The notes under the pieces: model-generated
The model's database searches: none
What the model was told of the DNA's origin: nothing
Seen by the model: only the letters and a program-made list of their open reading frames with translations
Part shown: positions 1 to 52,277 of the stretch, one piece after another
How positions within the stretch are numbered: position 1 is the stretch's first letter
Layout of the letters: each line of letters starts with the position of its first letter
Assembly (NCBI GenBank): GCA_016190895.1
Contig: JACPPR010000077.1
Span: 1 to 52,277 of the forward strand
Length of the DNA stretch: 52,277 nucleotides
Origin: Chloroflexota bacterium
Lineage (GTDB): Bacteria; Chloroflexota; Dehalococcoidia; Dehalococcoidales; UBA2162
Direction of reading: 5' to 3'
Translations under genes and position numbers: made by a program

Positions 1-124
1 CCGAACTGTTGTTATTAGCGGCGCTTCAAGATATAATTCATAATTGGGTTTGAGGTCGGCCGGATATCTCCTCTCCTATCGCCTGATGCTCTCGTCTTCC
101 CCACTCTGCTATTCGGAGTTCACC

Positions 125-235
125 ATGCTTAAAGCGCTACAACTAGAGAAGGATGCGCCGTGGAAACGGCGCTACCGTGTCGAGCACGTTGCCTAGTTTC
201 AACTGGCGCAGGCTAATCCTGCCCGGGGTATAGCA
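125..235 (+). other. Interrupted 5' extension of the S9 peptidase gene
   Basis: An ATG at 125 opens a frame of 23 codons that meets a TAG at 194-196. The same frame continues without further stops into the S9 peptidase, whose first open start is a GTG at 236. The translated extension (starting MLKALQLEKDAPWKRRYR) reads like the ordinary N-terminus of this peptidase family, as far as I recall it. TAG is one base from TGG, so a Trp-to-amber change is the simplest reading. It could also be a sequencing error or a readthrough site. Confidence 0.55.
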
Positions 236-1948
236 GTGAGCACACGGTCGGGACACTATCAACTCTATGCCTGGGAACTGCCCACGAACGCTCTCAGGCA
301 ATTGACTTTCCGGACGGAAGGCGTTCCCTTCGGGACGATATCACCCGACGGTCGTTATGTTTATTATCTTGAAGATAGGGGTGGGAATGAGATCGGGCAC
401 TTCGCGCGGATACCGTTCGAGGGTGGCCAGCCGCAGGACATCACACCGGAGCGGTCGCCCTACTCCGCTTTCGGCATTGCCGCCAGCCGCGCCGGGAACC
501 TGCTCGGCACCACCATCTCTGACGGCGCCGGCTTCCATACCGTTGTGTTGCCCGTGGACGCAACAAGCGCCATCGGCGCGTTGAAAGAAATCCATCACAG
601 CCGCAAGATAATGTTCGGGCCAAGTCTTTCCCACGGCGGTGAGATTGGTGTCATCACATCCAGCGAGCACACCAGGTTCCAGCACTACAAGCTAATAGCT
701 CTCGATACGAAAACCGGCCGGAGAATTGCCGAGTTACTGGAAAAAGAAGAGGCCGGAGTCTGGCCTTTCGGGTTCTCGCCGCTGCCGGGTGACTGTCGCT
801 TCCTGGCAATTTCAAATCGCAGCGGCTTCAGCCGACCCGTAATCTGGGACGCTGTCAGCGGGCAAAAAACCGAGCTAGTTTTGCCTCAATCAACCGGCGA
901 TGTTACGCCGTTGGACTGGTCGATAGACGGCAGACAGATTCTCCTCTCCCAGTCCCATCAGGCGAGCCAGCGTCTGGCTGTCTATGACCTGGCGACTGCC
1001 GAACTGACGCACCTCGACCACCCCAGCGGGCATTACAGCCTCGGGGCATTCTCGGCTGCGGGCGACGAGATTTTGGTCTTGTGGCAGGACTCGGTTCATC
1101 CGCCGCAGTTTATCGCCCTGGACAGCCGCACCGGCGCCCAAAAACGAACGGTGCTGCCAGCGGGGGAGGTACCCGCCGGCCACCCCTGGAAACACGTCAC
1201 CTTTACTACGCCGGACGGCGAGACAATACAGGGCTGGTTAGGATTACCTGATGGCGATGGCCCCTTTCCCACGATTCTACATACTCACGGCGGTCCCGAG
1301 ACAGCCACTGTCGAATATTTCCTGCCCTACAGTCAGGCGTGGCTGGACCATGGGTTCGCCTGGCTGGCTATCAATTACAGAGGCTCCACCGGCTTCGGGC
1401 GGACTTTTCGGGAAAAAATCTGGGGCAACCCGGGCTACTGGGAAGTAGAGGATATGGTAGCCGCCCGCAACTGGCTGGTGAAAGAGGGCATCGCCCTCCC
1501 CGACAAGGTTTTGTTAACCGGTTGGTCTTACGGCGGCTATCTGACCTTGCTGGCTCTCGGCAAATATCCCGGGTTGTGGGCGGGCGGGATGGCGGGTACG
1601 GCCACTGTCGACTGGGCGATGGAATACGAGGACCTGTCTCCGGCTCTCAGGGGGTATTCGGTCGCCCTTTTCGGAGGGACGCCGCAGGAGAAACCGGAAC
1701 AATACGCTAGAAGCTCGCCGGTAACCTATGCCGAAAATGTCACGGCGCCGGTGCTGATAATCCAGGGCCGCAACGATACGCGCACCCCCGCCCGTCCCGT
1801 CGAAGCATACGAGTCCAAGCTCAGGGCGCTGGGCAAAGATATCGAAGTGCACTGGTTCGAGGAGGGGCATCTGGGGGGTGGGGTGGAGCAGGACATCGAG
1901 CAGATGGAGATTATGTTGCGGTTTGCTTACAGGATGGTTTCGGGTTAG
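236..1948 (+). CDS. S9 family (prolyl oligopeptidase-like) peptidase
   Basis: Serine peptidase of family S9, expected to cleave short peptides. The N-terminal ~300 residues have WD40/TolB-like beta-propeller repeats (SPDGRYVYYLED, LDWSIDGRQILLSQ). The C-terminal ~260 residues are an alpha/beta hydrolase domain. The nucleophile Ser lies in GWSYGGY at about residue 431, the Asp in GRNDTRTP, and the His in EEGHLGGG. The GTG at 236 is only the first start after an in-frame TAG; no convincing ribosome-binding site precedes it, and the natural start is probably ATG 125. The gene is therefore either N-terminally truncated or dependent on readthrough. The catalytic domain is intact. It converges on selenoprotein 1. 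Confidence 0.85.
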   Translation: MSTRSGHYQLYAWELPTNALRQLTFRTEGVPFGTISPDGRYVYYLEDRGGNEIGHFARIPFEGGQPQDITPERSPYSAFGIAASRAGNLLGTTISDGAGFHTVVLPVDATSAIGALKEIHHSRKIMFGPSLSHGGEIGVITSSEHTRFQHYKLIALDTKTGRRIAELLEKEEAGVWPFGFSPLPGDCRFLAISNRSGFSRPVIWDAVSGQKTELVLPQSTGDVTPLDWSIDGRQILLSQSHQASQRLAVYDLATAELTHLDHPSGHYSLGAFSAAGDEILVLWQDSVHPPQFIALDSRTGAQKRTVLPAGEVPAGHPWKHVTFTTPDGETIQGWLGLPDGDGPFPTILHTHGGPETATVEYFLPYSQAWLDHGFAWLAINYRGSTGFGRTFREKIWGNPGYWEVEDMVAARNWLVKEGIALPDKVLLTGWSYGGYLTLLALGKYPGLWAGGMAGTATVDWAMEYEDLSPALRGYSVALFGGTPQEKPEQYARSSPVTYAENVTAPVLIIQGRNDTRTPARPVEAYESKLRALGKDIEVHWFEEGHLGGGVEQDIEQMEIMLRFAYRMVSG

Positions 1949-1984
1949 GTTTTCGGCAGAGTCGCATCTGACAGATTTTAGCGC

Positions 1985-2014
1985 TGTAGGGGCGCAGCAT
2001 GCTGCGCCCCTACA
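1985..2014. repeat. 30-bp perfect GC palindrome
   Basis: Two 15-nt arms, centred on GCATGC, lie between the converging S9 peptidase and selenoprotein 1 genes. A nearly identical 28-bp palindrome lies at 50962-50989 upstream of queA. It behaves like a dispersed REP-type element and could also end transcription on both strands here. Confidence 0.7.
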
Positions 2015-2032
2015 GAGACCTTTTCCAAGATA

Positions 2033-3796
2033 TTACCTCCAGGCATCGATGCTGAAAGCCTGACCGTGACCGCCGCCGAACCGAGCGCAGGCCGTCTCCT
2101 GCTGGTTGCACACGAGTATGCAATATGCTTCGGGACCGTCGCCGCCCGCCGGGACCATATAGTCATCAGAAAGCTCCTTCCAGTGCTTGCCCGATGTCTT
2201 CTCTATCCCCAGCCAGCCATTGGTTGTCAGGTCTGCCGAGCCGCGCATCCTGTACCGCGCTACCGGTTCAAAGCTTCTCTTCCACATCCACTGGTATATC
2301 GATTGCTTGGTCTTGAAGCCGTAGTCAGACATATCATGGGCCATCTGAGGAGGCATGACCAGGGTAAAACCGCCTTCCATAGTCTCCCAGATGCCTTTGG
2401 TGAGATACTCCAGGTAGTTGTGGGGGCCGACGATACCTTTGACGTCGAGGAACCTGGCTATGGCGCCGTGGCCTGTTCTCTGAAGCGAGCGGTACACACC
2501 CGGCGCGTTCTGCTGACCAATCCCCCACGAGCCCGCCCTGAAGGTCGTCAGAATGCTCTCGTTCTTCTTGAAGCCCATCTCCTCGTTCAGGCCCTTCCAA
2601 CCAGCCGGCAGCCCCTCTGCATACTCGGCGAAGATTAAGCCGCCGTTGGTGACAGGACTGCCGAGAGTCGTTATGGTCGTGACGGACTCCTTATAGCCCC
2701 CCAGGTTACGCCACATGAGACTGCCGACGCGGCCGAGGGTCTTGTTGGCTGGGTTACCGGGACCGAATATGCTGTTGGTAACGTTCATGCCTATTTCTTT
2801 GTAGATTGGGCCGCTGACGATGAACGCTCCGCCGCCGCCCCGGCCATCACCGGTACCGCCACCCGATTCGGCCATGGCCAGCACCACCGGGAAGTATTCC
2901 GGCTTACATCCGGCCATCACGGCATTGACCGCCACCTGTTCCACCGTGGCCGTCCGGTACATCGGCATAAACTTGACGACTTCACCCTTCTTCCTGGTAT
3001 ATCCCGTCTCTATTACTCCGAACCCCTGCACTCTTTCGTCGCGCTGCAGTGTTATCAGTTCGTTGGGTCTATGGCTGGTGCCCGCAAGCATCTCCTTGAC
3101 CCGTTCTTCTGTGGGGATAACTACCGGCAGACCGTCCGTGTAAGTCGAGAAAGGAGCATCGAGTATACCGGGGATGTTCTCTGTCTGGTTGTAGAATTCT
3201 TCGGCTTCTTCAAGGGTACCTTCGAAGAGTACCCTCGCCTCATCCGGCGCAAACCGCCCACCTTTCTTTTCTGTGGCGGTCAGGGGGCGAGTCAGCGCTT
3301 TTAGCACGGGTTCCATAAGCCTGTCGGCTTCGGTCACTCCTCCGGGTGACTTACGGTCTGCTTCGATAAATCGCAGATTGGGGACGCCAAACAGCATGCG
3401 GTCGTGCTTCACTTTTTCAGTCTCTTCTTCGTAGTTGATCAGTACTGTCGGGATACCTGATTTCTCAAGGTCTGCCAGATAAGGCAACTGCCTGTTTACA
3501 GCGCCGTGTCACCAGCAAACCCCCAGTATCACCGCATCCGTGGTCTTTCTCTCTTCTTCGGTCAGCTCGAGAGGCACGATGTGAAATCTTTTCTTTACCG
3601 TCCAGTTGACGTCAGGGTACTCCATCTTCAGATTTTTCTCTAAAGGTACCCAGATATCCGCCTCACCGCAGATACTCAGATGGATGGTCTTGCCTTCGAG
3701 TTTGTCAAGACGCCGCGCGAGGGGAAACGTTTCCACTGGTTCCTGGTTGCCGACAGGGTTGAGACATTTGTAGACCTTACCTTTTGTTGCTGCCAT
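2033..3796 (-). CDS. UGSC-like selenoprotein 1 (in-frame UGA = Sec96)
   Basis: 587-residue protein if the in-frame UGA at 3509-3511 is read as selenocysteine. The start is the ATG at 3796 behind GAGGAGGG. Residues 1-95 form a small domain with conserved VYKCLNPVG, SICGEADI and NWTVKKRF motifs. The UGA lies in GVCW-U-HGAVNRQLPYL, followed by LEKSGIPTV, the arrangement I recall for UGSC-family (seleno)proteins. Residues ~150-587 are a large domain with TDGLPVVIPTEERV, the conserved Cys of AVMAGCKPEYFPVVLA, and a C-terminal SIDAWR. A Cys two residues before Sec makes a possible CxU redox pair. Without readthrough only a 95-residue stub is made. The substrate is unknown. It lies 40 nt downstream of hicA in the same direction. 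Confidence 0.82.
3473..3508 (-). promoter_or_regulatory. Candidate bacterial SECIS, selenoprotein 1
   Basis: Counting from the base after the UGA, nucleotides 16-19 (AGGC) pair with 24-27 (GCCU) around the loop AGUU, with G at the second loop position. A UA/UA pairing at 11-12 with 28-29 can extend it below a three-base bulge. Distance and loop G fit the known bacterial SECIS pattern. Confidence 0.6.
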
Positions 3797-3836
3797 TTTT
3801 ACCCTCCTCGATTATTTTTTCTTTACTTACCGAAAG

Positions 3837-4061
3837 TTAACGTAACCGTTCAAATTCGTCCACGGTGATTTTAGCATCTCTGAGGATTTTCCTCAGTAAG
3901 CCTTTCCCCAAATCTTTGCCCTTATGCATTGTCACAGTGGTCCATCTGCCATCGGAGTGATGAAAAACTAAATGGCTTCCGCTCTGGCGAAGGCAAACAA
4001 AGCCTAATCTCTCTAACACGCGTTTTACCTCATCAGGCTTTGCCGTCCTGAGTTTAGGCAC
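3837..4061 (-). CDS. hicA: HicA family type II toxin (mRNA interferase)
   Basis: 74-residue HicA-like double-stranded-RNA-binding-fold protein. Recognisable features are the N-terminal KPDEVKRVLERLGF, the RQSGSHLVFHH segment carrying the catalytic His of GSH, and the TVTMHKGKDLGKGLLRKIL C-terminal half. HicA toxins cleave mRNA and are neutralised by HicB. The start overlaps the end of the upstream hicB by 8 nt, typical of a coupled pair. Transcription could run on into selenoprotein 1, 40 nt downstream. Confidence 0.9.
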   Translation of the reverse strand: MPKLRTAKPDEVKRVLERLGFVCLRQSGSHLVFHHSDGRWTTVTMHKGKDLGKGLLRKILRDAKITVDEFERLR

Positions 4062-4275
4062 CTACGTGGACCTCGTCTATGGCGACTTCAACAGGTATAG
4101 GCTCTCCCAAAGCCCGACGGGCTTCGATGTGTAATTTGATAGCATCCTTGATATTCTCCATAGTCTCTTCGTAGGTTTCTCCCTGGGTGTAGCACCCTTG
4201 GAGAATCGGGACGGAGGCCACGTAAAGCCCGTCTTCGTCTTGTTCCACTACCACGGTGAATCTATAGTCTGGCAT
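4054..4275 (-). CDS. hicB: HicB family antitoxin
   Basis: 73-residue HicB-like protein with the partial RNase H fold hallmark: YRFTVVVEQDEDGLYVASVPILQGC, then GETYEETMENIKDAIKLHIEA. It lacks the extra C-terminal DNA-binding domain of long HicB forms, so autoregulation, if any, would need another route. It is first in the hicB-hicA pair. The GGAGGTTG sequence just upstream is a good ribosome-binding site. Confidence 0.9.
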   Translation of the reverse strand: MPDYRFTVVVEQDEDGLYVASVPILQGCYTQGETYEETMENIKDAIKLHIEARRALGEPIPVEVAIDEVHVGA

Positions 4276-4318
4276 GATTTACAACCTCCTAGACAACTGG
4301 AAGTTCATCCCGTTCTGG

Positions 4319-4389
4319 CTGGCGAGCCAGGGCTCGAACCTGGACTGGAGGATCCAAAGTCCTCTGTGCTACCATTACACAACTCGCCA
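4319..4389 (-). tRNA. tRNA-Gln (UUG)
   Basis: Cloverleaf with a seven-pair acceptor (TGGCGAG/CTCGCCA), anticodon stem GAGGA/TCCTC and loop CTTTGGA giving anticodon TTG. The T-arm carries GGTTCGAGC. No CCA is encoded. Confidence 0.92.
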
Positions 4390-4431
4390 ATTCCTCCTTG
4401 GTCAGGTGAGTAGGTCAGATGGTTTATCTTC

Positions 4432-4520
4432 TGGTGCCGAAGGTCGGGTTCGAACCGACACGGAGGTTACCCCCCAACAGTTTTTGAGACTGCCGCGTCT
4501 GCCAATTCCGCCACTCCGGC
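4432..4520 (-). tRNA. tRNA-Leu (CAA)
   Basis: Class II tRNA with a long variable arm. The acceptor is GCCGGAG/CTTCGGC, anticodon stem GCAGT/ACTGT, loop CTCAAAA giving anticodon CAA, and the T-arm GGTTCGAAC. The 3' CCA is encoded. Confidence 0.93.
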
Positions 4521-4717
4521 CCGATTATACCAAATCCAAAGCACTAAATCCTAAATCCTAAACAAGTTCATCTCGATTGCATCGGGACAAAATCCATCCC
4601 GATTTTATCGGGCCAAATCAAGTCCAAAATGTCTTAAGGTCAAACACTTCTTCCTGTCATTTGGCATTTGGATTTGTTTAGTATTTAGATATTAGACATT
4701 CGAATTTAGGGTTATGA

Positions 4718-4805
4718 TGGTGCCGAGGAGGAGATTTGAACTCCTACGAGCTCACGCTCACTACCCCCTCAAGATAGCGCGTCTACCAGCTTCCGCCACC
4801 TCGGC
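4718..4805 (-). tRNA. tRNA-Leu (GAG)
   Basis: Class II tRNA with acceptor GCCGAGG/CCTCGGC, anticodon stem CTATC/GGTAG, loop TTGAGGG giving anticodon GAG, a long variable arm, and T-arm AGTTCAAAT. The 3' CCA is encoded. Confidence 0.92.
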
Positions 4806-4810
4806 TTGGT

Positions 4811-5008
4811 TTAATGCCTTTGGTCTTCGTCCGGAGGCCACCAGCGCTGTACCCACTTCCGTCGAGAGCGCCAGCCCCAGATGAAGCTAAGGCCGATGAT
4901 AATCAGGACGACCGGCCAGAAGTAATTCCATATCGAGCCGCTCAATATCCCCAGCTTCGTCAGCAGCCACAGAACGCCAACGGCGACCAAAATTAGTCCG
5001 ATGCCCAT
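4811..5008 (-). CDS. Small membrane protein, LiaI/LiaF transmembrane-like
   Basis: 65-residue protein with two hydrophobic helices (GIGLILVAVGVLWLLTKLGIL and YFWPVVLIIIGLSFIWGW) and a basic, Trp-rich tail RRKWVQRWWPPDED. This layout matches the short LiaI/LiaF-type transmembrane domain found in many small bacterial proteins of unclear role. The start was set at the ATG at 5008, because a longer open frame would run back into the tRNA-Trp gene. It lies between tRNA-Trp and tRNA-Leu and may share their transcript. Confidence 0.7.
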   Translation of the reverse strand: MGIGLILVAVGVLWLLTKLGILSGSIWNYFWPVVLIIIGLSFIWGWRSRRKWVQRWWPPDEDQRH

Positions 5009-5019
5009 CGCTATTCCCT

Positions 5020-5095
5020 TGGCAGGAGTGGCAGGATTCGAACCCGCGACCTGCGGTTTTGGAGACCGCTGCTCTACCAACTGAGCTACACTCCT
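5020..5095 (-). tRNA. tRNA-Trp (CCA)
   Basis: 76-nt cloverleaf with acceptor AGGAGTG/CACTCCT, D-arm AGCTCAGTTGGTAGAGC, anticodon stem GCGGT/ACCGC, loop CTCCAAA giving anticodon CCA, and T-arm GGTTCGAAT. The 3' CCA is encoded. The CCA anticodon is consistent with Trp being read from UGG, not UGA. Confidence 0.95.
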
Positions 5096-5202
5096 AACAC
5101 CCTAGTATAATATCACAGTTTTAAGGAAAAGAGTAACTGAGGTTTAATGACCTGTCCCTGTTTTACCGAAGAAGTAGTTGCGATGCCAGACGAAGCGGGA
5201 GA

Positions 5203-5266
5203 ATTTGAGAGGGCATTCGCCCTCTCAAATAAAATAAATTCCCCCTCTCCGCTTGCGGAGAGGGGG
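5203..5266. repeat. Two adjacent GC palindromes downstream of epmA
   Basis: 5203-5230 is an inverted repeat with arms ATTTGAGAGGGC around ATTC. 5241-5266 is one with arms CCCCCTCTCCGC around a short centre. Related copies lie at 7359-7382 and 6468-6493. They form stable hairpins just after the epmA stop codon and may end its transcript. Confidence 0.65.
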
Positions 5267-5295
5267 ATACAGGGGGTGAGGTGAGAAACCCGATA

Positions 5296-6222
5296 TCAGA
5301 CCAGGTCAACGGGGAATGCCGTGACCTCATCGATGGAGGCGGCGTCACAGAGCAGCATGACCAGTCTGTCCACGCCGAGGGCGATGCCGCCGCACTCGGG
5401 CAGGTATCGCAATGCCTCAAGGAACTTACGGGGCATCGCCGCCTTTCGCCCCTGGGTTTTTTGAATGTGTTCTATCTCTTCGCGGAAGCGCTTCTCCTGC
5501 TCCCGGGCGTCTCTCAGCTCGCTGAAGGCGTTGGCTATTTCCAGCCCGCCGATGAAGACCTCGCCCCGCTCAGCCACCCCAGGTTCGCCGGGCTTGAGTC
5601 GAGACAGGGAAGCCATCGCCGCCGGGTACTCGAGGAGCAGGGTGGGCTGGCCAGCGAAAGCGGGGACTACCTTGTTCACCAGGTCGGTATCGAAGCGTAG
5701 CGGGTCGGCTTCGGACATCGGGTCCCAGCCGGCGGCGCTACGGAAGATTTCCCTGACGGTAAGCCGCCGCCAGGGCAGGCTGAGGTCGATAGTTTGGCCC
5801 TGGTAGTGAATTACGGAATCCAGACCGAGCCGCCCGGCCAGCGCCGTGACCAGTTTCTCGGTATCCGCAAGCATATCGAGGTAGCTTGCGCCGGCGTGGT
5901 ACCATTCCAGCAGGGTGAATTCGGGGTTGTGCCACCGCCCCCGCTCCCCCTTGCGAAAGCTGTGGCTGAATTGAAAGAGCTTGTCGTAGCCGGCCGCCAG
6001 CAGCCGTTTCATGTGAAGCTCGGGGGAGGTGGAGAGGAACCAGCCTTCGCTTTCGAAAGGTTTGATGTGCTGCTCGGGGGCAATTTCAGGCATGCGGACG
6101 GGCGTTTCCACTTCCAGAAAGCCCTGTTGTCTGAAGAAAGCGCGGGTGAACTCGTATATCAGGGCGCGGCGCTCCAGGTTGGCCCTGATGCGGGTAAGGC
6201 GCTGGCGCTCACTACTTAGCAT
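5296..6222 (-). CDS. epmA: EF-P lysine ligase (GenX/PoxA-type LysRS paralogue)
   Basis: 308-residue class II aminoacyl-tRNA synthetase catalytic core without an anticodon-binding domain, the size of EpmA. Motif 2 is visible in FRKGERGRWHNPEFTLLEWY and motif 3 in GGIALGVDRLVMLL. EpmA joins (R)-beta-lysine, or lysine, to the conserved lysine of elongation factor P. The efp gene lies 355 bp upstream on the same strand with a conserved modification-site lysine, which supports the call. No epmB (lysine 2,3-aminomutase) gene is in this window. The gene ends in TGA, showing that UGA works as a stop here. Confidence 0.9.
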   Translation of the reverse strand: MLSSERQRLTRIRANLERRALIYEFTRAFFRQQGFLEVETPVRMPEIAPEQHIKPFESEGWFLSTSPELHMKRLLAAGYDKLFQFSHSFRKGERGRWHNPEFTLLEWYHAGASYLDMLADTEKLVTALAGRLGLDSVIHYQGQTIDLSLPWRRLTVREIFRSAAGWDPMSEADPLRFDTDLVNKVVPAFAGQPTLLLEYPAAMASLSRLKPGEPGVAERGEVFIGGLEIANAFSELRDAREQEKRFREEIEHIQKTQGRKAAMPRKFLEALRYLPECGGIALGVDRLVMLLCDAASIDEVTAFPVDLV

Positions 6223-6577
6223 CTGCTACTTGTTTGCGGAAATACGTTGACATTCGATTCACCCCTTTGGCAAGCTCAGGGCAGGCTCTAACTCTCTTCC
6301 GTTGAGGACGTGTGGTGCATATTAAGGGAGTGCGACCGGGTGTGTCATTCTGGAGGAGTCCTGATACCTTCATACCTTATCAGGACTCCGAAGAATCTCA
6401 GGGTGGGGAGGTCAAAACTATAGCCGATTCTACCCCGCCTCCCAAAGCCTGATGGAGTCTACGCTTGCCCCCTCTCCGCTAGCGGAGAGGGGGTCAGGGG
6501 GTGAGGTCGAAGTATCTCCGAAATTTTCTCTCCCCCCTTGTGGGATAGAAATAATAAGCGAGGGGTTATTTGCTTAT
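6223..6577. other. Non-coding spacer with palindromes between efp and epmA
   Basis: No plausible gene was seen. 6353-6392 holds an inverted repeat (AGGAGTCCTGATA and its complement around ~11 nt). 6468-6493 is a 26-bp palindrome nearly identical to 5241-5266, and both are followed by AGGGGGTGAGG. These look like dispersed REP-type elements. Confidence 0.6.
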
Positions 6578-7144
6578 CTATTTCTTGCCGGTGACCCGTT
6601 CCACGTAGGTCCCGGTGCGGGTATCCACCTTAATCATATCGCCCTCCTGAATGAAAGGCGGGACATCGATGGTGGCGCCCGTTTCCAGTTGGGCGGGTTT
6701 ATACTGCGCCGTGACGGTGGCCGCCTTTAAGGTGGCGGCGCTGCTGACTACTTTAAGCTCGACGAAGGTGGGTATTTCAATCTCGAGAGGCCGTTCCCCG
6801 AACATAGTCACGGTTACCTCATCACCCTCTTTCAGAAAGTGCCTCTTGTCACCCATCGCTTCTTCATCGATATAATGCTGTTCGAAAGTGGCGGAATCCA
6901 TAATGACGTAATGGTTACCCTCTTTATAAAGAAACTGTCCCTTGTAGGTCTCGGTGCGGACATCTTCTACCTTATCTCCGGAGCGGTAAGTCTTGTTGAC
7001 GACGCTACTATCGAAAAGGTTGCGCAGCTTGAGCTTGTAGAGCGCTTGACCTTTGCCCGGTTTGACGAACTCGGCGTCTTCCACCCGGTAGGGGATAGCA
7101 TTAATCAGGAATTTGGTGCCCTTGCGTACGTCTTCAATTTCCAT
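6578..7144 (-). CDS. efp: Translation elongation factor P
   Basis: 188 residues, the standard EF-P length with three beta-barrel domains. EF-P relieves ribosomes stalled at proline stretches. The N-terminal KOW-like domain has the tip loop FVKPGKGQA, so the modification-site lysine is about Lys31. The middle OB domain contains HYVIMDSATFEQHYI, and the C-terminal OB domain ends in GDMIKVDTRTGTYVERV. The conserved Lys and the neighbouring epmA-like gene together suggest beta-lysylation of the factor. Confidence 0.96.
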   Translation of the reverse strand: MEIEDVRKGTKFLINAIPYRVEDAEFVKPGKGQALYKLKLRNLFDSSVVNKTYRSGDKVEDVRTETYKGQFLYKEGNHYVIMDSATFEQHYIDEEAMGDKRHFLKEGDEVTVTMFGERPLEIEIPTFVELKVVSSAATLKAATVTAQYKPAQLETGATIDVPPFIQEGDMIKVDTRTGTYVERVTGKK

Positions 7145-7287
7145 GTTTTCTAGAATTCGCTCCTCAAACCAATTTAGAATTTCTTAATGTCATATCCTAC
7201 ACTTAATTAACACAATGGTCAATTGTTTTTCCAGAGGGCATTTAGCAACAGATGTCATTACCCCGAAAATAGAACCCAACCAGGTTG

Positions 7288-7382
7288 TCATTGCGAGATC
7301 CCGATTTTATCGGGACGAAGCAATCTGCGAGGGGCGAAGCCCAAAGGTATCGGGGAAGTTTGAGAGGGCATGGCCCTCTCAA
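7288..7382. repeat. REP-like composite (CATTGCGAG...GAAGCAATCT and a palindrome)
   Basis: The stretch contains CCCGAT-TTTATCGGGACGAAG next to GCAATCTGCG, followed at 7359-7382 by a palindrome with arms TTGAGAGGGC. Related ATTTTATCGGGAC pieces occur near 4596 and 51489. It is a dispersed repeat with no coding content. Confidence 0.55.
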
Positions 7383-7388
7383 GTGGAA

Positions 7389-9521
7389 CTACTGAGGCTG
7401 TCCGAGAACTTTATTAGTAGTTGCCTGCGTCCCGGTCAGTGTCTCCAGCCCTTCCGTGTACCGCCAGTGTACGATCTGTCTGTCGTAATCCCAGCACTCG
7501 AGCAGCATATCATCCAGTTCCTGAGGGCTGAAGTACTCCATTGCGGGCAGGAAGAAGAGCTTATCCTCTTTCTCGATGTGCGCCGGGTAAAGCTCGATCA
7601 GACCAGCTACCGCCGTAATAAGCTTTCCGCGGGCATCGGCATCTCCGGCTACCCAACGCTCTTTCGCCTCAACCAAATCGGTGACCAGTTTTCTTGCCAG
7701 AACATGTTCCCGGATAAGCTCATCCATTGTTTTTCTGTGCTCCGGGGTGAGGGGCTTGGGGGCCAGCGCCTTAAACAAAACTTCCTCTTCTTTGCCGTGG
7801 TGGGTCTTATCGGCGTACGTCCGGAAGAAGTCCACCACATAGTCGATGAAGTGACTATCCGGCTTGTCGGCTTGCTCTATTCTGGTCTTTTCTCGTACCA
7901 ACAAAGCTATCACGCGCTCGATGAGCCGGTGTTCTATCATCAGCAATCCCACCGGCTTCACGCTGGCTATCTGCGTGAAGCTGTAAATGCGCTCGATCCG
8001 TTCCAGGTCATTCTTGATGCGCTGTTCTGCCAGCTTACGGTCGTTTATGTCCGTGTACATAAGCAGCATACCCTCCGGGACAGGCTCGGCACGCTGTTCA
8101 AACCAGACCTGCCTGCCGTCGGGTAATGTTATTTGAGACTCATAATGGTCGGCGACCCGGTCCTCCAGGCACCTTTTGACGTGAGCCCAGACCTCCTGTT
8201 TCTCGATTCCGGGTATCACTTCCATAACGGTCTTGCCCATCCGTGCTTCCTTCGGTATTCCTGTCAGTCGGGCAGCCGCGTCGTTGGCGTAGAGATAGCG
8301 CCAGTTGAAATCCACGATGATGCAGCCTTCCAGCATGTTATCGAGCGTGGTACGAAACCGGCGTTCGCTTTCTTTCAGCGCTTGCTCGTTTTTTTTGCGT
8401 TCGGTAATATCGAGAAGAATGCCCCGGATACCGGTTACTTTATCTTCCCGCGTTATCCTGGCCGTATGGGTCAGCCCCTGGAAGGTGGCGCCATCCCGCC
8501 TTATCAAGGTATACTCATTGGCTCCGATGTCACCCCGCTCGAGAACCCTGGCAAAGTTTTCCAGGGCGCTCGCTTTGTCCCCGGGCACAATGAGGTCGAA
8601 AACGTTTATTCCCTTCCTCATATCTTCCAGACTGAGTTTGAAGGAAGCCAGCGCTCTTTGATTGGCATAGGTCACTTTGCCACGAACATCGGTCTCGAAA
8701 ACAGGCTCGGGAAAGAATTCAGCCAGGTCGTGATATTTCTTTTCGCTCTCATTCAGGGCTTTCTCTACCAGCTTGCGGTCGGTGATGTCAGCTACAGAGA
8801 CCCGGTAGTTAGTATTGGGCCTCTGGTATAGAATCACGGACTGCAGTTGAGCGTAGAATTTGTTGCCATCGCTCTTACGCATTTCGATTTCAGCGCTGGA
8901 TATCTGTCCGGTGCGGGCGATTTCCTCAAGGTAGGAGAGGAAGGTATTGCGATGCTGTAAGTCAACGAAGTTGGTGAAAGGCGCATTTATCATCTTATCT
9001 CTGGGTACGCCCAGCATATGGCTGGCCGTGAAATTGGCATTTGAAATGGTGCCGCGTATATCCAGTATAAAATATCCGACGGGCGCAAAATTGAAGAGAT
9101 CATCAACCAGCTTGCCGGATTCTCCGAGTCTCTTCTCGGCAGAGTGCTTATAGAGAGCCATATCGATGGCGATGTGCAGCTCATTTTCCTGGTAAGGTTT
9201 GACTATATAAGCGTAAGGCTCCGTTATCTTGGCGCGCTGCAGTGTTACGGCGTCAGCGTAAGCGGTCACAAAGATGATTGGCACATCCAGGAAGGTTCGA
9301 ATCTGCTCGGCGGCCGTAATACCATCTATTTCCCCGGGCAGCATAATATCCATCAGCACCAGGTCGGGATTGGTCTCCTTGGCTTTCCTGACGGCGTCTT
9401 CTCCGCTATGGACGATATCCGGCGGCGGGTAGCCCAGATTCACCAAGCGGTTCTGTAAATCCATGGCTTCGATGGCTTCGTCTTCCACAATCAAGATTCT
9501 GGCTGTTTCAATGTTTTTCAT
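7389..9521 (-). CDS. Response regulator with three PAS domains and a hemerythrin-like domain
   Basis: 710-residue soluble signalling protein. Residues 1-120 are a receiver (ILIVEDEA, phosphoacceptor Asp58 in LVLMDIML, Thr in FVTAYAD, Lys in YIVKPY). Three PAS domains follow at about 135-250, 255-375 and 380-500, each closing with the typical DITDRK/DITERK/DINDRK linker. Residues ~520-670 are a hemerythrin-like four-helix domain with metal-ligand candidates in IEHRLIERV, THHGKEEEV, REHVLAR and PAHIEKEDKLFF. There is no histidine-kinase, GGDEF or DNA-binding domain, so output is probably by protein interaction. A di-iron or oxygen/redox-sensing role is plausible. GGAGGTGAATT precedes the ATG. 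Confidence 0.88.
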   Translation of the reverse strand: MKNIETARILIVEDEAIEAMDLQNRLVNLGYPPPDIVHSGEDAVRKAKETNPDLVLMDIMLPGEIDGITAAEQIRTFLDVPIIFVTAYADAVTLQRAKITEPYAYIVKPYQENELHIAIDMALYKHSAEKRLGESGKLVDDLFNFAPVGYFILDIRGTISNANFTASHMLGVPRDKMINAPFTNFVDLQHRNTFLSYLEEIARTGQISSAEIEMRKSDGNKFYAQLQSVILYQRPNTNYRVSVADITDRKLVEKALNESEKKYHDLAEFFPEPVFETDVRGKVTYANQRALASFKLSLEDMRKGINVFDLIVPGDKASALENFARVLERGDIGANEYTLIRRDGATFQGLTHTARITREDKVTGIRGILLDITERKKNEQALKESERRFRTTLDNMLEGCIIVDFNWRYLYANDAAARLTGIPKEARMGKTVMEVIPGIEKQEVWAHVKRCLEDRVADHYESQITLPDGRQVWFEQRAEPVPEGMLLMYTDINDRKLAEQRIKNDLERIERIYSFTQIASVKPVGLLMIEHRLIERVIALLVREKTRIEQADKPDSHFIDYVVDFFRTYADKTHHGKEEEVLFKALAPKPLTPEHRKTMDELIREHVLARKLVTDLVEAKERWVAGDADARGKLITAVAGLIELYPAHIEKEDKLFFLPAMEYFSPQELDDMLLECWDYDRQIVHWRYTEGLETLTGTQATTNKVLGQPQ

Positions 9522-10068
9522 AATTCACCTCCTCCAAAAAATCCACCCCGCCCCTGTTTTTGTAAGGAAATGTGTTTTATGAAACGTTCTTCTGTATAAC
9601 AAAAACACAGTCCGAGGACTCAATTTCATTATAGCACATTAATCGAAAAATCAAGCTTGATAGAAGGTGTTTAATAACTGCGGCAATAGCAGGGAGCGCC
9701 GTCATTCTCACGAAAATAGGCTGGTGGCACAGGCCTCCGTGCCTGTGCAAAGGTATTTTCATACTTCGTGGTGCTGGCTGCAAGCCAGAATGGAAAATTA
9801 CTAAACAACCTCCTAAACAGAGTGCCGAAAAAGCGAACCTCTCCCTTTCGCAAAGGGAGATTGAGAGGGATTTTCCTTTCTGCCCGGGCTCAAAACCCCC
9901 CTTAGTCCCCCTTTGCCAAAGGGGGAGCGCCACTTTTTCAGCAGTCTCCTAAAGGGGGGACTAAGGGGGGTTTTGAGTTAGTTTTTCTTGTTTCGCGGAA
10001 GACTGTAACCTGATGAGAATACTTGTGGGCTTTTGGCAATTGAGGGTACACTACTTCGGAGGTGAATA
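9522..10068. other. Non-coding spacer rich in inverted repeats
   Basis: No supported gene; short frames here look spurious. It holds an inverted repeat GCACAGGC/GCCTGTGC near 9727-9750. A larger pair of ~24-nt arms (AAAACCCCCCTTAGTCCCCC and its complement) lies at about 9891-9914 and 9952-9976. This resembles a small miniature-transposon-like or REP element. The flavodoxin ribosome-binding site (GGAGGTGAATA) is at the right edge. Confidence 0.55.
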
Positions 10069-10518
10069 ATGAAAGCTTTAATAGTGTATGACTCGGTATA
10101 TGGTAACACGGAGAAAATTGCTAAAGCTATCGCCGGGGCTATCGATGCAGGTGCCAGGGCGCTCCGCGCCGGGGACGTGAATCCTTCCGAACTCAAGACG
10201 TTCGACCTGCTTATCGTCGGCTCTCCGACTCAGGGAGGGAGACCGACACCGGCGATTCGTGAATTTCTGAGCAACATCCCTCGGGCTTCTCTTAAAGGTA
10301 TCGATGTAGCTGCGTTCGATACCAGGTTCTCGACAAAGCTCGTCAGGGTCTTCGGCTATGCCGCTGAGCGTATCGCCGGTACCTTAAAAGGGAAGGGCGG
10401 TAATCTGATAGCGCCTCCCGAAGCCTTCTTTGTCGAAGGCGCTAAAGGCCCGCTGAGAGAAGGAGAATTAGAACGTGCCGCCGCTTGGGCGCAGGGGATA
10501 GTTAAGAGCCGGAAGTAA
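10069..10518 (+). CDS. Flavodoxin family protein
   Basis: 149-residue single-domain flavodoxin-like protein. The N-terminus MKALIVYDSVYGNTEKIAKA is the FMN phosphate-binding loop with a degenerate Ser/Tyr-x-Gly-Asn-Thr pattern. FDLLIVGSPTQGGRPTP is the 60s loop and FDTRFS the region near the isoalloxazine-binding loop. It probably carries electrons in the cytoplasm. It stands alone, diverging from no obvious partner. GGAGGTGAATA upstream supports the ATG start. Confidence 0.88.
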   Translation: MKALIVYDSVYGNTEKIAKAIAGAIDAGARALRAGDVNPSELKTFDLLIVGSPTQGGRPTPAIREFLSNIPRASLKGIDVAAFDTRFSTKLVRVFGYAAERIAGTLKGKGGNLIAPPEAFFVEGAKGPLREGELERAAAWAQGIVKSRK

Positions 10519-10584
10519 GGACAATGAAAGCCGGAATTGGCTGGCTTGCATTTCAGGAGCCCGGGTTGGGGAAAAGGCGCCGGC

Positions 10585-11943
10585 TCATATTCTCTTACGT
10601 TTCCATCTTCCCGAGCGGAAGTAGATTACGAAGAAGATTCCTCTTGTAAAAAGAGCGCCGGCGATTGCCCATTCGGCTCCGTACGCGCCGATGTTGGTGA
10701 ACCTCGGCAGGAGATAGCCCAGCGGTATCTGTATTGCCCACATTGAAATAAGGGTAGCCAGCATTATGGGCATCGTGTCGCCGGAGCCTTCGATGCACAT
10801 ACTCAATACCAGGACTGTACCATAAAGCAGGTAGCTGGCTATCTGTATCCGCAGAAAGGTAGCAGCTACTCCGATGAAGCCTGGTTCAGTATTAAAAATG
10901 CTGACTATCTGCTCGGCCCAAAACCACACCGCAATTGAAACTATAATGGCAGCGACTGTGTAAAAGCGGACTGCCAGCCAGCCACCCCTCTCCGCCCGCT
11001 CCGGCTGACCTGCCCCGAGGTTCTGACCAGCCAGGATGCCGGTGCTGCGGCCCAGGGAAGCCGCCGGGTTTTGAACAAAATTGGATATTTTCCGGGTCAC
11101 AGTGTATCCGGCTACGGCAAAAGTGCCGAAAGGAGCCACGAACGAAAGCAGTATTACGTATGGCAGGCTTCTCTGTATGCCGGTAATCGAGGTCGGGATG
11201 CCAATTTTCAGCATCCGCCAGATTATGCTCCAATCCAGCTTGAAATTCTTCAGGGTCGGCTGAAGACGGCTGTGTCCGCCAAAAAGAACCCATAGCCCCA
11301 GGATGCCTCCCATGCCCTGTGCAATGACATTGGTCAGGGCGGCGCCGCTGACGCCGAGGCGGGGGAATACCCACCAGCCGAAGATGAAGAAAGGGACAAA
11401 CACCACGTGGATAAGCCGGTAGAATATGTTTATCCTCATCGGATTCATTGCATCTCCGGACGCCTGCATAGCAGACTCGGTGATACTTATCAGGGACATA
11501 GTCACCATGCCGATGAGCTGTATCCGCATATATGCCGCCCCTTCGGAGGCTACGTCAGGCGCCACACCGAACACCTCTAACGCTTGCTCGGCAAAGAGGA
11601 GACCCACCGCCGCCATAAATACGGAGAAGCCGGCGCCAAGGACGAAGGCTTGCTGCATTACGTGATTGGCGCCTTCCTTATCTCCCGCTCCGATGGAGCG
11701 AGCCACCATAGTTCTCAAGCCGCCGAAGAGCCCCATGGTTATGGAATTCACTACCTGGACGACCATACCGGAAACGCCGACTCCGGCAACGGATGCCGCT
11801 CCCAGCTTGCCTACCCACATCTGGTCGACAAAAGGACCTATCATAGTGAGGCTCTGGGTTATCATTATCGGCCAGGATAAAGACCACAGATTAGCCCCGA
11901 CGCTGCCCTTTGTCCAGTCCTTCTTAAGCGCCGCTGCACGCAT
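10585..11943 (-). CDS. MATE family efflux transporter
   Basis: 452-residue membrane protein with about 12 predicted helices in two homologous halves, typical of the MATE (NorM/DinF-like) sodium- or proton-driven drug exporters. The first half starts NLWSLSWPIMITQSLTMIGPFVDQMWVGKLG, split here by the usual first-helix Pro. The second half starts near WRMLKIGIPTSITGIQRS. The longer open frame begins at 12036, but the ATG at 11943 (MRAAALKKDWTKG) matches the family N-terminus. The substrate cannot be told. It lies downstream of the GIY-YIG-like gene on the same strand, with a 114-bp gap. Confidence 0.9.
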   Translation of the reverse strand: MRAAALKKDWTKGSVGANLWSLSWPIMITQSLTMIGPFVDQMWVGKLGAASVAGVGVSGMVVQVVNSITMGLFGGLRTMVARSIGAGDKEGANHVMQQAFVLGAGFSVFMAAVGLLFAEQALEVFGVAPDVASEGAAYMRIQLIGMVTMSLISITESAMQASGDAMNPMRINIFYRLIHVVFVPFFIFGWWVFPRLGVSGAALTNVIAQGMGGILGLWVLFGGHSRLQPTLKNFKLDWSIIWRMLKIGIPTSITGIQRSLPYVILLSFVAPFGTFAVAGYTVTRKISNFVQNPAASLGRSTGILAGQNLGAGQPERAERGGWLAVRFYTVAAIIVSIAVWFWAEQIVSIFNTEPGFIGVAATFLRIQIASYLLYGTVLVLSMCIEGSGDTMPIMLATLISMWAIQIPLGYLLPRFTNIGAYGAEWAIAGALFTRGIFFVIYFRSGRWKRKRI

Positions 11944-12057
11944 GGTGAACTCCCGTCTCTTTCTATGTATAAAGGTGATAAAAGGCGGTTCAGGAGAGAG
12001 CCTTGGCGATAGCCCTCTCCCAAACCGCCTGGTCAAGTTTCAGGTCTTCGGGTTAGA

Positions 12058-12330
12058 TTACCAGGTTATGTAGACATTATGCGCATTTTCGCCGCTAGCA
12101 CCGGAGTAGCCCTTCATGCCCTGTGCTTTGAAATGAGACTCTACATTCTTGGCTACCTGCTCCGATTCGGCATGCCAGTAGTGCCAGATGGTTGGCCGGC
12201 CGTGGGCTTCACGGCGTAGGTCGACATTATCGGTGACACCTACCGTCCAGACATTGATGCGCCTGCCACCCACGATTTTCTCGATAGCCGCCTTGATTTC
12301 CGCTTCTTTTGTCCCTGCTTCTAAAGCCAT
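12058..12330 (-). CDS. Small GIY-YIG-like protein
   Basis: 90-residue protein. The stretch NVWTVGVTDNVDLRREAHG resembles a degenerate GIY-YIG motif followed by the conserved Arg helix, and HAESEQVAKNVESHFKAQGMKG resembles the helical part carrying the catalytic Glu. The first Tyr-like position is Trp, so nuclease activity is uncertain. It lies 69 bp downstream of selenoprotein 2 on the same strand and may be co-transcribed with it. AGGAGATAGACTCAA precedes the ATG. The family call rests on motif resemblance only. Confidence 0.5.
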   Translation of the reverse strand: MALEAGTKEAEIKAAIEKIVGGRRINVWTVGVTDNVDLRREAHGRPTIWHYWHAESEQVAKNVESHFKAQGMKGYSGASGENAHNVYITW

Positions 12331-12399
12331 TTGAGTCTATCTCCTCTTTCTTATTTTTTCTCCAAAACAAGTTAATACCTTGCAACCAACAGGCAAACT

Positions 12400-14145
12400 T
12401 TACCGCCAGGCGTCTATACTGTAGGACTGGCCGTGGCCGCCGCCGAATCTATCGCAGGCCGTTTCCTGACCGTCGCAGACGATGATGCAGTACTCACTGG
12501 GACCGCTCCCTCCGGCCGGCACCATATAGTCATCCGGCAACTCTTTCCAGTGCTTGCCCGAGGTTCTTTCTATTCCCATCCAGCCATTGGTGTGTTCATC
12601 CGGCCTGCCGCGCATTTTGTAGTCTCTCAGCGGTTCAAAGCTCTTCTTCCAGCACCACTCGTATATCTCGTCTTTGGACTTAAAGCCATAGTCATAAAGG
12701 TCCCGGGCTATCTGAGGCGGCATAACCAGGGTGAAACCGCCCTCTTTGCAGGCCCAGATGCCTTTGGTGAGGAACTCCAGATAGTTGTGCGGTCCAGGGA
12801 TACCTTTGACTCCAAGGTATCTGGCTATGGCGCCGTGGCCGGTCCTCTGGAATGACCGATACACGCCGGGCATATGTTCCTGACCTAAGCCCCAATGTGT
12901 CGGCCTGAAGGTCATCAGAACGTTCTCATTCTTCTTGAATCCCAGTTCCTCATTCAGACCCTTCCAGCCCGGCGGCAGTCCCTCCGTGTACTCGGCAAAT
13001 ATTAAGCCGCCGTTGGTAAGCGGGCTGGTATAACTTATTGTCACGGAAATGCCGGTCACGGTATCCTTGAAGCCGCCCAGATTACGCCACAGAAGGCTGC
13101 CGACACGGCCGATAGTCTTATTGGCCGGGTTCCCGGGGCCAAACCGGCCGTAGCTGACATTCATCCCTATCTCTTTGTAGATAGGACCGCTGACAATAAA
13201 GGCTCCGCCATTGCCGCGGGCGCCGCCGGCGCCTGATTCAGCCATAGCCAGTACCACCGGGAAGTACTCTGGCTTGCAGCCGGCCATCACGGCATTCACC
13301 GCCACCTGCTCTACAGTGGCCATCCTGAACATCGGTTCGAAGATGACGGGTTCGCCCTTCTTCCTCATCCTGTTCCTCATCCCCTGCTGCTGTTCATCAC
13401 GCTGCAGGGCGATGATTTCATCGGGTGGGTGGCTGGTGCCCTTGAGCATTTCCTGAACACGTTCCTCGGTGGGGACGACTATCGGCATACCGTCGGTATA
13501 CATGGCGAAGGGAGAATTGAGCAATCCGGGAATTTTTTCGGTTTGCTGGTAGAATTTCTCGGCTTGTTCAAGGGTGCCCTCGAATAGAACCCTCGGTTCT
13601 TCAGGAGCCCACTTACCGCTTTTCTTCTCTTTCGCGGTCAAGGGCTTGGTCAGGGCGTCGAGCAAGAGCGGCATCACTTTCTCGGCTTCTTCCACGCCCC
13701 CGGGAGAATTGCGTGAAGCTTCCACATACCGCATCTCGGGAACCCCGTATAGCGGCATATGATTCTTCATGGCAACAGTCTCTTCGGTATAGTTCATAAT
13801 TACTGTCGGGATGCCCGATTTCTCAAGGTCTGCAAGATACGGCAACTGCGCATCAATGGCGCCATGTCACCAGCAAACGCCGAGTATTACCGCGTCGGTG
13901 GTCTTTCTCTCCTCTTCCGTTAACTGGACCGGCCGGGGAGTATAGCCCATCTTTCTTGTCCAGTTGGTATCTGGAAATTCAGCCTTCAACCGTTTCTCTA
14001 ACGGTACCCAGATATCCAACTCGCCACAGATACTCAGGTGGATAGTTTTGCCAGCAAGAGTATCGAGGCGCGGCGCCAGTGGAGAAGTTTCCACCTCTTC
14101 CTGGATGCCAACGGGGTTGAGACACTTGTACACTTTGTCTGCCAT
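12400..14145 (-). CDS. UGSC-like selenoprotein 2 (in-frame UGA = Sec93)
   Basis: 581 residues with the UGA at 13867-13869 read as selenocysteine. The ATG at 14145 (MADKVYKCLNPVG) was chosen over an upstream in-frame ATG, because it aligns with the paralogues and has GGAGAGAAGGAA before it. The order of motifs matches selenoprotein 1: SICGELDIWVPLEK, GVCW-U-HGAIDAQLPYL, LEKSGIPTV, TDGMPIVVPTEERV, AVMAGCKPEYFPVVLA, SIDAWR. It is one of the three copies with Cys two residues before Sec. The stem-loop after its UGA is the weakest of the six. The function is unknown. Confidence 0.8.
13831..13866 (-). promoter_or_regulatory. Candidate bacterial SECIS, selenoprotein 2 (imperfect)
   Basis: The AGUU loop is at nt 20-23 after the UGA as in the paralogues. 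The 4-bp stem is broken: C17 faces C26. A register with one bulged C (17-27, 18-26, 19-24) restores three pairs. Confidence 0.45.
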
Positions 14146-14377
14146 TTCCTTCTCTCCTTCAATAATTTTCTTTACTCTTTGGCGAAGTTCTTCCTGTGGG
14201 CTTATAGTCATCACCTCTCAAAATGTTTGCATTTTCTACGTCAGGCACGACAGCCTTAATAGCGCCCGGGTTTCCTCCTGTAAAGGGCACTTGAATGACT
14301 TGATGTTGTCATTATACTTCATCATATCGGAGCCGACTAGCACTCTTTAGCCTGGCAACCAGAGGTTGTAGCAATAG

Positions 14378-14515
14378 CTGCCAGGTCAAAGGCACATCCT
14401 GAAGGAAGACCTGCAGTACCCAAGTTCTCCTTGCCAGAACCAGTCTCATTATCTCAGCCAGAAAAAGCGTAATTCGGCAGGGCGAAGAAGTCAATCGGGC
14501 AGTTGCTGAAATATG
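14378..14515 (-). other. Conserved upstream element, copy A
   Basis: On the minus strand this reads ATTTCAGCAACTGCCCGATTG, broken here only by name, then a variable part, then TGGTTCTGGCAAGGAG, GTACTGCAGG and CCTGGCAGC. The same blocks in the same order recur at 28404-28519 (plus) and more weakly at 48925-49055 (minus). Here it lies ~230 bp upstream of selenoprotein 2. No convincing protein is encoded. It may be a shared leader or promoter region, or the remnant of a mobile element. The rest of the 14146-14758 spacer shows nothing else. Confidence 0.5.
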
Positions 14516-14758
14516 ACTTCTAAATACCTTAATTACCTCTAAGGGAATGTATGGGGAAGGCTAGGGCGGGGGAGTCTTACTCAAAAGTAAAGCTCTATGC
14601 AAGCCGCGGTAACTTGACATCAATAGTCGATGGTCATAGACTAAAGCATCATTTGGCATGAGTCGGTTTATGCGAAGTGGCCGATTTGAGAATTCAAACA
14701 TCGCGAATTTCTGCAGAGTTTGAGGGACAGGCTTTATTTCTTAAATGGGAGACATACT

Positions 14759-16411
14759 GTGGCGAAACCAACCTGGCCTAACAAGCAAATAGAAGTGAAT
14801 AAGTACGTGGCGGATGGAACCTGGAGAACAACGATATCCAGGGTATGGGACCAAAATGCCGCTGAAGTCCCCGCTAAGGATGCCATAGAGGATACTGCGA
14901 CCAGGCTTACATGGGCAAATGCTAAGCTATGGATAGACAGAGTCGCCCTTATCCTGGTAGAGGCAGGTATAGGGAGAGACGAGGTAGTTGCGGTGCAATT
15001 GCCCAACTCTGTTGAACTACACCTGATGCGCGTTGCTTGCGAGAAAGCAGGGGTACTCTGTCTGCCGATATTGAGTAATATGCGGGAAAGCGAGGTAAAA
15101 TACAGTCTAGCTTATACCGATGCGGCGGCTGTTGTAATCCCAACGGTATATCGAAATTTCGATTATGCAGCCATGATAGAAAAGATTCGCCCGACGTTGC
15201 CTAAATTGAGACATGTTTTTGTTGTCGGTGGCGAAGCCCTTGAGGGCTGCCTGTCCATAACTGAGTTGGTTAAACAGCCGATAGAGAAAAGGTTTTCTCC
15301 CGACCTCCTTGAGCAGAGACGGTACCAGCCGCAGGATGTTTCATTTATCGGTCTCACCAGTGGTACAACCGGTTTCCCCAAATTTGTCGAGTTCCCGGCA
15401 GCCGCCAGTGGTGTTGCTGACGATTTCATTGATATTATGAGTCTAACCAGTGACGATGTTGTGGGCGCAATCGCCCCGGCCGCTCGTGGGCCTAACACGG
15501 TAGTATATTTGGCTGCTCCCAAGGCAAAGGCCAAGATTGTTATGCTGCCATGGAACGGCGCCAAAGAGGCCCTTGAATGGATTGAGCGGAAGAGGATTAC
15601 AGTAGCTTGCCTTGTCCCGGCTCAACTAGCTATGATGCGGGAAGAAACCGAGAAACAGCGCTATGACCTGTCTTCGGTACGTATCTGGCTTTCTGCAGGT
15701 TCCTTGCTACCCCCGTCCCTGGCTGAAGCTGTAGAGACAAGAATGGGCGGCGTCGTACTCAGTCAATACGGCGCTGTCGACTTTGGTGTGGCGACGATAC
15801 CACTACCGGAAGATTCATTCGAAGTTCGTACGTTAACGGTGGGGAAACCCAGGTGTGGAACCCGGATTAAGATTGTCGACGATAGCGGACAGGAAGTCAA
15901 TAGAGGTGACAGCGGTGAAATATTAGGCAGAAGCCTATACTCTGCTTTGGGATATTTCAAAGACTCAAAGGCTACCGAAGCGGCCTGGAACAAAGATGGC
16001 TGGTACGCTACAGGAGATTTAGGCAGAGTTGATAAGGAAGGAAACCTGGCGATTGTCGGACGTAAGAAGGACTTGATTATAAGAGGCGGCCAGAATATTT
16101 ATCCCGCTGAGATAGAGAATCTGCTTGTTAATCATCCAAAAATAAGAAGAGTAGCGGTTGTCGCTATGCCTGACCCGATAATGGGGGAGAAAGCGTGTGC
16201 TTATATTGTGCCAGCCGGCGAAGAGTTGCTGACTATGGAAGAGATGGTATCATTCCTGAAGGAGAAGGGCATAGCGCCATTCAAGATGCCGGAAAGACTC
16301 GAAATTGTCGATAAGTTTCCCATGGTATCGGACGGACAAAAGATAGACAAAAAAGCGCTGGCTCAAGATATATCCCAAAAACTGAATGCGGAAAGAGCCA
16401 AAACCGCCTGA
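14759..16411 (+). CDS. AMP-forming acyl-CoA synthetase / ligase (ANL superfamily)
   Basis: 550-residue adenylate-forming enzyme that should activate a carboxylic acid through acyl-AMP to acyl-CoA. Visible motifs are the P-loop-like GLTSGTTGFPKFVEF, LSAGSLLPPSL, the A5-like LSQYGAVDFG, the hinge region WYATGDLGRVDKEGNLAIVGRKKDLIIRGG (given as a named region), and the C-terminal catalytic Lys in VSDGQKIDKKAL. The GTG at 14759 was preferred to a TTG at 14720, because GGGAGA lies at ribosome-binding distance. The acid substrate is unknown. The location between selenoproteins 2 and 3 makes a link to the same catabolism plausible. It ends in TGA. Confidence 0.88.
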   Translation: MAKPTWPNKQIEVNKYVADGTWRTTISRVWDQNAAEVPAKDAIEDTATRLTWANAKLWIDRVALILVEAGIGRDEVVAVQLPNSVELHLMRVACEKAGVLCLPILSNMRESEVKYSLAYTDAAAVVIPTVYRNFDYAAMIEKIRPTLPKLRHVFVVGGEALEGCLSITELVKQPIEKRFSPDLLEQRRYQPQDVSFIGLTSGTTGFPKFVEFPAAASGVADDFIDIMSLTSDDVVGAIAPAARGPNTVVYLAAPKAKAKIVMLPWNGAKEALEWIERKRITVACLVPAQLAMMREETEKQRYDLSSVRIWLSAGSLLPPSLAEAVETRMGGVVLSQYGAVDFGVATIPLPEDSFEVRTLTVGKPRCGTRIKIVDDSGQEVNRGDSGEILGRSLYSALGYFKDSKATEAAWNKDGWYATGDLGRVDKEGNLAIVGRKKDLIIRGGQNIYPAEIENLLVNHPKIRRVAVVAMPDPIMGEKACAYIVPAGEELLTMEEMVSFLKEKGIAPFKMPERLEIVDKFPMVSDGQKIDKKALAQDISQKLNAERAKTA

Positions 16412-16425
16412 CGGGTTTCGATCGG

Positions 16426-16471
16426 GACACAAGAAAGGCCTCCACCAGGGTGTGGAGGCCTTTCTTGTGTC
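16426..16471. terminator. Bidirectional hairpin terminator
   Basis: An inverted repeat with ~20-nt arms (GACACAAGAAAGGCCTCCAC and its complement) around a short loop lies between the converging acyl-CoA synthetase and selenoprotein 3. The plus strand continues with CGGCTTTCTT. Confidence 0.8.
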
Positions 16472-16499
16472 GGCTTTCTTACAATAGAGCGCCGGGCGC

Positions 16500-18323
16500 T
16501 TACGCCGGTAGTAGAAAACTATTCTCCGGTACTGGCGGGACTCTCCTCCAGGCGTCTATGCTATAGGCGTGGGTGCCCATTGGTGAGCCGCCGAATCTGT
16601 CAACGGCTGTTTCCTGTCCGTGGCCGATGATGATGCAGTACGCTTCCGGGCCATCCCCTCCAGCCGGAACCATATAATCATCCGGCAGCTCTCTCCAGTG
16701 CTTGCCCGATGTCTTCTCTATCCCCAACCAGCCATTAGTTATCAAATCACCCATGCCGCGCTGGCGATAGTTTCCCACCGGCACAAAGCTCCTCTTCCAC
16801 ATCCATTCGTAGACAGCTTCTTTGGTCTTAAAGCCATAGTCATACAGGTCTTGGGCTATCTGGGGAGGAACGACCAGGGTAAAACCTCCCTCGCGGCAAG
16901 CCCAGATGTCTTTGGTGAGGAATTCCAGATAGTTGTGCGGACCCGGGATGCCTTTGACATCGAGGAACCTGGCTATGGCGCCGTGACCGGTCCTCTGCAG
17001 AGAGCGATACACACCAGGCAGATGTTCCTGGCCGATGCCCCATGCGCCAGGAGAGAAGGTCATAAGGACGCTCTCACCCTTCTTGAAGCCCTTTTCCTCG
17101 TTCAAGCCTTTCCAGCCCTGCGGCAGTCCCTCGGCATATTCGGCAAAGATAAAGCCGCCGTTAGTAACAGGGTTGCCGTAGGTCAGACCCACACCGACAC
17201 CGGTTACGCTTTCCTTATAGCCGCCGATGTTGCGCCAGATGAGGCTGCCGGCCCGGCCGATGGTCTTATTGGCAGGGTTCCCGGGGCCGAATCTGAGGTA
17301 GCTGACATTCATCCCTAGCTCTCTGTAGACGGGACCGCTGACAACGAAGCCACCGCCCCAACTGCGGCCATCACCGGTGCAGCCACCCGATTCGGCCATC
17401 GCCAGCACCACCGGGAAGTACTCCGGTCTGCAGCCCGCCATCACGGCGTTAATTGCTATCTGTTCTACAGTGGCCGTCATGCCCATGGGCATGAACTTGA
17501 TTACCTCACCTCTCTTCCTGTTCATAGCCGGCGCAAACAGTCCGGCCTGTGCTCTTACCTCAAAGTCGCTTTGAAGGGTTATCAGTTCATCCGGCTTGTG
17601 GCTAGTGCCCTTCAGCATCTCTTCCACCCTTTCCTCGGTGGGCACGACTATCGGCAGACCATCCGTATACATGGCGAATTCAGCATCGAGTATATTCGGA
17701 ATCTTCTCCGTCTGCTGGTAGAATTTCTCGGCCTCGGGAAGAGTACCTTCAAAAAGAATCCTCGGCTGCTCGGGCGCCCATTTGCCGCTCTTCTTCTCTG
17801 CAGCAGTCAGAGGCTTGGTCAAGGCATCAAGCAAGGGTTGCATGACTTTGTCGGCTTCTTCCACTCCACCGGGAGACTTACGGTCGGCTTCTACAAATCG
17901 CAGCTTGGGGATTCCGTATAATACGGAATCATGCTTTATCTTTTCTCTCTCTTCTGTGTAAGAAAGGAGTACCGTCGGGATACCGGATTGCTCAAGGTCG
18001 GCTAAATAAGGCAACTGCCTGTTTACAGCGCCATGTCACCAGCAGACCCCAAGTATCACTGCGTCAGTGGTCTTCCTTTCTTCCTCCGTCAATTCCATTG
18101 GAACGATGTGAAATCTCTTCTTTACCGTCCAGTTGACCTCGGGGAAGTCGTTCTTGAGCCGTTTCTCCAGGGGTACCCAGATGTCTGCCTCACCGCAGAT
18201 ACTCAGATGTATGGTTTTACCGGCGAGAGTATCGAGGCGTGACGCCAGTGGAAACTGGTCCACCGGCTCGTGGTTGCCGACAGGATTGAGACATTTATAA
18301 ACCGCATCGTTCTTAGCTGCCAT
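16500..18323 (-). CDS. UGSC-like selenoprotein 3 (in-frame UGA = Sec96)
   Basis: 607 residues with the UGA at 18036-18038 read as selenocysteine. The ATG at 18323 follows GAGGGGGAACAAA. The context is GVCW-U-HGAVNRQLPYL, identical in the first residues to copy 1 and again with Cys two before Sec. The C-terminal domain keeps TDGLPIVVPTEERV, AVMAGCRPEYFPVVLA and SIDAWR. It has an extra ~14-residue tail (RVPPVPENSFLLPA) that the other copies lack. It is most similar to selenoproteins 1 and 2, forming the CWUHGA subgroup. It faces the acyl-CoA synthetase across a hairpin terminator. Confidence 0.82.
18000..18035 (-). promoter_or_regulatory. Candidate bacterial SECIS, selenoprotein 3
   Basis: AGGC(16-19)/GCCU(24-27) closes an AGUU loop, and UA(11-12)/UA(28-29) pairs below a three-base bulge. 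The first 29 nt are nearly the same as in copy 1. Confidence 0.6.
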
Positions 18324-18461
18324 TTTGTTCCCCCTCTTAAATATATTTGCTTATAATTTACAGCCTTTATCCGCATTTCTGCAAGTTCAATCCGGACAAA
18401 AAAGGAAGTATTGTGAGTTGCCCAACCAAATCAGAAAACGAGGGTGATGATGGAATCCAAA

Positions 18462-18485
18462 TTACAAAACCAGCATCGCATCACC
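18462..18485 (-). repeat. 24-bp copy of the queA 3' end (possible attachment-type repeat, left)
   Basis: Matches 49902-49925, the last codons and stop of queA, at 23 of 24 positions and in the same orientation. The surrounding sequence does not continue as queA. The two copies bracket 31.4 kb. Confidence 0.6.
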
Positions 18486-19100
18486 TATACTGGCTTTTAG
18501 ACACGTTATTTCAAACGTAGAAACCTTTGTAGAGCTCGCATTGGTTGGCACTACCTTGCCACCGGTGCAGCTGACTGGGGCCTCGTCTCAAAGGAGCGGG
18601 GCCGGTGAAAAACTCTACAACAAGTAATAGCCTCAAAACTCAGCTTATTCAAGCCTATAATACCAGAGCGCTTGGGGAAACATGTATACTCAAGCCTCAC
18701 CTCACCTTTGCGCTAGCAAGCTATTCAAGCCCAACTCAGTCTGCTAAAGACAATCTCACTCTTAGACTGAGCCTGTAGGTGCCCTGGTGGCAAGGCATTT
18801 CCGGCGATTAGCACGCTCACCTCCACCGTTCAGTAGACAACGGCTGGCTGACCTGCAGAAGATTCACGACTTCGTGTGGGAGAGCTAGCCAAGCCTTTCT
18901 ACCAAACAGGTTGTGAAATGAGGAGTTGGGGCGAGGCTATGTTTGAGCCCGAAAGATTACAGCCCGAATAGCTCAAATTATCGCACTTCTTCGCCCGTCA
19001 CAAACTTACTATTCGTTACCTAGGTAGAAATCTAGACTTTCTGCTGCACTTTTGCTAATGATAGCTCTGATTGGTAGAATATACGTAAAGGGGTAGAGAC
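18486..19100. other. Long spacer without recognisable gene
   Basis: No frame here looks like a real protein. An 8-bp inverted repeat (TTGTAGAG at 18527-18534, CTCTACAA at 18613-18620) encloses a GC-rich 78-nt stretch that could fold, but no known RNA family was recognised. The GH57 ribosome-binding site lies at the right end (AAGGGGTAGAGAC). Confidence 0.4.
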
Positions 19101-20396
19101 ATGATTTATTGGGCACAGCTTTTTCACTTTTATCAACCGCCGACTCAGTTCCCCTCCGTATTAGACAAGGTATGCAAGGAATCATACACACCTCTTCTCA
19201 GGGTCCTACTGCAGAATTCACATGCCAAGGCGACGTTCAATGTAAGTGGGGTCCTCCTTGAAATGCTCGATAACTACGGGCACCGGGATGTCATCAAGAA
19301 CTTCCAGATACTCGGAGAAAGGGGGGAGGTGGAGTTCACCGGCAGCGGCAAGTACCATCCCATATTACCTTTGTTGCCTTCTGGTGAGAGGAAGAGACAA
19401 ATAGAATTGAATGCGGCTACCTGTACTCATTTTTTAGGCGAAACTTACACGCCGACGGGTTTCTTCTCGCCTGAAATGTGCTATGACTCCGACATCCTTT
19501 CGGACGTCATCGCTTCAGGCCACCAATGGATGGTGTTAGGCGGAATCGCCTGCCCGGCTCAATGGCCGGTTGATAAGATCTATCAAGTGGAACACGATGG
19601 CAATAAACTGGCGGTTTTCTTTAGAGACGATGTTTTGAGCAACAAGATTAGCTTCAAGCAGATTGGAGCTAGTGATTTTCTGGAACATCTCAAACAGGCC
19701 CGGGGCGACAAGGAAAATATCTACGTTGTAACGGCGATGGATGCCGAAACCTATGGGCATCACATTCAGCACTGGGAGAAGCTATTCCTCGCGGCAGTCT
19801 ACGAGCAGTTACGGCCTACACGGAAGACCTACGCCGGAATCAAACAATCTACGGCGTTGGCCGCCCAACAGAAGGCACTACTCGCCGATACGAGCTTCGC
19901 TCAGCAGGTCAAGATGGTGACATTGAGCGAGCTTTTGGGGATTTTCCCGTCCGGGGAAACAGTGAGCCCTAAGCCATCTTCCTGGAGTACATCTGTGGAG
20001 GACATCATCGCCGGCAACGTGTACCCTCTCTGGATGGACAAAGGCAATGAAATCCATCGCCTTCAATGGGAGCACCTGAATATCTGCATCGAGATGGTGA
20101 ATAAAGCCCAAGAATACGCCAGCACAGAAGAAGCTGGTTACTTTGGTCGAATTGCGCGGGGTCTTCTCGATATGGCTGAGCACAGTTGCCAGTTCTGGTG
20201 GGCGAGCCGCCGCCCGATGTGGGATATAAATATCATTTATCTCGGTCTGAACGAACAATGGCGAGCGGTAGTCAACGCTTACCGGGCAATTACCAGGAGT
20301 CCTGCGGATGCTGACACGAAGACTAACTTCTATCACAAGGTCCTTGCCGCGCGTGATATCAGGAACAAGATAGAAGACAGGCTTTTTATCATGTAA
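19101..20396 (+). CDS. Glycoside hydrolase family 57 protein
   Basis: 431-residue GH57-type enzyme acting on alpha-glucans (amylase, glucanotransferase or branching-type). Conserved features are the N-terminal HFYQPP, GSGKYHPILPLL, the nucleophile region GFFSPEMCYD (Glu at about 125) and the acid/base region VVTAMDAETYGHH (Asp at about 212). It is shorter than many GH57 enzymes, which carry C-terminal domains. It converges on the trehalose genes, which suggests work on the same glycogen or maltodextrin pool. The exact reaction cannot be set from sequence. Confidence 0.85.
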   Translation: MIYWAQLFHFYQPPTQFPSVLDKVCKESYTPLLRVLLQNSHAKATFNVSGVLLEMLDNYGHRDVIKNFQILGERGEVEFTGSGKYHPILPLLPSGERKRQIELNAATCTHFLGETYTPTGFFSPEMCYDSDILSDVIASGHQWMVLGGIACPAQWPVDKIYQVEHDGNKLAVFFRDDVLSNKISFKQIGASDFLEHLKQARGDKENIYVVTAMDAETYGHHIQHWEKLFLAAVYEQLRPTRKTYAGIKQSTALAAQQKALLADTSFAQQVKMVTLSELLGIFPSGETVSPKPSSWSTSVEDIIAGNVYPLWMDKGNEIHRLQWEHLNICIEMVNKAQEYASTEEAGYFGRIARGLLDMAEHSCQFWWASRRPMWDINIIYLGLNEQWRAVVNAYRAITRSPADADTKTNFYHKVLAARDIRNKIEDRLFIM

Positions 20397-20408
20397 TAAC
20401 AACCATAT

Positions 20409-23400
20409 TTAGTCAGAAACTAACTCCAGAGCAGCTATCGGGAAGGTGGCTAACACCTGCGCCACGGGTAGGACAACCCGTCTTCCGTTAGCAGCGCTCT
20501 GTATCAGTTCGCCTGTAAAAATGTTGCGATAGGGCATGATCCGGGCGCGCCCTGGCAACTGAAGAACTGTGTCCCCCCAAACTTGACGACCGACCGGAGG
20601 CACCGCACCGTTTTGGGTGAATTTTGCCACCAGTCTCGGGGCAACAACTGCAATTTGCTTACTCCCCATCCGCCAGGCGAAGGCACAAATATTCGTCTTC
20701 CTACCCCCTGCAGCTTCCAGAGGGACATAAGTCCCCTCATTAAAGAGGTCGGAATTCTCCCGGCGATAGTTCAGCGCCTTCCAGGTAACATAGAGTTTAA
20801 CCCGTCCATCACTTATGTTGCTCAGCAGCTCCTCCGTCAATTTGGATAGGTTTTCGCTTTTGGCGGCCCGCTCTTTCAAAACTTCGAGCGTCTTGATGCG
20901 AAGGGTAAAATCAACCTGTCCTCGGTTGTCAGGGTCAACCAGGCTGAAATTCCAGAGTTCGTTCCCCTGGTAAAGGTCGGGTGTTCCCGGCGAGAAAGCT
21001 TTAAGTACAACCTGAGATAAAGAATTGTACATGCCGCCACAGGAGACCTGCTTATTGAAACCTATGAAATCCACCAAAAAGGTATTGGACGGAGAAGGGT
21101 CCAGAATAGCAGCGATAAAAGCTGCCACTCCTTCTTCATAAGCCGTATCCGGGCTTACCCAGCTCGTGTGGACTTTGGCTTCGCGAATCGCTTTCAGAAT
21201 ATATGTCTGGATTCTATCTGCGCACTTCTGGCGCTCAGCTTCGTCCATTTCCTCTATAGGGTACGTGCCGATGAGCGTCTGGTAAATGAGGAACTCTTCA
21301 TTCCTGTCCGGAACCCTCTCTTCGTTAAGTGTTATCTTCTTTCGCCTGTTCAGCCGGCTCCAGCGCACCCGGGCTGTTTTCCATTTGCCTGGCATTTCAG
21401 ACAGGACGTTGATGCGTGCGCGGACATCTTCACTCCTCTTCGAATCATGCGTAGACGTAGCAAGGAGCGAATGTTTGAAAGCTCTGTGTCGAATAGCATT
21501 GTGGAGGTGGAACTCCCTGACCGTATTGCCGAGCCGGGCTGGATTGCCGCCGACATCGTTTGATGAGACGATAGGGTTGTAGCGATAAAAGGCGGTGTCT
21601 TCAACCCCTTTTGCCATAATTGGGCCAGTTAACTGTTGAAAATGCATGACAAATTGCTGTTGTTCACGGCGGCCTTCTTCGTCAAGATCGGGAGCGTATT
21701 TCAAGAGCAGCGTGTCGCGGAGGTAATCAAAGAGCGAACCGCTCAAAGCCGGGTTTCGTCTCCTTGCCTGAGAAATGGCGGCACTTATGACGGTCTTATC
21801 CTCGTCGCTGACAGGGTTTCCAGACGCATTGATGTAAGTCCGATATACCGGAAAGCAGGCGATGACCTCTCTAATGGTATCTCTCAAGCTATTAAGAGTG
21901 AAATCCCGATACCAGCGGCTTTTCTCGGCAACTCTATCCAGTCTGAGGGCAGCTACGTTTGTCTCCGCAGACATCGAAGTCCGCATGATGAGGTCTTTGC
22001 AGTAGTAAGCGATATCTCTGAAGTCTTCATCCGTTTTGGTGAACCAGCAGTAGATATTACGTAGCGCCCGGACATTCCTCCGGTTGACGAAAATCCCATC
22101 GAGTAAATTGGCAAACTCATAACCCGTTGTTCCATCCACCGGCCATGTCCCCCGCAGACGTTCTTTCTCTCCCAGTATCTTCTCCACGACGATGTAGAGC
22201 GGGTGTACGATCGCCGAATCAGGATTAAGTCGCAGTTCTTCATCATACTTTTCCAGCAGTTTTTCTTCAAAATCAGGCTGATCTACCGCTGGCCTGGCAG
22301 TCTCTAGTTCATCCCGGCACAGACCGAGAAAGCGAGCTTTCTGAAGTCGCCACAGGTATTCAGAAGGGTCGAACAGACCGTCTACGTGGTCGATCCTCAG
22401 CCCGGTGACTGCTCGCTCGCGGAGAAGCTGCTTAAGCAGCTTATGGCTAAGATTGAAGACACGCCGGCTCTCTGTCCGGATAGCAGCCAGCTCATTGTTA
22501 TCGAAAAAACGCCTGTAGTTAATTTCATCCAGAGCTACACGCCAGTAGCTAAGGCGGTATACCTGCTGGTCCAGAAGCTCGTGTAACCGGTCAAAGCTCC
22601 GGCTCACGCCCACCTTCCCGTTAAAGGCGTCAACAGTCTCGGCCAGAGATACCCTTACCTTTTCATTCTTCTGGTGAAGTTCCCACAGCCGTTTCTTGAT
22701 TATTTCCTTTTCGCGAAGCCTCTCGCTAGTGCGCTCTTGAGTTGTTTCATGCCTGGCTGGCAGGTTGTGGCTGGCTGTGATGATGCTCTGCATCTCCAGA
22801 AAGTCTGCATGTCCCTCGCCAAGCGTCTCGCGTACTCGTGCCAAACAGTCTTCCAGAGGCAAGGCAGCTGTTCTCGGACCAATCGGCAAAGTATGCTCGC
22901 CGTATTTTATGTAGAAAGCTCCATTGAGAAAGTCCAGCCGAAGCAGACCGGCTTCCAGAACCTTGCCGTACTGGTCCTCCAAAATAGGCAGAAGGACTTT
23001 TTCATATAACTCCGCTTTAGCAGGGTACCAGTCTATATCAAAGAATTCAGCGAAAGGTGAGCTTAGCCCATTCTCCATAACATCCATCCACCAGGGATTG
23101 TCTATGATCGACATGTGGTTAGGCACAAAATCCAGGATTTGCCCCATTCCGTGTTTGTGCAGCCGCGCCACGAAGCTGCGATAGTCTTCCTCTGAGCCGA
23201 TTTCCGGGTTCAGGCTGTTATGGTCTGTGATATCGTAGCCATGCATACTCCCCGGGCGCGCCTTCAAATAGGGAGAGGCGTAGATATCAGTGATGCCCAG
23301 TTCATGCAGATAAGGCACTAACGCCGCAGCATCTCGAAAGGTAAAATTGTGGTTGAATTGAACGCGGTAGGTGGATACCGGATTGCGCTTCGCCTCCGAA

Positions 23401-23453
23401 GCCCGCCGCCTTACATTTTCAAAGACATCACTGATAGTGTCTTCGTCTGCCAT
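20409..23453 (-). CDS. treY: Maltooligosyl trehalose synthase
   Basis: 1014-residue GH13 enzyme that turns the reducing-end alpha-1,4 link of maltodextrin into an alpha,alpha-1,1 link. TreY hallmarks are the N-terminal STYRVQFNHNFTF, GYDITDHNSLNPEIG, the long central insert, LRIDHVDGLFDP, the block AALRLDRVAEKSRWYRDFT, and MAKGVEDTAFYRYN near the C-terminal half. It is a little longer than average. It lies 32 bp downstream of treZ on the same strand, so the two form the TreYZ pathway for making trehalose from glycogen-type glucans. Confidence 0.95.
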   Translation of the reverse strand: MADEDTISDVFENVRRRASEAKRNPVSTYRVQFNHNFTFRDAAALVPYLHELGITDIYASPYLKARPGSMHGYDITDHNSLNPEIGSEEDYRSFVARLHKHGMGQILDFVPNHMSIIDNPWWMDVMENGLSSPFAEFFDIDWYPAKAELYEKVLLPILEDQYGKVLEAGLLRLDFLNGAFYIKYGEHTLPIGPRTAALPLEDCLARVRETLGEGHADFLEMQSIITASHNLPARHETTQERTSERLREKEIIKKRLWELHQKNEKVRVSLAETVDAFNGKVGVSRSFDRLHELLDQQVYRLSYWRVALDEINYRRFFDNNELAAIRTESRRVFNLSHKLLKQLLRERAVTGLRIDHVDGLFDPSEYLWRLQKARFLGLCRDELETARPAVDQPDFEEKLLEKYDEELRLNPDSAIVHPLYIVVEKILGEKERLRGTWPVDGTTGYEFANLLDGIFVNRRNVRALRNIYCWFTKTDEDFRDIAYYCKDLIMRTSMSAETNVAALRLDRVAEKSRWYRDFTLNSLRDTIREVIACFPVYRTYINASGNPVSDEDKTVISAAISQARRRNPALSGSLFDYLRDTLLLKYAPDLDEEGRREQQQFVMHFQQLTGPIMAKGVEDTAFYRYNPIVSSNDVGGNPARLGNTVREFHLHNAIRHRAFKHSLLATSTHDSKRSEDVRARINVLSEMPGKWKTARVRWSRLNRRKKITLNEERVPDRNEEFLIYQTLIGTYPIEEMDEAERQKCADRIQTYILKAIREAKVHTSWVSPDTAYEEGVAAFIAAILDPSPSNTFLVDFIGFNKQVSCGGMYNSLSQVVLKAFSPGTPDLYQGNELWNFSLVDPDNRGQVDFTLRIKTLEVLKERAAKSENLSKLTEELLSNISDGRVKLYVTWKALNYRRENSDLFNEGTYVPLEAAGGRKTNICAFAWRMGSKQIAVVAPRLVAKFTQNGAVPPVGRQVWGDTVLQLPGRARIMPYRNIFTGELIQSAANGRRVVLPVAQVLATFPIAALELVSD

Positions 23454-23485
23454 AAAAGCCTCTTTTGCTATTGCCCGTGACTATA

Positions 23486-25318
23486 TTATTTACTGTACAG
23501 AACTATGGAATTTGGCGCTGATGTAAGGGTAATCTCTCCCTGAGATTCAAATTGCTCAGAAGCAAGGCTCCCATCGCCCATCCACTGAGTTTCAGATGAG
23601 TCCAACCGTTTGCGCCAATGGCCTTTGGGAATGGTTAACCTAAGCGATGTGTGGCTCTCGCCAAAGTTGAAAATAATTAATATCTCTTCCAGCCCCGTCC
23701 AGCGTCTCACGGTCATCACCCGCTCAGATTCGTAGCTCGAAATCTGCATAGTTTCCTTGTTGAGTTGAGCTAGCGCCGGACAATCCTTTCGAAGCTTCAG
23801 GAGAGTCTTGTAAAATTCATTGAGTATGGCGCGTTGTCCCTGATGGCGAAGCTGGTGATTGAGCTTGCATCTGAGAAAGGTTGTTTTATCTTGTGGGTCA
23901 GGAGGTTCACTATGCAGGGAGAAAGCCGAGAACTTGTGGCGGCGCCCCTGCCGCGTGGCTTCTATCAGTTCAGAGTCTGAATTGTCGGTAAAATAAAGAA
24001 AGGGAGCCGCTTCTCCATATTCCTCCCCCATAAAGAGAAGCGGGATGAAAGGAGAAAGGAGGACAACACCGGCGGCCAGCTTCAGCTTTTCAAAGGAAAC
24101 AAGCTGGCTCAAGCGCTCGCCGAGCATCCTGTTGCCAACCTGGTCGTGATTTTGGGCAAACACCACCAGTCTTGCTGCTGGTATATCTTTAGAAGAAATT
24201 CCGTGGCGGTGCTGGCGAAATGCGGAATACTGCCCTGAATAGACGAAGCCCTCTGTAAACGCTTTGTTCAGTTCGTTCAAACCGGTGAAGTCCTGGTAAT
24301 AGCCAGACTGCTCTCCAGTTAACAGAACATGAAGAGCGTGGTGAAAATCATCGTTCCAGAGCGCATCCAGACAATAGCCATCGGATTCTTTAGAGCGAAC
24401 GAAGATAGTATCGTTTCGGTCGCTCTCAGCAAAAAGGGAAACGCGGCGTTTGAGTTGTTCTCCCAACTCGTGTACGGAAGAGGCCAACTCACGTAAGAAA
24501 GGCATGGCGGAAGTATCTACGATAGCGTGTACAGCGTCCAGCCTTAGAGAATCAATATGGAATTCTTTTATCCAGTATAAGGCATTTTGAATAAAAAAAT
24601 ACTTCACCTCGTCGCTGTGAGGCCCATCAAAGTTGATTGCAGGTCCCCAGGGTGTGCGGTAAAGGTCGGTGAAATAGGGTCCGAACTCACCTAAGCAGTT
24701 CCCTTCCGGCCCGAGGTGGTTGTAGACAGTATCGAGTATTACGGCAAGCCCCAGCTCGTGACAGGCGTTCACCAGCCTTTTTAGCCCTTCTGGTCCGCCG
24801 TAAGAATTCTGCACGGCAAAGAGGAAAACGCCGTCATAACCCCAGTTTCGGGTGCCGGGAAATTGAGGCACAGGCATTAACTCGATAGCGGTGATGCCCA
24901 GGGTTTTCAACTCCGGCAAGTGGGGAACGATGGCATCGAATGTGCCTTCCTGGGTAAAGACACCGACGTGTAGTTCATAGATAATATATTCCTCCAGCGG
25001 TATGCCGGACCAGTCATCATCTTTCCAATCAAAATAGGAGTTGGTTATTTGTGAGGGACCGTGAACGCCTTGTGGTTGATAGCGCGAGGCCGGGTCCGGG
25101 CGCTCGGTCTTTCCGTTAAGCCTATAAAAATAAGCACTTCCCGGTTCAGCGCCATCTATGATAGCCTGGAAATAACCTCTCTCTGTCGTCTTGAAAGGAA
25201 TGAAACGGTCCGGTGATAGCAGATGCACGTCCACTCTTTCAGCTAAAGGCGCCCAAACGCTGAATTCACAGCGCCCATTTCCGAAATACTTAGCACCCGG
25301 GGTAACCTTCTCGCTCAC
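23486..25318 (-). CDS. treZ: Maltooligosyl trehalose trehalohydrolase
   Basis: 610-residue GH13 enzyme that releases trehalose from maltooligosyl trehalose. It has an N-terminal carbohydrate-binding-like beta domain (FSVWAPLAERVDVHL), then the TIM barrel with VILDTVYNHLGPEGN, the nucleophile Asp in SLRLDAVHAIVD, the Glu in LFAESDRND, and VFAQNHDQVGNR near the end of the barrel. INFDGPHSDEV is typical of TreZ. It starts with GTG at 25318 and is followed closely by treY. Confidence 0.95.
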   Translation of the reverse strand: MSEKVTPGAKYFGNGRCEFSVWAPLAERVDVHLLSPDRFIPFKTTERGYFQAIIDGAEPGSAYFYRLNGKTERPDPASRYQPQGVHGPSQITNSYFDWKDDDWSGIPLEEYIIYELHVGVFTQEGTFDAIVPHLPELKTLGITAIELMPVPQFPGTRNWGYDGVFLFAVQNSYGGPEGLKRLVNACHELGLAVILDTVYNHLGPEGNCLGEFGPYFTDLYRTPWGPAINFDGPHSDEVKYFFIQNALYWIKEFHIDSLRLDAVHAIVDTSAMPFLRELASSVHELGEQLKRRVSLFAESDRNDTIFVRSKESDGYCLDALWNDDFHHALHVLLTGEQSGYYQDFTGLNELNKAFTEGFVYSGQYSAFRQHRHGISSKDIPAARLVVFAQNHDQVGNRMLGERLSQLVSFEKLKLAAGVVLLSPFIPLLFMGEEYGEAAPFLYFTDNSDSELIEATRQGRRHKFSAFSLHSEPPDPQDKTTFLRCKLNHQLRHQGQRAILNEFYKTLLKLRKDCPALAQLNKETMQISSYESERVMTVRRWTGLEEILIIFNFGESHTSLRLTIPKGHWRKRLDSSETQWMGDGSLASEQFESQGEITLTSAPNSIVLYSK

Positions 25319-25373
25319 AATAATTGACTCCGCATCCTAAACACGGCTGATTGACGGTAACCTGATATTCGAC

Positions 25374-26624
25374 TTAAAGGGTGATGATATCTCCGGGGTG
25401 CTCCATTGCCAGAAAAAGAAGCAGGTAATCCCGAATATGCCGCGTTATTAGAAAGTTATACCGGACGTGTTCGCGGCCGTTTTCGCCCAACCACCTGGCG
25501 TAGTCAGGATTACTGAGAAGTTGTTTCAGGGCGAAGGCTGTTCCTTCGATGCCGTGAGACGTGAGACCGGTGAACTTGTTCTGGATTTGAAGGGTTATCC
25601 CGCCGACAGCGGAGGCTACAACCGGTTTGGCTTTCCAGAGAGCTTCGGCGACAGTGAGTCCGAATCCCTCACGCAGTGATTTCTGCAGGACCACCGTGGA
25701 AGCCCTTTGAAAGGCATTTATCTCGATGTTGCTATCCGGCGGGATGAGTAAGACGTGGATATCGGGGTTTTTCCCTGCCTTTTCCCTGACCTCGGCCAGA
25801 ACCTTGTCCGATTCCGGATCGTCCGTGGCGGTCCCGCCAGCCAGAACAAGGCGGCAATCCACGCTTTTCCTCACCATTTCAAAGGCCTTGATTACACCTA
25901 CAGGGTCTTTGAGATAATCAAACCGGGAGACCTGGGTGATGATAGGTTTGTCCTGGGGAACGTTATATTTTGCCAGGACCGAATCGATGGTTTCCTGCGG
26001 CAGTTCACGGTTCTTATCGCTGAGCGGGTCTATCGACGGGGAGATGAGGAACTGACGGATGGGTAATTCGCGTGAAAAGGCGGGGGCAGAAAAAACAGCG
26101 GCATCATATTGAACCACGAACGGCTCGAGGAATTGCCAGACAGCCGGGTCAGGTTGGGAAATATCGATGTGACAGCGCCATGCCCATTTCTTTCCCTGCT
26201 CTTTCTTTCTGTTGATAAGCATCACGGGCTGAGGGTCGTGTATGAAGAATATGTCTCCCTGCTGGTCCAGGACAGCCATATTCTTTTCACTTACCTCACG
26301 GAATAAGGAAAAATCTGCGGCGGTTATCTCCTCTTTTCTACCGTGTAGGGCATTGTGAAATTTCTTGGTTACCTGATAGAACGCATCATTTCCGCGGATA
26401 ATATTCCAGCGAGCGTCGACTCCCAACTGCTGTAACAGCGGCACCATTCTGCTCAAGATTTCGGCTACTCCGCCGCCGGTGAAGGTGGAATTGACGTTCT
26501 GAATCACCTTGCCTGACAGCTTTGAGGCCAGTAAACGCAGTTCATCAATGGTACTTTTGCCGACTATCGGCTCGTACTGTGAAATACCTATTTGATACGT
26601 TTTTCCATCAATTGTAACAGCCAC
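25374..26624 (-). CDS. GT4 glycosyltransferase, trehalose synthase (TreT)-like
   Basis: 416-residue GT-B fold glycosyltransferase. The N-terminal half has STFTGGGVAEILSRMVPLL and HDPQPVMLI, and the C-terminal half has ITQVSRFDYLKDPVG and the nucleotide-sugar Glu motif LREGFGLTVAEALWKAKPVV. This pattern fits TreT-type trehalose glycosyltransferring synthases or trehalose phosphorylases. It would give a second route to trehalose beside TreYZ. The GTG start at 26624 lies inside the 3' end of the mscS gene, a 37-bp overlap that suggests translational coupling. Confidence 0.82.
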   Translation of the reverse strand: MAVTIDGKTYQIGISQYEPIVGKSTIDELRLLASKLSGKVIQNVNSTFTGGGVAEILSRMVPLLQQLGVDARWNIIRGNDAFYQVTKKFHNALHGRKEEITAADFSLFREVSEKNMAVLDQQGDIFFIHDPQPVMLINRKKEQGKKWAWRCHIDISQPDPAVWQFLEPFVVQYDAAVFSAPAFSRELPIRQFLISPSIDPLSDKNRELPQETIDSVLAKYNVPQDKPIITQVSRFDYLKDPVGVIKAFEMVRKSVDCRLVLAGGTATDDPESDKVLAEVREKAGKNPDIHVLLIPPDSNIEINAFQRASTVVLQKSLREGFGLTVAEALWKAKPVVASAVGGITLQIQNKFTGLTSHGIEGTAFALKQLLSNPDYARWLGENGREHVRYNFLITRHIRDYLLLFLAMEHPGDIITL

Positions 26625-27961
26625 GTCTTTAGCCCTCCCAGAGTGTAGGTATAGGGGTCAACCCGCGCAATATCATCAGCAAGATCAAGCTCTTCAAGGC
26701 TGTCTCTAAGCCAGACGGAGAAGTCATTCAGCCCCCGCCCCAGCCGCAGCCTGGATTCGAAAATATGAAAATAGAGTGAGCTGAGGCTGACTTTACGCAG
26801 CGCCTCAGTAAACTCTCTCAGGTCGCTCGCCACGAAATGTGTCGGGAGAACAATGGAGACCGATCTAACAAAGTGAAACTCTCTGCCTTCTAATGCATCT
26901 CGGGAAGTGCAGCCCCTAGCGAGATGCTCTTCGATAATCCCTACAAGCCGGTCTCTTAGCGAACTTAGATTTGAAAAACTGAAAGTATCGATACTGGCGA
27001 GTTGTTCACCTAGCGCATCGTCTCCAAGTGCATCGCTTACCCAGACTGCGAAATCATTGGAAGGCTCCGGGGTTAAGTAATAGTGCTCTTCAAGAAAATT
27101 GTGAGTATGGTAGTAAATCACGGCATCCGGAGCTGTCTTCAGGATGCTAACCATCTCCTGTAAATTTCTTGCCTTGAGGCCCGTCAGTTCTTTCAAATGC
27201 GTGCGGCTGTAAAAGCGGAACGGCTCCTTGGCTACTTTTAACGGGTGTCCGTAATTGACAAATGTGCTGCGGAGGAGCCGGCTGTTCGGGACGAGAATAC
27301 TGCTCTGATCTAAACCTTTCAATCGTACATTAGCCCAACTCATTTCAGTAATATAGCCCTCTTCTCCGGTTTCGACCTTTATGTAGTCGCCTACTTTTAT
27401 CTGTTGTGTTGTATTGAGCTGAAACCCGGCGAACAGATTGGGGGCTGTGTCGCGGAAGACTAGGGCTGCTGCAAGAGCTACCACAACTATAAGAAGGAGC
27501 AAAGGGGCGGTAGGTACTCCCCATGTATCGAGCAATATCAGTATACCGAGAATCAGGATAATAATCCTGGTTACATTTATCGTTGTCCGGATAGCAAGTT
27601 GAGAAGCTTTCAGCTTAGGCAAATAGTATCCCAGCAGCCATTCGCTCAGAGTGATGAGTACCCAACCGAAAGAGACAACAAACAAACTGCCAAGCAACCT
27701 GCCGGCCAGGCTTTTAGCTTGCGGTGGCAGCGACGATACCTGGACGGCGATAGCGGCCCCGAGCAGGATAAACCAATAAACAGAAGTACGGCGTAGCGTC
27801 TGGTTCACCACGCTGCTCCCCTCCCACCTCGCGCGTGCCACCCAACGGTCAAAATATCCGGAAGCAGCTCGCCTCAGCCACAAGCCGATGATGAGGACCG
27901 CGAAGAATACGAGCATCGGGACGGCTATGATCGGCCAATTCTCAACTAACCATTGAGCCAT
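26588..27961 (-). CDS. MscS family mechanosensitive channel
   Basis: 457-residue inner-membrane protein. It has an N-terminal helix (WPIIAVPMLVFFAVLIIGLWL), further helices around 60-150, the pore-lining helix region with small residues (LLLIVVVALAAALVF), then the MscS beta domain (NTTQQIKVGDYIKVETGEEGYI, named as a region; VPNSRLL). A long C-terminal cytosolic domain follows. MscS channels release small solutes on osmotic downshift. Clustering with trehalose synthesis and the 37-bp overlap with the TreT-like gene point to an osmotic-adaptation operon. Confidence 0.9.
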   Translation of the reverse strand: MAQWLVENWPIIAVPMLVFFAVLIIGLWLRRAASGYFDRWVARARWEGSSVVNQTLRRTSVYWFILLGAAIAVQVSSLPPQAKSLAGRLLGSLFVVSFGWVLITLSEWLLGYYLPKLKASQLAIRTTINVTRIIILILGILILLDTWGVPTAPLLLLIVVVALAAALVFRDTAPNLFAGFQLNTTQQIKVGDYIKVETGEEGYITEMSWANVRLKGLDQSSILVPNSRLLRSTFVNYGHPLKVAKEPFRFYSRTHLKELTGLKARNLQEMVSILKTAPDAVIYYHTHNFLEEHYYLTPEPSNDFAVWVSDALGDDALGEQLASIDTFSFSNLSSLRDRLVGIIEEHLARGCTSRDALEGREFHFVRSVSIVLPTHFVASDLREFTEALRKVSLSSLYFHIFESRLRLGRGLNDFSVWLRDSLEELDLADDIARVDPYTYTLGGLKTWLLQLMEKRIK

Positions 27962-28097
27962 CTAGAGGCACCTCCGGGAAACTAAGTACGATATCCCTCA
28001 TAGTTCTATATTAAAGTATAGCACCTTTCGGACCGGTCGAATTCGATTTGTTCCCAAAGAAGTGCTCTCAACGCACTGTAATTTTGATAGCGCTTCA

Positions 28098-28331
28098 CTA
28101 ACCACAATGGTCTCGAGCAAGTTCAATGAGATTACCAAGGAATATACTCACCTCCTGAAGCGACCTCAAATAATAGCGCACCGAGCTTCGCTCATTTAGT
28201 TCTCCTACAAAAATCGACAGTCCATTCCGATAGTCATTGATTGCCCGAAATCCATCCTCATCGGTCACGTCATCGCCCAGATATATCGGAAGCAGCCCGC
28301 TCTTGCTGCCTCCCTGTCCGTATCCTTTCAT
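28098..28331 (-). pseudogene. otsB: Trehalose-6-phosphate phosphatase remnant (C-terminal piece)
   Basis: 77 codons containing PIYLGDDVTDEDGFRAI, the signature near the C-terminus of HAD-type trehalose phosphatases, followed by a normal-looking C-terminal helix. The N-terminal catalytic DxDGT part is absent and no continuation was found upstream. It lies just upstream of mscS and the trehalose genes. It is best read as the relic of a former OtsAB route. Confidence 0.75.
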
Positions 28332-28403
28332 CAGTGACTCATATTTTCCCTCACTTCCTATTAGGGATTACTGCCGCCAAAATTCAGGTTTTCTTGTTTA
28401 ATA

Positions 28404-28519
28404 ATTCAGCAACCGCCCGATTGTTTTCCCACCCTCAGTGAATTAGACTTGTTTTAGCCTGCTGGTCCTGCCAGGGGAAACCAGGGTGCTGCAGGAGTTT
28501 CCTTTTCGCCTGGCAGCTT
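28404..28519 (+). other. Conserved upstream element, copy B
   Basis: On the plus strand: ATTCAGCAACCGCCCGATTG, then AATTAGAC, TGGTCCTGCCAGGGGAAAC, GTGCTGCAGG and GCCTGGCAGC. The blocks and their order match copy A (14378-14515, minus). It lies 110 bp upstream of the plus-strand unit that contains binding protein 1 and selenoprotein 4. The rest of 27962-28628 holds only the otsB remnant. Confidence 0.5.
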
Positions 28520-28628
28520 AAATAACTTCCTTTGCTCCTCCCGTAGCCGGAGCCTTGGGGACAATCGGGCTTAGTGGCAGGGCCAGCTAGCTACACGATT
28601 CCTGGGACGGACACGAGAGGTTCGGCAA

Positions 28629-29099
28629 TTGAAACATATTCTCGGAATGATGAAACCGCATCTGGATTTCCAGGGCGCCAGACGTCCAAAATTCGAGCTT
28701 GACTATCTGCGGCTAATTTATGCTGTCAGTGAGATAAGAAAACAGGGTGAAGATGCCCAGGGGTACTTTGTCGTCACTGCTCCTAGCATGCTGAGGCGCA
28801 TGAGTCAGATAGAGCATGAGTATCGCGGGAAGAATTACGCCGAGGTACTAAGCGTTTCACTTGGCGGTTACCTCATGCGTATTGCTCCGACTGAGAAGGC
28901 GGAAATCCTATCGGGAATAGTCAGAGCCGCAGCATTGGATACAAGCGCCGGTTCATTGGCCACAAGCATACACAGCAGCATGAGAGAGTTCATTCTAGCA
29001 GAAACAATACTCGGCCTCGAGTCGAATGTTCAACAGGTGAAAGACGAGAGCCGATTTCCTTTCTGCATTCGGTGGGATTATTACGGTGTTGTCGAATAA
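28629..29099 (+). CDS. Uncharacterised protein heading the selenoprotein 4 unit
   Basis: 156 residues, not recognised. It is soluble, with no signal peptide, no membrane segment and one cysteine near the end (FPFCIRWDYYGVVE). The body is predicted helical (LDYLRLIYAVSEIRKQ, SMLRRMSQIEHEYRGK), and a glycine-containing stretch reads SVSLGGYLMRI. The TTG start at 28629 has GAGAGG at proper distance; ATGs at 28647 and 28650 are alternatives. It lies 90 bp upstream of binding protein 1 on the same strand, so it is probably part of that unit. Confidence 0.6.
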   Translation: MKHILGMMKPHLDFQGARRPKFELDYLRLIYAVSEIRKQGEDAQGYFVVTAPSMLRRMSQIEHEYRGKNYAEVLSVSLGGYLMRIAPTEKAEILSGIVRAAALDTSAGSLATSIHSSMREFILAETILGLESNVQQVKDESRFPFCIRWDYYGVVE

Positions 29100-29189
29100 G
29101 AAAGCCGTGACGCCAGCAGAGTAGACACGGGAAGATATCTCTTGCCGTTGAGGAATGGGAACAGAACAAATAAAGAGGAGGGTGGATAT

Positions 29190-31036
29190 ATGAGCGGGAA
29201 GATTCTCTGGCTGGCAGTCAGCGGTTTGATGGCGCTATCGCTACTGATAGCGGCCTGCGGACCGGCCGCAGCTCCGTCTACCCCGACCACCCCGGCGGCT
29301 CCGGCGACGCCGATCACTACAACTGTCCCAAGTAAGCGGCCGAGGAAAAGGCGCAGAAAGAGGCGGTAGCGCCAGCGGGGGAGACGCCCAAATATGGCGG
29401 CACGCTCAGGATACCCTTGAGCAATGACGTGACACGATTTAGCGCTATCCTGCATACTACGGGAGGTCCGACTATAGACCTGGTGAATCAAGGGCTTTGG
29501 GCGGGTGACTGGACAAAGGGAGCCGCCGGCGGCTCAGGCACCGATGAAACGGACTGGGCCGACAATAACGACCTGCCTAACCTTAAGGCAGGTGTACTCG
29601 CTGAAGGCACGAAGTGGACAATCGATGAGACGAAAAACGAAGGCACAATCGTTTACCAGATTCGCCAGGGTGTGCACTGGGCGCTTAACCCGGCTAGTGA
29701 AGCCAGCCGACTGGTCGCCGGACGGGAACTGACAGTGGAAGACATCATCTTTCACATGAAGCGTGTTACTACAGATACGAAGGCTTATCTCTATGCATCC
29801 GCACCTGAGTTGAGGACGGCCAACATAACCAAGACCGGCCCCTGGGAAGTTACTGTCAAAGTGCCGCTCGACGCAACTATATCAGCCGTAAGCCGCTTTG
29901 GCGATTCAATTCAACTTGAAGCGCCGGAAGTGGTAGCGAAATATGGTATCCAGACTACCTGGAGGGTTTCCGTCGGCACCGGTCCTTTCTTCATTACCGA
30001 TTATATTGCTGGCAGCACGCTAATCCTAGACAGGAACCCGAATTACTGGGAAAAGGACCCGATAGGCCGAGGTAAAGGTAATCAATTACCCTACCTCGAC
30101 CGCGTTCAGTATATCATCCTACCTGACTCATCTACCCGTCAAGCCGCCTTACGGACAGCCAAAATAGACCAGATGACCGGCTTCAGCTGGGAAGACGCTG
30201 CCCAGATGCGGAAGACATCTCCAAACCTGCCTGGACTGGAAACACCCGGTAACAAACTGGAGAACGTAGGGATGAGGACGGATAAGCCGCCCTTTAACGA
30301 CATCCGCGTTCGACGGGCGTTATTTATGGCCACCGATTTCGAGGCGATACTCCAGAGCTTATTCGGCGGCCGTGGGCAAATCCTGACTTTTCCATATTCG
30401 TTCAGCAAGTCAAACGCTCCCCTATACCTCGGACTTGACGACCCTGAGATGCCGGCATCAGTCAAGGAGCTTTATGTTTATAACCCGGAGAAATCAAAAC
30501 AACTCCTCAAAGAAGCCGGCTATGCCAATGGCTTCAAGACCACAGCGCTTATCCCTGCCGCAGACGTTGACGCTTACTCAATTTATAAGGCTATGTGGGC
30601 TAGGGTAGGTATCGACCTGGCTCTCGATGTCAGAGAAGCTAACGTCGTCACCGCCTTACAGACGAGTAAGGAACACGCCCCCTTGACCAGGGCCGGCGGC
30701 GGGTTATCAGGCAAGTTTTTCTCGTTGCCCGTACTTACACCGGGAGCCTTTCCTAACACCAGTATGATTGACGACCCCCTTATTAACGAGGAAACGCAGA
30801 AGATGAGACTGGTCGCTATCACGGATATGCCCAAAGCGATGGTGATGTTCAAGGAACTAACGAAACACATCCTCGACCGGGCTTATGTCCTCCCAGGAGT
30901 CCAGGGTTTCTCGACCACCTTCTGGTGGCCCTGGGTGAAAAACTACTCCGGTGAGACCAATGTTGGCTACTTCGATGCCCGCTGGCCACAGTACATTTGG
31001 TACGACCAAGTCCTGAAGAAATCGATGGGGTATTAG
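29190..31036 (+). pseudogene. Family 5 solute-binding lipoprotein 1, frameshifted
   Basis: The ATG at 29190 (after GAGGAGGG) encodes a lipoprotein signal (LMALSLLIAACGPAA, lipid on the Cys) and a Pro/Thr linker. The frame then runs into a TAG near 29367. A second frame carries AEEKAQKEA, then PKYGGTL and the full extracytoplasmic SBP_bac_5 domain to 31036. The shift lies at about 29325-29345. The rest aligns throughout with binding proteins 2 and 3, ending FWWPWVKNYSGE and KKSMGY. Family members bind peptides or other organic ligands for ABC import. It could be a real lesion or an assembly error; the mature domain is otherwise intact. Confidence 0.8.
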
Positions 31037-31140
31037 CCTCAAACACACAGTGTGAATGGAATTGGTTACAATTTCCCAGAAAGGGTAGAGAATAAAATCA
31101 GTCGGTAAACAGGAGACTAAAACAGTGAAGGAGAGTAAAG

Positions 31141-32895
31141 ATGGCTTCAAAAGATAGGGTTTACAAATGCCTCAATCCTGTCGGCATTCAGGAATCGGTG
31201 GATATGTCCCCTCTGGCGCCGCGTCTCAATACCATTGACGGTAAAGAAATCTGGTTCAGTATCTGCGGCGAGCCGGATATTACCATAGCTCTGGAAAAAC
31301 GTCTCAAGGGTGACTATCCCAACGTCAACTGGAAAACAAAGAAGACCTATCAAACCGCCCCCATTCCCCTTACGCCTGAGGAGATGAAGACCGCTGACGC
31401 GCTGATTCAAGCGGTGGCCTGGTGACCGGGCGCCATCTGGGGGCAGTTGCCCTACGTAGCCAAACTCGAGAAAGCCGGCATCCCGACTGTGGTAGTTAAT
31501 TACGCCGACCAGGATGAATTGGTCAGACAAACAGCCTTGGCCAGCGGACTACCTAATGTCCGTCTGGTTCACTGCTCGCGGACTCTCGGTGGGCCTGAAG
31601 ATGTCGATGCTTTTATCGGACCCCTGGTGGACGCCCTGACCCGTCCCTTGACTAAAAAGGAAAAGGAAAGTGGTAAGTGGGCGCCGCCGCAAGAGAGGGT
31701 GCTTTTCGAAGGCAGCCTTGATGAAGCCGAAACTTTTTACCAGCAGACGAGACAGATTCACTCGCCCCTGCTCAATGCGCCAATTGCCGTTTATACCGAC
31801 GGTCTGCCTGTAAGAATCCCCACCGAAGAGCGGGTGCGGGAGATGCTGACTGGCACCAGCCATAAGCCTGATGAAGTGATAAGTTACCCGCGTGATATCG
31901 GCGGACTTCGAGGTGGCATGAGAAAGAAAGGCGATCCGGTGCGCTTCCAGCCGATGGGTTGGACGGCTACCGTGGAGAAAGTGGCGATAATCGCCGTGAT
32001 GGCGGGGTGTAAGCCGGAGTACCTGCCCGTGGTGCTAGCCATTGCCCAATCGGAGTGTCCCACCGGCACGGCTGGCGCTTGGAGCCAGTGGAGCTGTGTC
32101 AGCGGTCCCATCGCTAAAGAAATCGGGATGAATTTTGAAACCGCCATGCTCGAGCCGGGCAACCCGCCTAACGCGACCATCGGCCGGGCTTACCAGTTGA
32201 TGGCGATTAACCTGGGCGGCGCCGTTACCGGCGTCAACCGCCTAAACAACTTCGGTAGCCCTTTTAACACTGGCGGCGTTTGCTTTGCTGAAAACGCGGA
32301 TGGTTTACCGTCAGGTTGGAAGGGCCTGAACGAAGAGTACGGCTTTAAGAAAAACGAAAGCATTGTTATGGTGATGAACCAATCGGGTGTGCTCAGGACC
32401 GGCAATTTCCCGCCCGGCGGCTACCGGGCGCTGCAGAAGAGCGGTCATGGCGGCATTGCCAGACGTCTCGGCGTCAAGGGCGTGCCAGGCCTGCACAATT
32501 TCCTGGAATATCTCGTCCCTGACATCTGGACCGACCATGACGGCGGTTTCACCTTCCTCATCATTCCCCAGATGGCCAGGGACCTCTATGATTACGGTTT
32601 CAAATCTAAGAATGACCTCTACGAATGGCTCTATAAGAAGAGCTTCGAGCCGTTGGCTAAATACCGCCTACGCGCCGGGCCTGATTTGACCACCAATGGC
32701 TGGATGGGTATCGAAAGGACCTCCGGCAAACCCTGGAAGGAACTACCCGATGACTATATGGTACCGGTTGTCGGTGAGCCTCACGATAACTGTATTATTG
32801 TCTGCGGCGGCACTACCGAGCATATGGAAATGCTTGCCGGCCGTCGTGGCGGTCTATCCCCGCACGCCGTCTATAACATAGACGCTTGGCGGTAG
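31141..32895 (+). CDS. UGSC-like selenoprotein 4 (in-frame UGA = Sec95)
   Basis: 584 residues with the UGA at 31423-31425 read as selenocysteine. The ATG at 31141 follows AAGGAGAGTAAAG. The Sec context is AVAW-U-PGAIWGQLPYV, so this copy lacks the Cys two residues before Sec and belongs to the second subgroup. Conserved blocks are VYKCLNPVG, SICGEPDI, LEKAGIPTV, TDGLPVRIPTEERV, AVMAGCKPEYLPVVLA and NIDAWR. It lies 104 bp downstream of binding protein 1, as selenoprotein 6 lies downstream of binding protein 3. A hairpin terminator follows. The function is unknown. Confidence 0.82.
31426..31461 (+). promoter_or_regulatory. Candidate bacterial SECIS, selenoprotein 4 (covarying pair)
   Basis: GGGC(16-19)/GCCC(24-27) closes the AGUU loop. 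In four other copies the outer pair is A16-U27; here it is G16-C27. Both bases changed together, which keeps the stem. Confidence 0.62.
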
Positions 32896-32933
32896 CATTT
32901 TTTAGCACCTCTACCTCAAAGTACACAAATTAA

Positions 32934-32961
32934 AAGGCTTGCCAGTTAACTGGCAAGCCTT
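32934..32961. terminator. 28-bp palindromic terminator
   Basis: Perfect arms AAGGCTTGCCAGTT and complement, followed on the plus strand by CCTGTCTTTTTAATTTTT. It lies between the converging selenoproteins 4 and 5 and serves at least the plus-strand unit. Confidence 0.85.
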
Positions 32962-32995
32962 CCTGTCTTTTTAATTTTTGTTGCCGACACCAGGA

Positions 32996-34768
32996 TTATC
33001 GCCAGGCATCAATGCTGTAGACCGGGGACGGGCTGGCGTGGCGGCCGGCAATCTGAGTGCACACCTCTTCGTCACCTCCGGCTACAATGATGCAGTTATC
33101 GAAGGGGTCTCCGATAAGGGGCACTCTATAATCGTCGGGCAGCTCTTTCCAGTGCTTTCCCGAAGTCTTTTCGATACCCATCCAGCCGTTTGTATTGAGG
33201 TCCGGCCAGGAGCGATTTCTGAAGTCTCCCAGGGATTCGAAGGCTTTATCGTATAGCCACCGATAAATATCTTCCTTGGACTTGAAACCGTAATCATACA
33301 GATGGCGGGCCATCTCCGGCACCATAATGAATGTGACACCACCCTCGCGCCCTGCCCAGAGGCTGGATGAGAGGTATTCAAGCCAGTTATGCGGGCCAGG
33401 CGTGCCCTTAACGTCTAAGCGCCTGGCCAGGCCGCCGTGTCCGCTCTTCTGGAAAGCACGGTAGCCACCGGGAGAGAACTGGCCGGCTCCGAGCAGGCTG
33501 CTGCCGTTCATCACCATAACCACGCTCTGGTCTTTTCTGTATCCATACTCTTCGTTCAGACCTTTCCAGCCCGGGGGCAGGCCGTCCGCATTTTCGGCGA
33601 AACAGGTGCCGCCGCTGTTAAACGGGCTGCCGATAGAGTTCATCCGGTTAATCCCCGGCACCGCTCCCCCCAGGTTGATTGCCATCAACTGATAAGCGCG
33701 TCCGATGGGCATATTGGCCGGGCTACCCGGATCGAGCAGGCCGATGCCGGAGTTCATTCCAATCTCCTTGGCATATGGACCGCTGACGCAAGCCCACTGA
33801 CTCCAGGCGACGGTGGTACCCGTCGGGCAGGCTGATTCGGCGATAGCCAGCACTACGGGCAGGTGCTCCGGCTTGCACCCGGCCATGACTGCGATAGTCG
33901 CCACCTTTTCCACAGTGGCGGTCCACATCATCGGCTGGAAGAACACCGGGTCGCCCACTTGTCTCTGCACTTTGAGGCCAACGGTGCCGGTAATATCGGA
34001 TTGGAAAGTCGTTGCATCGGCCTGATAACTGATTATCTCGTCAGGTCTATGGCTGGTGCCCTTTAGCATTTCCTTCACCCGTTCCTCGGTAGGAACGCGT
34101 ATTGGGAGGCCGTCCGTATAAATGGAGATGGGAGCGTTGAGTGGGGCCGGGATGTGCCTTGTCTGCTGATAAAAGGTTTCGGCTTCATCGAGGGTGCCTT
34201 CGAAAAGAACCCTCGGTTGCGGCGGCTCGTAGCGGCCCACGTCTTTTTCCTTCTTGGTCAGGGGGCGGGTCAGCGCATCGAGCATCTCCTGGGCGAAAGA
34301 ACTGACATCTTCGGGGCCGGGAAGTGTGCGGGAAGCGTGGATAAATCGCACGTTAGGAACGCCGTTGGTCAGGGCGGTTTGCTTGAGCATCTCGTCCTGG
34401 TCGGCCAGATCGATTGTTACTGTCGGAATACCCGCTTTCTCAAGTTCGGCTACGTAAGGCAACTGCCTCCATACGGCATTGCTTCACCATACCACGCCCT
34501 GTATCAAGGCGTCGCAGGTCTTTCGTTCCTCTCCGCTAAGCGGCACAGGCAGAGAGAGATAGGTCTTCTTCACCTTCCAGTTGACGTCCGGATACTCACT
34601 CTTGAGGTGCTTCTCGAGGGCAATGGTTATGTCCGGTTCTCCGCAGATGCTGATGTAGATTTCTTTGCCGTCGACTTTATCCAGGCGTGGCGCCAGCGGG
34701 AACAGTTCCACTCCCTCCTGGATTCCGACTGGATTGAGACACTTGTAAACCCTGCCATTTTCAGCCAC
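32996..34768 (-). CDS. UGSC-like selenoprotein 5 (in-frame UGA = Sec95)
   Basis: 590 residues with the UGA at 34484-34486 read as selenocysteine. The GTG at 34768 has AGGAGGATCAGA before it. The Sec context is GVVW-U-SNAVWRQLPYV, the most divergent of the six, with no Cys two before Sec. It keeps VYKCLNPVG, SICGEPDI, LEKAGIPTV, TDGLPIRVPTEERV, AVMAGCKPEHLPVVLA and SIDAWR. It lies 31 bp downstream of an AprB-like ferredoxin, which in turn is 12 bp downstream of an AprA-like flavoprotein. This is the tightest gene linkage of any copy and suggests those proteins supply or take its electrons. Confidence 0.82.
34448..34483 (-). promoter_or_regulatory. Candidate bacterial SECIS, selenoprotein 5
   Basis: Best of the six: CGUA(9-12)/UACG(28-31) forms a lower stem. 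A three-base bulge (13-15) follows, then AGGC(16-19)/GCCU(24-27) around AGUU. This is close to the E. coli fdhF architecture of bulge below a short capped stem. Confidence 0.65.
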
Positions 34769-34799
34769 TCTGATCCTCCTGAATCATATTAGTTGCTGG

Positions 34800-35018
34800 T
34801 TAGACAAGCATGGAAGCGGGGAAAACGTAGCTTATCGCTCCGACCGGGCAACTTATCCGGCAATTTCCGCAATGCCAGCATTCCTCGGGATAGCTAACTA
34901 CCGGCCTCTTTTTCGCCGTATCCGTCTGTATTATGTCCCCGGGACAGTGCATCTCGCACTGAAAGCCCTCGTATGTAACGCAGGAACAGCATTTCTTATA
35001 ATCTATTACTGGTGGCAT
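34800..35018 (-). CDS. AprB-like 2x[4Fe-4S] ferredoxin subunit
   Basis: 72-residue iron-sulfur protein. Cysteines 10/11, 13, 21 and 25 (CCSCVTYEGFQCEMHCPGD) and 47, 50, 53 and 57 (CWHCGNCRISCPVGA) can bind two cubane clusters. The widened spacing between the second and third Cys of the first site, and the Trp in the second, recall the beta subunit of adenylylsulfate reductase, though it is much shorter than AprB. It lies 12 bp after the AprA-like gene and 31 bp before selenoprotein 5. It probably passes electrons between them. Confidence 0.82.
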   Translation of the reverse strand: MPPVIDYKKCCSCVTYEGFQCEMHCPGDIIQTDTAKKRPVVSYPEECWHCGNCRISCPVGAISYVFPASMLV

Positions 35019-35030
35019 AAACCCCTCCCT

Positions 35031-36689
35031 TCAGTCGAGCGGCTCGTATGATACTTTTTGTTTTCCGTTTTCCTGGAACAAGGCGATATGCTTCGCTCTT
35101 AGCTCGATGTCCGTACGAGCATAGTCAGTTATTCGGTAAAAACCCCTTGCTCCTTTTCGTTCCATAACGGCCTTAACCATCAGTTGGCAATACTTCAGCA
35201 AGTGCACTGCTTCGTTGGCTCTCAGCACTTCGTGAAGGTTATCCGCTCTTATTTCGCTGGCGAGGTCTTCGAGCTGTGTCAGCCTTTCCAAAGCAGTTTC
35301 CAGTCCTTTTACGCTCCGGTTATAACCCATATAACTTTTCATTACCTGGCGTATCAAATCTTCGAATTCCTTCGGAGTGTAGCCGGTATCTCTCTTCAGA
35401 GGCTGAAATATCCTGGCTTTCTCTTTGACCACGTCCCCGACTCTGACCTCCGGCAGCTTCTTGACACGGAGCGCCGCTTTGGCTGCTTCACTACCCGCTA
35501 CCAGGCCGCCGCACATAGCTGTGGATAGCATCCCTGAGAAGGGAAGGGCAAAAAGCCCCTTTAGATTAGACTCAAGATTTTCATCTACCCAAATGTTGCC
35601 GCCCCCGGAATACTCGCCAAGCTCGACTTCCAGCAGGTCTTTGCTGAGGTCTATCCCCCGCTGCTTGAGATAGTCTGAAAAAGTGTTCTTATCCACAGTG
35701 AGTAAGTTCTTTTCCAGATGTTTCAAATCACTCTCCGAAATATGTCTGACATCCACATAGAATGGCACCCTGCCCTCGGCTTCTTCCTGGCGCTGCCCGG
35801 AGATGTGGTATCCCCTGGGGGCTTTCTCCCCGAGGGCATGATATTTCTCCATAAACTTCTCACCGAGCACATTAACCATGAAACCGCCCATGCCGGCAAA
35901 AGCGTTCATTGCCGGGGCGCCGAAGCCCTTAGGCATCGTGGTGGCGACACATTTTTCCAGATTAACGACCTTGGCGCCGGCTTCGTAGGCAACCACGAGT
36001 TGTGTGCCGGTATTATAAGGAGATTGCCAGATATTAAACGGGTTGTCTGTGGAATTGGTCGACCATCTTGACTGGTGAGCGCCCATAGCAAGCACCACGA
36101 TCTTGCCCCGGAAGATGTAAAGCTCGCCGTTCTTGATATTAAAACCTACCGCCCCGGCCACCCTGCCATTGTTAATCAGGAGCCTGGTTACCATGACGTG
36201 CTCGATTACGTTGGCGCCGGCCTGGCGGACTTTTTCCGCCATCTTTCGTTTTACGTGGACGCCATCTTTCATCATCATGTGCCAGGGGCCAGGAGTCCCA
36301 AGAGCCTGCGTTCGCCAGTACTGCCCGTCCTCGGTCTTGTAGAAGTCTATGCCCATATCTTCCATTCGCTTGACCATTGGACCGACCACTGTGGTAAACG
36401 CTTTCTCGACAAGTCGCCTGCCCGCACCCCAGCCCGGGCCGGCGTAGAAATTCGTAGCTGCTTCATCGGAGTCCCAATCCGGGCCGGTATTGAGATGGGC
36501 TGCGAAGTGGTCCTGTCCGCCCCCACAGCACCCGCTGCTATCGATTTGACCCTTTTCTACGATGGTGACCTCTGCCCCCTGTTCCCGGGCTCCTATCGCC
36601 GCCAGGCAACCGGCAGCGCCGGCCCCCAAAATCAGGACATCGGTCTCGGTCACGTGTGGCGCCAGTTTGTTTAGTTCCAGCTTTGTCAT
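35031..36689 (-). CDS. FAD-dependent oxidoreductase, AprA / fumarate reductase-like
   Basis: 552-residue flavoprotein of the succinate dehydrogenase/fumarate reductase/AprA superfamily. The N-terminal Rossmann motif is DVLILGAGAAGCLAAIGA with VEKGQIDSSG after it. The capping domain is in the middle, and LFALPFSGMLSTAMCGGLVAGSEAA is the second FAD contact region. A helical C-terminal domain follows. The pairing with an AprB-like ferredoxin argues for an AprAB-type complex, but no other sulfate-reduction gene is here, so the substrate is open. It ends in TGA. The ferredoxin and selenoprotein 5 follow closely, probably as one operon starting here. Confidence 0.85.
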   Translation of the reverse strand: MTKLELNKLAPHVTETDVLILGAGAAGCLAAIGAREQGAEVTIVEKGQIDSSGCCGGGQDHFAAHLNTGPDWDSDEAATNFYAGPGWGAGRRLVEKAFTTVVGPMVKRMEDMGIDFYKTEDGQYWRTQALGTPGPWHMMMKDGVHVKRKMAEKVRQAGANVIEHVMVTRLLINNGRVAGAVGFNIKNGELYIFRGKIVVLAMGAHQSRWSTNSTDNPFNIWQSPYNTGTQLVVAYEAGAKVVNLEKCVATTMPKGFGAPAMNAFAGMGGFMVNVLGEKFMEKYHALGEKAPRGYHISGQRQEEAEGRVPFYVDVRHISESDLKHLEKNLLTVDKNTFSDYLKQRGIDLSKDLLEVELGEYSGGGNIWVDENLESNLKGLFALPFSGMLSTAMCGGLVAGSEAAKAALRVKKLPEVRVGDVVKEKARIFQPLKRDTGYTPKEFEDLIRQVMKSYMGYNRSVKGLETALERLTQLEDLASEIRADNLHEVLRANEAVHLLKYCQLMVKAVMERKGARGFYRITDYARTDIELRAKHIALFQENGKQKVSYEPLD

Positions 36690-36813
36690 TTTTCAGGCTC
36701 CTATTCGTCAAATGTGGAATTGGCCGTTAACAGGCTGGTGAGCTTTTGGTAGGACTACTACCTTTATCGTATAAAATAACCTTGATGGCTGTCAACCCAG
36801 CACTGTGGCAAAT

Positions 36814-36841
36814 CTCCCTAACTGCCAAAGCAGTTAGGGAG
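36814..36841 (-). terminator. Stem-loop between the DUF411 remnant and the AprA-like gene
   Basis: Perfect 12-nt arms (CTCCCTAACTGC) around a 4-nt loop. No strong T run follows on the minus strand, so it may terminate weakly or attenuate. It splits the long minus-strand cluster into an upstream part and the flavoprotein-ferredoxin-selenoprotein 5 unit. Confidence 0.5.
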
Positions 36842-36854
36842 GACGAACTTAATA

Positions 36855-37425
36855 TCAGGGCATTGCTGTTTTTGCGGATAAAGTCATAAACTCTGAGACT
36901 TGTCCGTCATCTCCAGCATGGATAACGAAAGGCTCTGTCTGGCGGCCAGCCATTCCCGGTGCCCCTGAAGGCATCCCCGGTAAGACGATTCCATCTATGG
37001 CGGGCCTTTCTTTCAGCAATTTAACTACCGCTTCGACCGGAACTGACCCTCGACAAAGTAACCGCCGACGACGATAATATGACAACTCCGCATCTCCTGT
37101 GGAACCGGGTATTTTTCTCTTAGAGGATTGCGTACATGATATAACTACCTTCGACTTGAAAACCTGCATTTTCAAGATAGGCCATATATTGGGAACAGCA
37201 CTTACATCCCGGCAGTTTATAAACTGTAAGTGGAATGAGAGCCGCCGGCGGATTGGCGACAGTAGTTTTCACGTTAGCAGCTGTTGGCGTGCTTGAACAA
37301 CCAAGCAGAGCTAGAGCAGCTATGAGGGCCACAGTGACGGTAGTGGCTCTAAATACGCCCGGCGCCTGCTTAACTAAACGAGAGGTAACGTCTAAGCTAA
37401 GAGAATTAGCCAATAACTCCCTCAT
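36855..37425 (-). pseudogene. DUF411 metal-binding-like lipoprotein, two frameshifts
   Basis: Three frames together encode a DUF411 protein. The N-terminal part (37425 to ~37122) has a signal with lipobox ALLGCSS and the motif VYKLPGCKCCSQYMAYLENAGF. A short middle part near 37040-37125 reads REKYPVPQEMRSCH and VVGGYFVEG. The C-terminal part reads SVPVEAVVKLLKERP, VLPGMPSGAPGM. Two indels (near 37122 and 37050) break it. DUF411 proteins are small periplasmic proteins linked to copper or other metals. The start overlaps the last 20 bp of CoA transferase A. Confidence 0.75.
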
Positions 37426-38575
37426 TTACCAGTTCGGCGATGTCTTCGTTTGACAGGCCAAGGATATCTTTGAATACATAATCGTTATGTTCGCCTAATA
37501 GCGGGCCTCGCCGCAGTTCATAGGGTGTTTTTGATAGTAGAAAATGAGGCCCGGGAGGGGCACGGTATTTTCCCCCTCCGCCCGGACGGTCAAGCTCCCG
37601 GAAGAAGTTGCGGTACTTCAGGTGAGGGTCTTTGTCCATCTGGTCTTCAATCGTCTCTACCGCCCCGGCTGCCACGCCGGCTGCCTGCATCGAGTTCATC
37701 ACCTCTTCCGCCGGGCGGTTAATTGTCCACTCACTTACCAGTTTGTCCAGTTCCTCTTCATTGTCCTTTCGGGCGAGCACAGTGCTGAACCTGGGATTCT
37801 TGGCCAGCGCGGGATTACCGATAACTTTACAGAAGCTCTGCCACTCCTCGTCCGTGAATACGGCAATGGCACACCACCTATCCTCGCCTTGACAACGATA
37901 GGCGTTATGAGGGGCAGCACTAGCATATTTATTCCCCATGCGGTTGGCTACCTGCCTATTGACCACACAATCAAGGATAGCGGGGGCCATGAATTGTGCG
38001 CCAGCTTCACACTGGGACATATCGAGGTATTGTCCTTTGCCCGTCTGACTCCGGTATTCAAGAGCAGCCAGAATAGCGATAATGTTATAGCGGGGGGCGA
38101 CGAAATCGGTATATGGGCCCACCCATCCCGGCTCACGGTCCGGCCAGCCCGTAATCTGATTAATGCCTGTTAAAGCTGCCAATTGGTGCCCGAAGGCGGC
38201 ATGGCTGGCGTATGGTCCCGTCTGCCCTTGCATGCAGGAACTGAGCATGATGATATCGGGCTTGATTTTCTTCAGGTCTTCATAGCCCAGTCCCCTTCTA
38301 TTCAGTGTTCCGGGAGCGTGGTTTTCTACCACAATATCGGATTGGGCAACCAATCTGTGAGCTAACTCTAATCCTTTTGGAGAAGTAAAATTAAGAGTAA
38401 TACTGAGTTTACTGGTGTCCGTGTGCGAAAGATTAACTGCGCCACCCCTGGCTCTACCCCTTGTTTCAATCTTAATTACCTCGGCACCAAGGTCAGAGAG
38501 TCCCTTGGTGGTTAGAGGACCGGTAACGAACGTGGTGACATCGACAACTCTTACGCCCCCAAGCAGTTTGCCCAT
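37406..38575 (-). CDS. CaiB/BaiF (class III) CoA transferase A
   Basis: 389-residue family III CoA transferase, moving CoA between carboxylic acids. Motifs are VRVVDVTTFVTGPLTTKGLSDLGAEVIKIE (named region), VVENHAPGTLNRRGLGYEDLK, SSCMQGQTGPYASHAAFGHQ, the catalytic Asp region PYTDFVAPRYNIIAILAAL, and C-terminal PLLGEHN. It lies 25 bp downstream of CoA transferase B, third of a three-gene run. The substrates are unknown. Confidence 0.9.
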   Translation of the reverse strand: MGKLLGGVRVVDVTTFVTGPLTTKGLSDLGAEVIKIETRGRARGGAVNLSHTDTSKLSITLNFTSPKGLELAHRLVAQSDIVVENHAPGTLNRRGLGYEDLKKIKPDIIMLSSCMQGQTGPYASHAAFGHQLAALTGINQITGWPDREPGWVGPYTDFVAPRYNIIAILAALEYRSQTGKGQYLDMSQCEAGAQFMAPAILDCVVNRQVANRMGNKYASAAPHNAYRCQGEDRWCAIAVFTDEEWQSFCKVIGNPALAKNPRFSTVLARKDNEEELDKLVSEWTINRPAEEVMNSMQAAGVAAGAVETIEDQMDKDPHLKYRNFFRELDRPGGGGKYRAPPGPHFLLSKTPYELRRGPLLGEHNDYVFKDILGLSNEDIAELVNEGVIG

Positions 38576-38600
38576 CTTCTTCTCCTTTTTATGAGCTTGC

Positions 38601-39845
38601 CTAGATAACCCCGCCTTCTTTCAGTATCACCAATTGTTCTCTTGTGATACCTAACTCCTTCTCGTAAATCTCCTGATTATGTTCCCCGATAAGCGGAGCA
38701 CGGCGTGATATCCTGGGGGGAATCTCCGAAGAGATGCCAAAGCCACCGGGGTAGGTAATTCTGATACCTAGTTCAGCGTGCTCCACGTCTACCCAGAATT
38801 CTCTGGCGATAAGCTGAGGATTTTCTAGCATGTCAGCAGTAGTGGCTACGGGGTAGAGCATAATCTGGCGCATTACAGCCCCATCGAGAAGCTCGGCTTT
38901 AGTGTGAGACATAAAAAACCGGCCGGTCGGTTCCTCTATTTGGTCAACGACCTCCTGAGGCGCTTGGGCAAAATCAGGTCTATTCCAATCGAAGCCCTTT
39001 ACCACATCGTTTGTAAATCCCTCGCTCTCCATCCACCCGACAAGTGGTAAGCCGGGCGTGTTACCACCGTAAGCCCAGGAGACCCAACCATCCTTGCAGG
39101 GCCACAATTGTTTTGCCTTGTGGGCAGAATTCGGAGACTCGTGTCCTCGCCACTGGAGAGGGGTCTTCCTTATATCCCAAGCAGTTGTAGTAGAGATGGG
39201 AGTATTTTGAGCGGCAGACTCAAAGATTGAGACATCAACCTGCTGTCCCTCACCTGTCTTCCGCCTGTGGTAGAGCGCAGCCAATGCTCCCATAGCGCCA
39301 TCGGCTCCCGTATGAAGGTACGCCTGGGAATGATGGCTTATCCGAACCGGAGGACGGTCGATATCGCTAAACAGCGCCATCTCTCCCCCCATTGCCCAGG
39401 CGACGATATCGGCTGTCTTCCAGTCTCGATAAGGGCCTGTCTGCCCAAAAGGAGTAATTGAAACCAGAATTACCGCGGGATTAATTTTCTCCAGGGCAGA
39501 GTACCCCAGACCAAGCGTATCCAGGTAGCCCGGCGGAAAGGACTCGATGACGAAGTCAGCATTCTTGACCAACTTCTTGAAGATTTCCTTGCCATCGGCC
39601 GACTCGATATTTAGGGTGATTCCCCGCTTGCTCGTATTCAGTGCAAACCAGAAGAGGCTCTTTTCCGGGTCAGGCTCGTTATGATAGAAGGGGCCTATGC
39701 TCCGTGCCGGGTCACCAGCCGGCCTCTCAATCTTGATGACATCGGCGCCCAGGTCTCCCAGTATTTTACCGCAGAGCAGCCCTTTCTCATCCGTCAAGTC
39801 CAGGGCTCGGTACGGCCTGAGCATACCCTCTCTCTTATCTGCCAT
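38601..39845 (-). CDS. CaiB/BaiF (class III) CoA transferase B
   Basis: 414 residues with the same fold and order: YRALDLTDEKGLLCGKILGDLGADVIKIE (region), VIESFPPGYLDTLGLGYSAL, SITPFGQTGPY, the catalytic Asp region HTGADGAMGALAALYHRR, and PLIGEHNQEIY. It lies between copies A and C (gaps 25 and 60 bp). Divergence from its neighbours suggests a different acyl donor or acceptor, not a recent duplication. Confidence 0.9.
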   Translation of the reverse strand: MADKREGMLRPYRALDLTDEKGLLCGKILGDLGADVIKIERPAGDPARSIGPFYHNEPDPEKSLFWFALNTSKRGITLNIESADGKEIFKKLVKNADFVIESFPPGYLDTLGLGYSALEKINPAVILVSITPFGQTGPYRDWKTADIVAWAMGGEMALFSDIDRPPVRISHHSQAYLHTGADGAMGALAALYHRRKTGEGQQVDVSIFESAAQNTPISTTTAWDIRKTPLQWRGHESPNSAHKAKQLWPCKDGWVSWAYGGNTPGLPLVGWMESEGFTNDVVKGFDWNRPDFAQAPQEVVDQIEEPTGRFFMSHTKAELLDGAVMRQIMLYPVATTADMLENPQLIAREFWVDVEHAELGIRITYPGGFGISSEIPPRISRRAPLIGEHNQEIYEKELGITREQLVILKEGGVI

Positions 39846-39905
39846 TCTTTTCTGTCCCCTTATAGAAATACCTTTGTGGCTTCTTAAATGATTACTTCTG
39901 TTAGT

Positions 39906-41123
39906 TTATAGAATGACCCTTTGCTGTTTTAAAACGGCAATATCTTCCCAGCTATATCCAAGTTGCAGAAGAACCTCTTCGGTATTCTGGCCTATTTCAG
40001 GCGCTGGACCTCTCACTGCCGCAGGATTCTGCCGGAACTTAACCGGGCTGGCTACTACCTTCATCTGCCCATCGGGATGATTCAAGTCGACAAAAAAGTC
40101 ATTGGCCAAGGCTTGAGGGTCAGCGATAACCTCGTCAGGGGTCTGGATCCGGCCATAGATGCAACCTTGTTCCCGAAGGCGTCGCTCCCATTCTTCTCTA
40201 TTCTTGGAAGCGAAAATGTCATCGAGAAGGCGAATCAGTTCCTGGCAATTTTCTCTTCGTTTGCTCATGTCGACAAACCGAAGGTCATTTTCCAGTTCCG
40301 GTCTTTCTATGGCTCGACAGACATTGGGCCAATATGCGTCGGACTGGGTCATTCCGAGCTGAAGCCACCGGTCGCCCTTAGTACGATAGCTGTTCCATAT
40401 GGGATTTTGCGCCTTGGTGCGGTCATCTTTGTTCGGTGATGTGCCTACAAGAGCGCTCTCGATATCAACGGCAAGAGTCCACACCGCAGAATGATATAAA
40501 GAGAATTCTAGCTCCTGTCCTTTACCCGTCTTCTCCCTATGTAGCAGCGCAGCCAAGACACCAGCGACGACATGCGGTGCGGCTGTTCTGTCGCCCATAC
40601 CTCCACGCTGCGCAGGCGGGGGGCTTCCCGGTTCGCCTATCAAATACTGCATGCCGGAGCGAGCCCAGGACGCGGTATTATCAAAGCCTGGCTCGTCTTT
40701 ATCAGGTCCCACCGTACCATAACCGCTAAGAAAGGCATAAATAAGTCCAGAATTGATCCGGCTAAGAGTGTCATAGTCCAACCCGAGTTTCTGAATTGCA
40801 TCTAGCTGATAGTTAGACATGAAAACGTCAGCCCCTTTGATAAGTTTATAAAAGATGTCTCTACCCGAGTTCTTTTTCAGGTCCAGCGCTAGACTCTTCT
40901 TGTTCCTATTGATTAGTTGGACTCCCCAATTCACTTCAGTATTACCGAGTCTTGTTGTTCTGCCAGCCCCGCCGGCCCTCCCTGTCCCACGATACATGTC
41001 CCCGGTTAGAGGTTCGACTTTGAGCACCTCAGCTCCCCAGTCAGCCATCCAGACACTAGCAGCTGGAATTGCCACCATATGCTCAACGGCAACTACCTTT
41101 AAGCCTTCAAGTACACCTGACAT
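39906..41123 (-). CDS. CaiB/BaiF (class III) CoA transferase C
   Basis: 405 residues: LKVVAVEHMVAIPAASVWMADWGAEVLKVE (region), VFMSNYQLDAIQKLGLDYDTL, FLSGYGTVGPDKDEPGFD, the Asp in GMGDRTAAPHVVAGVLAAL, and the C-terminal IGQNTEEVLLQLGYSWEDI. It is first of the three and starts 20 bp downstream of binding protein 2, which suggests that uptake and activation of one ligand are co-expressed. Confidence 0.9.
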   Translation of the reverse strand: MSGVLEGLKVVAVEHMVAIPAASVWMADWGAEVLKVEPLTGDMYRGTGRAGGAGRTTRLGNTEVNWGVQLINRNKKSLALDLKKNSGRDIFYKLIKGADVFMSNYQLDAIQKLGLDYDTLSRINSGLIYAFLSGYGTVGPDKDEPGFDNTASWARSGMQYLIGEPGSPPPAQRGGMGDRTAAPHVVAGVLAALLHREKTGKGQELEFSLYHSAVWTLAVDIESALVGTSPNKDDRTKAQNPIWNSYRTKGDRWLQLGMTQSDAYWPNVCRAIERPELENDLRFVDMSKRRENCQELIRLLDDIFASKNREEWERRLREQGCIYGRIQTPDEVIADPQALANDFFVDLNHPDGQMKVVASPVKFRQNPAAVRGPAPEIGQNTEEVLLQLGYSWEDIAVLKQQRVIL

Positions 41124-41142
41124 CTTGTCCTCTCTTTGTGAT

Positions 41143-43005
41143 TTAGTAACCCATCTTTCTTTTCATCTCCTGGTCTATCCAGACCCACTGAGACCAGCGT
41201 ATGTTGATGTAACCCATAAATTGTTCACCGGAGTAGTTCTTTACCCAGGGCCACCAGAAAGAGTAAGTAGGGGCACTCGGGACCGGGATGGCGTACACCT
41301 GATCGAGGATATAGTTCATAATCAGGTCTCTCATTAACCTCTCGGCTTCGACTATATCTGTATTAGCAGCTTTTCGTACATTTGCCATTGATTTGTCGAT
41401 GAAGGGGTCGTGAATATTGGAGACGTTCGGGTAACCTTCCCCAAAAAACGTTGGTAATGTGTAAAATGCGCCATAGGGATTCCAGCCACTAACCGTCATT
41501 GATTCGTGTTCATTCTTGTTAACTATCGCCGATATGGCGCCAGCCTCCCTGATATCAAGCCTCAGTTCAATGCCCACCTTAGCCCACATATCCTTATACA
41601 CCGAATAGTAATCGGCCTGGCTTGCAGTTAAAAGTACTGAGGTCTTGAACCCGTTGGGATAACCGGCTTCTTTGAGTAACTGCTTCGCTTTCTCGGGATT
41701 ATAAACATAAAGCTCTTTGACAGATGCCGGCACTTCCGAACTACTAGGGTCGACATAGAGCGGTGCGTACGCCTTCGTATAATTAAACGGGAAAGTATTG
41801 ATTTGACCGAGACCACCATTCAAATTCTTGCGTATTGATTCCAGGTCGATGCTCATAATCATCGCACGGCGAACCCGGACATCATTAAAAGGCGGTTTGT
41901 CTATCCGGATGTGGGTAGGTCCGCCCTGGGCCGGGACTTCTATTTCCTTTAGCGAAGGATTCGTCTTCCTCATCTGGGCGGCGTCTTCCCAGTTTAAGCC
42001 ATAGCCGGCGAACAGTGTGTCAAGCTTGCCTGTCCGCAGGGCAGCTTGCTGAGTGGATTTGTCGGGTACGATGAGAAACCTGACGCTATCAAGATATGGC
42101 AGCTGGTTACCCTTGCCTGGACCTACTGGGTCCTTCATCCAGTAGTTTGGGTTCTTGGTGAAAACTATCTGGCTACCAGCAACATAATCAGTAGGCATAA
42201 ATGCACCGGTACCAACGGCATTTTTCCAATTGTCCATGTTACCGTATTTCTTTATCACCTCTTGTGGCTGGATACCTGTTGAATCACCAAAACGGCTTAC
42301 AGCTGTCACCAGTGCATCAAGCCGAACTTTAACGGTAACCTCCCGAGGCCCGGTTTTAGTCAGGGTAGCAGTCCTCAGCTCGGGATTGGTTTTATAGAAA
42401 TAAGCTCCGGTGTCAGTAATGGTCCGATTCAAGTGGGCGATAACATCGTCCGCTGTTACTTCCCGCCCATTGACCAGACGGCTGGCTTCGCTAGCAGGAT
42501 TAAGAGCAAAGCGCACTCCAGGGCGAATCTGGTAAGTAATAGCTCCTTCAGCCTTACTTTCATCTATCGTCCACTTAGTGGCCTCAGCGACATAGCCTGT
42601 CTTGAAGGCAAAAAGGTCATCGCCGCGTAGGGTCCAATCGGTCTCACTGGTGCCATAGCCTCCAGCCGGCCCCTTTGCCCAGTCACCTGACCAGAGGGGT
42701 TCGACAGCTAAGGTGACAGGAGAAGCTCCGGGAGGACCCCAAATAGTATCGAATCTGGTTATGTCACCACTTACGAGGGTGGTAAGCGTTCCGCCATATT
42801 TGGGTGCCTCAGCGGGGGGCTTCAACGTCTCTTGCTGTGGTTTTTCCTCTACCGGTGCAGTTGGGGTAGTTACAACAGTTGGCGTGGTCGGGCTGGTTGT
42901 GGTGGCCGGGGTGGTCGGGGCTGTTGCAGGAGCACAGGCTGCCATCACCAGGGATAGTACCATTAGGACGCTCAGCACCAGCCATAGAATTTTCTTGTTC
43001 ATCAT
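41143..43005 (-). CDS. Family 5 solute-binding lipoprotein 2
   Basis: 620-residue exported lipoprotein. The signal is MNKKILWLVLSVLMVLSL then VMAACAPA, with lipid attached at that Cys. A long Thr/Pro linker follows, then PKYGGTLTTL and the SBP_bac_5 domain (VRFALNPASEASRLVNGREV, PPFNDVRVRRAMIMSID, YNPEKAKQLLKEAGYPNGFKT named as regions). The C-terminus WWPWVKNYSGEQ, RKMGY is shared with the other two copies. It binds an unknown organic solute outside the membrane. No ABC permease or ATPase gene is adjacent. Confidence 0.9.
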   Translation of the reverse strand: MMNKKILWLVLSVLMVLSLVMAACAPATAPTTPATTTSPTTPTVVTTPTAPVEEKPQQETLKPPAEAPKYGGTLTTLVSGDITRFDTIWGPPGASPVTLAVEPLWSGDWAKGPAGGYGTSETDWTLRGDDLFAFKTGYVAEATKWTIDESKAEGAITYQIRPGVRFALNPASEASRLVNGREVTADDVIAHLNRTITDTGAYFYKTNPELRTATLTKTGPREVTVKVRLDALVTAVSRFGDSTGIQPQEVIKKYGNMDNWKNAVGTGAFMPTDYVAGSQIVFTKNPNYWMKDPVGPGKGNQLPYLDSVRFLIVPDKSTQQAALRTGKLDTLFAGYGLNWEDAAQMRKTNPSLKEIEVPAQGGPTHIRIDKPPFNDVRVRRAMIMSIDLESIRKNLNGGLGQINTFPFNYTKAYAPLYVDPSSSEVPASVKELYVYNPEKAKQLLKEAGYPNGFKTSVLLTASQADYYSVYKDMWAKVGIELRLDIREAGAISAIVNKNEHESMTVSGWNPYGAFYTLPTFFGEGYPNVSNIHDPFIDKSMANVRKAANTDIVEAERLMRDLIMNYILDQVYAIPVPSAPTYSFWWPWVKNYSGEQFMGYINIRWSQWVWIDQEMKRKMGY

Positions 43006-43122
43006 TACCTCTTTCTTACCTCCGCTTATTTGGGAAACCTATTTCTATGAAATGTTTTCCCATGCCGAAAGCAATTATCGCCAGCATGGTTTAATCATCG
43101 TTAGGTAGAAAACCAAATGGGG

Positions 43123-44841
43123 CTAAGCATAAGGATTCTCTAATCTGACATCTATTAGCGCTGGTTTACCATTTCGCACCTGGGCAAGCCCATCTTTTAA
43201 GGCTGGCACTAAGTCTGATGGGTCCTCTACTGTGCGCCCCCAGGCACCACAGCCTTGAGCAATTACAGCGTAGTCAGGGGATGGTGAAATGTCTATACCC
43301 TCCCAAACGCCGGTCTTTTCCGAGTAGCTATCTTGACCGTATCCGCCTTGGAGGCTTGCCCTTATAGCATTGTACTGCCGGTTGTTGTATATGACGGATA
43401 AGAATGGAGCCTTGTAGACACCGGCCCCCCAAAGAGTGGCGATAGGACAACCAAAGACGAAACCTCCGTCTCCCATTAAGCTTAAGACCGTCTTGTCCGG
43501 GGCAGCTAACTTGGCTCCCAAAGCTGCTCCAAGAGGAAATCCCAGGCTAGCTCCGCCGCTACCGAACAGGGTGGCTGGCTTGTTTCGGGTTATGTTCCGT
43601 AAGCTCACCATCTCATGTAGGACAATGGTATTCTCATCGATTACTTCATTCACACAGTAACCGACCCACTCCGGAGAAATTGGCTTCTGATTTGCTTTAG
43701 CCAACGCCGAAGCTCGTTGCCTCTCTCGGGCCTGTTCATTTGAACTTTGTACCTGCTTAAACCGGGCTTGAGAACGGGTTTGCTGGCCCGGCGTCATCTT
43801 CCGGCGAATTATCTCATTCAAAGCAGGTAGCGCTTTGCTGGAATCGGCATTAATGAAAACATCCCCGGGAAAGACCCATAAGGGTATATCCTGCTTGATT
43901 GGGTCGATGCTGATGTGAATTATCTTGGCATCTGGCTTGGGTTTAGCCGCGCGAGGAATATAAGGTGTATCAGAATCAACCAACAGGATGGCATCGGCCT
44001 CCTGGAAGTATGGCTTAACAAAGCTGCTGCTACAAAGAGGATGGTTGCTGGGGAAATTCATCCTCACCATATCGGGCACCACTAATGCCCCTAAACTCTC
44101 CGCCAACTCTATAAGCGGCGTCACCGCTTGAGTATTTCTACCTGTATCCCCAACGATGATTAGAGGTTTTTCAGCCTGCAAGAGCATATCGGTTATTTCG
44201 GCTAGTTTGGTAGCATCAGCTTGTGGAGTCACCGCAGCAGCGTGTTTGGTTCTATCAGGAATAGTGACACCCTTAATCTTCTCCATAAGCAGCTCCCTCG
44301 GTAAGGTAAGATAGACCGGGCCGCACGGCTCGGTAGTGGCAACCTGAAAGGCACGCTGCATCACATGGTGAATACTGGCATTGCTGCGTAACTCATAGTC
44401 CCATTTTACGTAACCGCGTACTGTCCCTGCCTGGTCGAATTGCTCCTGTATCCATTGTATGCCCACCGAGCGTTCGCCTCGTATGTTCTGGTCGAAGTTT
44501 GAAGGAGTTCGTCCCGCACAGAAAATAACGCCTATTCGCCCGCGCTGAGCATTATGCAAGGCTCCCCCTGCTTGCAGCGTGCCGACATCTACATGTACCA
44601 GTACCACCTGGGGCCGTCCGGTGACCATGAAGTACCCATGAGCTGCAGCCATTGCTACGGACTCATCGAGGCATAGTATTACTTTCGGGGCGCGCTTGCC
44701 CAAGGCTCTAAACTTAGACAGAGCCTCCTGGATAGGAAAGGTGTCGGTACCGGGGTTCAGAAATATGTACTCTACCGCGTTGGCACTGAGTAGCTCTATA
44801 AAAGCTTCTGCGCCTTCATCGACTGGTATTATTGTCTCCAC
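43123..44841 (-). CDS. Thiamine diphosphate-dependent enzyme (acetolactate synthase / 2-oxoacid decarboxylase-like)
   Basis: About 572 residues with the three ThDP-enzyme domains. The N-terminal Pyr domain has FLNPGTDTFPIQEAL and the activating Glu in CLDESVAMAAAHGY. The middle domain has EKPLIIVGDTGRN. The C-terminal PP domain has the cofactor motif LMGDGGFVFG ending in VIYNNRQYNA. GTG 44841 was preferred, as AGAAAGG lies 7 nt before it; a GTG at 44883 without such a site is the alternative. Family members decarboxylate or carboligate 2-oxo acids or 2-hydroxyacyl-CoAs. With three CoA transferases downstream, an acyl-CoA substrate is plausible. Confidence 0.85.
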   Translation of the reverse strand: METIIPVDEGAEAFIELLSANAVEYIFLNPGTDTFPIQEALSKFRALGKRAPKVILCLDESVAMAAAHGYFMVTGRPQVVLVHVDVGTLQAGGALHNAQRGRIGVIFCAGRTPSNFDQNIRGERSVGIQWIQEQFDQAGTVRGYVKWDYELRSNASIHHVMQRAFQVATTEPCGPVYLTLPRELLMEKIKGVTIPDRTKHAAAVTPQADATKLAEITDMLLQAEKPLIIVGDTGRNTQAVTPLIELAESLGALVVPDMVRMNFPSNHPLCSSSFVKPYFQEADAILLVDSDTPYIPRAAKPKPDAKIIHISIDPIKQDIPLWVFPGDVFINADSSKALPALNEIIRRKMTPGQQTRSQARFKQVQSSNEQARERQRASALAKANQKPISPEWVGYCVNEVIDENTIVLHEMVSLRNITRNKPATLFGSGGASLGFPLGAALGAKLAAPDKTVLSLMGDGGFVFGCPIATLWGAGVYKAPFLSVIYNNRQYNAIRASLQGGYGQDSYSEKTGVWEGIDISPSPDYAVIAQGCGAWGRTVEDPSDLVPALKDGLAQVRNGKPALIDVRLENPYA

Positions 44842-44991
44842 GAACTGCCTTTCTGCCGAACTTCCGGCTGGTATAATCAACACATTAACTTAGCTGGATA
44901 TTTTGTGTCGGTTTCCACTGGAGGCCGACCCACCGGAGTTTTGAAGTTCCTCCGGCAGCAAGCTTCCAGTACCCGAGACGATTTCGTGACG

Positions 44992-46764
44992 CTACCGCCA
45001 AGCGTCGATGTTGTAGACAGAGGCTGAAAGGCCCCGGCGTCCGGGGAGAAACAATATGTGCTCAGAAGGCCCACCGGCAACAATTATACAGTTGTCAGTG
45101 GGACTGTTACCTCCGACCGGCACCATATAATCATCAGGCAGTTCTTTCCAGTGTTTCCCTGAGGTTCTTTCTATCCCCATCCAGCCATTAGTGGTTAAAT
45201 CAGGCCCAGCACGAAGCCGATATTGCTTCAGCGGCTCAAAACTTTGCTTCCAAAGCCATTCGTATATCGCGTCCTTGGACTTAAAGCCATAGTCGTACAG
45301 GTCTTTAGCCATCGTGGGAATGATTAACATAGTATAACCACCCTCGTGGCTAGCCCAGAGGCCGGGGATAATGTATTCCAAGAAGTTATGGGGTCCAGGC
45401 GTGCCTTTAACGTCGAGGCGTCTGGCTATCCCCCCATGACCGCTTTTCTGAAGCGCCCGGTATCCGCCCGAAGGGAAGTTACCAGTCTTGAAAACGGTGC
45501 CTCCGGTCTGGACCAGGACAACACTCTGCTCCTTCTTGAAGCCGTACTCTTCATTTAGGCCTTTCCAGCCCGGTGGCAGGGCATCTACGTTCTCAGCAAT
45601 GCAGGTCCCACCCGAATTGAAAGGACTGCCAAAATTATTCAGGCGGTTCACTCCTACCATAGCCCCACCAAGATTGAGCGCCATAATCTGATAGGCGCGG
45701 CCGATGGGCATATTGGCAGGGTTCCCAGGCTCAAACATGCCTTGTTCACAGTTTATCCCTATTTCCTTGATGATGGGGCCACTGACACAGACCCACTGGC
45801 TGGCAATACCAGCAGTACCAGTAGGGCACTCCGATTCGGAGATGGCTAGTACTACAGGCAGGTGTTCCGGCTTACAGCCGGCCATTACGGCGATCGTGGC
45901 CACCTTTTCCACGGTAGCTGTCCAGCCCATGGACTGAAAGTGCGCCACCTCACCCTTCTTGCCTGTTATCCATTCTCCCATCGTGGTATCCCGCTGCGTC
46001 AACATCAGATTAGACTGGCGGGTTATCACTTCATCCGGTTTGTGGCTGGTGCCAGTCAGCATCTCGCGTACCCGTTCCTCCGTGGGCTCTACTATGGGGA
46101 GACCGTCTGTATAGACGCAGACGGAACCATGCAATAGTGGAGAGGACACTTTCCTTGTCTGCTGGTAAAACTTTTGAGCTTCATCTAAGGTACCCTCGAA
46201 CAGTATTCGCGGCTGCGGTATTTCCCACCGTCCGCTCTCTTTTTCCTTCTCAGTCAGGGGGCGAAGCAGGGCATCAACCATAGGCTCGATGAAGCTGTCG
46301 ACATCAGCCGGCCCGGCGAGGGTACGCGAAGAGTGAACAGTTCGTATATTAGGAATACCGCTGGCCAGCGCGTAATCCTTGACCATGTCTACCAGGTCTG
46401 GGAAATCGACAACTACTGTCGGGATACCTGCTTTTTCAATCTCCGCTACGTAAGGCAACTGCCTCCAGATAGCATCCGGTCACCATGCCACCGCTTGTAT
46501 TAAGGCATTACAGGTTTTCATCTCCTCATCCGACAACGGGACCGGAGTGGTCTGATATGTCTTCTTTACTTTCCAGTTCACATTAGGATAATTGTTCTTC
46601 AACTGTTTCTCTAACGGTATGGTAATATCAGGTTCACCACAGATACTAAACCAGATTTCCTTGCCGTCCAGGGTGTCAAGACGGGGTGCCAGAGGAATAA
46701 TGTCCACAGCCTCTTTAATGCCAACGGGGTTGAGAAATTTGTACACCGTATCTTTCTTTGCCAT
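44992..46764 (-). CDS. UGSC-like selenoprotein 6 (in-frame UGA = Sec95)
   Basis: 590 residues with the UGA at 46480-46482 read as selenocysteine. The ATG at 46764 follows AAGGAGAGATAACA. The Sec context is AVAW-U-PDAIWRQLPYV, closest to copy 4. The usual Cys in VYKCLNPVG is Phe here (VYKFLNPVG), so that Cys is not essential. Other blocks hold: SICGEPDI, IEKAGIPTV, TDGLPIVEPTEERV, AVMAGCKPEHLPVVLA, NIDAWR. It lies 168 bp downstream of binding protein 3 and 150 bp upstream of the ThDP enzyme on the same strand. Confidence 0.82.
46444..46479 (-). promoter_or_regulatory. Candidate bacterial SECIS, selenoprotein 6
   Basis: AGGC(16-19)/GCCU(24-27) around AGUU, with a lower stem GCUA(7-10)/UAGC(32-35) separated by an internal loop. 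Confidence 0.6.
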
Positions 46765-46932
46765 TGTTATCTCTCCTTAGATTATTTTAGTTACCTTGTA
46801 ATTGGTAGCTTTTCCTAGATAAATTGCTCTCCTTTCAGTTCGGATTGACTTTGCCAATTCCATCCACATTGCCTCTTCCTTTAACAAGCCAGCAACACAT
46901 CGAATAGCACACAGCCCGGCTGGTCTTTGCAG

Positions 46933-48777
46933 CTAATACCCCATAGACCTTTTAAGCTCTTGGTCTATCCAGACCCACTGAGGCCAGCGAGCATCAAAGT
47001 AGCCTACCGTGGTCTCACCTGAGTAGTTCTTTAGCCAAGGCCACCAGAAAATGCTCGAATAACCGCTGACACCCGGGATGGCGTATGCCTGGTCAAGGAG
47101 GTATTTCGTCATTTCCTTAAACATCCCTCTGGCTTTTAGCATGTCTGTAAGAGCTACTAGCCTCTGCTCCGACTGTGACTTAATAATAATGGGGTCATTA
47201 ATCATACCGGTGTTCACCAGGCTTCCCGGGGCCAGCCAGGGCATCGCGAAAAACCTGTCGAGACAACAACCGTCGTTGCCGCTTCTCGTTACAGGGGGAT
47301 GTTCTTTCTTCGTCTGTAATGATGTGTAAGTACCACTCTCCCTGACCATAAACTCCAACTCGACGCCCACCTTAGCCCACATATCCTTAATTACCGAGTA
47401 GTAATCGACCTGTGCAGTGGTCATGAGCGCCTGGGTCTTGAAGCCATTAGGATAGCCGGCCTCTTTCAGAAGCTGCTTTGCCTTCTCGGGGTTGTAAGCA
47501 TAAAGTTCCTGAACTGTTGCCGGCGCCTCTTCAAGGGGAAGATACATGGCTTCGTATCCTTTGATTAACCTAACTGGGTAGGTATGGAATTGCCCTCGAC
47601 CGCCGAATAAGCTCTGGAGAATCGCTCTAAAATCGGTCGCCATCATCATCGCCCGGCGCACCCGGACATCGCTAAAGGGTGGCATGTCCGTCCTCATAGC
47701 TATGTTTCCCCATGAGCTATCGGGCGCTTCCAGTTCCAACAACGCCGGAGTCGTCTTCCGTAGTTGGGCAGCATCTTCCCAATCAATGCCCGCCATCTGG
47801 TCAATCTTACCTGTCCGCAGGGCAGCTTGCCGGGTAGATGCGTCAGGTATTATTAGGTATTGAACACGGCTGAGGTAGGGTAGCTGGTTACCCTTGCCCG
47901 GACCTATCGGGTCCTTCTCCCAGTAATTTGGGTTCCTCTCCAGAATCACCGTGCTGCCAGCCACGTAATCAGCGACGTAGAATGGCCCGCTGCCGACGGA
48001 AAGTTTCCAATTAGTCTGTCCACCATATTTCTCTACCACCTCCGGCGGCACTAATTGTGTTGAATCGGTAAGACGCTGTATGCCCGTTATCAGAGCCTCA
48101 AGCGGCAGCTTGACTGCAACTTGCCAGGGGGCAGTCTTGGTTATATTGGCAGTTCTTAACTCCGGATTAGACCCGTAGATATAAGCCTTAGGGTCAGCGG
48201 TAACCCTCTTTAACATGAAGACGATGTCATCCGCCGTTATTTCCCGTCCGCCGACCAGACGGCTGGCTTCACTAGCTGGGTTAAGAAAGTAATGTATCCC
48301 CTGTCGAATCTGGTACACAATAGTTCCTTGGTTTTTCTCAGTGTCGACTGTCCACTTCACGCTCTCGGCGAGTAGGCCCACCTTGGTATCAAAAGTGTCA
48401 TACTGGGCTGCCCAGTCTGTCTCATCGGTGCCATAGCCGCCGGCGTGTCCCTTAGTCCAGTCGCCTGCCCAGAGCCCCTGATTCACTAGGTCGATAGTAG
48501 GACCCCCGGTAGTATGTTGAATAGCATCAAAACGTATTACATCCTCGCCCAGGGAGAGCATCAGCGTGCCGCCATATTTAGGTACTACTTCAATGGTGAG
48601 TTTTACAGCATCTTGCTGTGGTTTTTCCTCTACCGGGGTAGTTGGAGTAGCTGGAGCAGCCGGAGCAGTTGGTGCAGTTGGAGCAGCCGGAGTACTCGGG
48701 GCTGCGGGACCGCAGGCCGCCAACACCAGGGTTAACACCATAACGAAACTGACCACCAGCCATAGGAGTTTCCGCAT
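46933..48777 (-). CDS. Family 5 solute-binding lipoprotein 3
   Basis: 614-residue exported lipoprotein. The signal is LLWLVVSFVMVLTLVLAACG, with lipid at the Cys. An Ala/Pro/Thr linker follows, then PKYGGTLMLSL and the SBP_bac_5 domain. The sequence HTTGGPTIDLVNQGLWAGDW is shared almost exactly with binding protein 1, which groups 1 and 3; copy 2 is more distant. It is first in the long minus-strand cluster, directly before selenoprotein 6. The ligand is unknown. Confidence 0.9.
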   Translation of the reverse strand: MRKLLWLVVSFVMVLTLVLAACGPAAPSTPAAPTAPTAPAAPATPTTPVEEKPQQDAVKLTIEVVPKYGGTLMLSLGEDVIRFDAIQHTTGGPTIDLVNQGLWAGDWTKGHAGGYGTDETDWAAQYDTFDTKVGLLAESVKWTVDTEKNQGTIVYQIRQGIHYFLNPASEASRLVGGREITADDIVFMLKRVTADPKAYIYGSNPELRTANITKTAPWQVAVKLPLEALITGIQRLTDSTQLVPPEVVEKYGGQTNWKLSVGSGPFYVADYVAGSTVILERNPNYWEKDPIGPGKGNQLPYLSRVQYLIIPDASTRQAALRTGKIDQMAGIDWEDAAQLRKTTPALLELEAPDSSWGNIAMRTDMPPFSDVRVRRAMMMATDFRAILQSLFGGRGQFHTYPVRLIKGYEAMYLPLEEAPATVQELYAYNPEKAKQLLKEAGYPNGFKTQALMTTAQVDYYSVIKDMWAKVGVELEFMVRESGTYTSLQTKKEHPPVTRSGNDGCCLDRFFAMPWLAPGSLVNTGMINDPIIIKSQSEQRLVALTDMLKARGMFKEMTKYLLDQAYAIPGVSGYSSIFWWPWLKNYSGETTVGYFDARWPQWVWIDQELKRSMGY

Positions 48778-48924
48778 GTTTACCTCTTTCTTTTGTTTCT
48801 CTTGTCCTATCCCAGACTATTAGCTTCGTAATTTGCCCCGCTGCAAATGTGGTTGCGGTCATAGCTCGCTGACCGGATAGAGGAAGACAGTTATCTAATT
48901 GCCTGCAACCCCGAAAGCCATCCC

Positions 48925-49055
48925 GAATTCCCTGGCAGGACCATCCAAAGGTTAGGCTACCTCTGTTTTATCTCGAGACTCTAGCTGACACGTAAACATA
49001 ACACAAATGTAAATCAGGCGAGTCTAAAAGGCAATCGGGTAACTCCTGAAATATG
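48925..49055 (-). other. Conserved upstream element, copy C (weaker)
   Basis: On the minus strand: GTCATATTTCAGGAGTTACC then CGATTG, CCTGATTTAC, and further on TGGTCCTGCCAGGGAA and GTTGCAGG. It shares the blocks of copies A and B with more changes. It lies ~150 bp upstream of binding protein 3, in the same direction. A separate hairpin lies at 49130-49156. The rest of 48778-49464 shows no gene. Confidence 0.4.
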
Positions 49056-49129
49056 ACCCCGGAATACCTGAATTTTGGATAGGGGAAAATATGAGGTATT
49101 GTAGAGGCATAAAAATCTTAGTTAAAGCG

Positions 49130-49156
49130 GGGTAACTTTTCAGTATTTTGTTACCC
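49130..49156. repeat. Short inverted repeat
   Basis: GGGTAAC and GTTACCC, separated by 13 nt, in the spacer upstream of binding protein 3. It could be an operator or a weak hairpin; nothing decides. Confidence 0.35.
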
Positions 49157-49464
49157 AACATTTCTCGGAATTGTGCAATCTCTTCTTGGAGAGCGCCAGC
49201 TCAAGGCTGATTTCTCCACTGCAGCTGAGCGTCAGAACTCAAACTCTATTACGAGACCGCCAGTCAGTAGATAGCTCTCCACTCGCTGACCGCGAGAACC
49301 CGCCCGTCGTTTGCATCTATGATAATGCTGAAGCCTATCATCTGACCCTGCGGGGATACTGCAAGCGTGTTATCGACTGCCCATGCTAGCATAATCATCC
49401 ACGCCAGGCTGTAAGGCTAATGGGTAACAACGGACAAAATCTAGACAGAAAGGGGGTGATATTT

Positions 49465-49807
49465 GTGCCAATAAAGTGGGACCCGGTCAAGGTAACAGAG
49501 GCGGCCGACATGCTTGAGGAGTATCTGGAAGAGGCCAGAGAGCCTCTTGAGAGGGCGTTACTTGTCGCTCAGGAAGCCCGCAAAATCGAGAATCTACCCC
49601 AGTATGTAGGTCAATCCCTCATTAACCTTGCATGGAGCATTGAGGGCTGTCATCGAAAAAGCCGATAATGAGATTGCAAGACTACAAGGTACAATCCAGG
49701 TAGACAAACAATCCGAAGAGAAAGTAGAAGCAACAGAGAAAGCCCTGGAAAAGCTCAGAGACACAAACCTAAAGACGGCAACGTTTCAGCAGAAAGCCGA
49801 GTCGTAG
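49465..49807 (+). pseudogene. Small coiled-coil protein, frameshifted
   Basis: The GTG at 49465 has a strong AGGGGGTGA before it and encodes PIKWDPVKVTEAADMLEE, then a helical stretch up to AWSIEG. That frame stops at 49666. The next frame continues naturally from GAGGGCTGTC as AVIEKADNEIARLQG and a charged coiled coil, ending at TAG 49805-49807. One extra G near 49641-49645 would explain the break. The rejoined product is about 114 residues. The function is not recognised. Confidence 0.5.
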
Positions 49808-49901
49808 CCCGACTTGGCATCAAGATATACCCCAGCGAAGATTTAACCTATATACGAATGTATTGCAGATTGAATATTACGGAGCCCCAGAAGGTTTCGT
49901 G

Positions 49902-49925
49902 TTACAAAACCAGCATTGCATCACC
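49902..49925 (-). repeat. 24-bp queA 3' end (possible attachment-type repeat, right)
   Basis: Direct partner of 18462-18485, with one mismatch in 24. See that entry for the 31.4 kb interval they enclose. Confidence 0.6.
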
Positions 49926-50948
49926 GAAGCTGTAGAAGCGGTATTCTTCGGCGATGGCTTCCCGGTAGGCTTTATCGATGAGTTCTTTGCCCGCAAAGGC
50001 GCTGACTAACATCAAGAGAGTCGATTTGGGCAGGTGGAAATTGGTGATGAGGGCATCGACTGCCCGGAAGCGGTGTCCGGGTATGATGAAGAGGTCTACC
50101 CAGCCGGAAAATGGCGGCAATGCGCCGTTAGCGCCGGCCTGGGCTGCCGCCTCGACCAACCTGGCTGAGGTGGTGCCGACGCAAATAATTCGCCGGCCGT
50201 CCAGTTTGGCTTGACATAACTCATCGGCTACTTGCCGGCTGAGCTCGCCGTATTCCCGGTGGATTTTATGCTCACGCGGGTCGTCTTCCCGCACCGGACG
50301 GAAGGTATCCAGACCGATGTGCAGGGTGGTGAACAGACAGTGAATTCCCCCGGCCTTCATATTATCGATAAGCTCCGGGGTAAAGTGGAGTCCGGCGGTC
50401 GGCGCCGCCACGCTGCCAGCTGGCTCGGCGTAGACTGTCTGATAGCGGGCGGGGTCTTGCAGGGGGGTGTGGATATAGGGGGGGAGGGGGATTTCTCCCA
50501 GGGCCGGCAAAAGCCTCTCATCAGAGAATTCTAAAATCCGGCTGCTGTCTTCCCCCGAACCGACTACTTTTGCCGTGACCCTGCCAGCCAACTCGCTGCC
50601 AGTCGAAACCGCACCGGTTATCTCGATGCTAGCGCCCGCCTTAAGTCGTCTGGCCGGTTTGACCAGCGTCTCCCAGAGGTTTGGACCGAGTTGGCGCAGG
50701 AGAAGAATTTCCAGCTTTCCGCCGCTCTCAGTCCGGTTGCCCCTGAGGCGGGCGGGGATAACCCGGCTGTTATTAAAGACCAGGACATCGCCGGCTCGCA
50801 GATAGTCGGTGATTTCGAAGAATCTCCTGTGCTCGATTGAGCCATCTTTACGGTTGACCACCATCAGTCGGGATTGGCTCCTCGGCTCGATGGGAGTCTG
50901 GGCAATCAGCTCAGGAGGCAGAGAATAATCAAAATCGCTCGTCTTCAT
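49902..50948 (-). CDS. queA: S-adenosylmethionine:tRNA ribosyltransferase-isomerase
   Basis: 348 residues, full length. QueA moves the ribosyl part of SAM to 7-aminomethyl-7-deazaguanine in tRNA on the way to queuosine. Signatures are the N-terminal FDYSLPPELIAQTPIEPR, DVLVFNNSRVIPARL, EPAGSVAAPTAGLHFTPEL, ITNFHLPKSTLLMLVSAFAG and the C-terminal YSFGDAMLVL. No other queuosine gene is in the window. The last 24 bp are repeated at 18462-18485. Confidence 0.97.
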   Translation of the reverse strand: MKTSDFDYSLPPELIAQTPIEPRSQSRLMVVNRKDGSIEHRRFFEITDYLRAGDVLVFNNSRVIPARLRGNRTESGGKLEILLLRQLGPNLWETLVKPARRLKAGASIEITGAVSTGSELAGRVTAKVVGSGEDSSRILEFSDERLLPALGEIPLPPYIHTPLQDPARYQTVYAEPAGSVAAPTAGLHFTPELIDNMKAGGIHCLFTTLHIGLDTFRPVREDDPREHKIHREYGELSRQVADELCQAKLDGRRIICVGTTSARLVEAAAQAGANGALPPFSGWVDLFIIPGHRFRAVDALITNFHLPKSTLLMLVSAFAGKELIDKAYREAIAEEYRFYSFGDAMLVL

Positions 50949-50961
50949 AAAATGTTATTCC

Positions 50962-50989
50962 GTAGGGGCACAGCATGCTGTGCCCCTAC
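50962..50989. repeat. 28-bp palindrome, copy of the 1985-2014 element
   Basis: Arms GTAGGGGCACAGCA and complement. It differs from the copy at 1985-2014 by a paired G-to-A / C-to-T change, so the palindrome is kept. It lies 14 bp upstream of the queA start. Confidence 0.7.
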
Positions 50990-51039
50990 ATAAACCTTAT
51001 AATTAAGCATAGCATAATAGGGTGGCCGCATAAAAAGGT

Positions 51040-51064
51040 AGAGCCGAGGGTGAACCTCGGCTCT
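51040..51064 (-). terminator. Terminator of the zinc-ribbon gene
   Basis: Arms AGAGCCGAGG and complement. On the minus strand the hairpin is followed by ACCTTTTTATG, a fair T run. Confidence 0.75.
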
Positions 51065-51095
51065 AAACGCTTATTTTGTGGGTTTCGCCCGGCGG

Positions 51096-51305
51096 TTATT
51101 TACCCGCCTTGCTCAGCTCTCTGGTCTCAAGATGCTTTTTTGAGTGCCCTTCGCCAGCTAAGACCGCCTCTTTGGCCCTCTCCAGGGGTTTTAGTTCAAC
51201 CCGATAGGAGCACTGCAGGCACTGTTCATACCAGGCGTCAAAATCCCTATCGAGAAACATATCACCCCGGCATCTGGGACAACCCTTTACCTTCCACCTT
51301 GCCAT
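51096..51305 (-). CDS. Small zinc-ribbon protein
   Basis: 69 residues with two CxxC pairs (GCPRCRG and QCLQCSY) 17 residues apart, a zinc-ribbon pattern. A basic, helical tail (LKPLERAKEAVLAGEGHSKK) follows. The domain is generic; a role in RNA or DNA binding is possible but not shown. GGGGAGGTGTAAT before the ATG is a strong ribosome-binding site. It stands as a single gene with its own terminator. Confidence 0.75.
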   Translation of the reverse strand: MARWKVKGCPRCRGDMFLDRDFDAWYEQCLQCSYRVELKPLERAKEAVLAGEGHSKKHLETRELSKAGK

Positions 51306-51574
51306 ATTACACCTCCCCTTATCTGGAATGATAATCGAATCAACAACATTTTATAAAATATGCAACCTTTGATATATGATTTATGTCACAATTTGGTGAC
51401 TTTGGTGATGTTTTTCGTGTAGTATAACGTAAATCAGTTAAAAAGGATAGCTCTTTTGAAGACAAAAGGAAGCTTGGCGTGGGTGGAGTCCAATTTTATC
51501 GGGACGAAACCCACCATTCGTTCCATTTTCCTCTCCCCTTGCGGGAGAGGACTAAGGTGAGGGGGTGCCTGACT

Positions 51575-51772
51575 TTAGCTTTCTTCGACGACGATTTCAA
51601 AAGGACAGACTATGGCGCCGGTCGGGCAAACGCTTTCGCATTTGAGGCACCAGCCGCAATCTTCCGTCTCGATGACCGTAGCTACGCCATTTTTCATGAC
51701 GATTGCCCCGCAGGCGCAAGCCTCGATACATAGCCCGCAGCCGTTGCACTTGGCAACGTCTACAACCGGCAT
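51575..51772 (-). CDS. 2x[4Fe-4S] ferredoxin
   Basis: 65-residue bacterial-type ferredoxin with CNGCGLCIEACACGA and CGWCLKCESVCPTGA, enough for two cubane clusters. It carries electrons in the cytoplasm. The ATG at 51772 (MPVVDVAKCNG) fits the usual ferredoxin N-terminus. An in-frame TTG at 51877 would add 35 residues and overlap the regulator gene by 29 bp. It follows a Crp/Fnr regulator on the same strand, which may control it in response to redox state. Confidence 0.8.
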   Translation of the reverse strand: MPVVDVAKCNGCGLCIEACACGAIVMKNGVATVIETEDCGWCLKCESVCPTGAIVCPFEIVVEES

Positions 51773-51848
51773 TTCAATCAAATGTTTCTTCTCTCTGTTC
51801 ACAAAGCTATTTAACCCCAATCCCTCAAAGCTGTCTGTGATGTTTGTC

Positions 51849-52277
51849 TCAAATATTGGATTCCACCAGTTCTTCAAGCGCCTTCTTGTTTGTAATCACG
51901 ATGCGGTGGCGCTCCAGCCTGATGATGCCATCTTCTTCAAGGGTTTTGAGCGACCTCCCGACCACCTCCCGAGCGCTGCCGGCGATGGCGGCCATATCCT
52001 GCTGCGTCAGTCTTGCCGGGCCGGTGCCATCGGCGTGATTAAGCAGTATCTTGGCGACCCGCCCGATGACGTGCCTGAATGAGAGGTCTTCGACCAGCGA
52101 GACCAGGTGGCGCACCTGTCCGGCTAGCGCTTTGATGGTATTGGCGGCGAACTGCGGGTGCTTCTGCAAGAGGTTTTTGAAATCATCTTTTTTTAGCTCG
52201 TAGAGAACCGAGGGCCCCAGAGCTTGGGCGCTGGCCGGGTTGACGCCATTATCGAGGACGGCGGCATCATTGAAGGA
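51849..52277 (-). CDS. Crp/Fnr family transcriptional regulator, partial
   Basis: 143 codons, cut at its 5' side by the window edge. What remains is the end of the cyclic-nucleotide-binding-like barrel, the long dimer helix (FAANTIKALAGQVRHLVSLV), and a full winged helix with the recognition segment LTQQDMAAIAGSAREVVGRS and wing region GIIRLERHRIVI. The effector domain's key part is missing, so whether it carries Fnr-type Cys ligands cannot be seen. It lies directly upstream of the ferredoxin. Confidence 0.88.
   Translation of the reverse strand, partial: SFNDAAVLDNGVNPASAQALGPSVLYELKKDDFKNLLQKHPQFAANTIKALAGQVRHLVSLVEDLSFRHVIGRVAKILLNHADGTGPARLTQQDMAAIAGSAREVVGRSLKTLEEDGIIRLERHRIVITNKKALEELVESNI

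Follow-up and report, generated by a model that had tools for sequence, protein, structure and literature searches.

A definition of the bacterial SECIS is difficult to draw up, as sequence is shared by few of the known examples. The bSECISearch consensus describes a loop of 3-9 nt, a stem of at least 4 bp, an early loop G followed by a U, and a spacing of 16-37 nt (PMC13188914), and the SECIS of Escherichia coli fdhF has an upper hairpin with U17, G23 and U24 (PMC8659212). On the protein side, the UGSC domain has been suggested to be thioredoxin-like, and the GOS survey reported a UGSC/Unknown_1 fusion in which UGSC is joined to a conserved domain of unknown function (PMC2398784). Among the bacterial selenogenomes that PMC12013277 cites, the largest holds 43 genes, and neither Chloroflexi nor Chloroflexota is mentioned in the reviews PMC13188914 and PMC9312934.

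The window analysed here, a stretch of 52,277 nt, corresponds to contig C61 in a draft genome of 2.09 Mb with 79% completeness. It contains six genes, each about 590 codons long and interrupted by a single in-frame TGA about 95 codons in. The proteins of copies 2 to 6 share 51-75% identity with that of copy 1. The six putative selenoprotein genes and the TGA of copy 4 are located as follows.

2033-3796, minus strand: copy 1, UGSC-type gene; Pfam UGSC (PF24696) at 31.5 bits and a full-length family match
12400-14151, minus strand: copy 2, UGSC-type gene; family match, start codon tentative
16500-18323, minus strand: copy 3, UGSC-type gene; full-length family match
31141-32895, plus strand: copy 4, UGSC-type gene; Pfam UGSC at 28.9 bits, AlphaFold2 pLDDT 87.6
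31423-31425, plus strand: predicted Sec-UGA of copy 4; 584-aa frame otherwise open, column common to 53 relatives
32996-34807, minus strand: copy 5, UGSC-type gene; family match, start codon tentative
44992-46764, minus strand: copy 6, UGSC-type gene; full-length family match

Both Pfam scores arise from the N-terminal part of the protein and exceed the cut-off of 25 bits, while scores of only 21.8 and 24.6 were obtained against NF041046, whose cut-off is 125 bits. Like UGSC proteins (PF24696, NF041046), these proteins align their Sec with the U of UGSC; unlike them, they have lost the resolving Cys of U-x-x-C and have an extra C-terminal domain of about 400 aa fused to them. Where NF041046 has its U-x-x-C redox motif, the 53 related sites mostly read U-[HSPT]-G-A, with no Cys at +3. 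The fusion resembles the GOS UGSC/Unknown_1 proteins in joining UGSC to a second domain, a likeness that concerns the described architecture. The AlphaFold2 model of copy 4 (m664c36c1d80a) has two separate domains. The N-terminal one is alpha/beta, with a generic receiver/Rossmann architecture in which Sec opens a helix following a strand; the other comprises about 400 residues. In Foldseek and VIA-align searches the N-terminal domain matched generic alpha/beta folds only (best Z 9.9), and the C-terminal domain had no clear match (best Z 4.1). Residues 31-174 of copy 4 are predicted to adopt a receiver/Rossmann-like fold and not the thioredoxin-like one proposed in PMC2398784. A redox or nucleophilic role for the Sec would be likely. 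Genes for oligopeptide-type solute-binding proteins lie among the copies (29417-31036, 41143-43005 and 46933-48777), together with three CoA-transferase family III genes and one TPP enzyme; the surroundings of the copies (29417-31036 and 37406-48777) look like a catabolic region. Rfam at its gathering threshold detected only tRNAs in the window.

The comparative analysis drew on 53 distinct UGA sites from three genomes, all of them draft MAGs. The window's own genome contributed 23 copies with one TGA each and has one further partial copy; the other two genomes with the same family, its closest named relatives to carry the gene, are the MAGs Dehalococcoidia W403 (18 copies) and Dehalococcoidales ARS79 (12 copies). 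Each of the 53 genes has one UGA, always in the identical alignment column, and in full-length copies the family match runs to the C-terminus. When 156 genomes of the order were searched, full-length copies turned up in these three only; among 393 genomes drawn from the class, a sample that lacked W403 and ARS79, only the window's own genome yielded any full-length relative. A model of the element picked out all 53 sites and no others, with no match in genome G005. A single 2.1-Mb genome is predicted to have no fewer than 23 paralogous genes for selenoproteins of the same divergent UGSC-type family, and this paralog-rich setting is more unusual than the hairpin itself.

The initial annotation had placed a SECIS-like hairpin in 31426-31461, which is the stretch of 36 nt after the copy 4 TGA; the hairpin proper occupies 31441-31452. 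The corresponding candidate SECIS hairpins of the six copies are given below.

3482-3493, minus strand: copy 1, AGGC-AGTT-GCCT (TGA 3509-3511)
13836-13854, minus strand: copy 2, predicted 7-bp stem with bulged C and loop AGTT (TGA 13867-13869)
18009-18020, minus strand: copy 3, AGGC-AGTT-GCCT (TGA 18036-18038)
31441-31452, plus strand: copy 4, GGGC-AGTT-GCCC (TGA 31423-31425)
34457-34468, minus strand: copy 5, AGGC-AGTT-GCCT (TGA 34484-34486)
46453-46464, minus strand: copy 6, AGGC-AGTT-GCCT (TGA 46480-46482)

The sequences confirmed that in five of the six copies nt 16-27 past the UGA pair into a stem of 4 bp capped by AGUU, that copy 4 has G16-C27 where copies 1, 3, 5 and 6 have A16-U27, and that all six use TTG for Leu. 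Copy 2 (GCGC-AGTT-GCCG) had been credited with one broken pair; two in-register pairs, 16-27 and 17-26, are in fact lost, and the sequence refolds as the 7-bp stem listed. The 12-mer NGGCAGTTGCCN occurs five times in the window, each time exactly 15 nt past one of these TGAs. For the copy 1 sequence alone a different fold is predicted to be favoured, with hairpin pair probability near 0. A comparable hairpin can be formed at 10.6% of the codon positions within these genes; a single hairpin is therefore cheap, and the weight of the argument rests on the comparative tests.

Measured against the published description of bacterial SECIS elements, the hairpin falls within its limits. The loop is AGUU at 51 of the 53 sites and GGC (or AGGCU) at the other two, within the range of 3-9 nt. 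A G is one of the two leading loop bases, with a U after it in AGUU, and stands where the initial annotation had considered it to be needed. The UGA-to-loop spacing is 19 nt (20 in two copies), inside the 16-37 nt range. Forty-three stems are contiguous in register and two are re-registered at 8 bp, within the 4-16 bp expected of an upper stem; the remaining eight sites have a bulge or mismatch, and two of these (L031 and L052) have a poor stem. The minimum free energy of the UGA plus 36 nt is at or below -7.5 kcal/mol at 53 of 53 sites, the minimum-energy fold not always being the hairpin. The in-frame UGA is followed by a conserved frame in 53 genes, and SelA, SelB, SelC and SelD are present in the window's own genome. 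This agreement supports the reading, in our estimate almost certainly correct, that the hairpin would serve as a compact bacterial SECIS to which SelB binds, with UGA decoded as Sec. Compared with the bSECISearch consensus, the stem lies at the lower length limit in most copies and the element is uniform over 12-23 paralogs per genome. Like the fdhF element it has a small upper hairpin whose loop contains a G-U step; unlike it, it has no bulged U17 and a loop of 4 nt against 6. By our count from the UGA, the loop G lies at most one nucleotide from E. coli G23.

The true SECIS might be larger, with a conserved lower stem of which the 4-bp part is only the tip, an arrangement that we regard as possible and rather unlikely. 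The initial annotation had described lower stems in copies 5 and 6, and both exist (GCUAU/GUAGC in copy 6, a different one in copy 5), although neither is conserved across the 53 relatives. Tried as a conserved element, the copy 6 type is 76% paired over the 53 rows, with outer pairs G-C and C-G; however, in 27 of these rows the middle pair (columns 12-36) does not form, and the lower stem is not established because its best pairs, the outer ones, stem from two conserved Ala codons.

Codons +6 to +9 occur in nine combinations: AGG CAG TTG CCT (30 sites), GGG CAG TTG CCC (10), GAG CAG TTG CCC (5), GAG CAG TTG CCT (2), AGG CAG GCT GCC (2), and one site each of GGG CAG TTG CCT, GCG CAG TTG CCG, GAA CAG TTG TTC and GGA CAG TTG TTC. 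Gln is invariant and Leu-Pro nearly so, and a lone 4-bp hairpin is common by chance, so that the hairpin could be imagined as a mere by-product of the conserved peptide Arg/Gly-Gln-Leu-Pro with no role of its own. The free synonymous positions are nevertheless fixed: Leu +8 is TTG in 51 of 51 cases, Arg +6 is AGG in 32 of 32, and CCT follows every AGG-CAG-TTG. These stem codons are not the common choices: the share of AGG among Arg codons is 20%, that of TTG among Leu codons 13%, that of CCT among Pro codons 19% and that of GGG among Gly codons 13%. When the protein was kept and synonymous codons were redrawn 2000 times by each genome's own usage, the exact 4-bp stem, observed at 43 of 53 sites, was expected at 2.7 (maximum 9). 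Of 361 codon windows along the gene, +6 to +9 had the largest excess of synonymous identity (0.53, where the mean was 0.089 and the sd 0.062), about seven standard deviations over the gene mean, and the single columns +8 and +6 ranked first and second of 517 for synonymous constraint. Shared descent alone is insufficient as an explanation, since synonymous identity elsewhere is near the codon-usage expectation (mean excess 0.09). A second constrained window near codon +146 looked on inspection like ordinary codon bias.

Across the 53 genes of the three genomes the stem positions were found to covary rather than to vary independently. AGG at +6 before Gln-Leu-Pro is accompanied by Pro CCT in 30 of 30 cases and GGG by CCC in 10 of 11, an association with a Fisher p of 1e-8 when kinship is ignored. 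Changes on both sides were seen in three of the four pairs (20 cells against 7.9 in shuffles), slid registers gave less pairing than the true one, and pair 16-27 had the top mutual information among all column pairs of nt 1-50. On a protein tree built without the hairpin columns, nt 16 changed at least seven times, and nt 27 followed nt 16 in 4.6 of 5 independent supported pairs on average and never went the opposite way (median p 0.06); five pairs are unable to reach 0.05, and the tree-based test therefore supports covariation and does not decide it. The strongest single cases are amino-acid changes that preserve the RNA shape. In L030 and L078, where Leu-Pro has become Ala-Ala (RQAA; Tyr-Arg-Gln-Ala-Ala-Tyr, encoded by TAT AGG CAG GCT GCC TAT), the stem is re-registered to 8 bp with a GGC loop. 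In two other copies (EQLF and GQLF) the GAA or GGA at +6 pairs with UUC at +9; L080 (GAA CAG TTG TTC) has A-U at both middle pairs. In L083 the stem is lengthened to 7 bp. This rebuilding of the stem where the peptide differs, together with the synonymous evidence, renders the by-product explanation very improbable. The seven GAG copies have one in-register mismatch, A17xC26, and five of them can pair over 6 bp if one A is bulged out. This A sits two pairs beneath the loop, at a position similar to that of the fdhF bulge. RNAalifold gave no consensus structure on all 53 rows and the expected fold on subgroups; its failure on the full set is probably due to dilution by the A17xC26 mismatch of the GAG copies and by mixed pair types.

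That UGA is instead a sense codon (for example Trp or Cys), read through a code change or near-cognate read-through, with the hairpin acting for example in pausing, finds some encouragement in the Trp codon that precedes UGA at 52 of 53 sites and is scarcely credible given a single UGA per gene in a constant column that lines up with Sec in the UGSC relatives, the use of TGG for Trp elsewhere in these genes, and a genome that encodes SelA, SelB, SelD and a tRNA-Sec with anticodon UCA.

This machinery is consistent with the SECIS reading, which covariation, synonymous constraint and re-registered stems also support. Contig C76 carries selD, selA and selB together with the tRNA-Sec; the SelB has SelB-wing_2 and SelB-wing_3, and these C-terminal winged helices can be aligned, over the final 80 residues, with the solved SelB chains 1wsu and 2uwm. 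We propose that the UGA about 95 codons into each mRNA would be decoded as selenocysteine. With its C-terminal winged helices, SelB carrying Sec-tRNA-Sec would hold the stem-loop that lies 15 nt downstream and recognise the AGUU loop closed by C19-G24, with G21 followed by U22, and it would deliver Sec as the UGA enters the A site. The stem codons (AGG or GGG, CAG, TTG and the matching CCT or CCC) would be held by selection for RNA shape within the limits set by the protein.

The 12-23 UGA-containing paralogs per draft genome suggest, with somewhat better than even likelihood in our judgement, that a small Dehalococcoidia clade has undergone a lineage-specific burst of one apparently undescribed selenoprotein family, which lost the resolving Cys and uses one minimal, uniform SECIS. 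If so, few expansions of a selenoprotein family within one bacterium would be as large, and the burst would constitute a natural mutational series of one SECIS read by one SelB. The 53 sites indicate what selection keeps, namely the pairing, the offset of 15 nt and an AGUU loop closed by C-G, while the bases and even the register vary. They could be used for training Chloroflexota SECIS models, they flag genes that would be truncated at UGA by annotation pipelines, and they point to a selenium-heavy metabolism in uncultured Dehalococcoidia.

Beside its 18 family copies, W403 has about a dozen UGSC-type fused genes predicted to encode selenoproteins (L089-L100), some in tandem, and also relatives with Leu or Ser instead of Sec. 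Many sister selenoproteins (UGSC, UDGC, USTC, UPGC) have hairpins with GUC, GGUC or AGUU loops at spacings of 16-24 in other codon frames, and four non-Sec relatives that were checked showed no comparable hairpin. Sisters of the form UG[SA]C[TM]KYL from within the order (L090, L120-L123, L125, L126, L134 and L138) read AAG TAC CTT G[TC]G TAC past the UGA and have a candidate 4-bp GUAC hairpin at spacing 18, with Tyr always TAC and Leu always CTT; it is an atypical candidate SECIS because there is no G in the first two loop positions. Two equal-scoring tRNA-Sec matches at contig ends (L001 on G000:C76 and L002 on G000:C84) are probably one gene in an assembly overlap. The selD gene (G000:C76:7825-8748; L107-L110 in four genomes) is itself a predicted selenoprotein gene: it has an in-frame UGA, followed by a 5-bp hairpin, AGGUC-CGGGU-GACCU, with G at loop position 2; in three relatives the loop is CGGGA.
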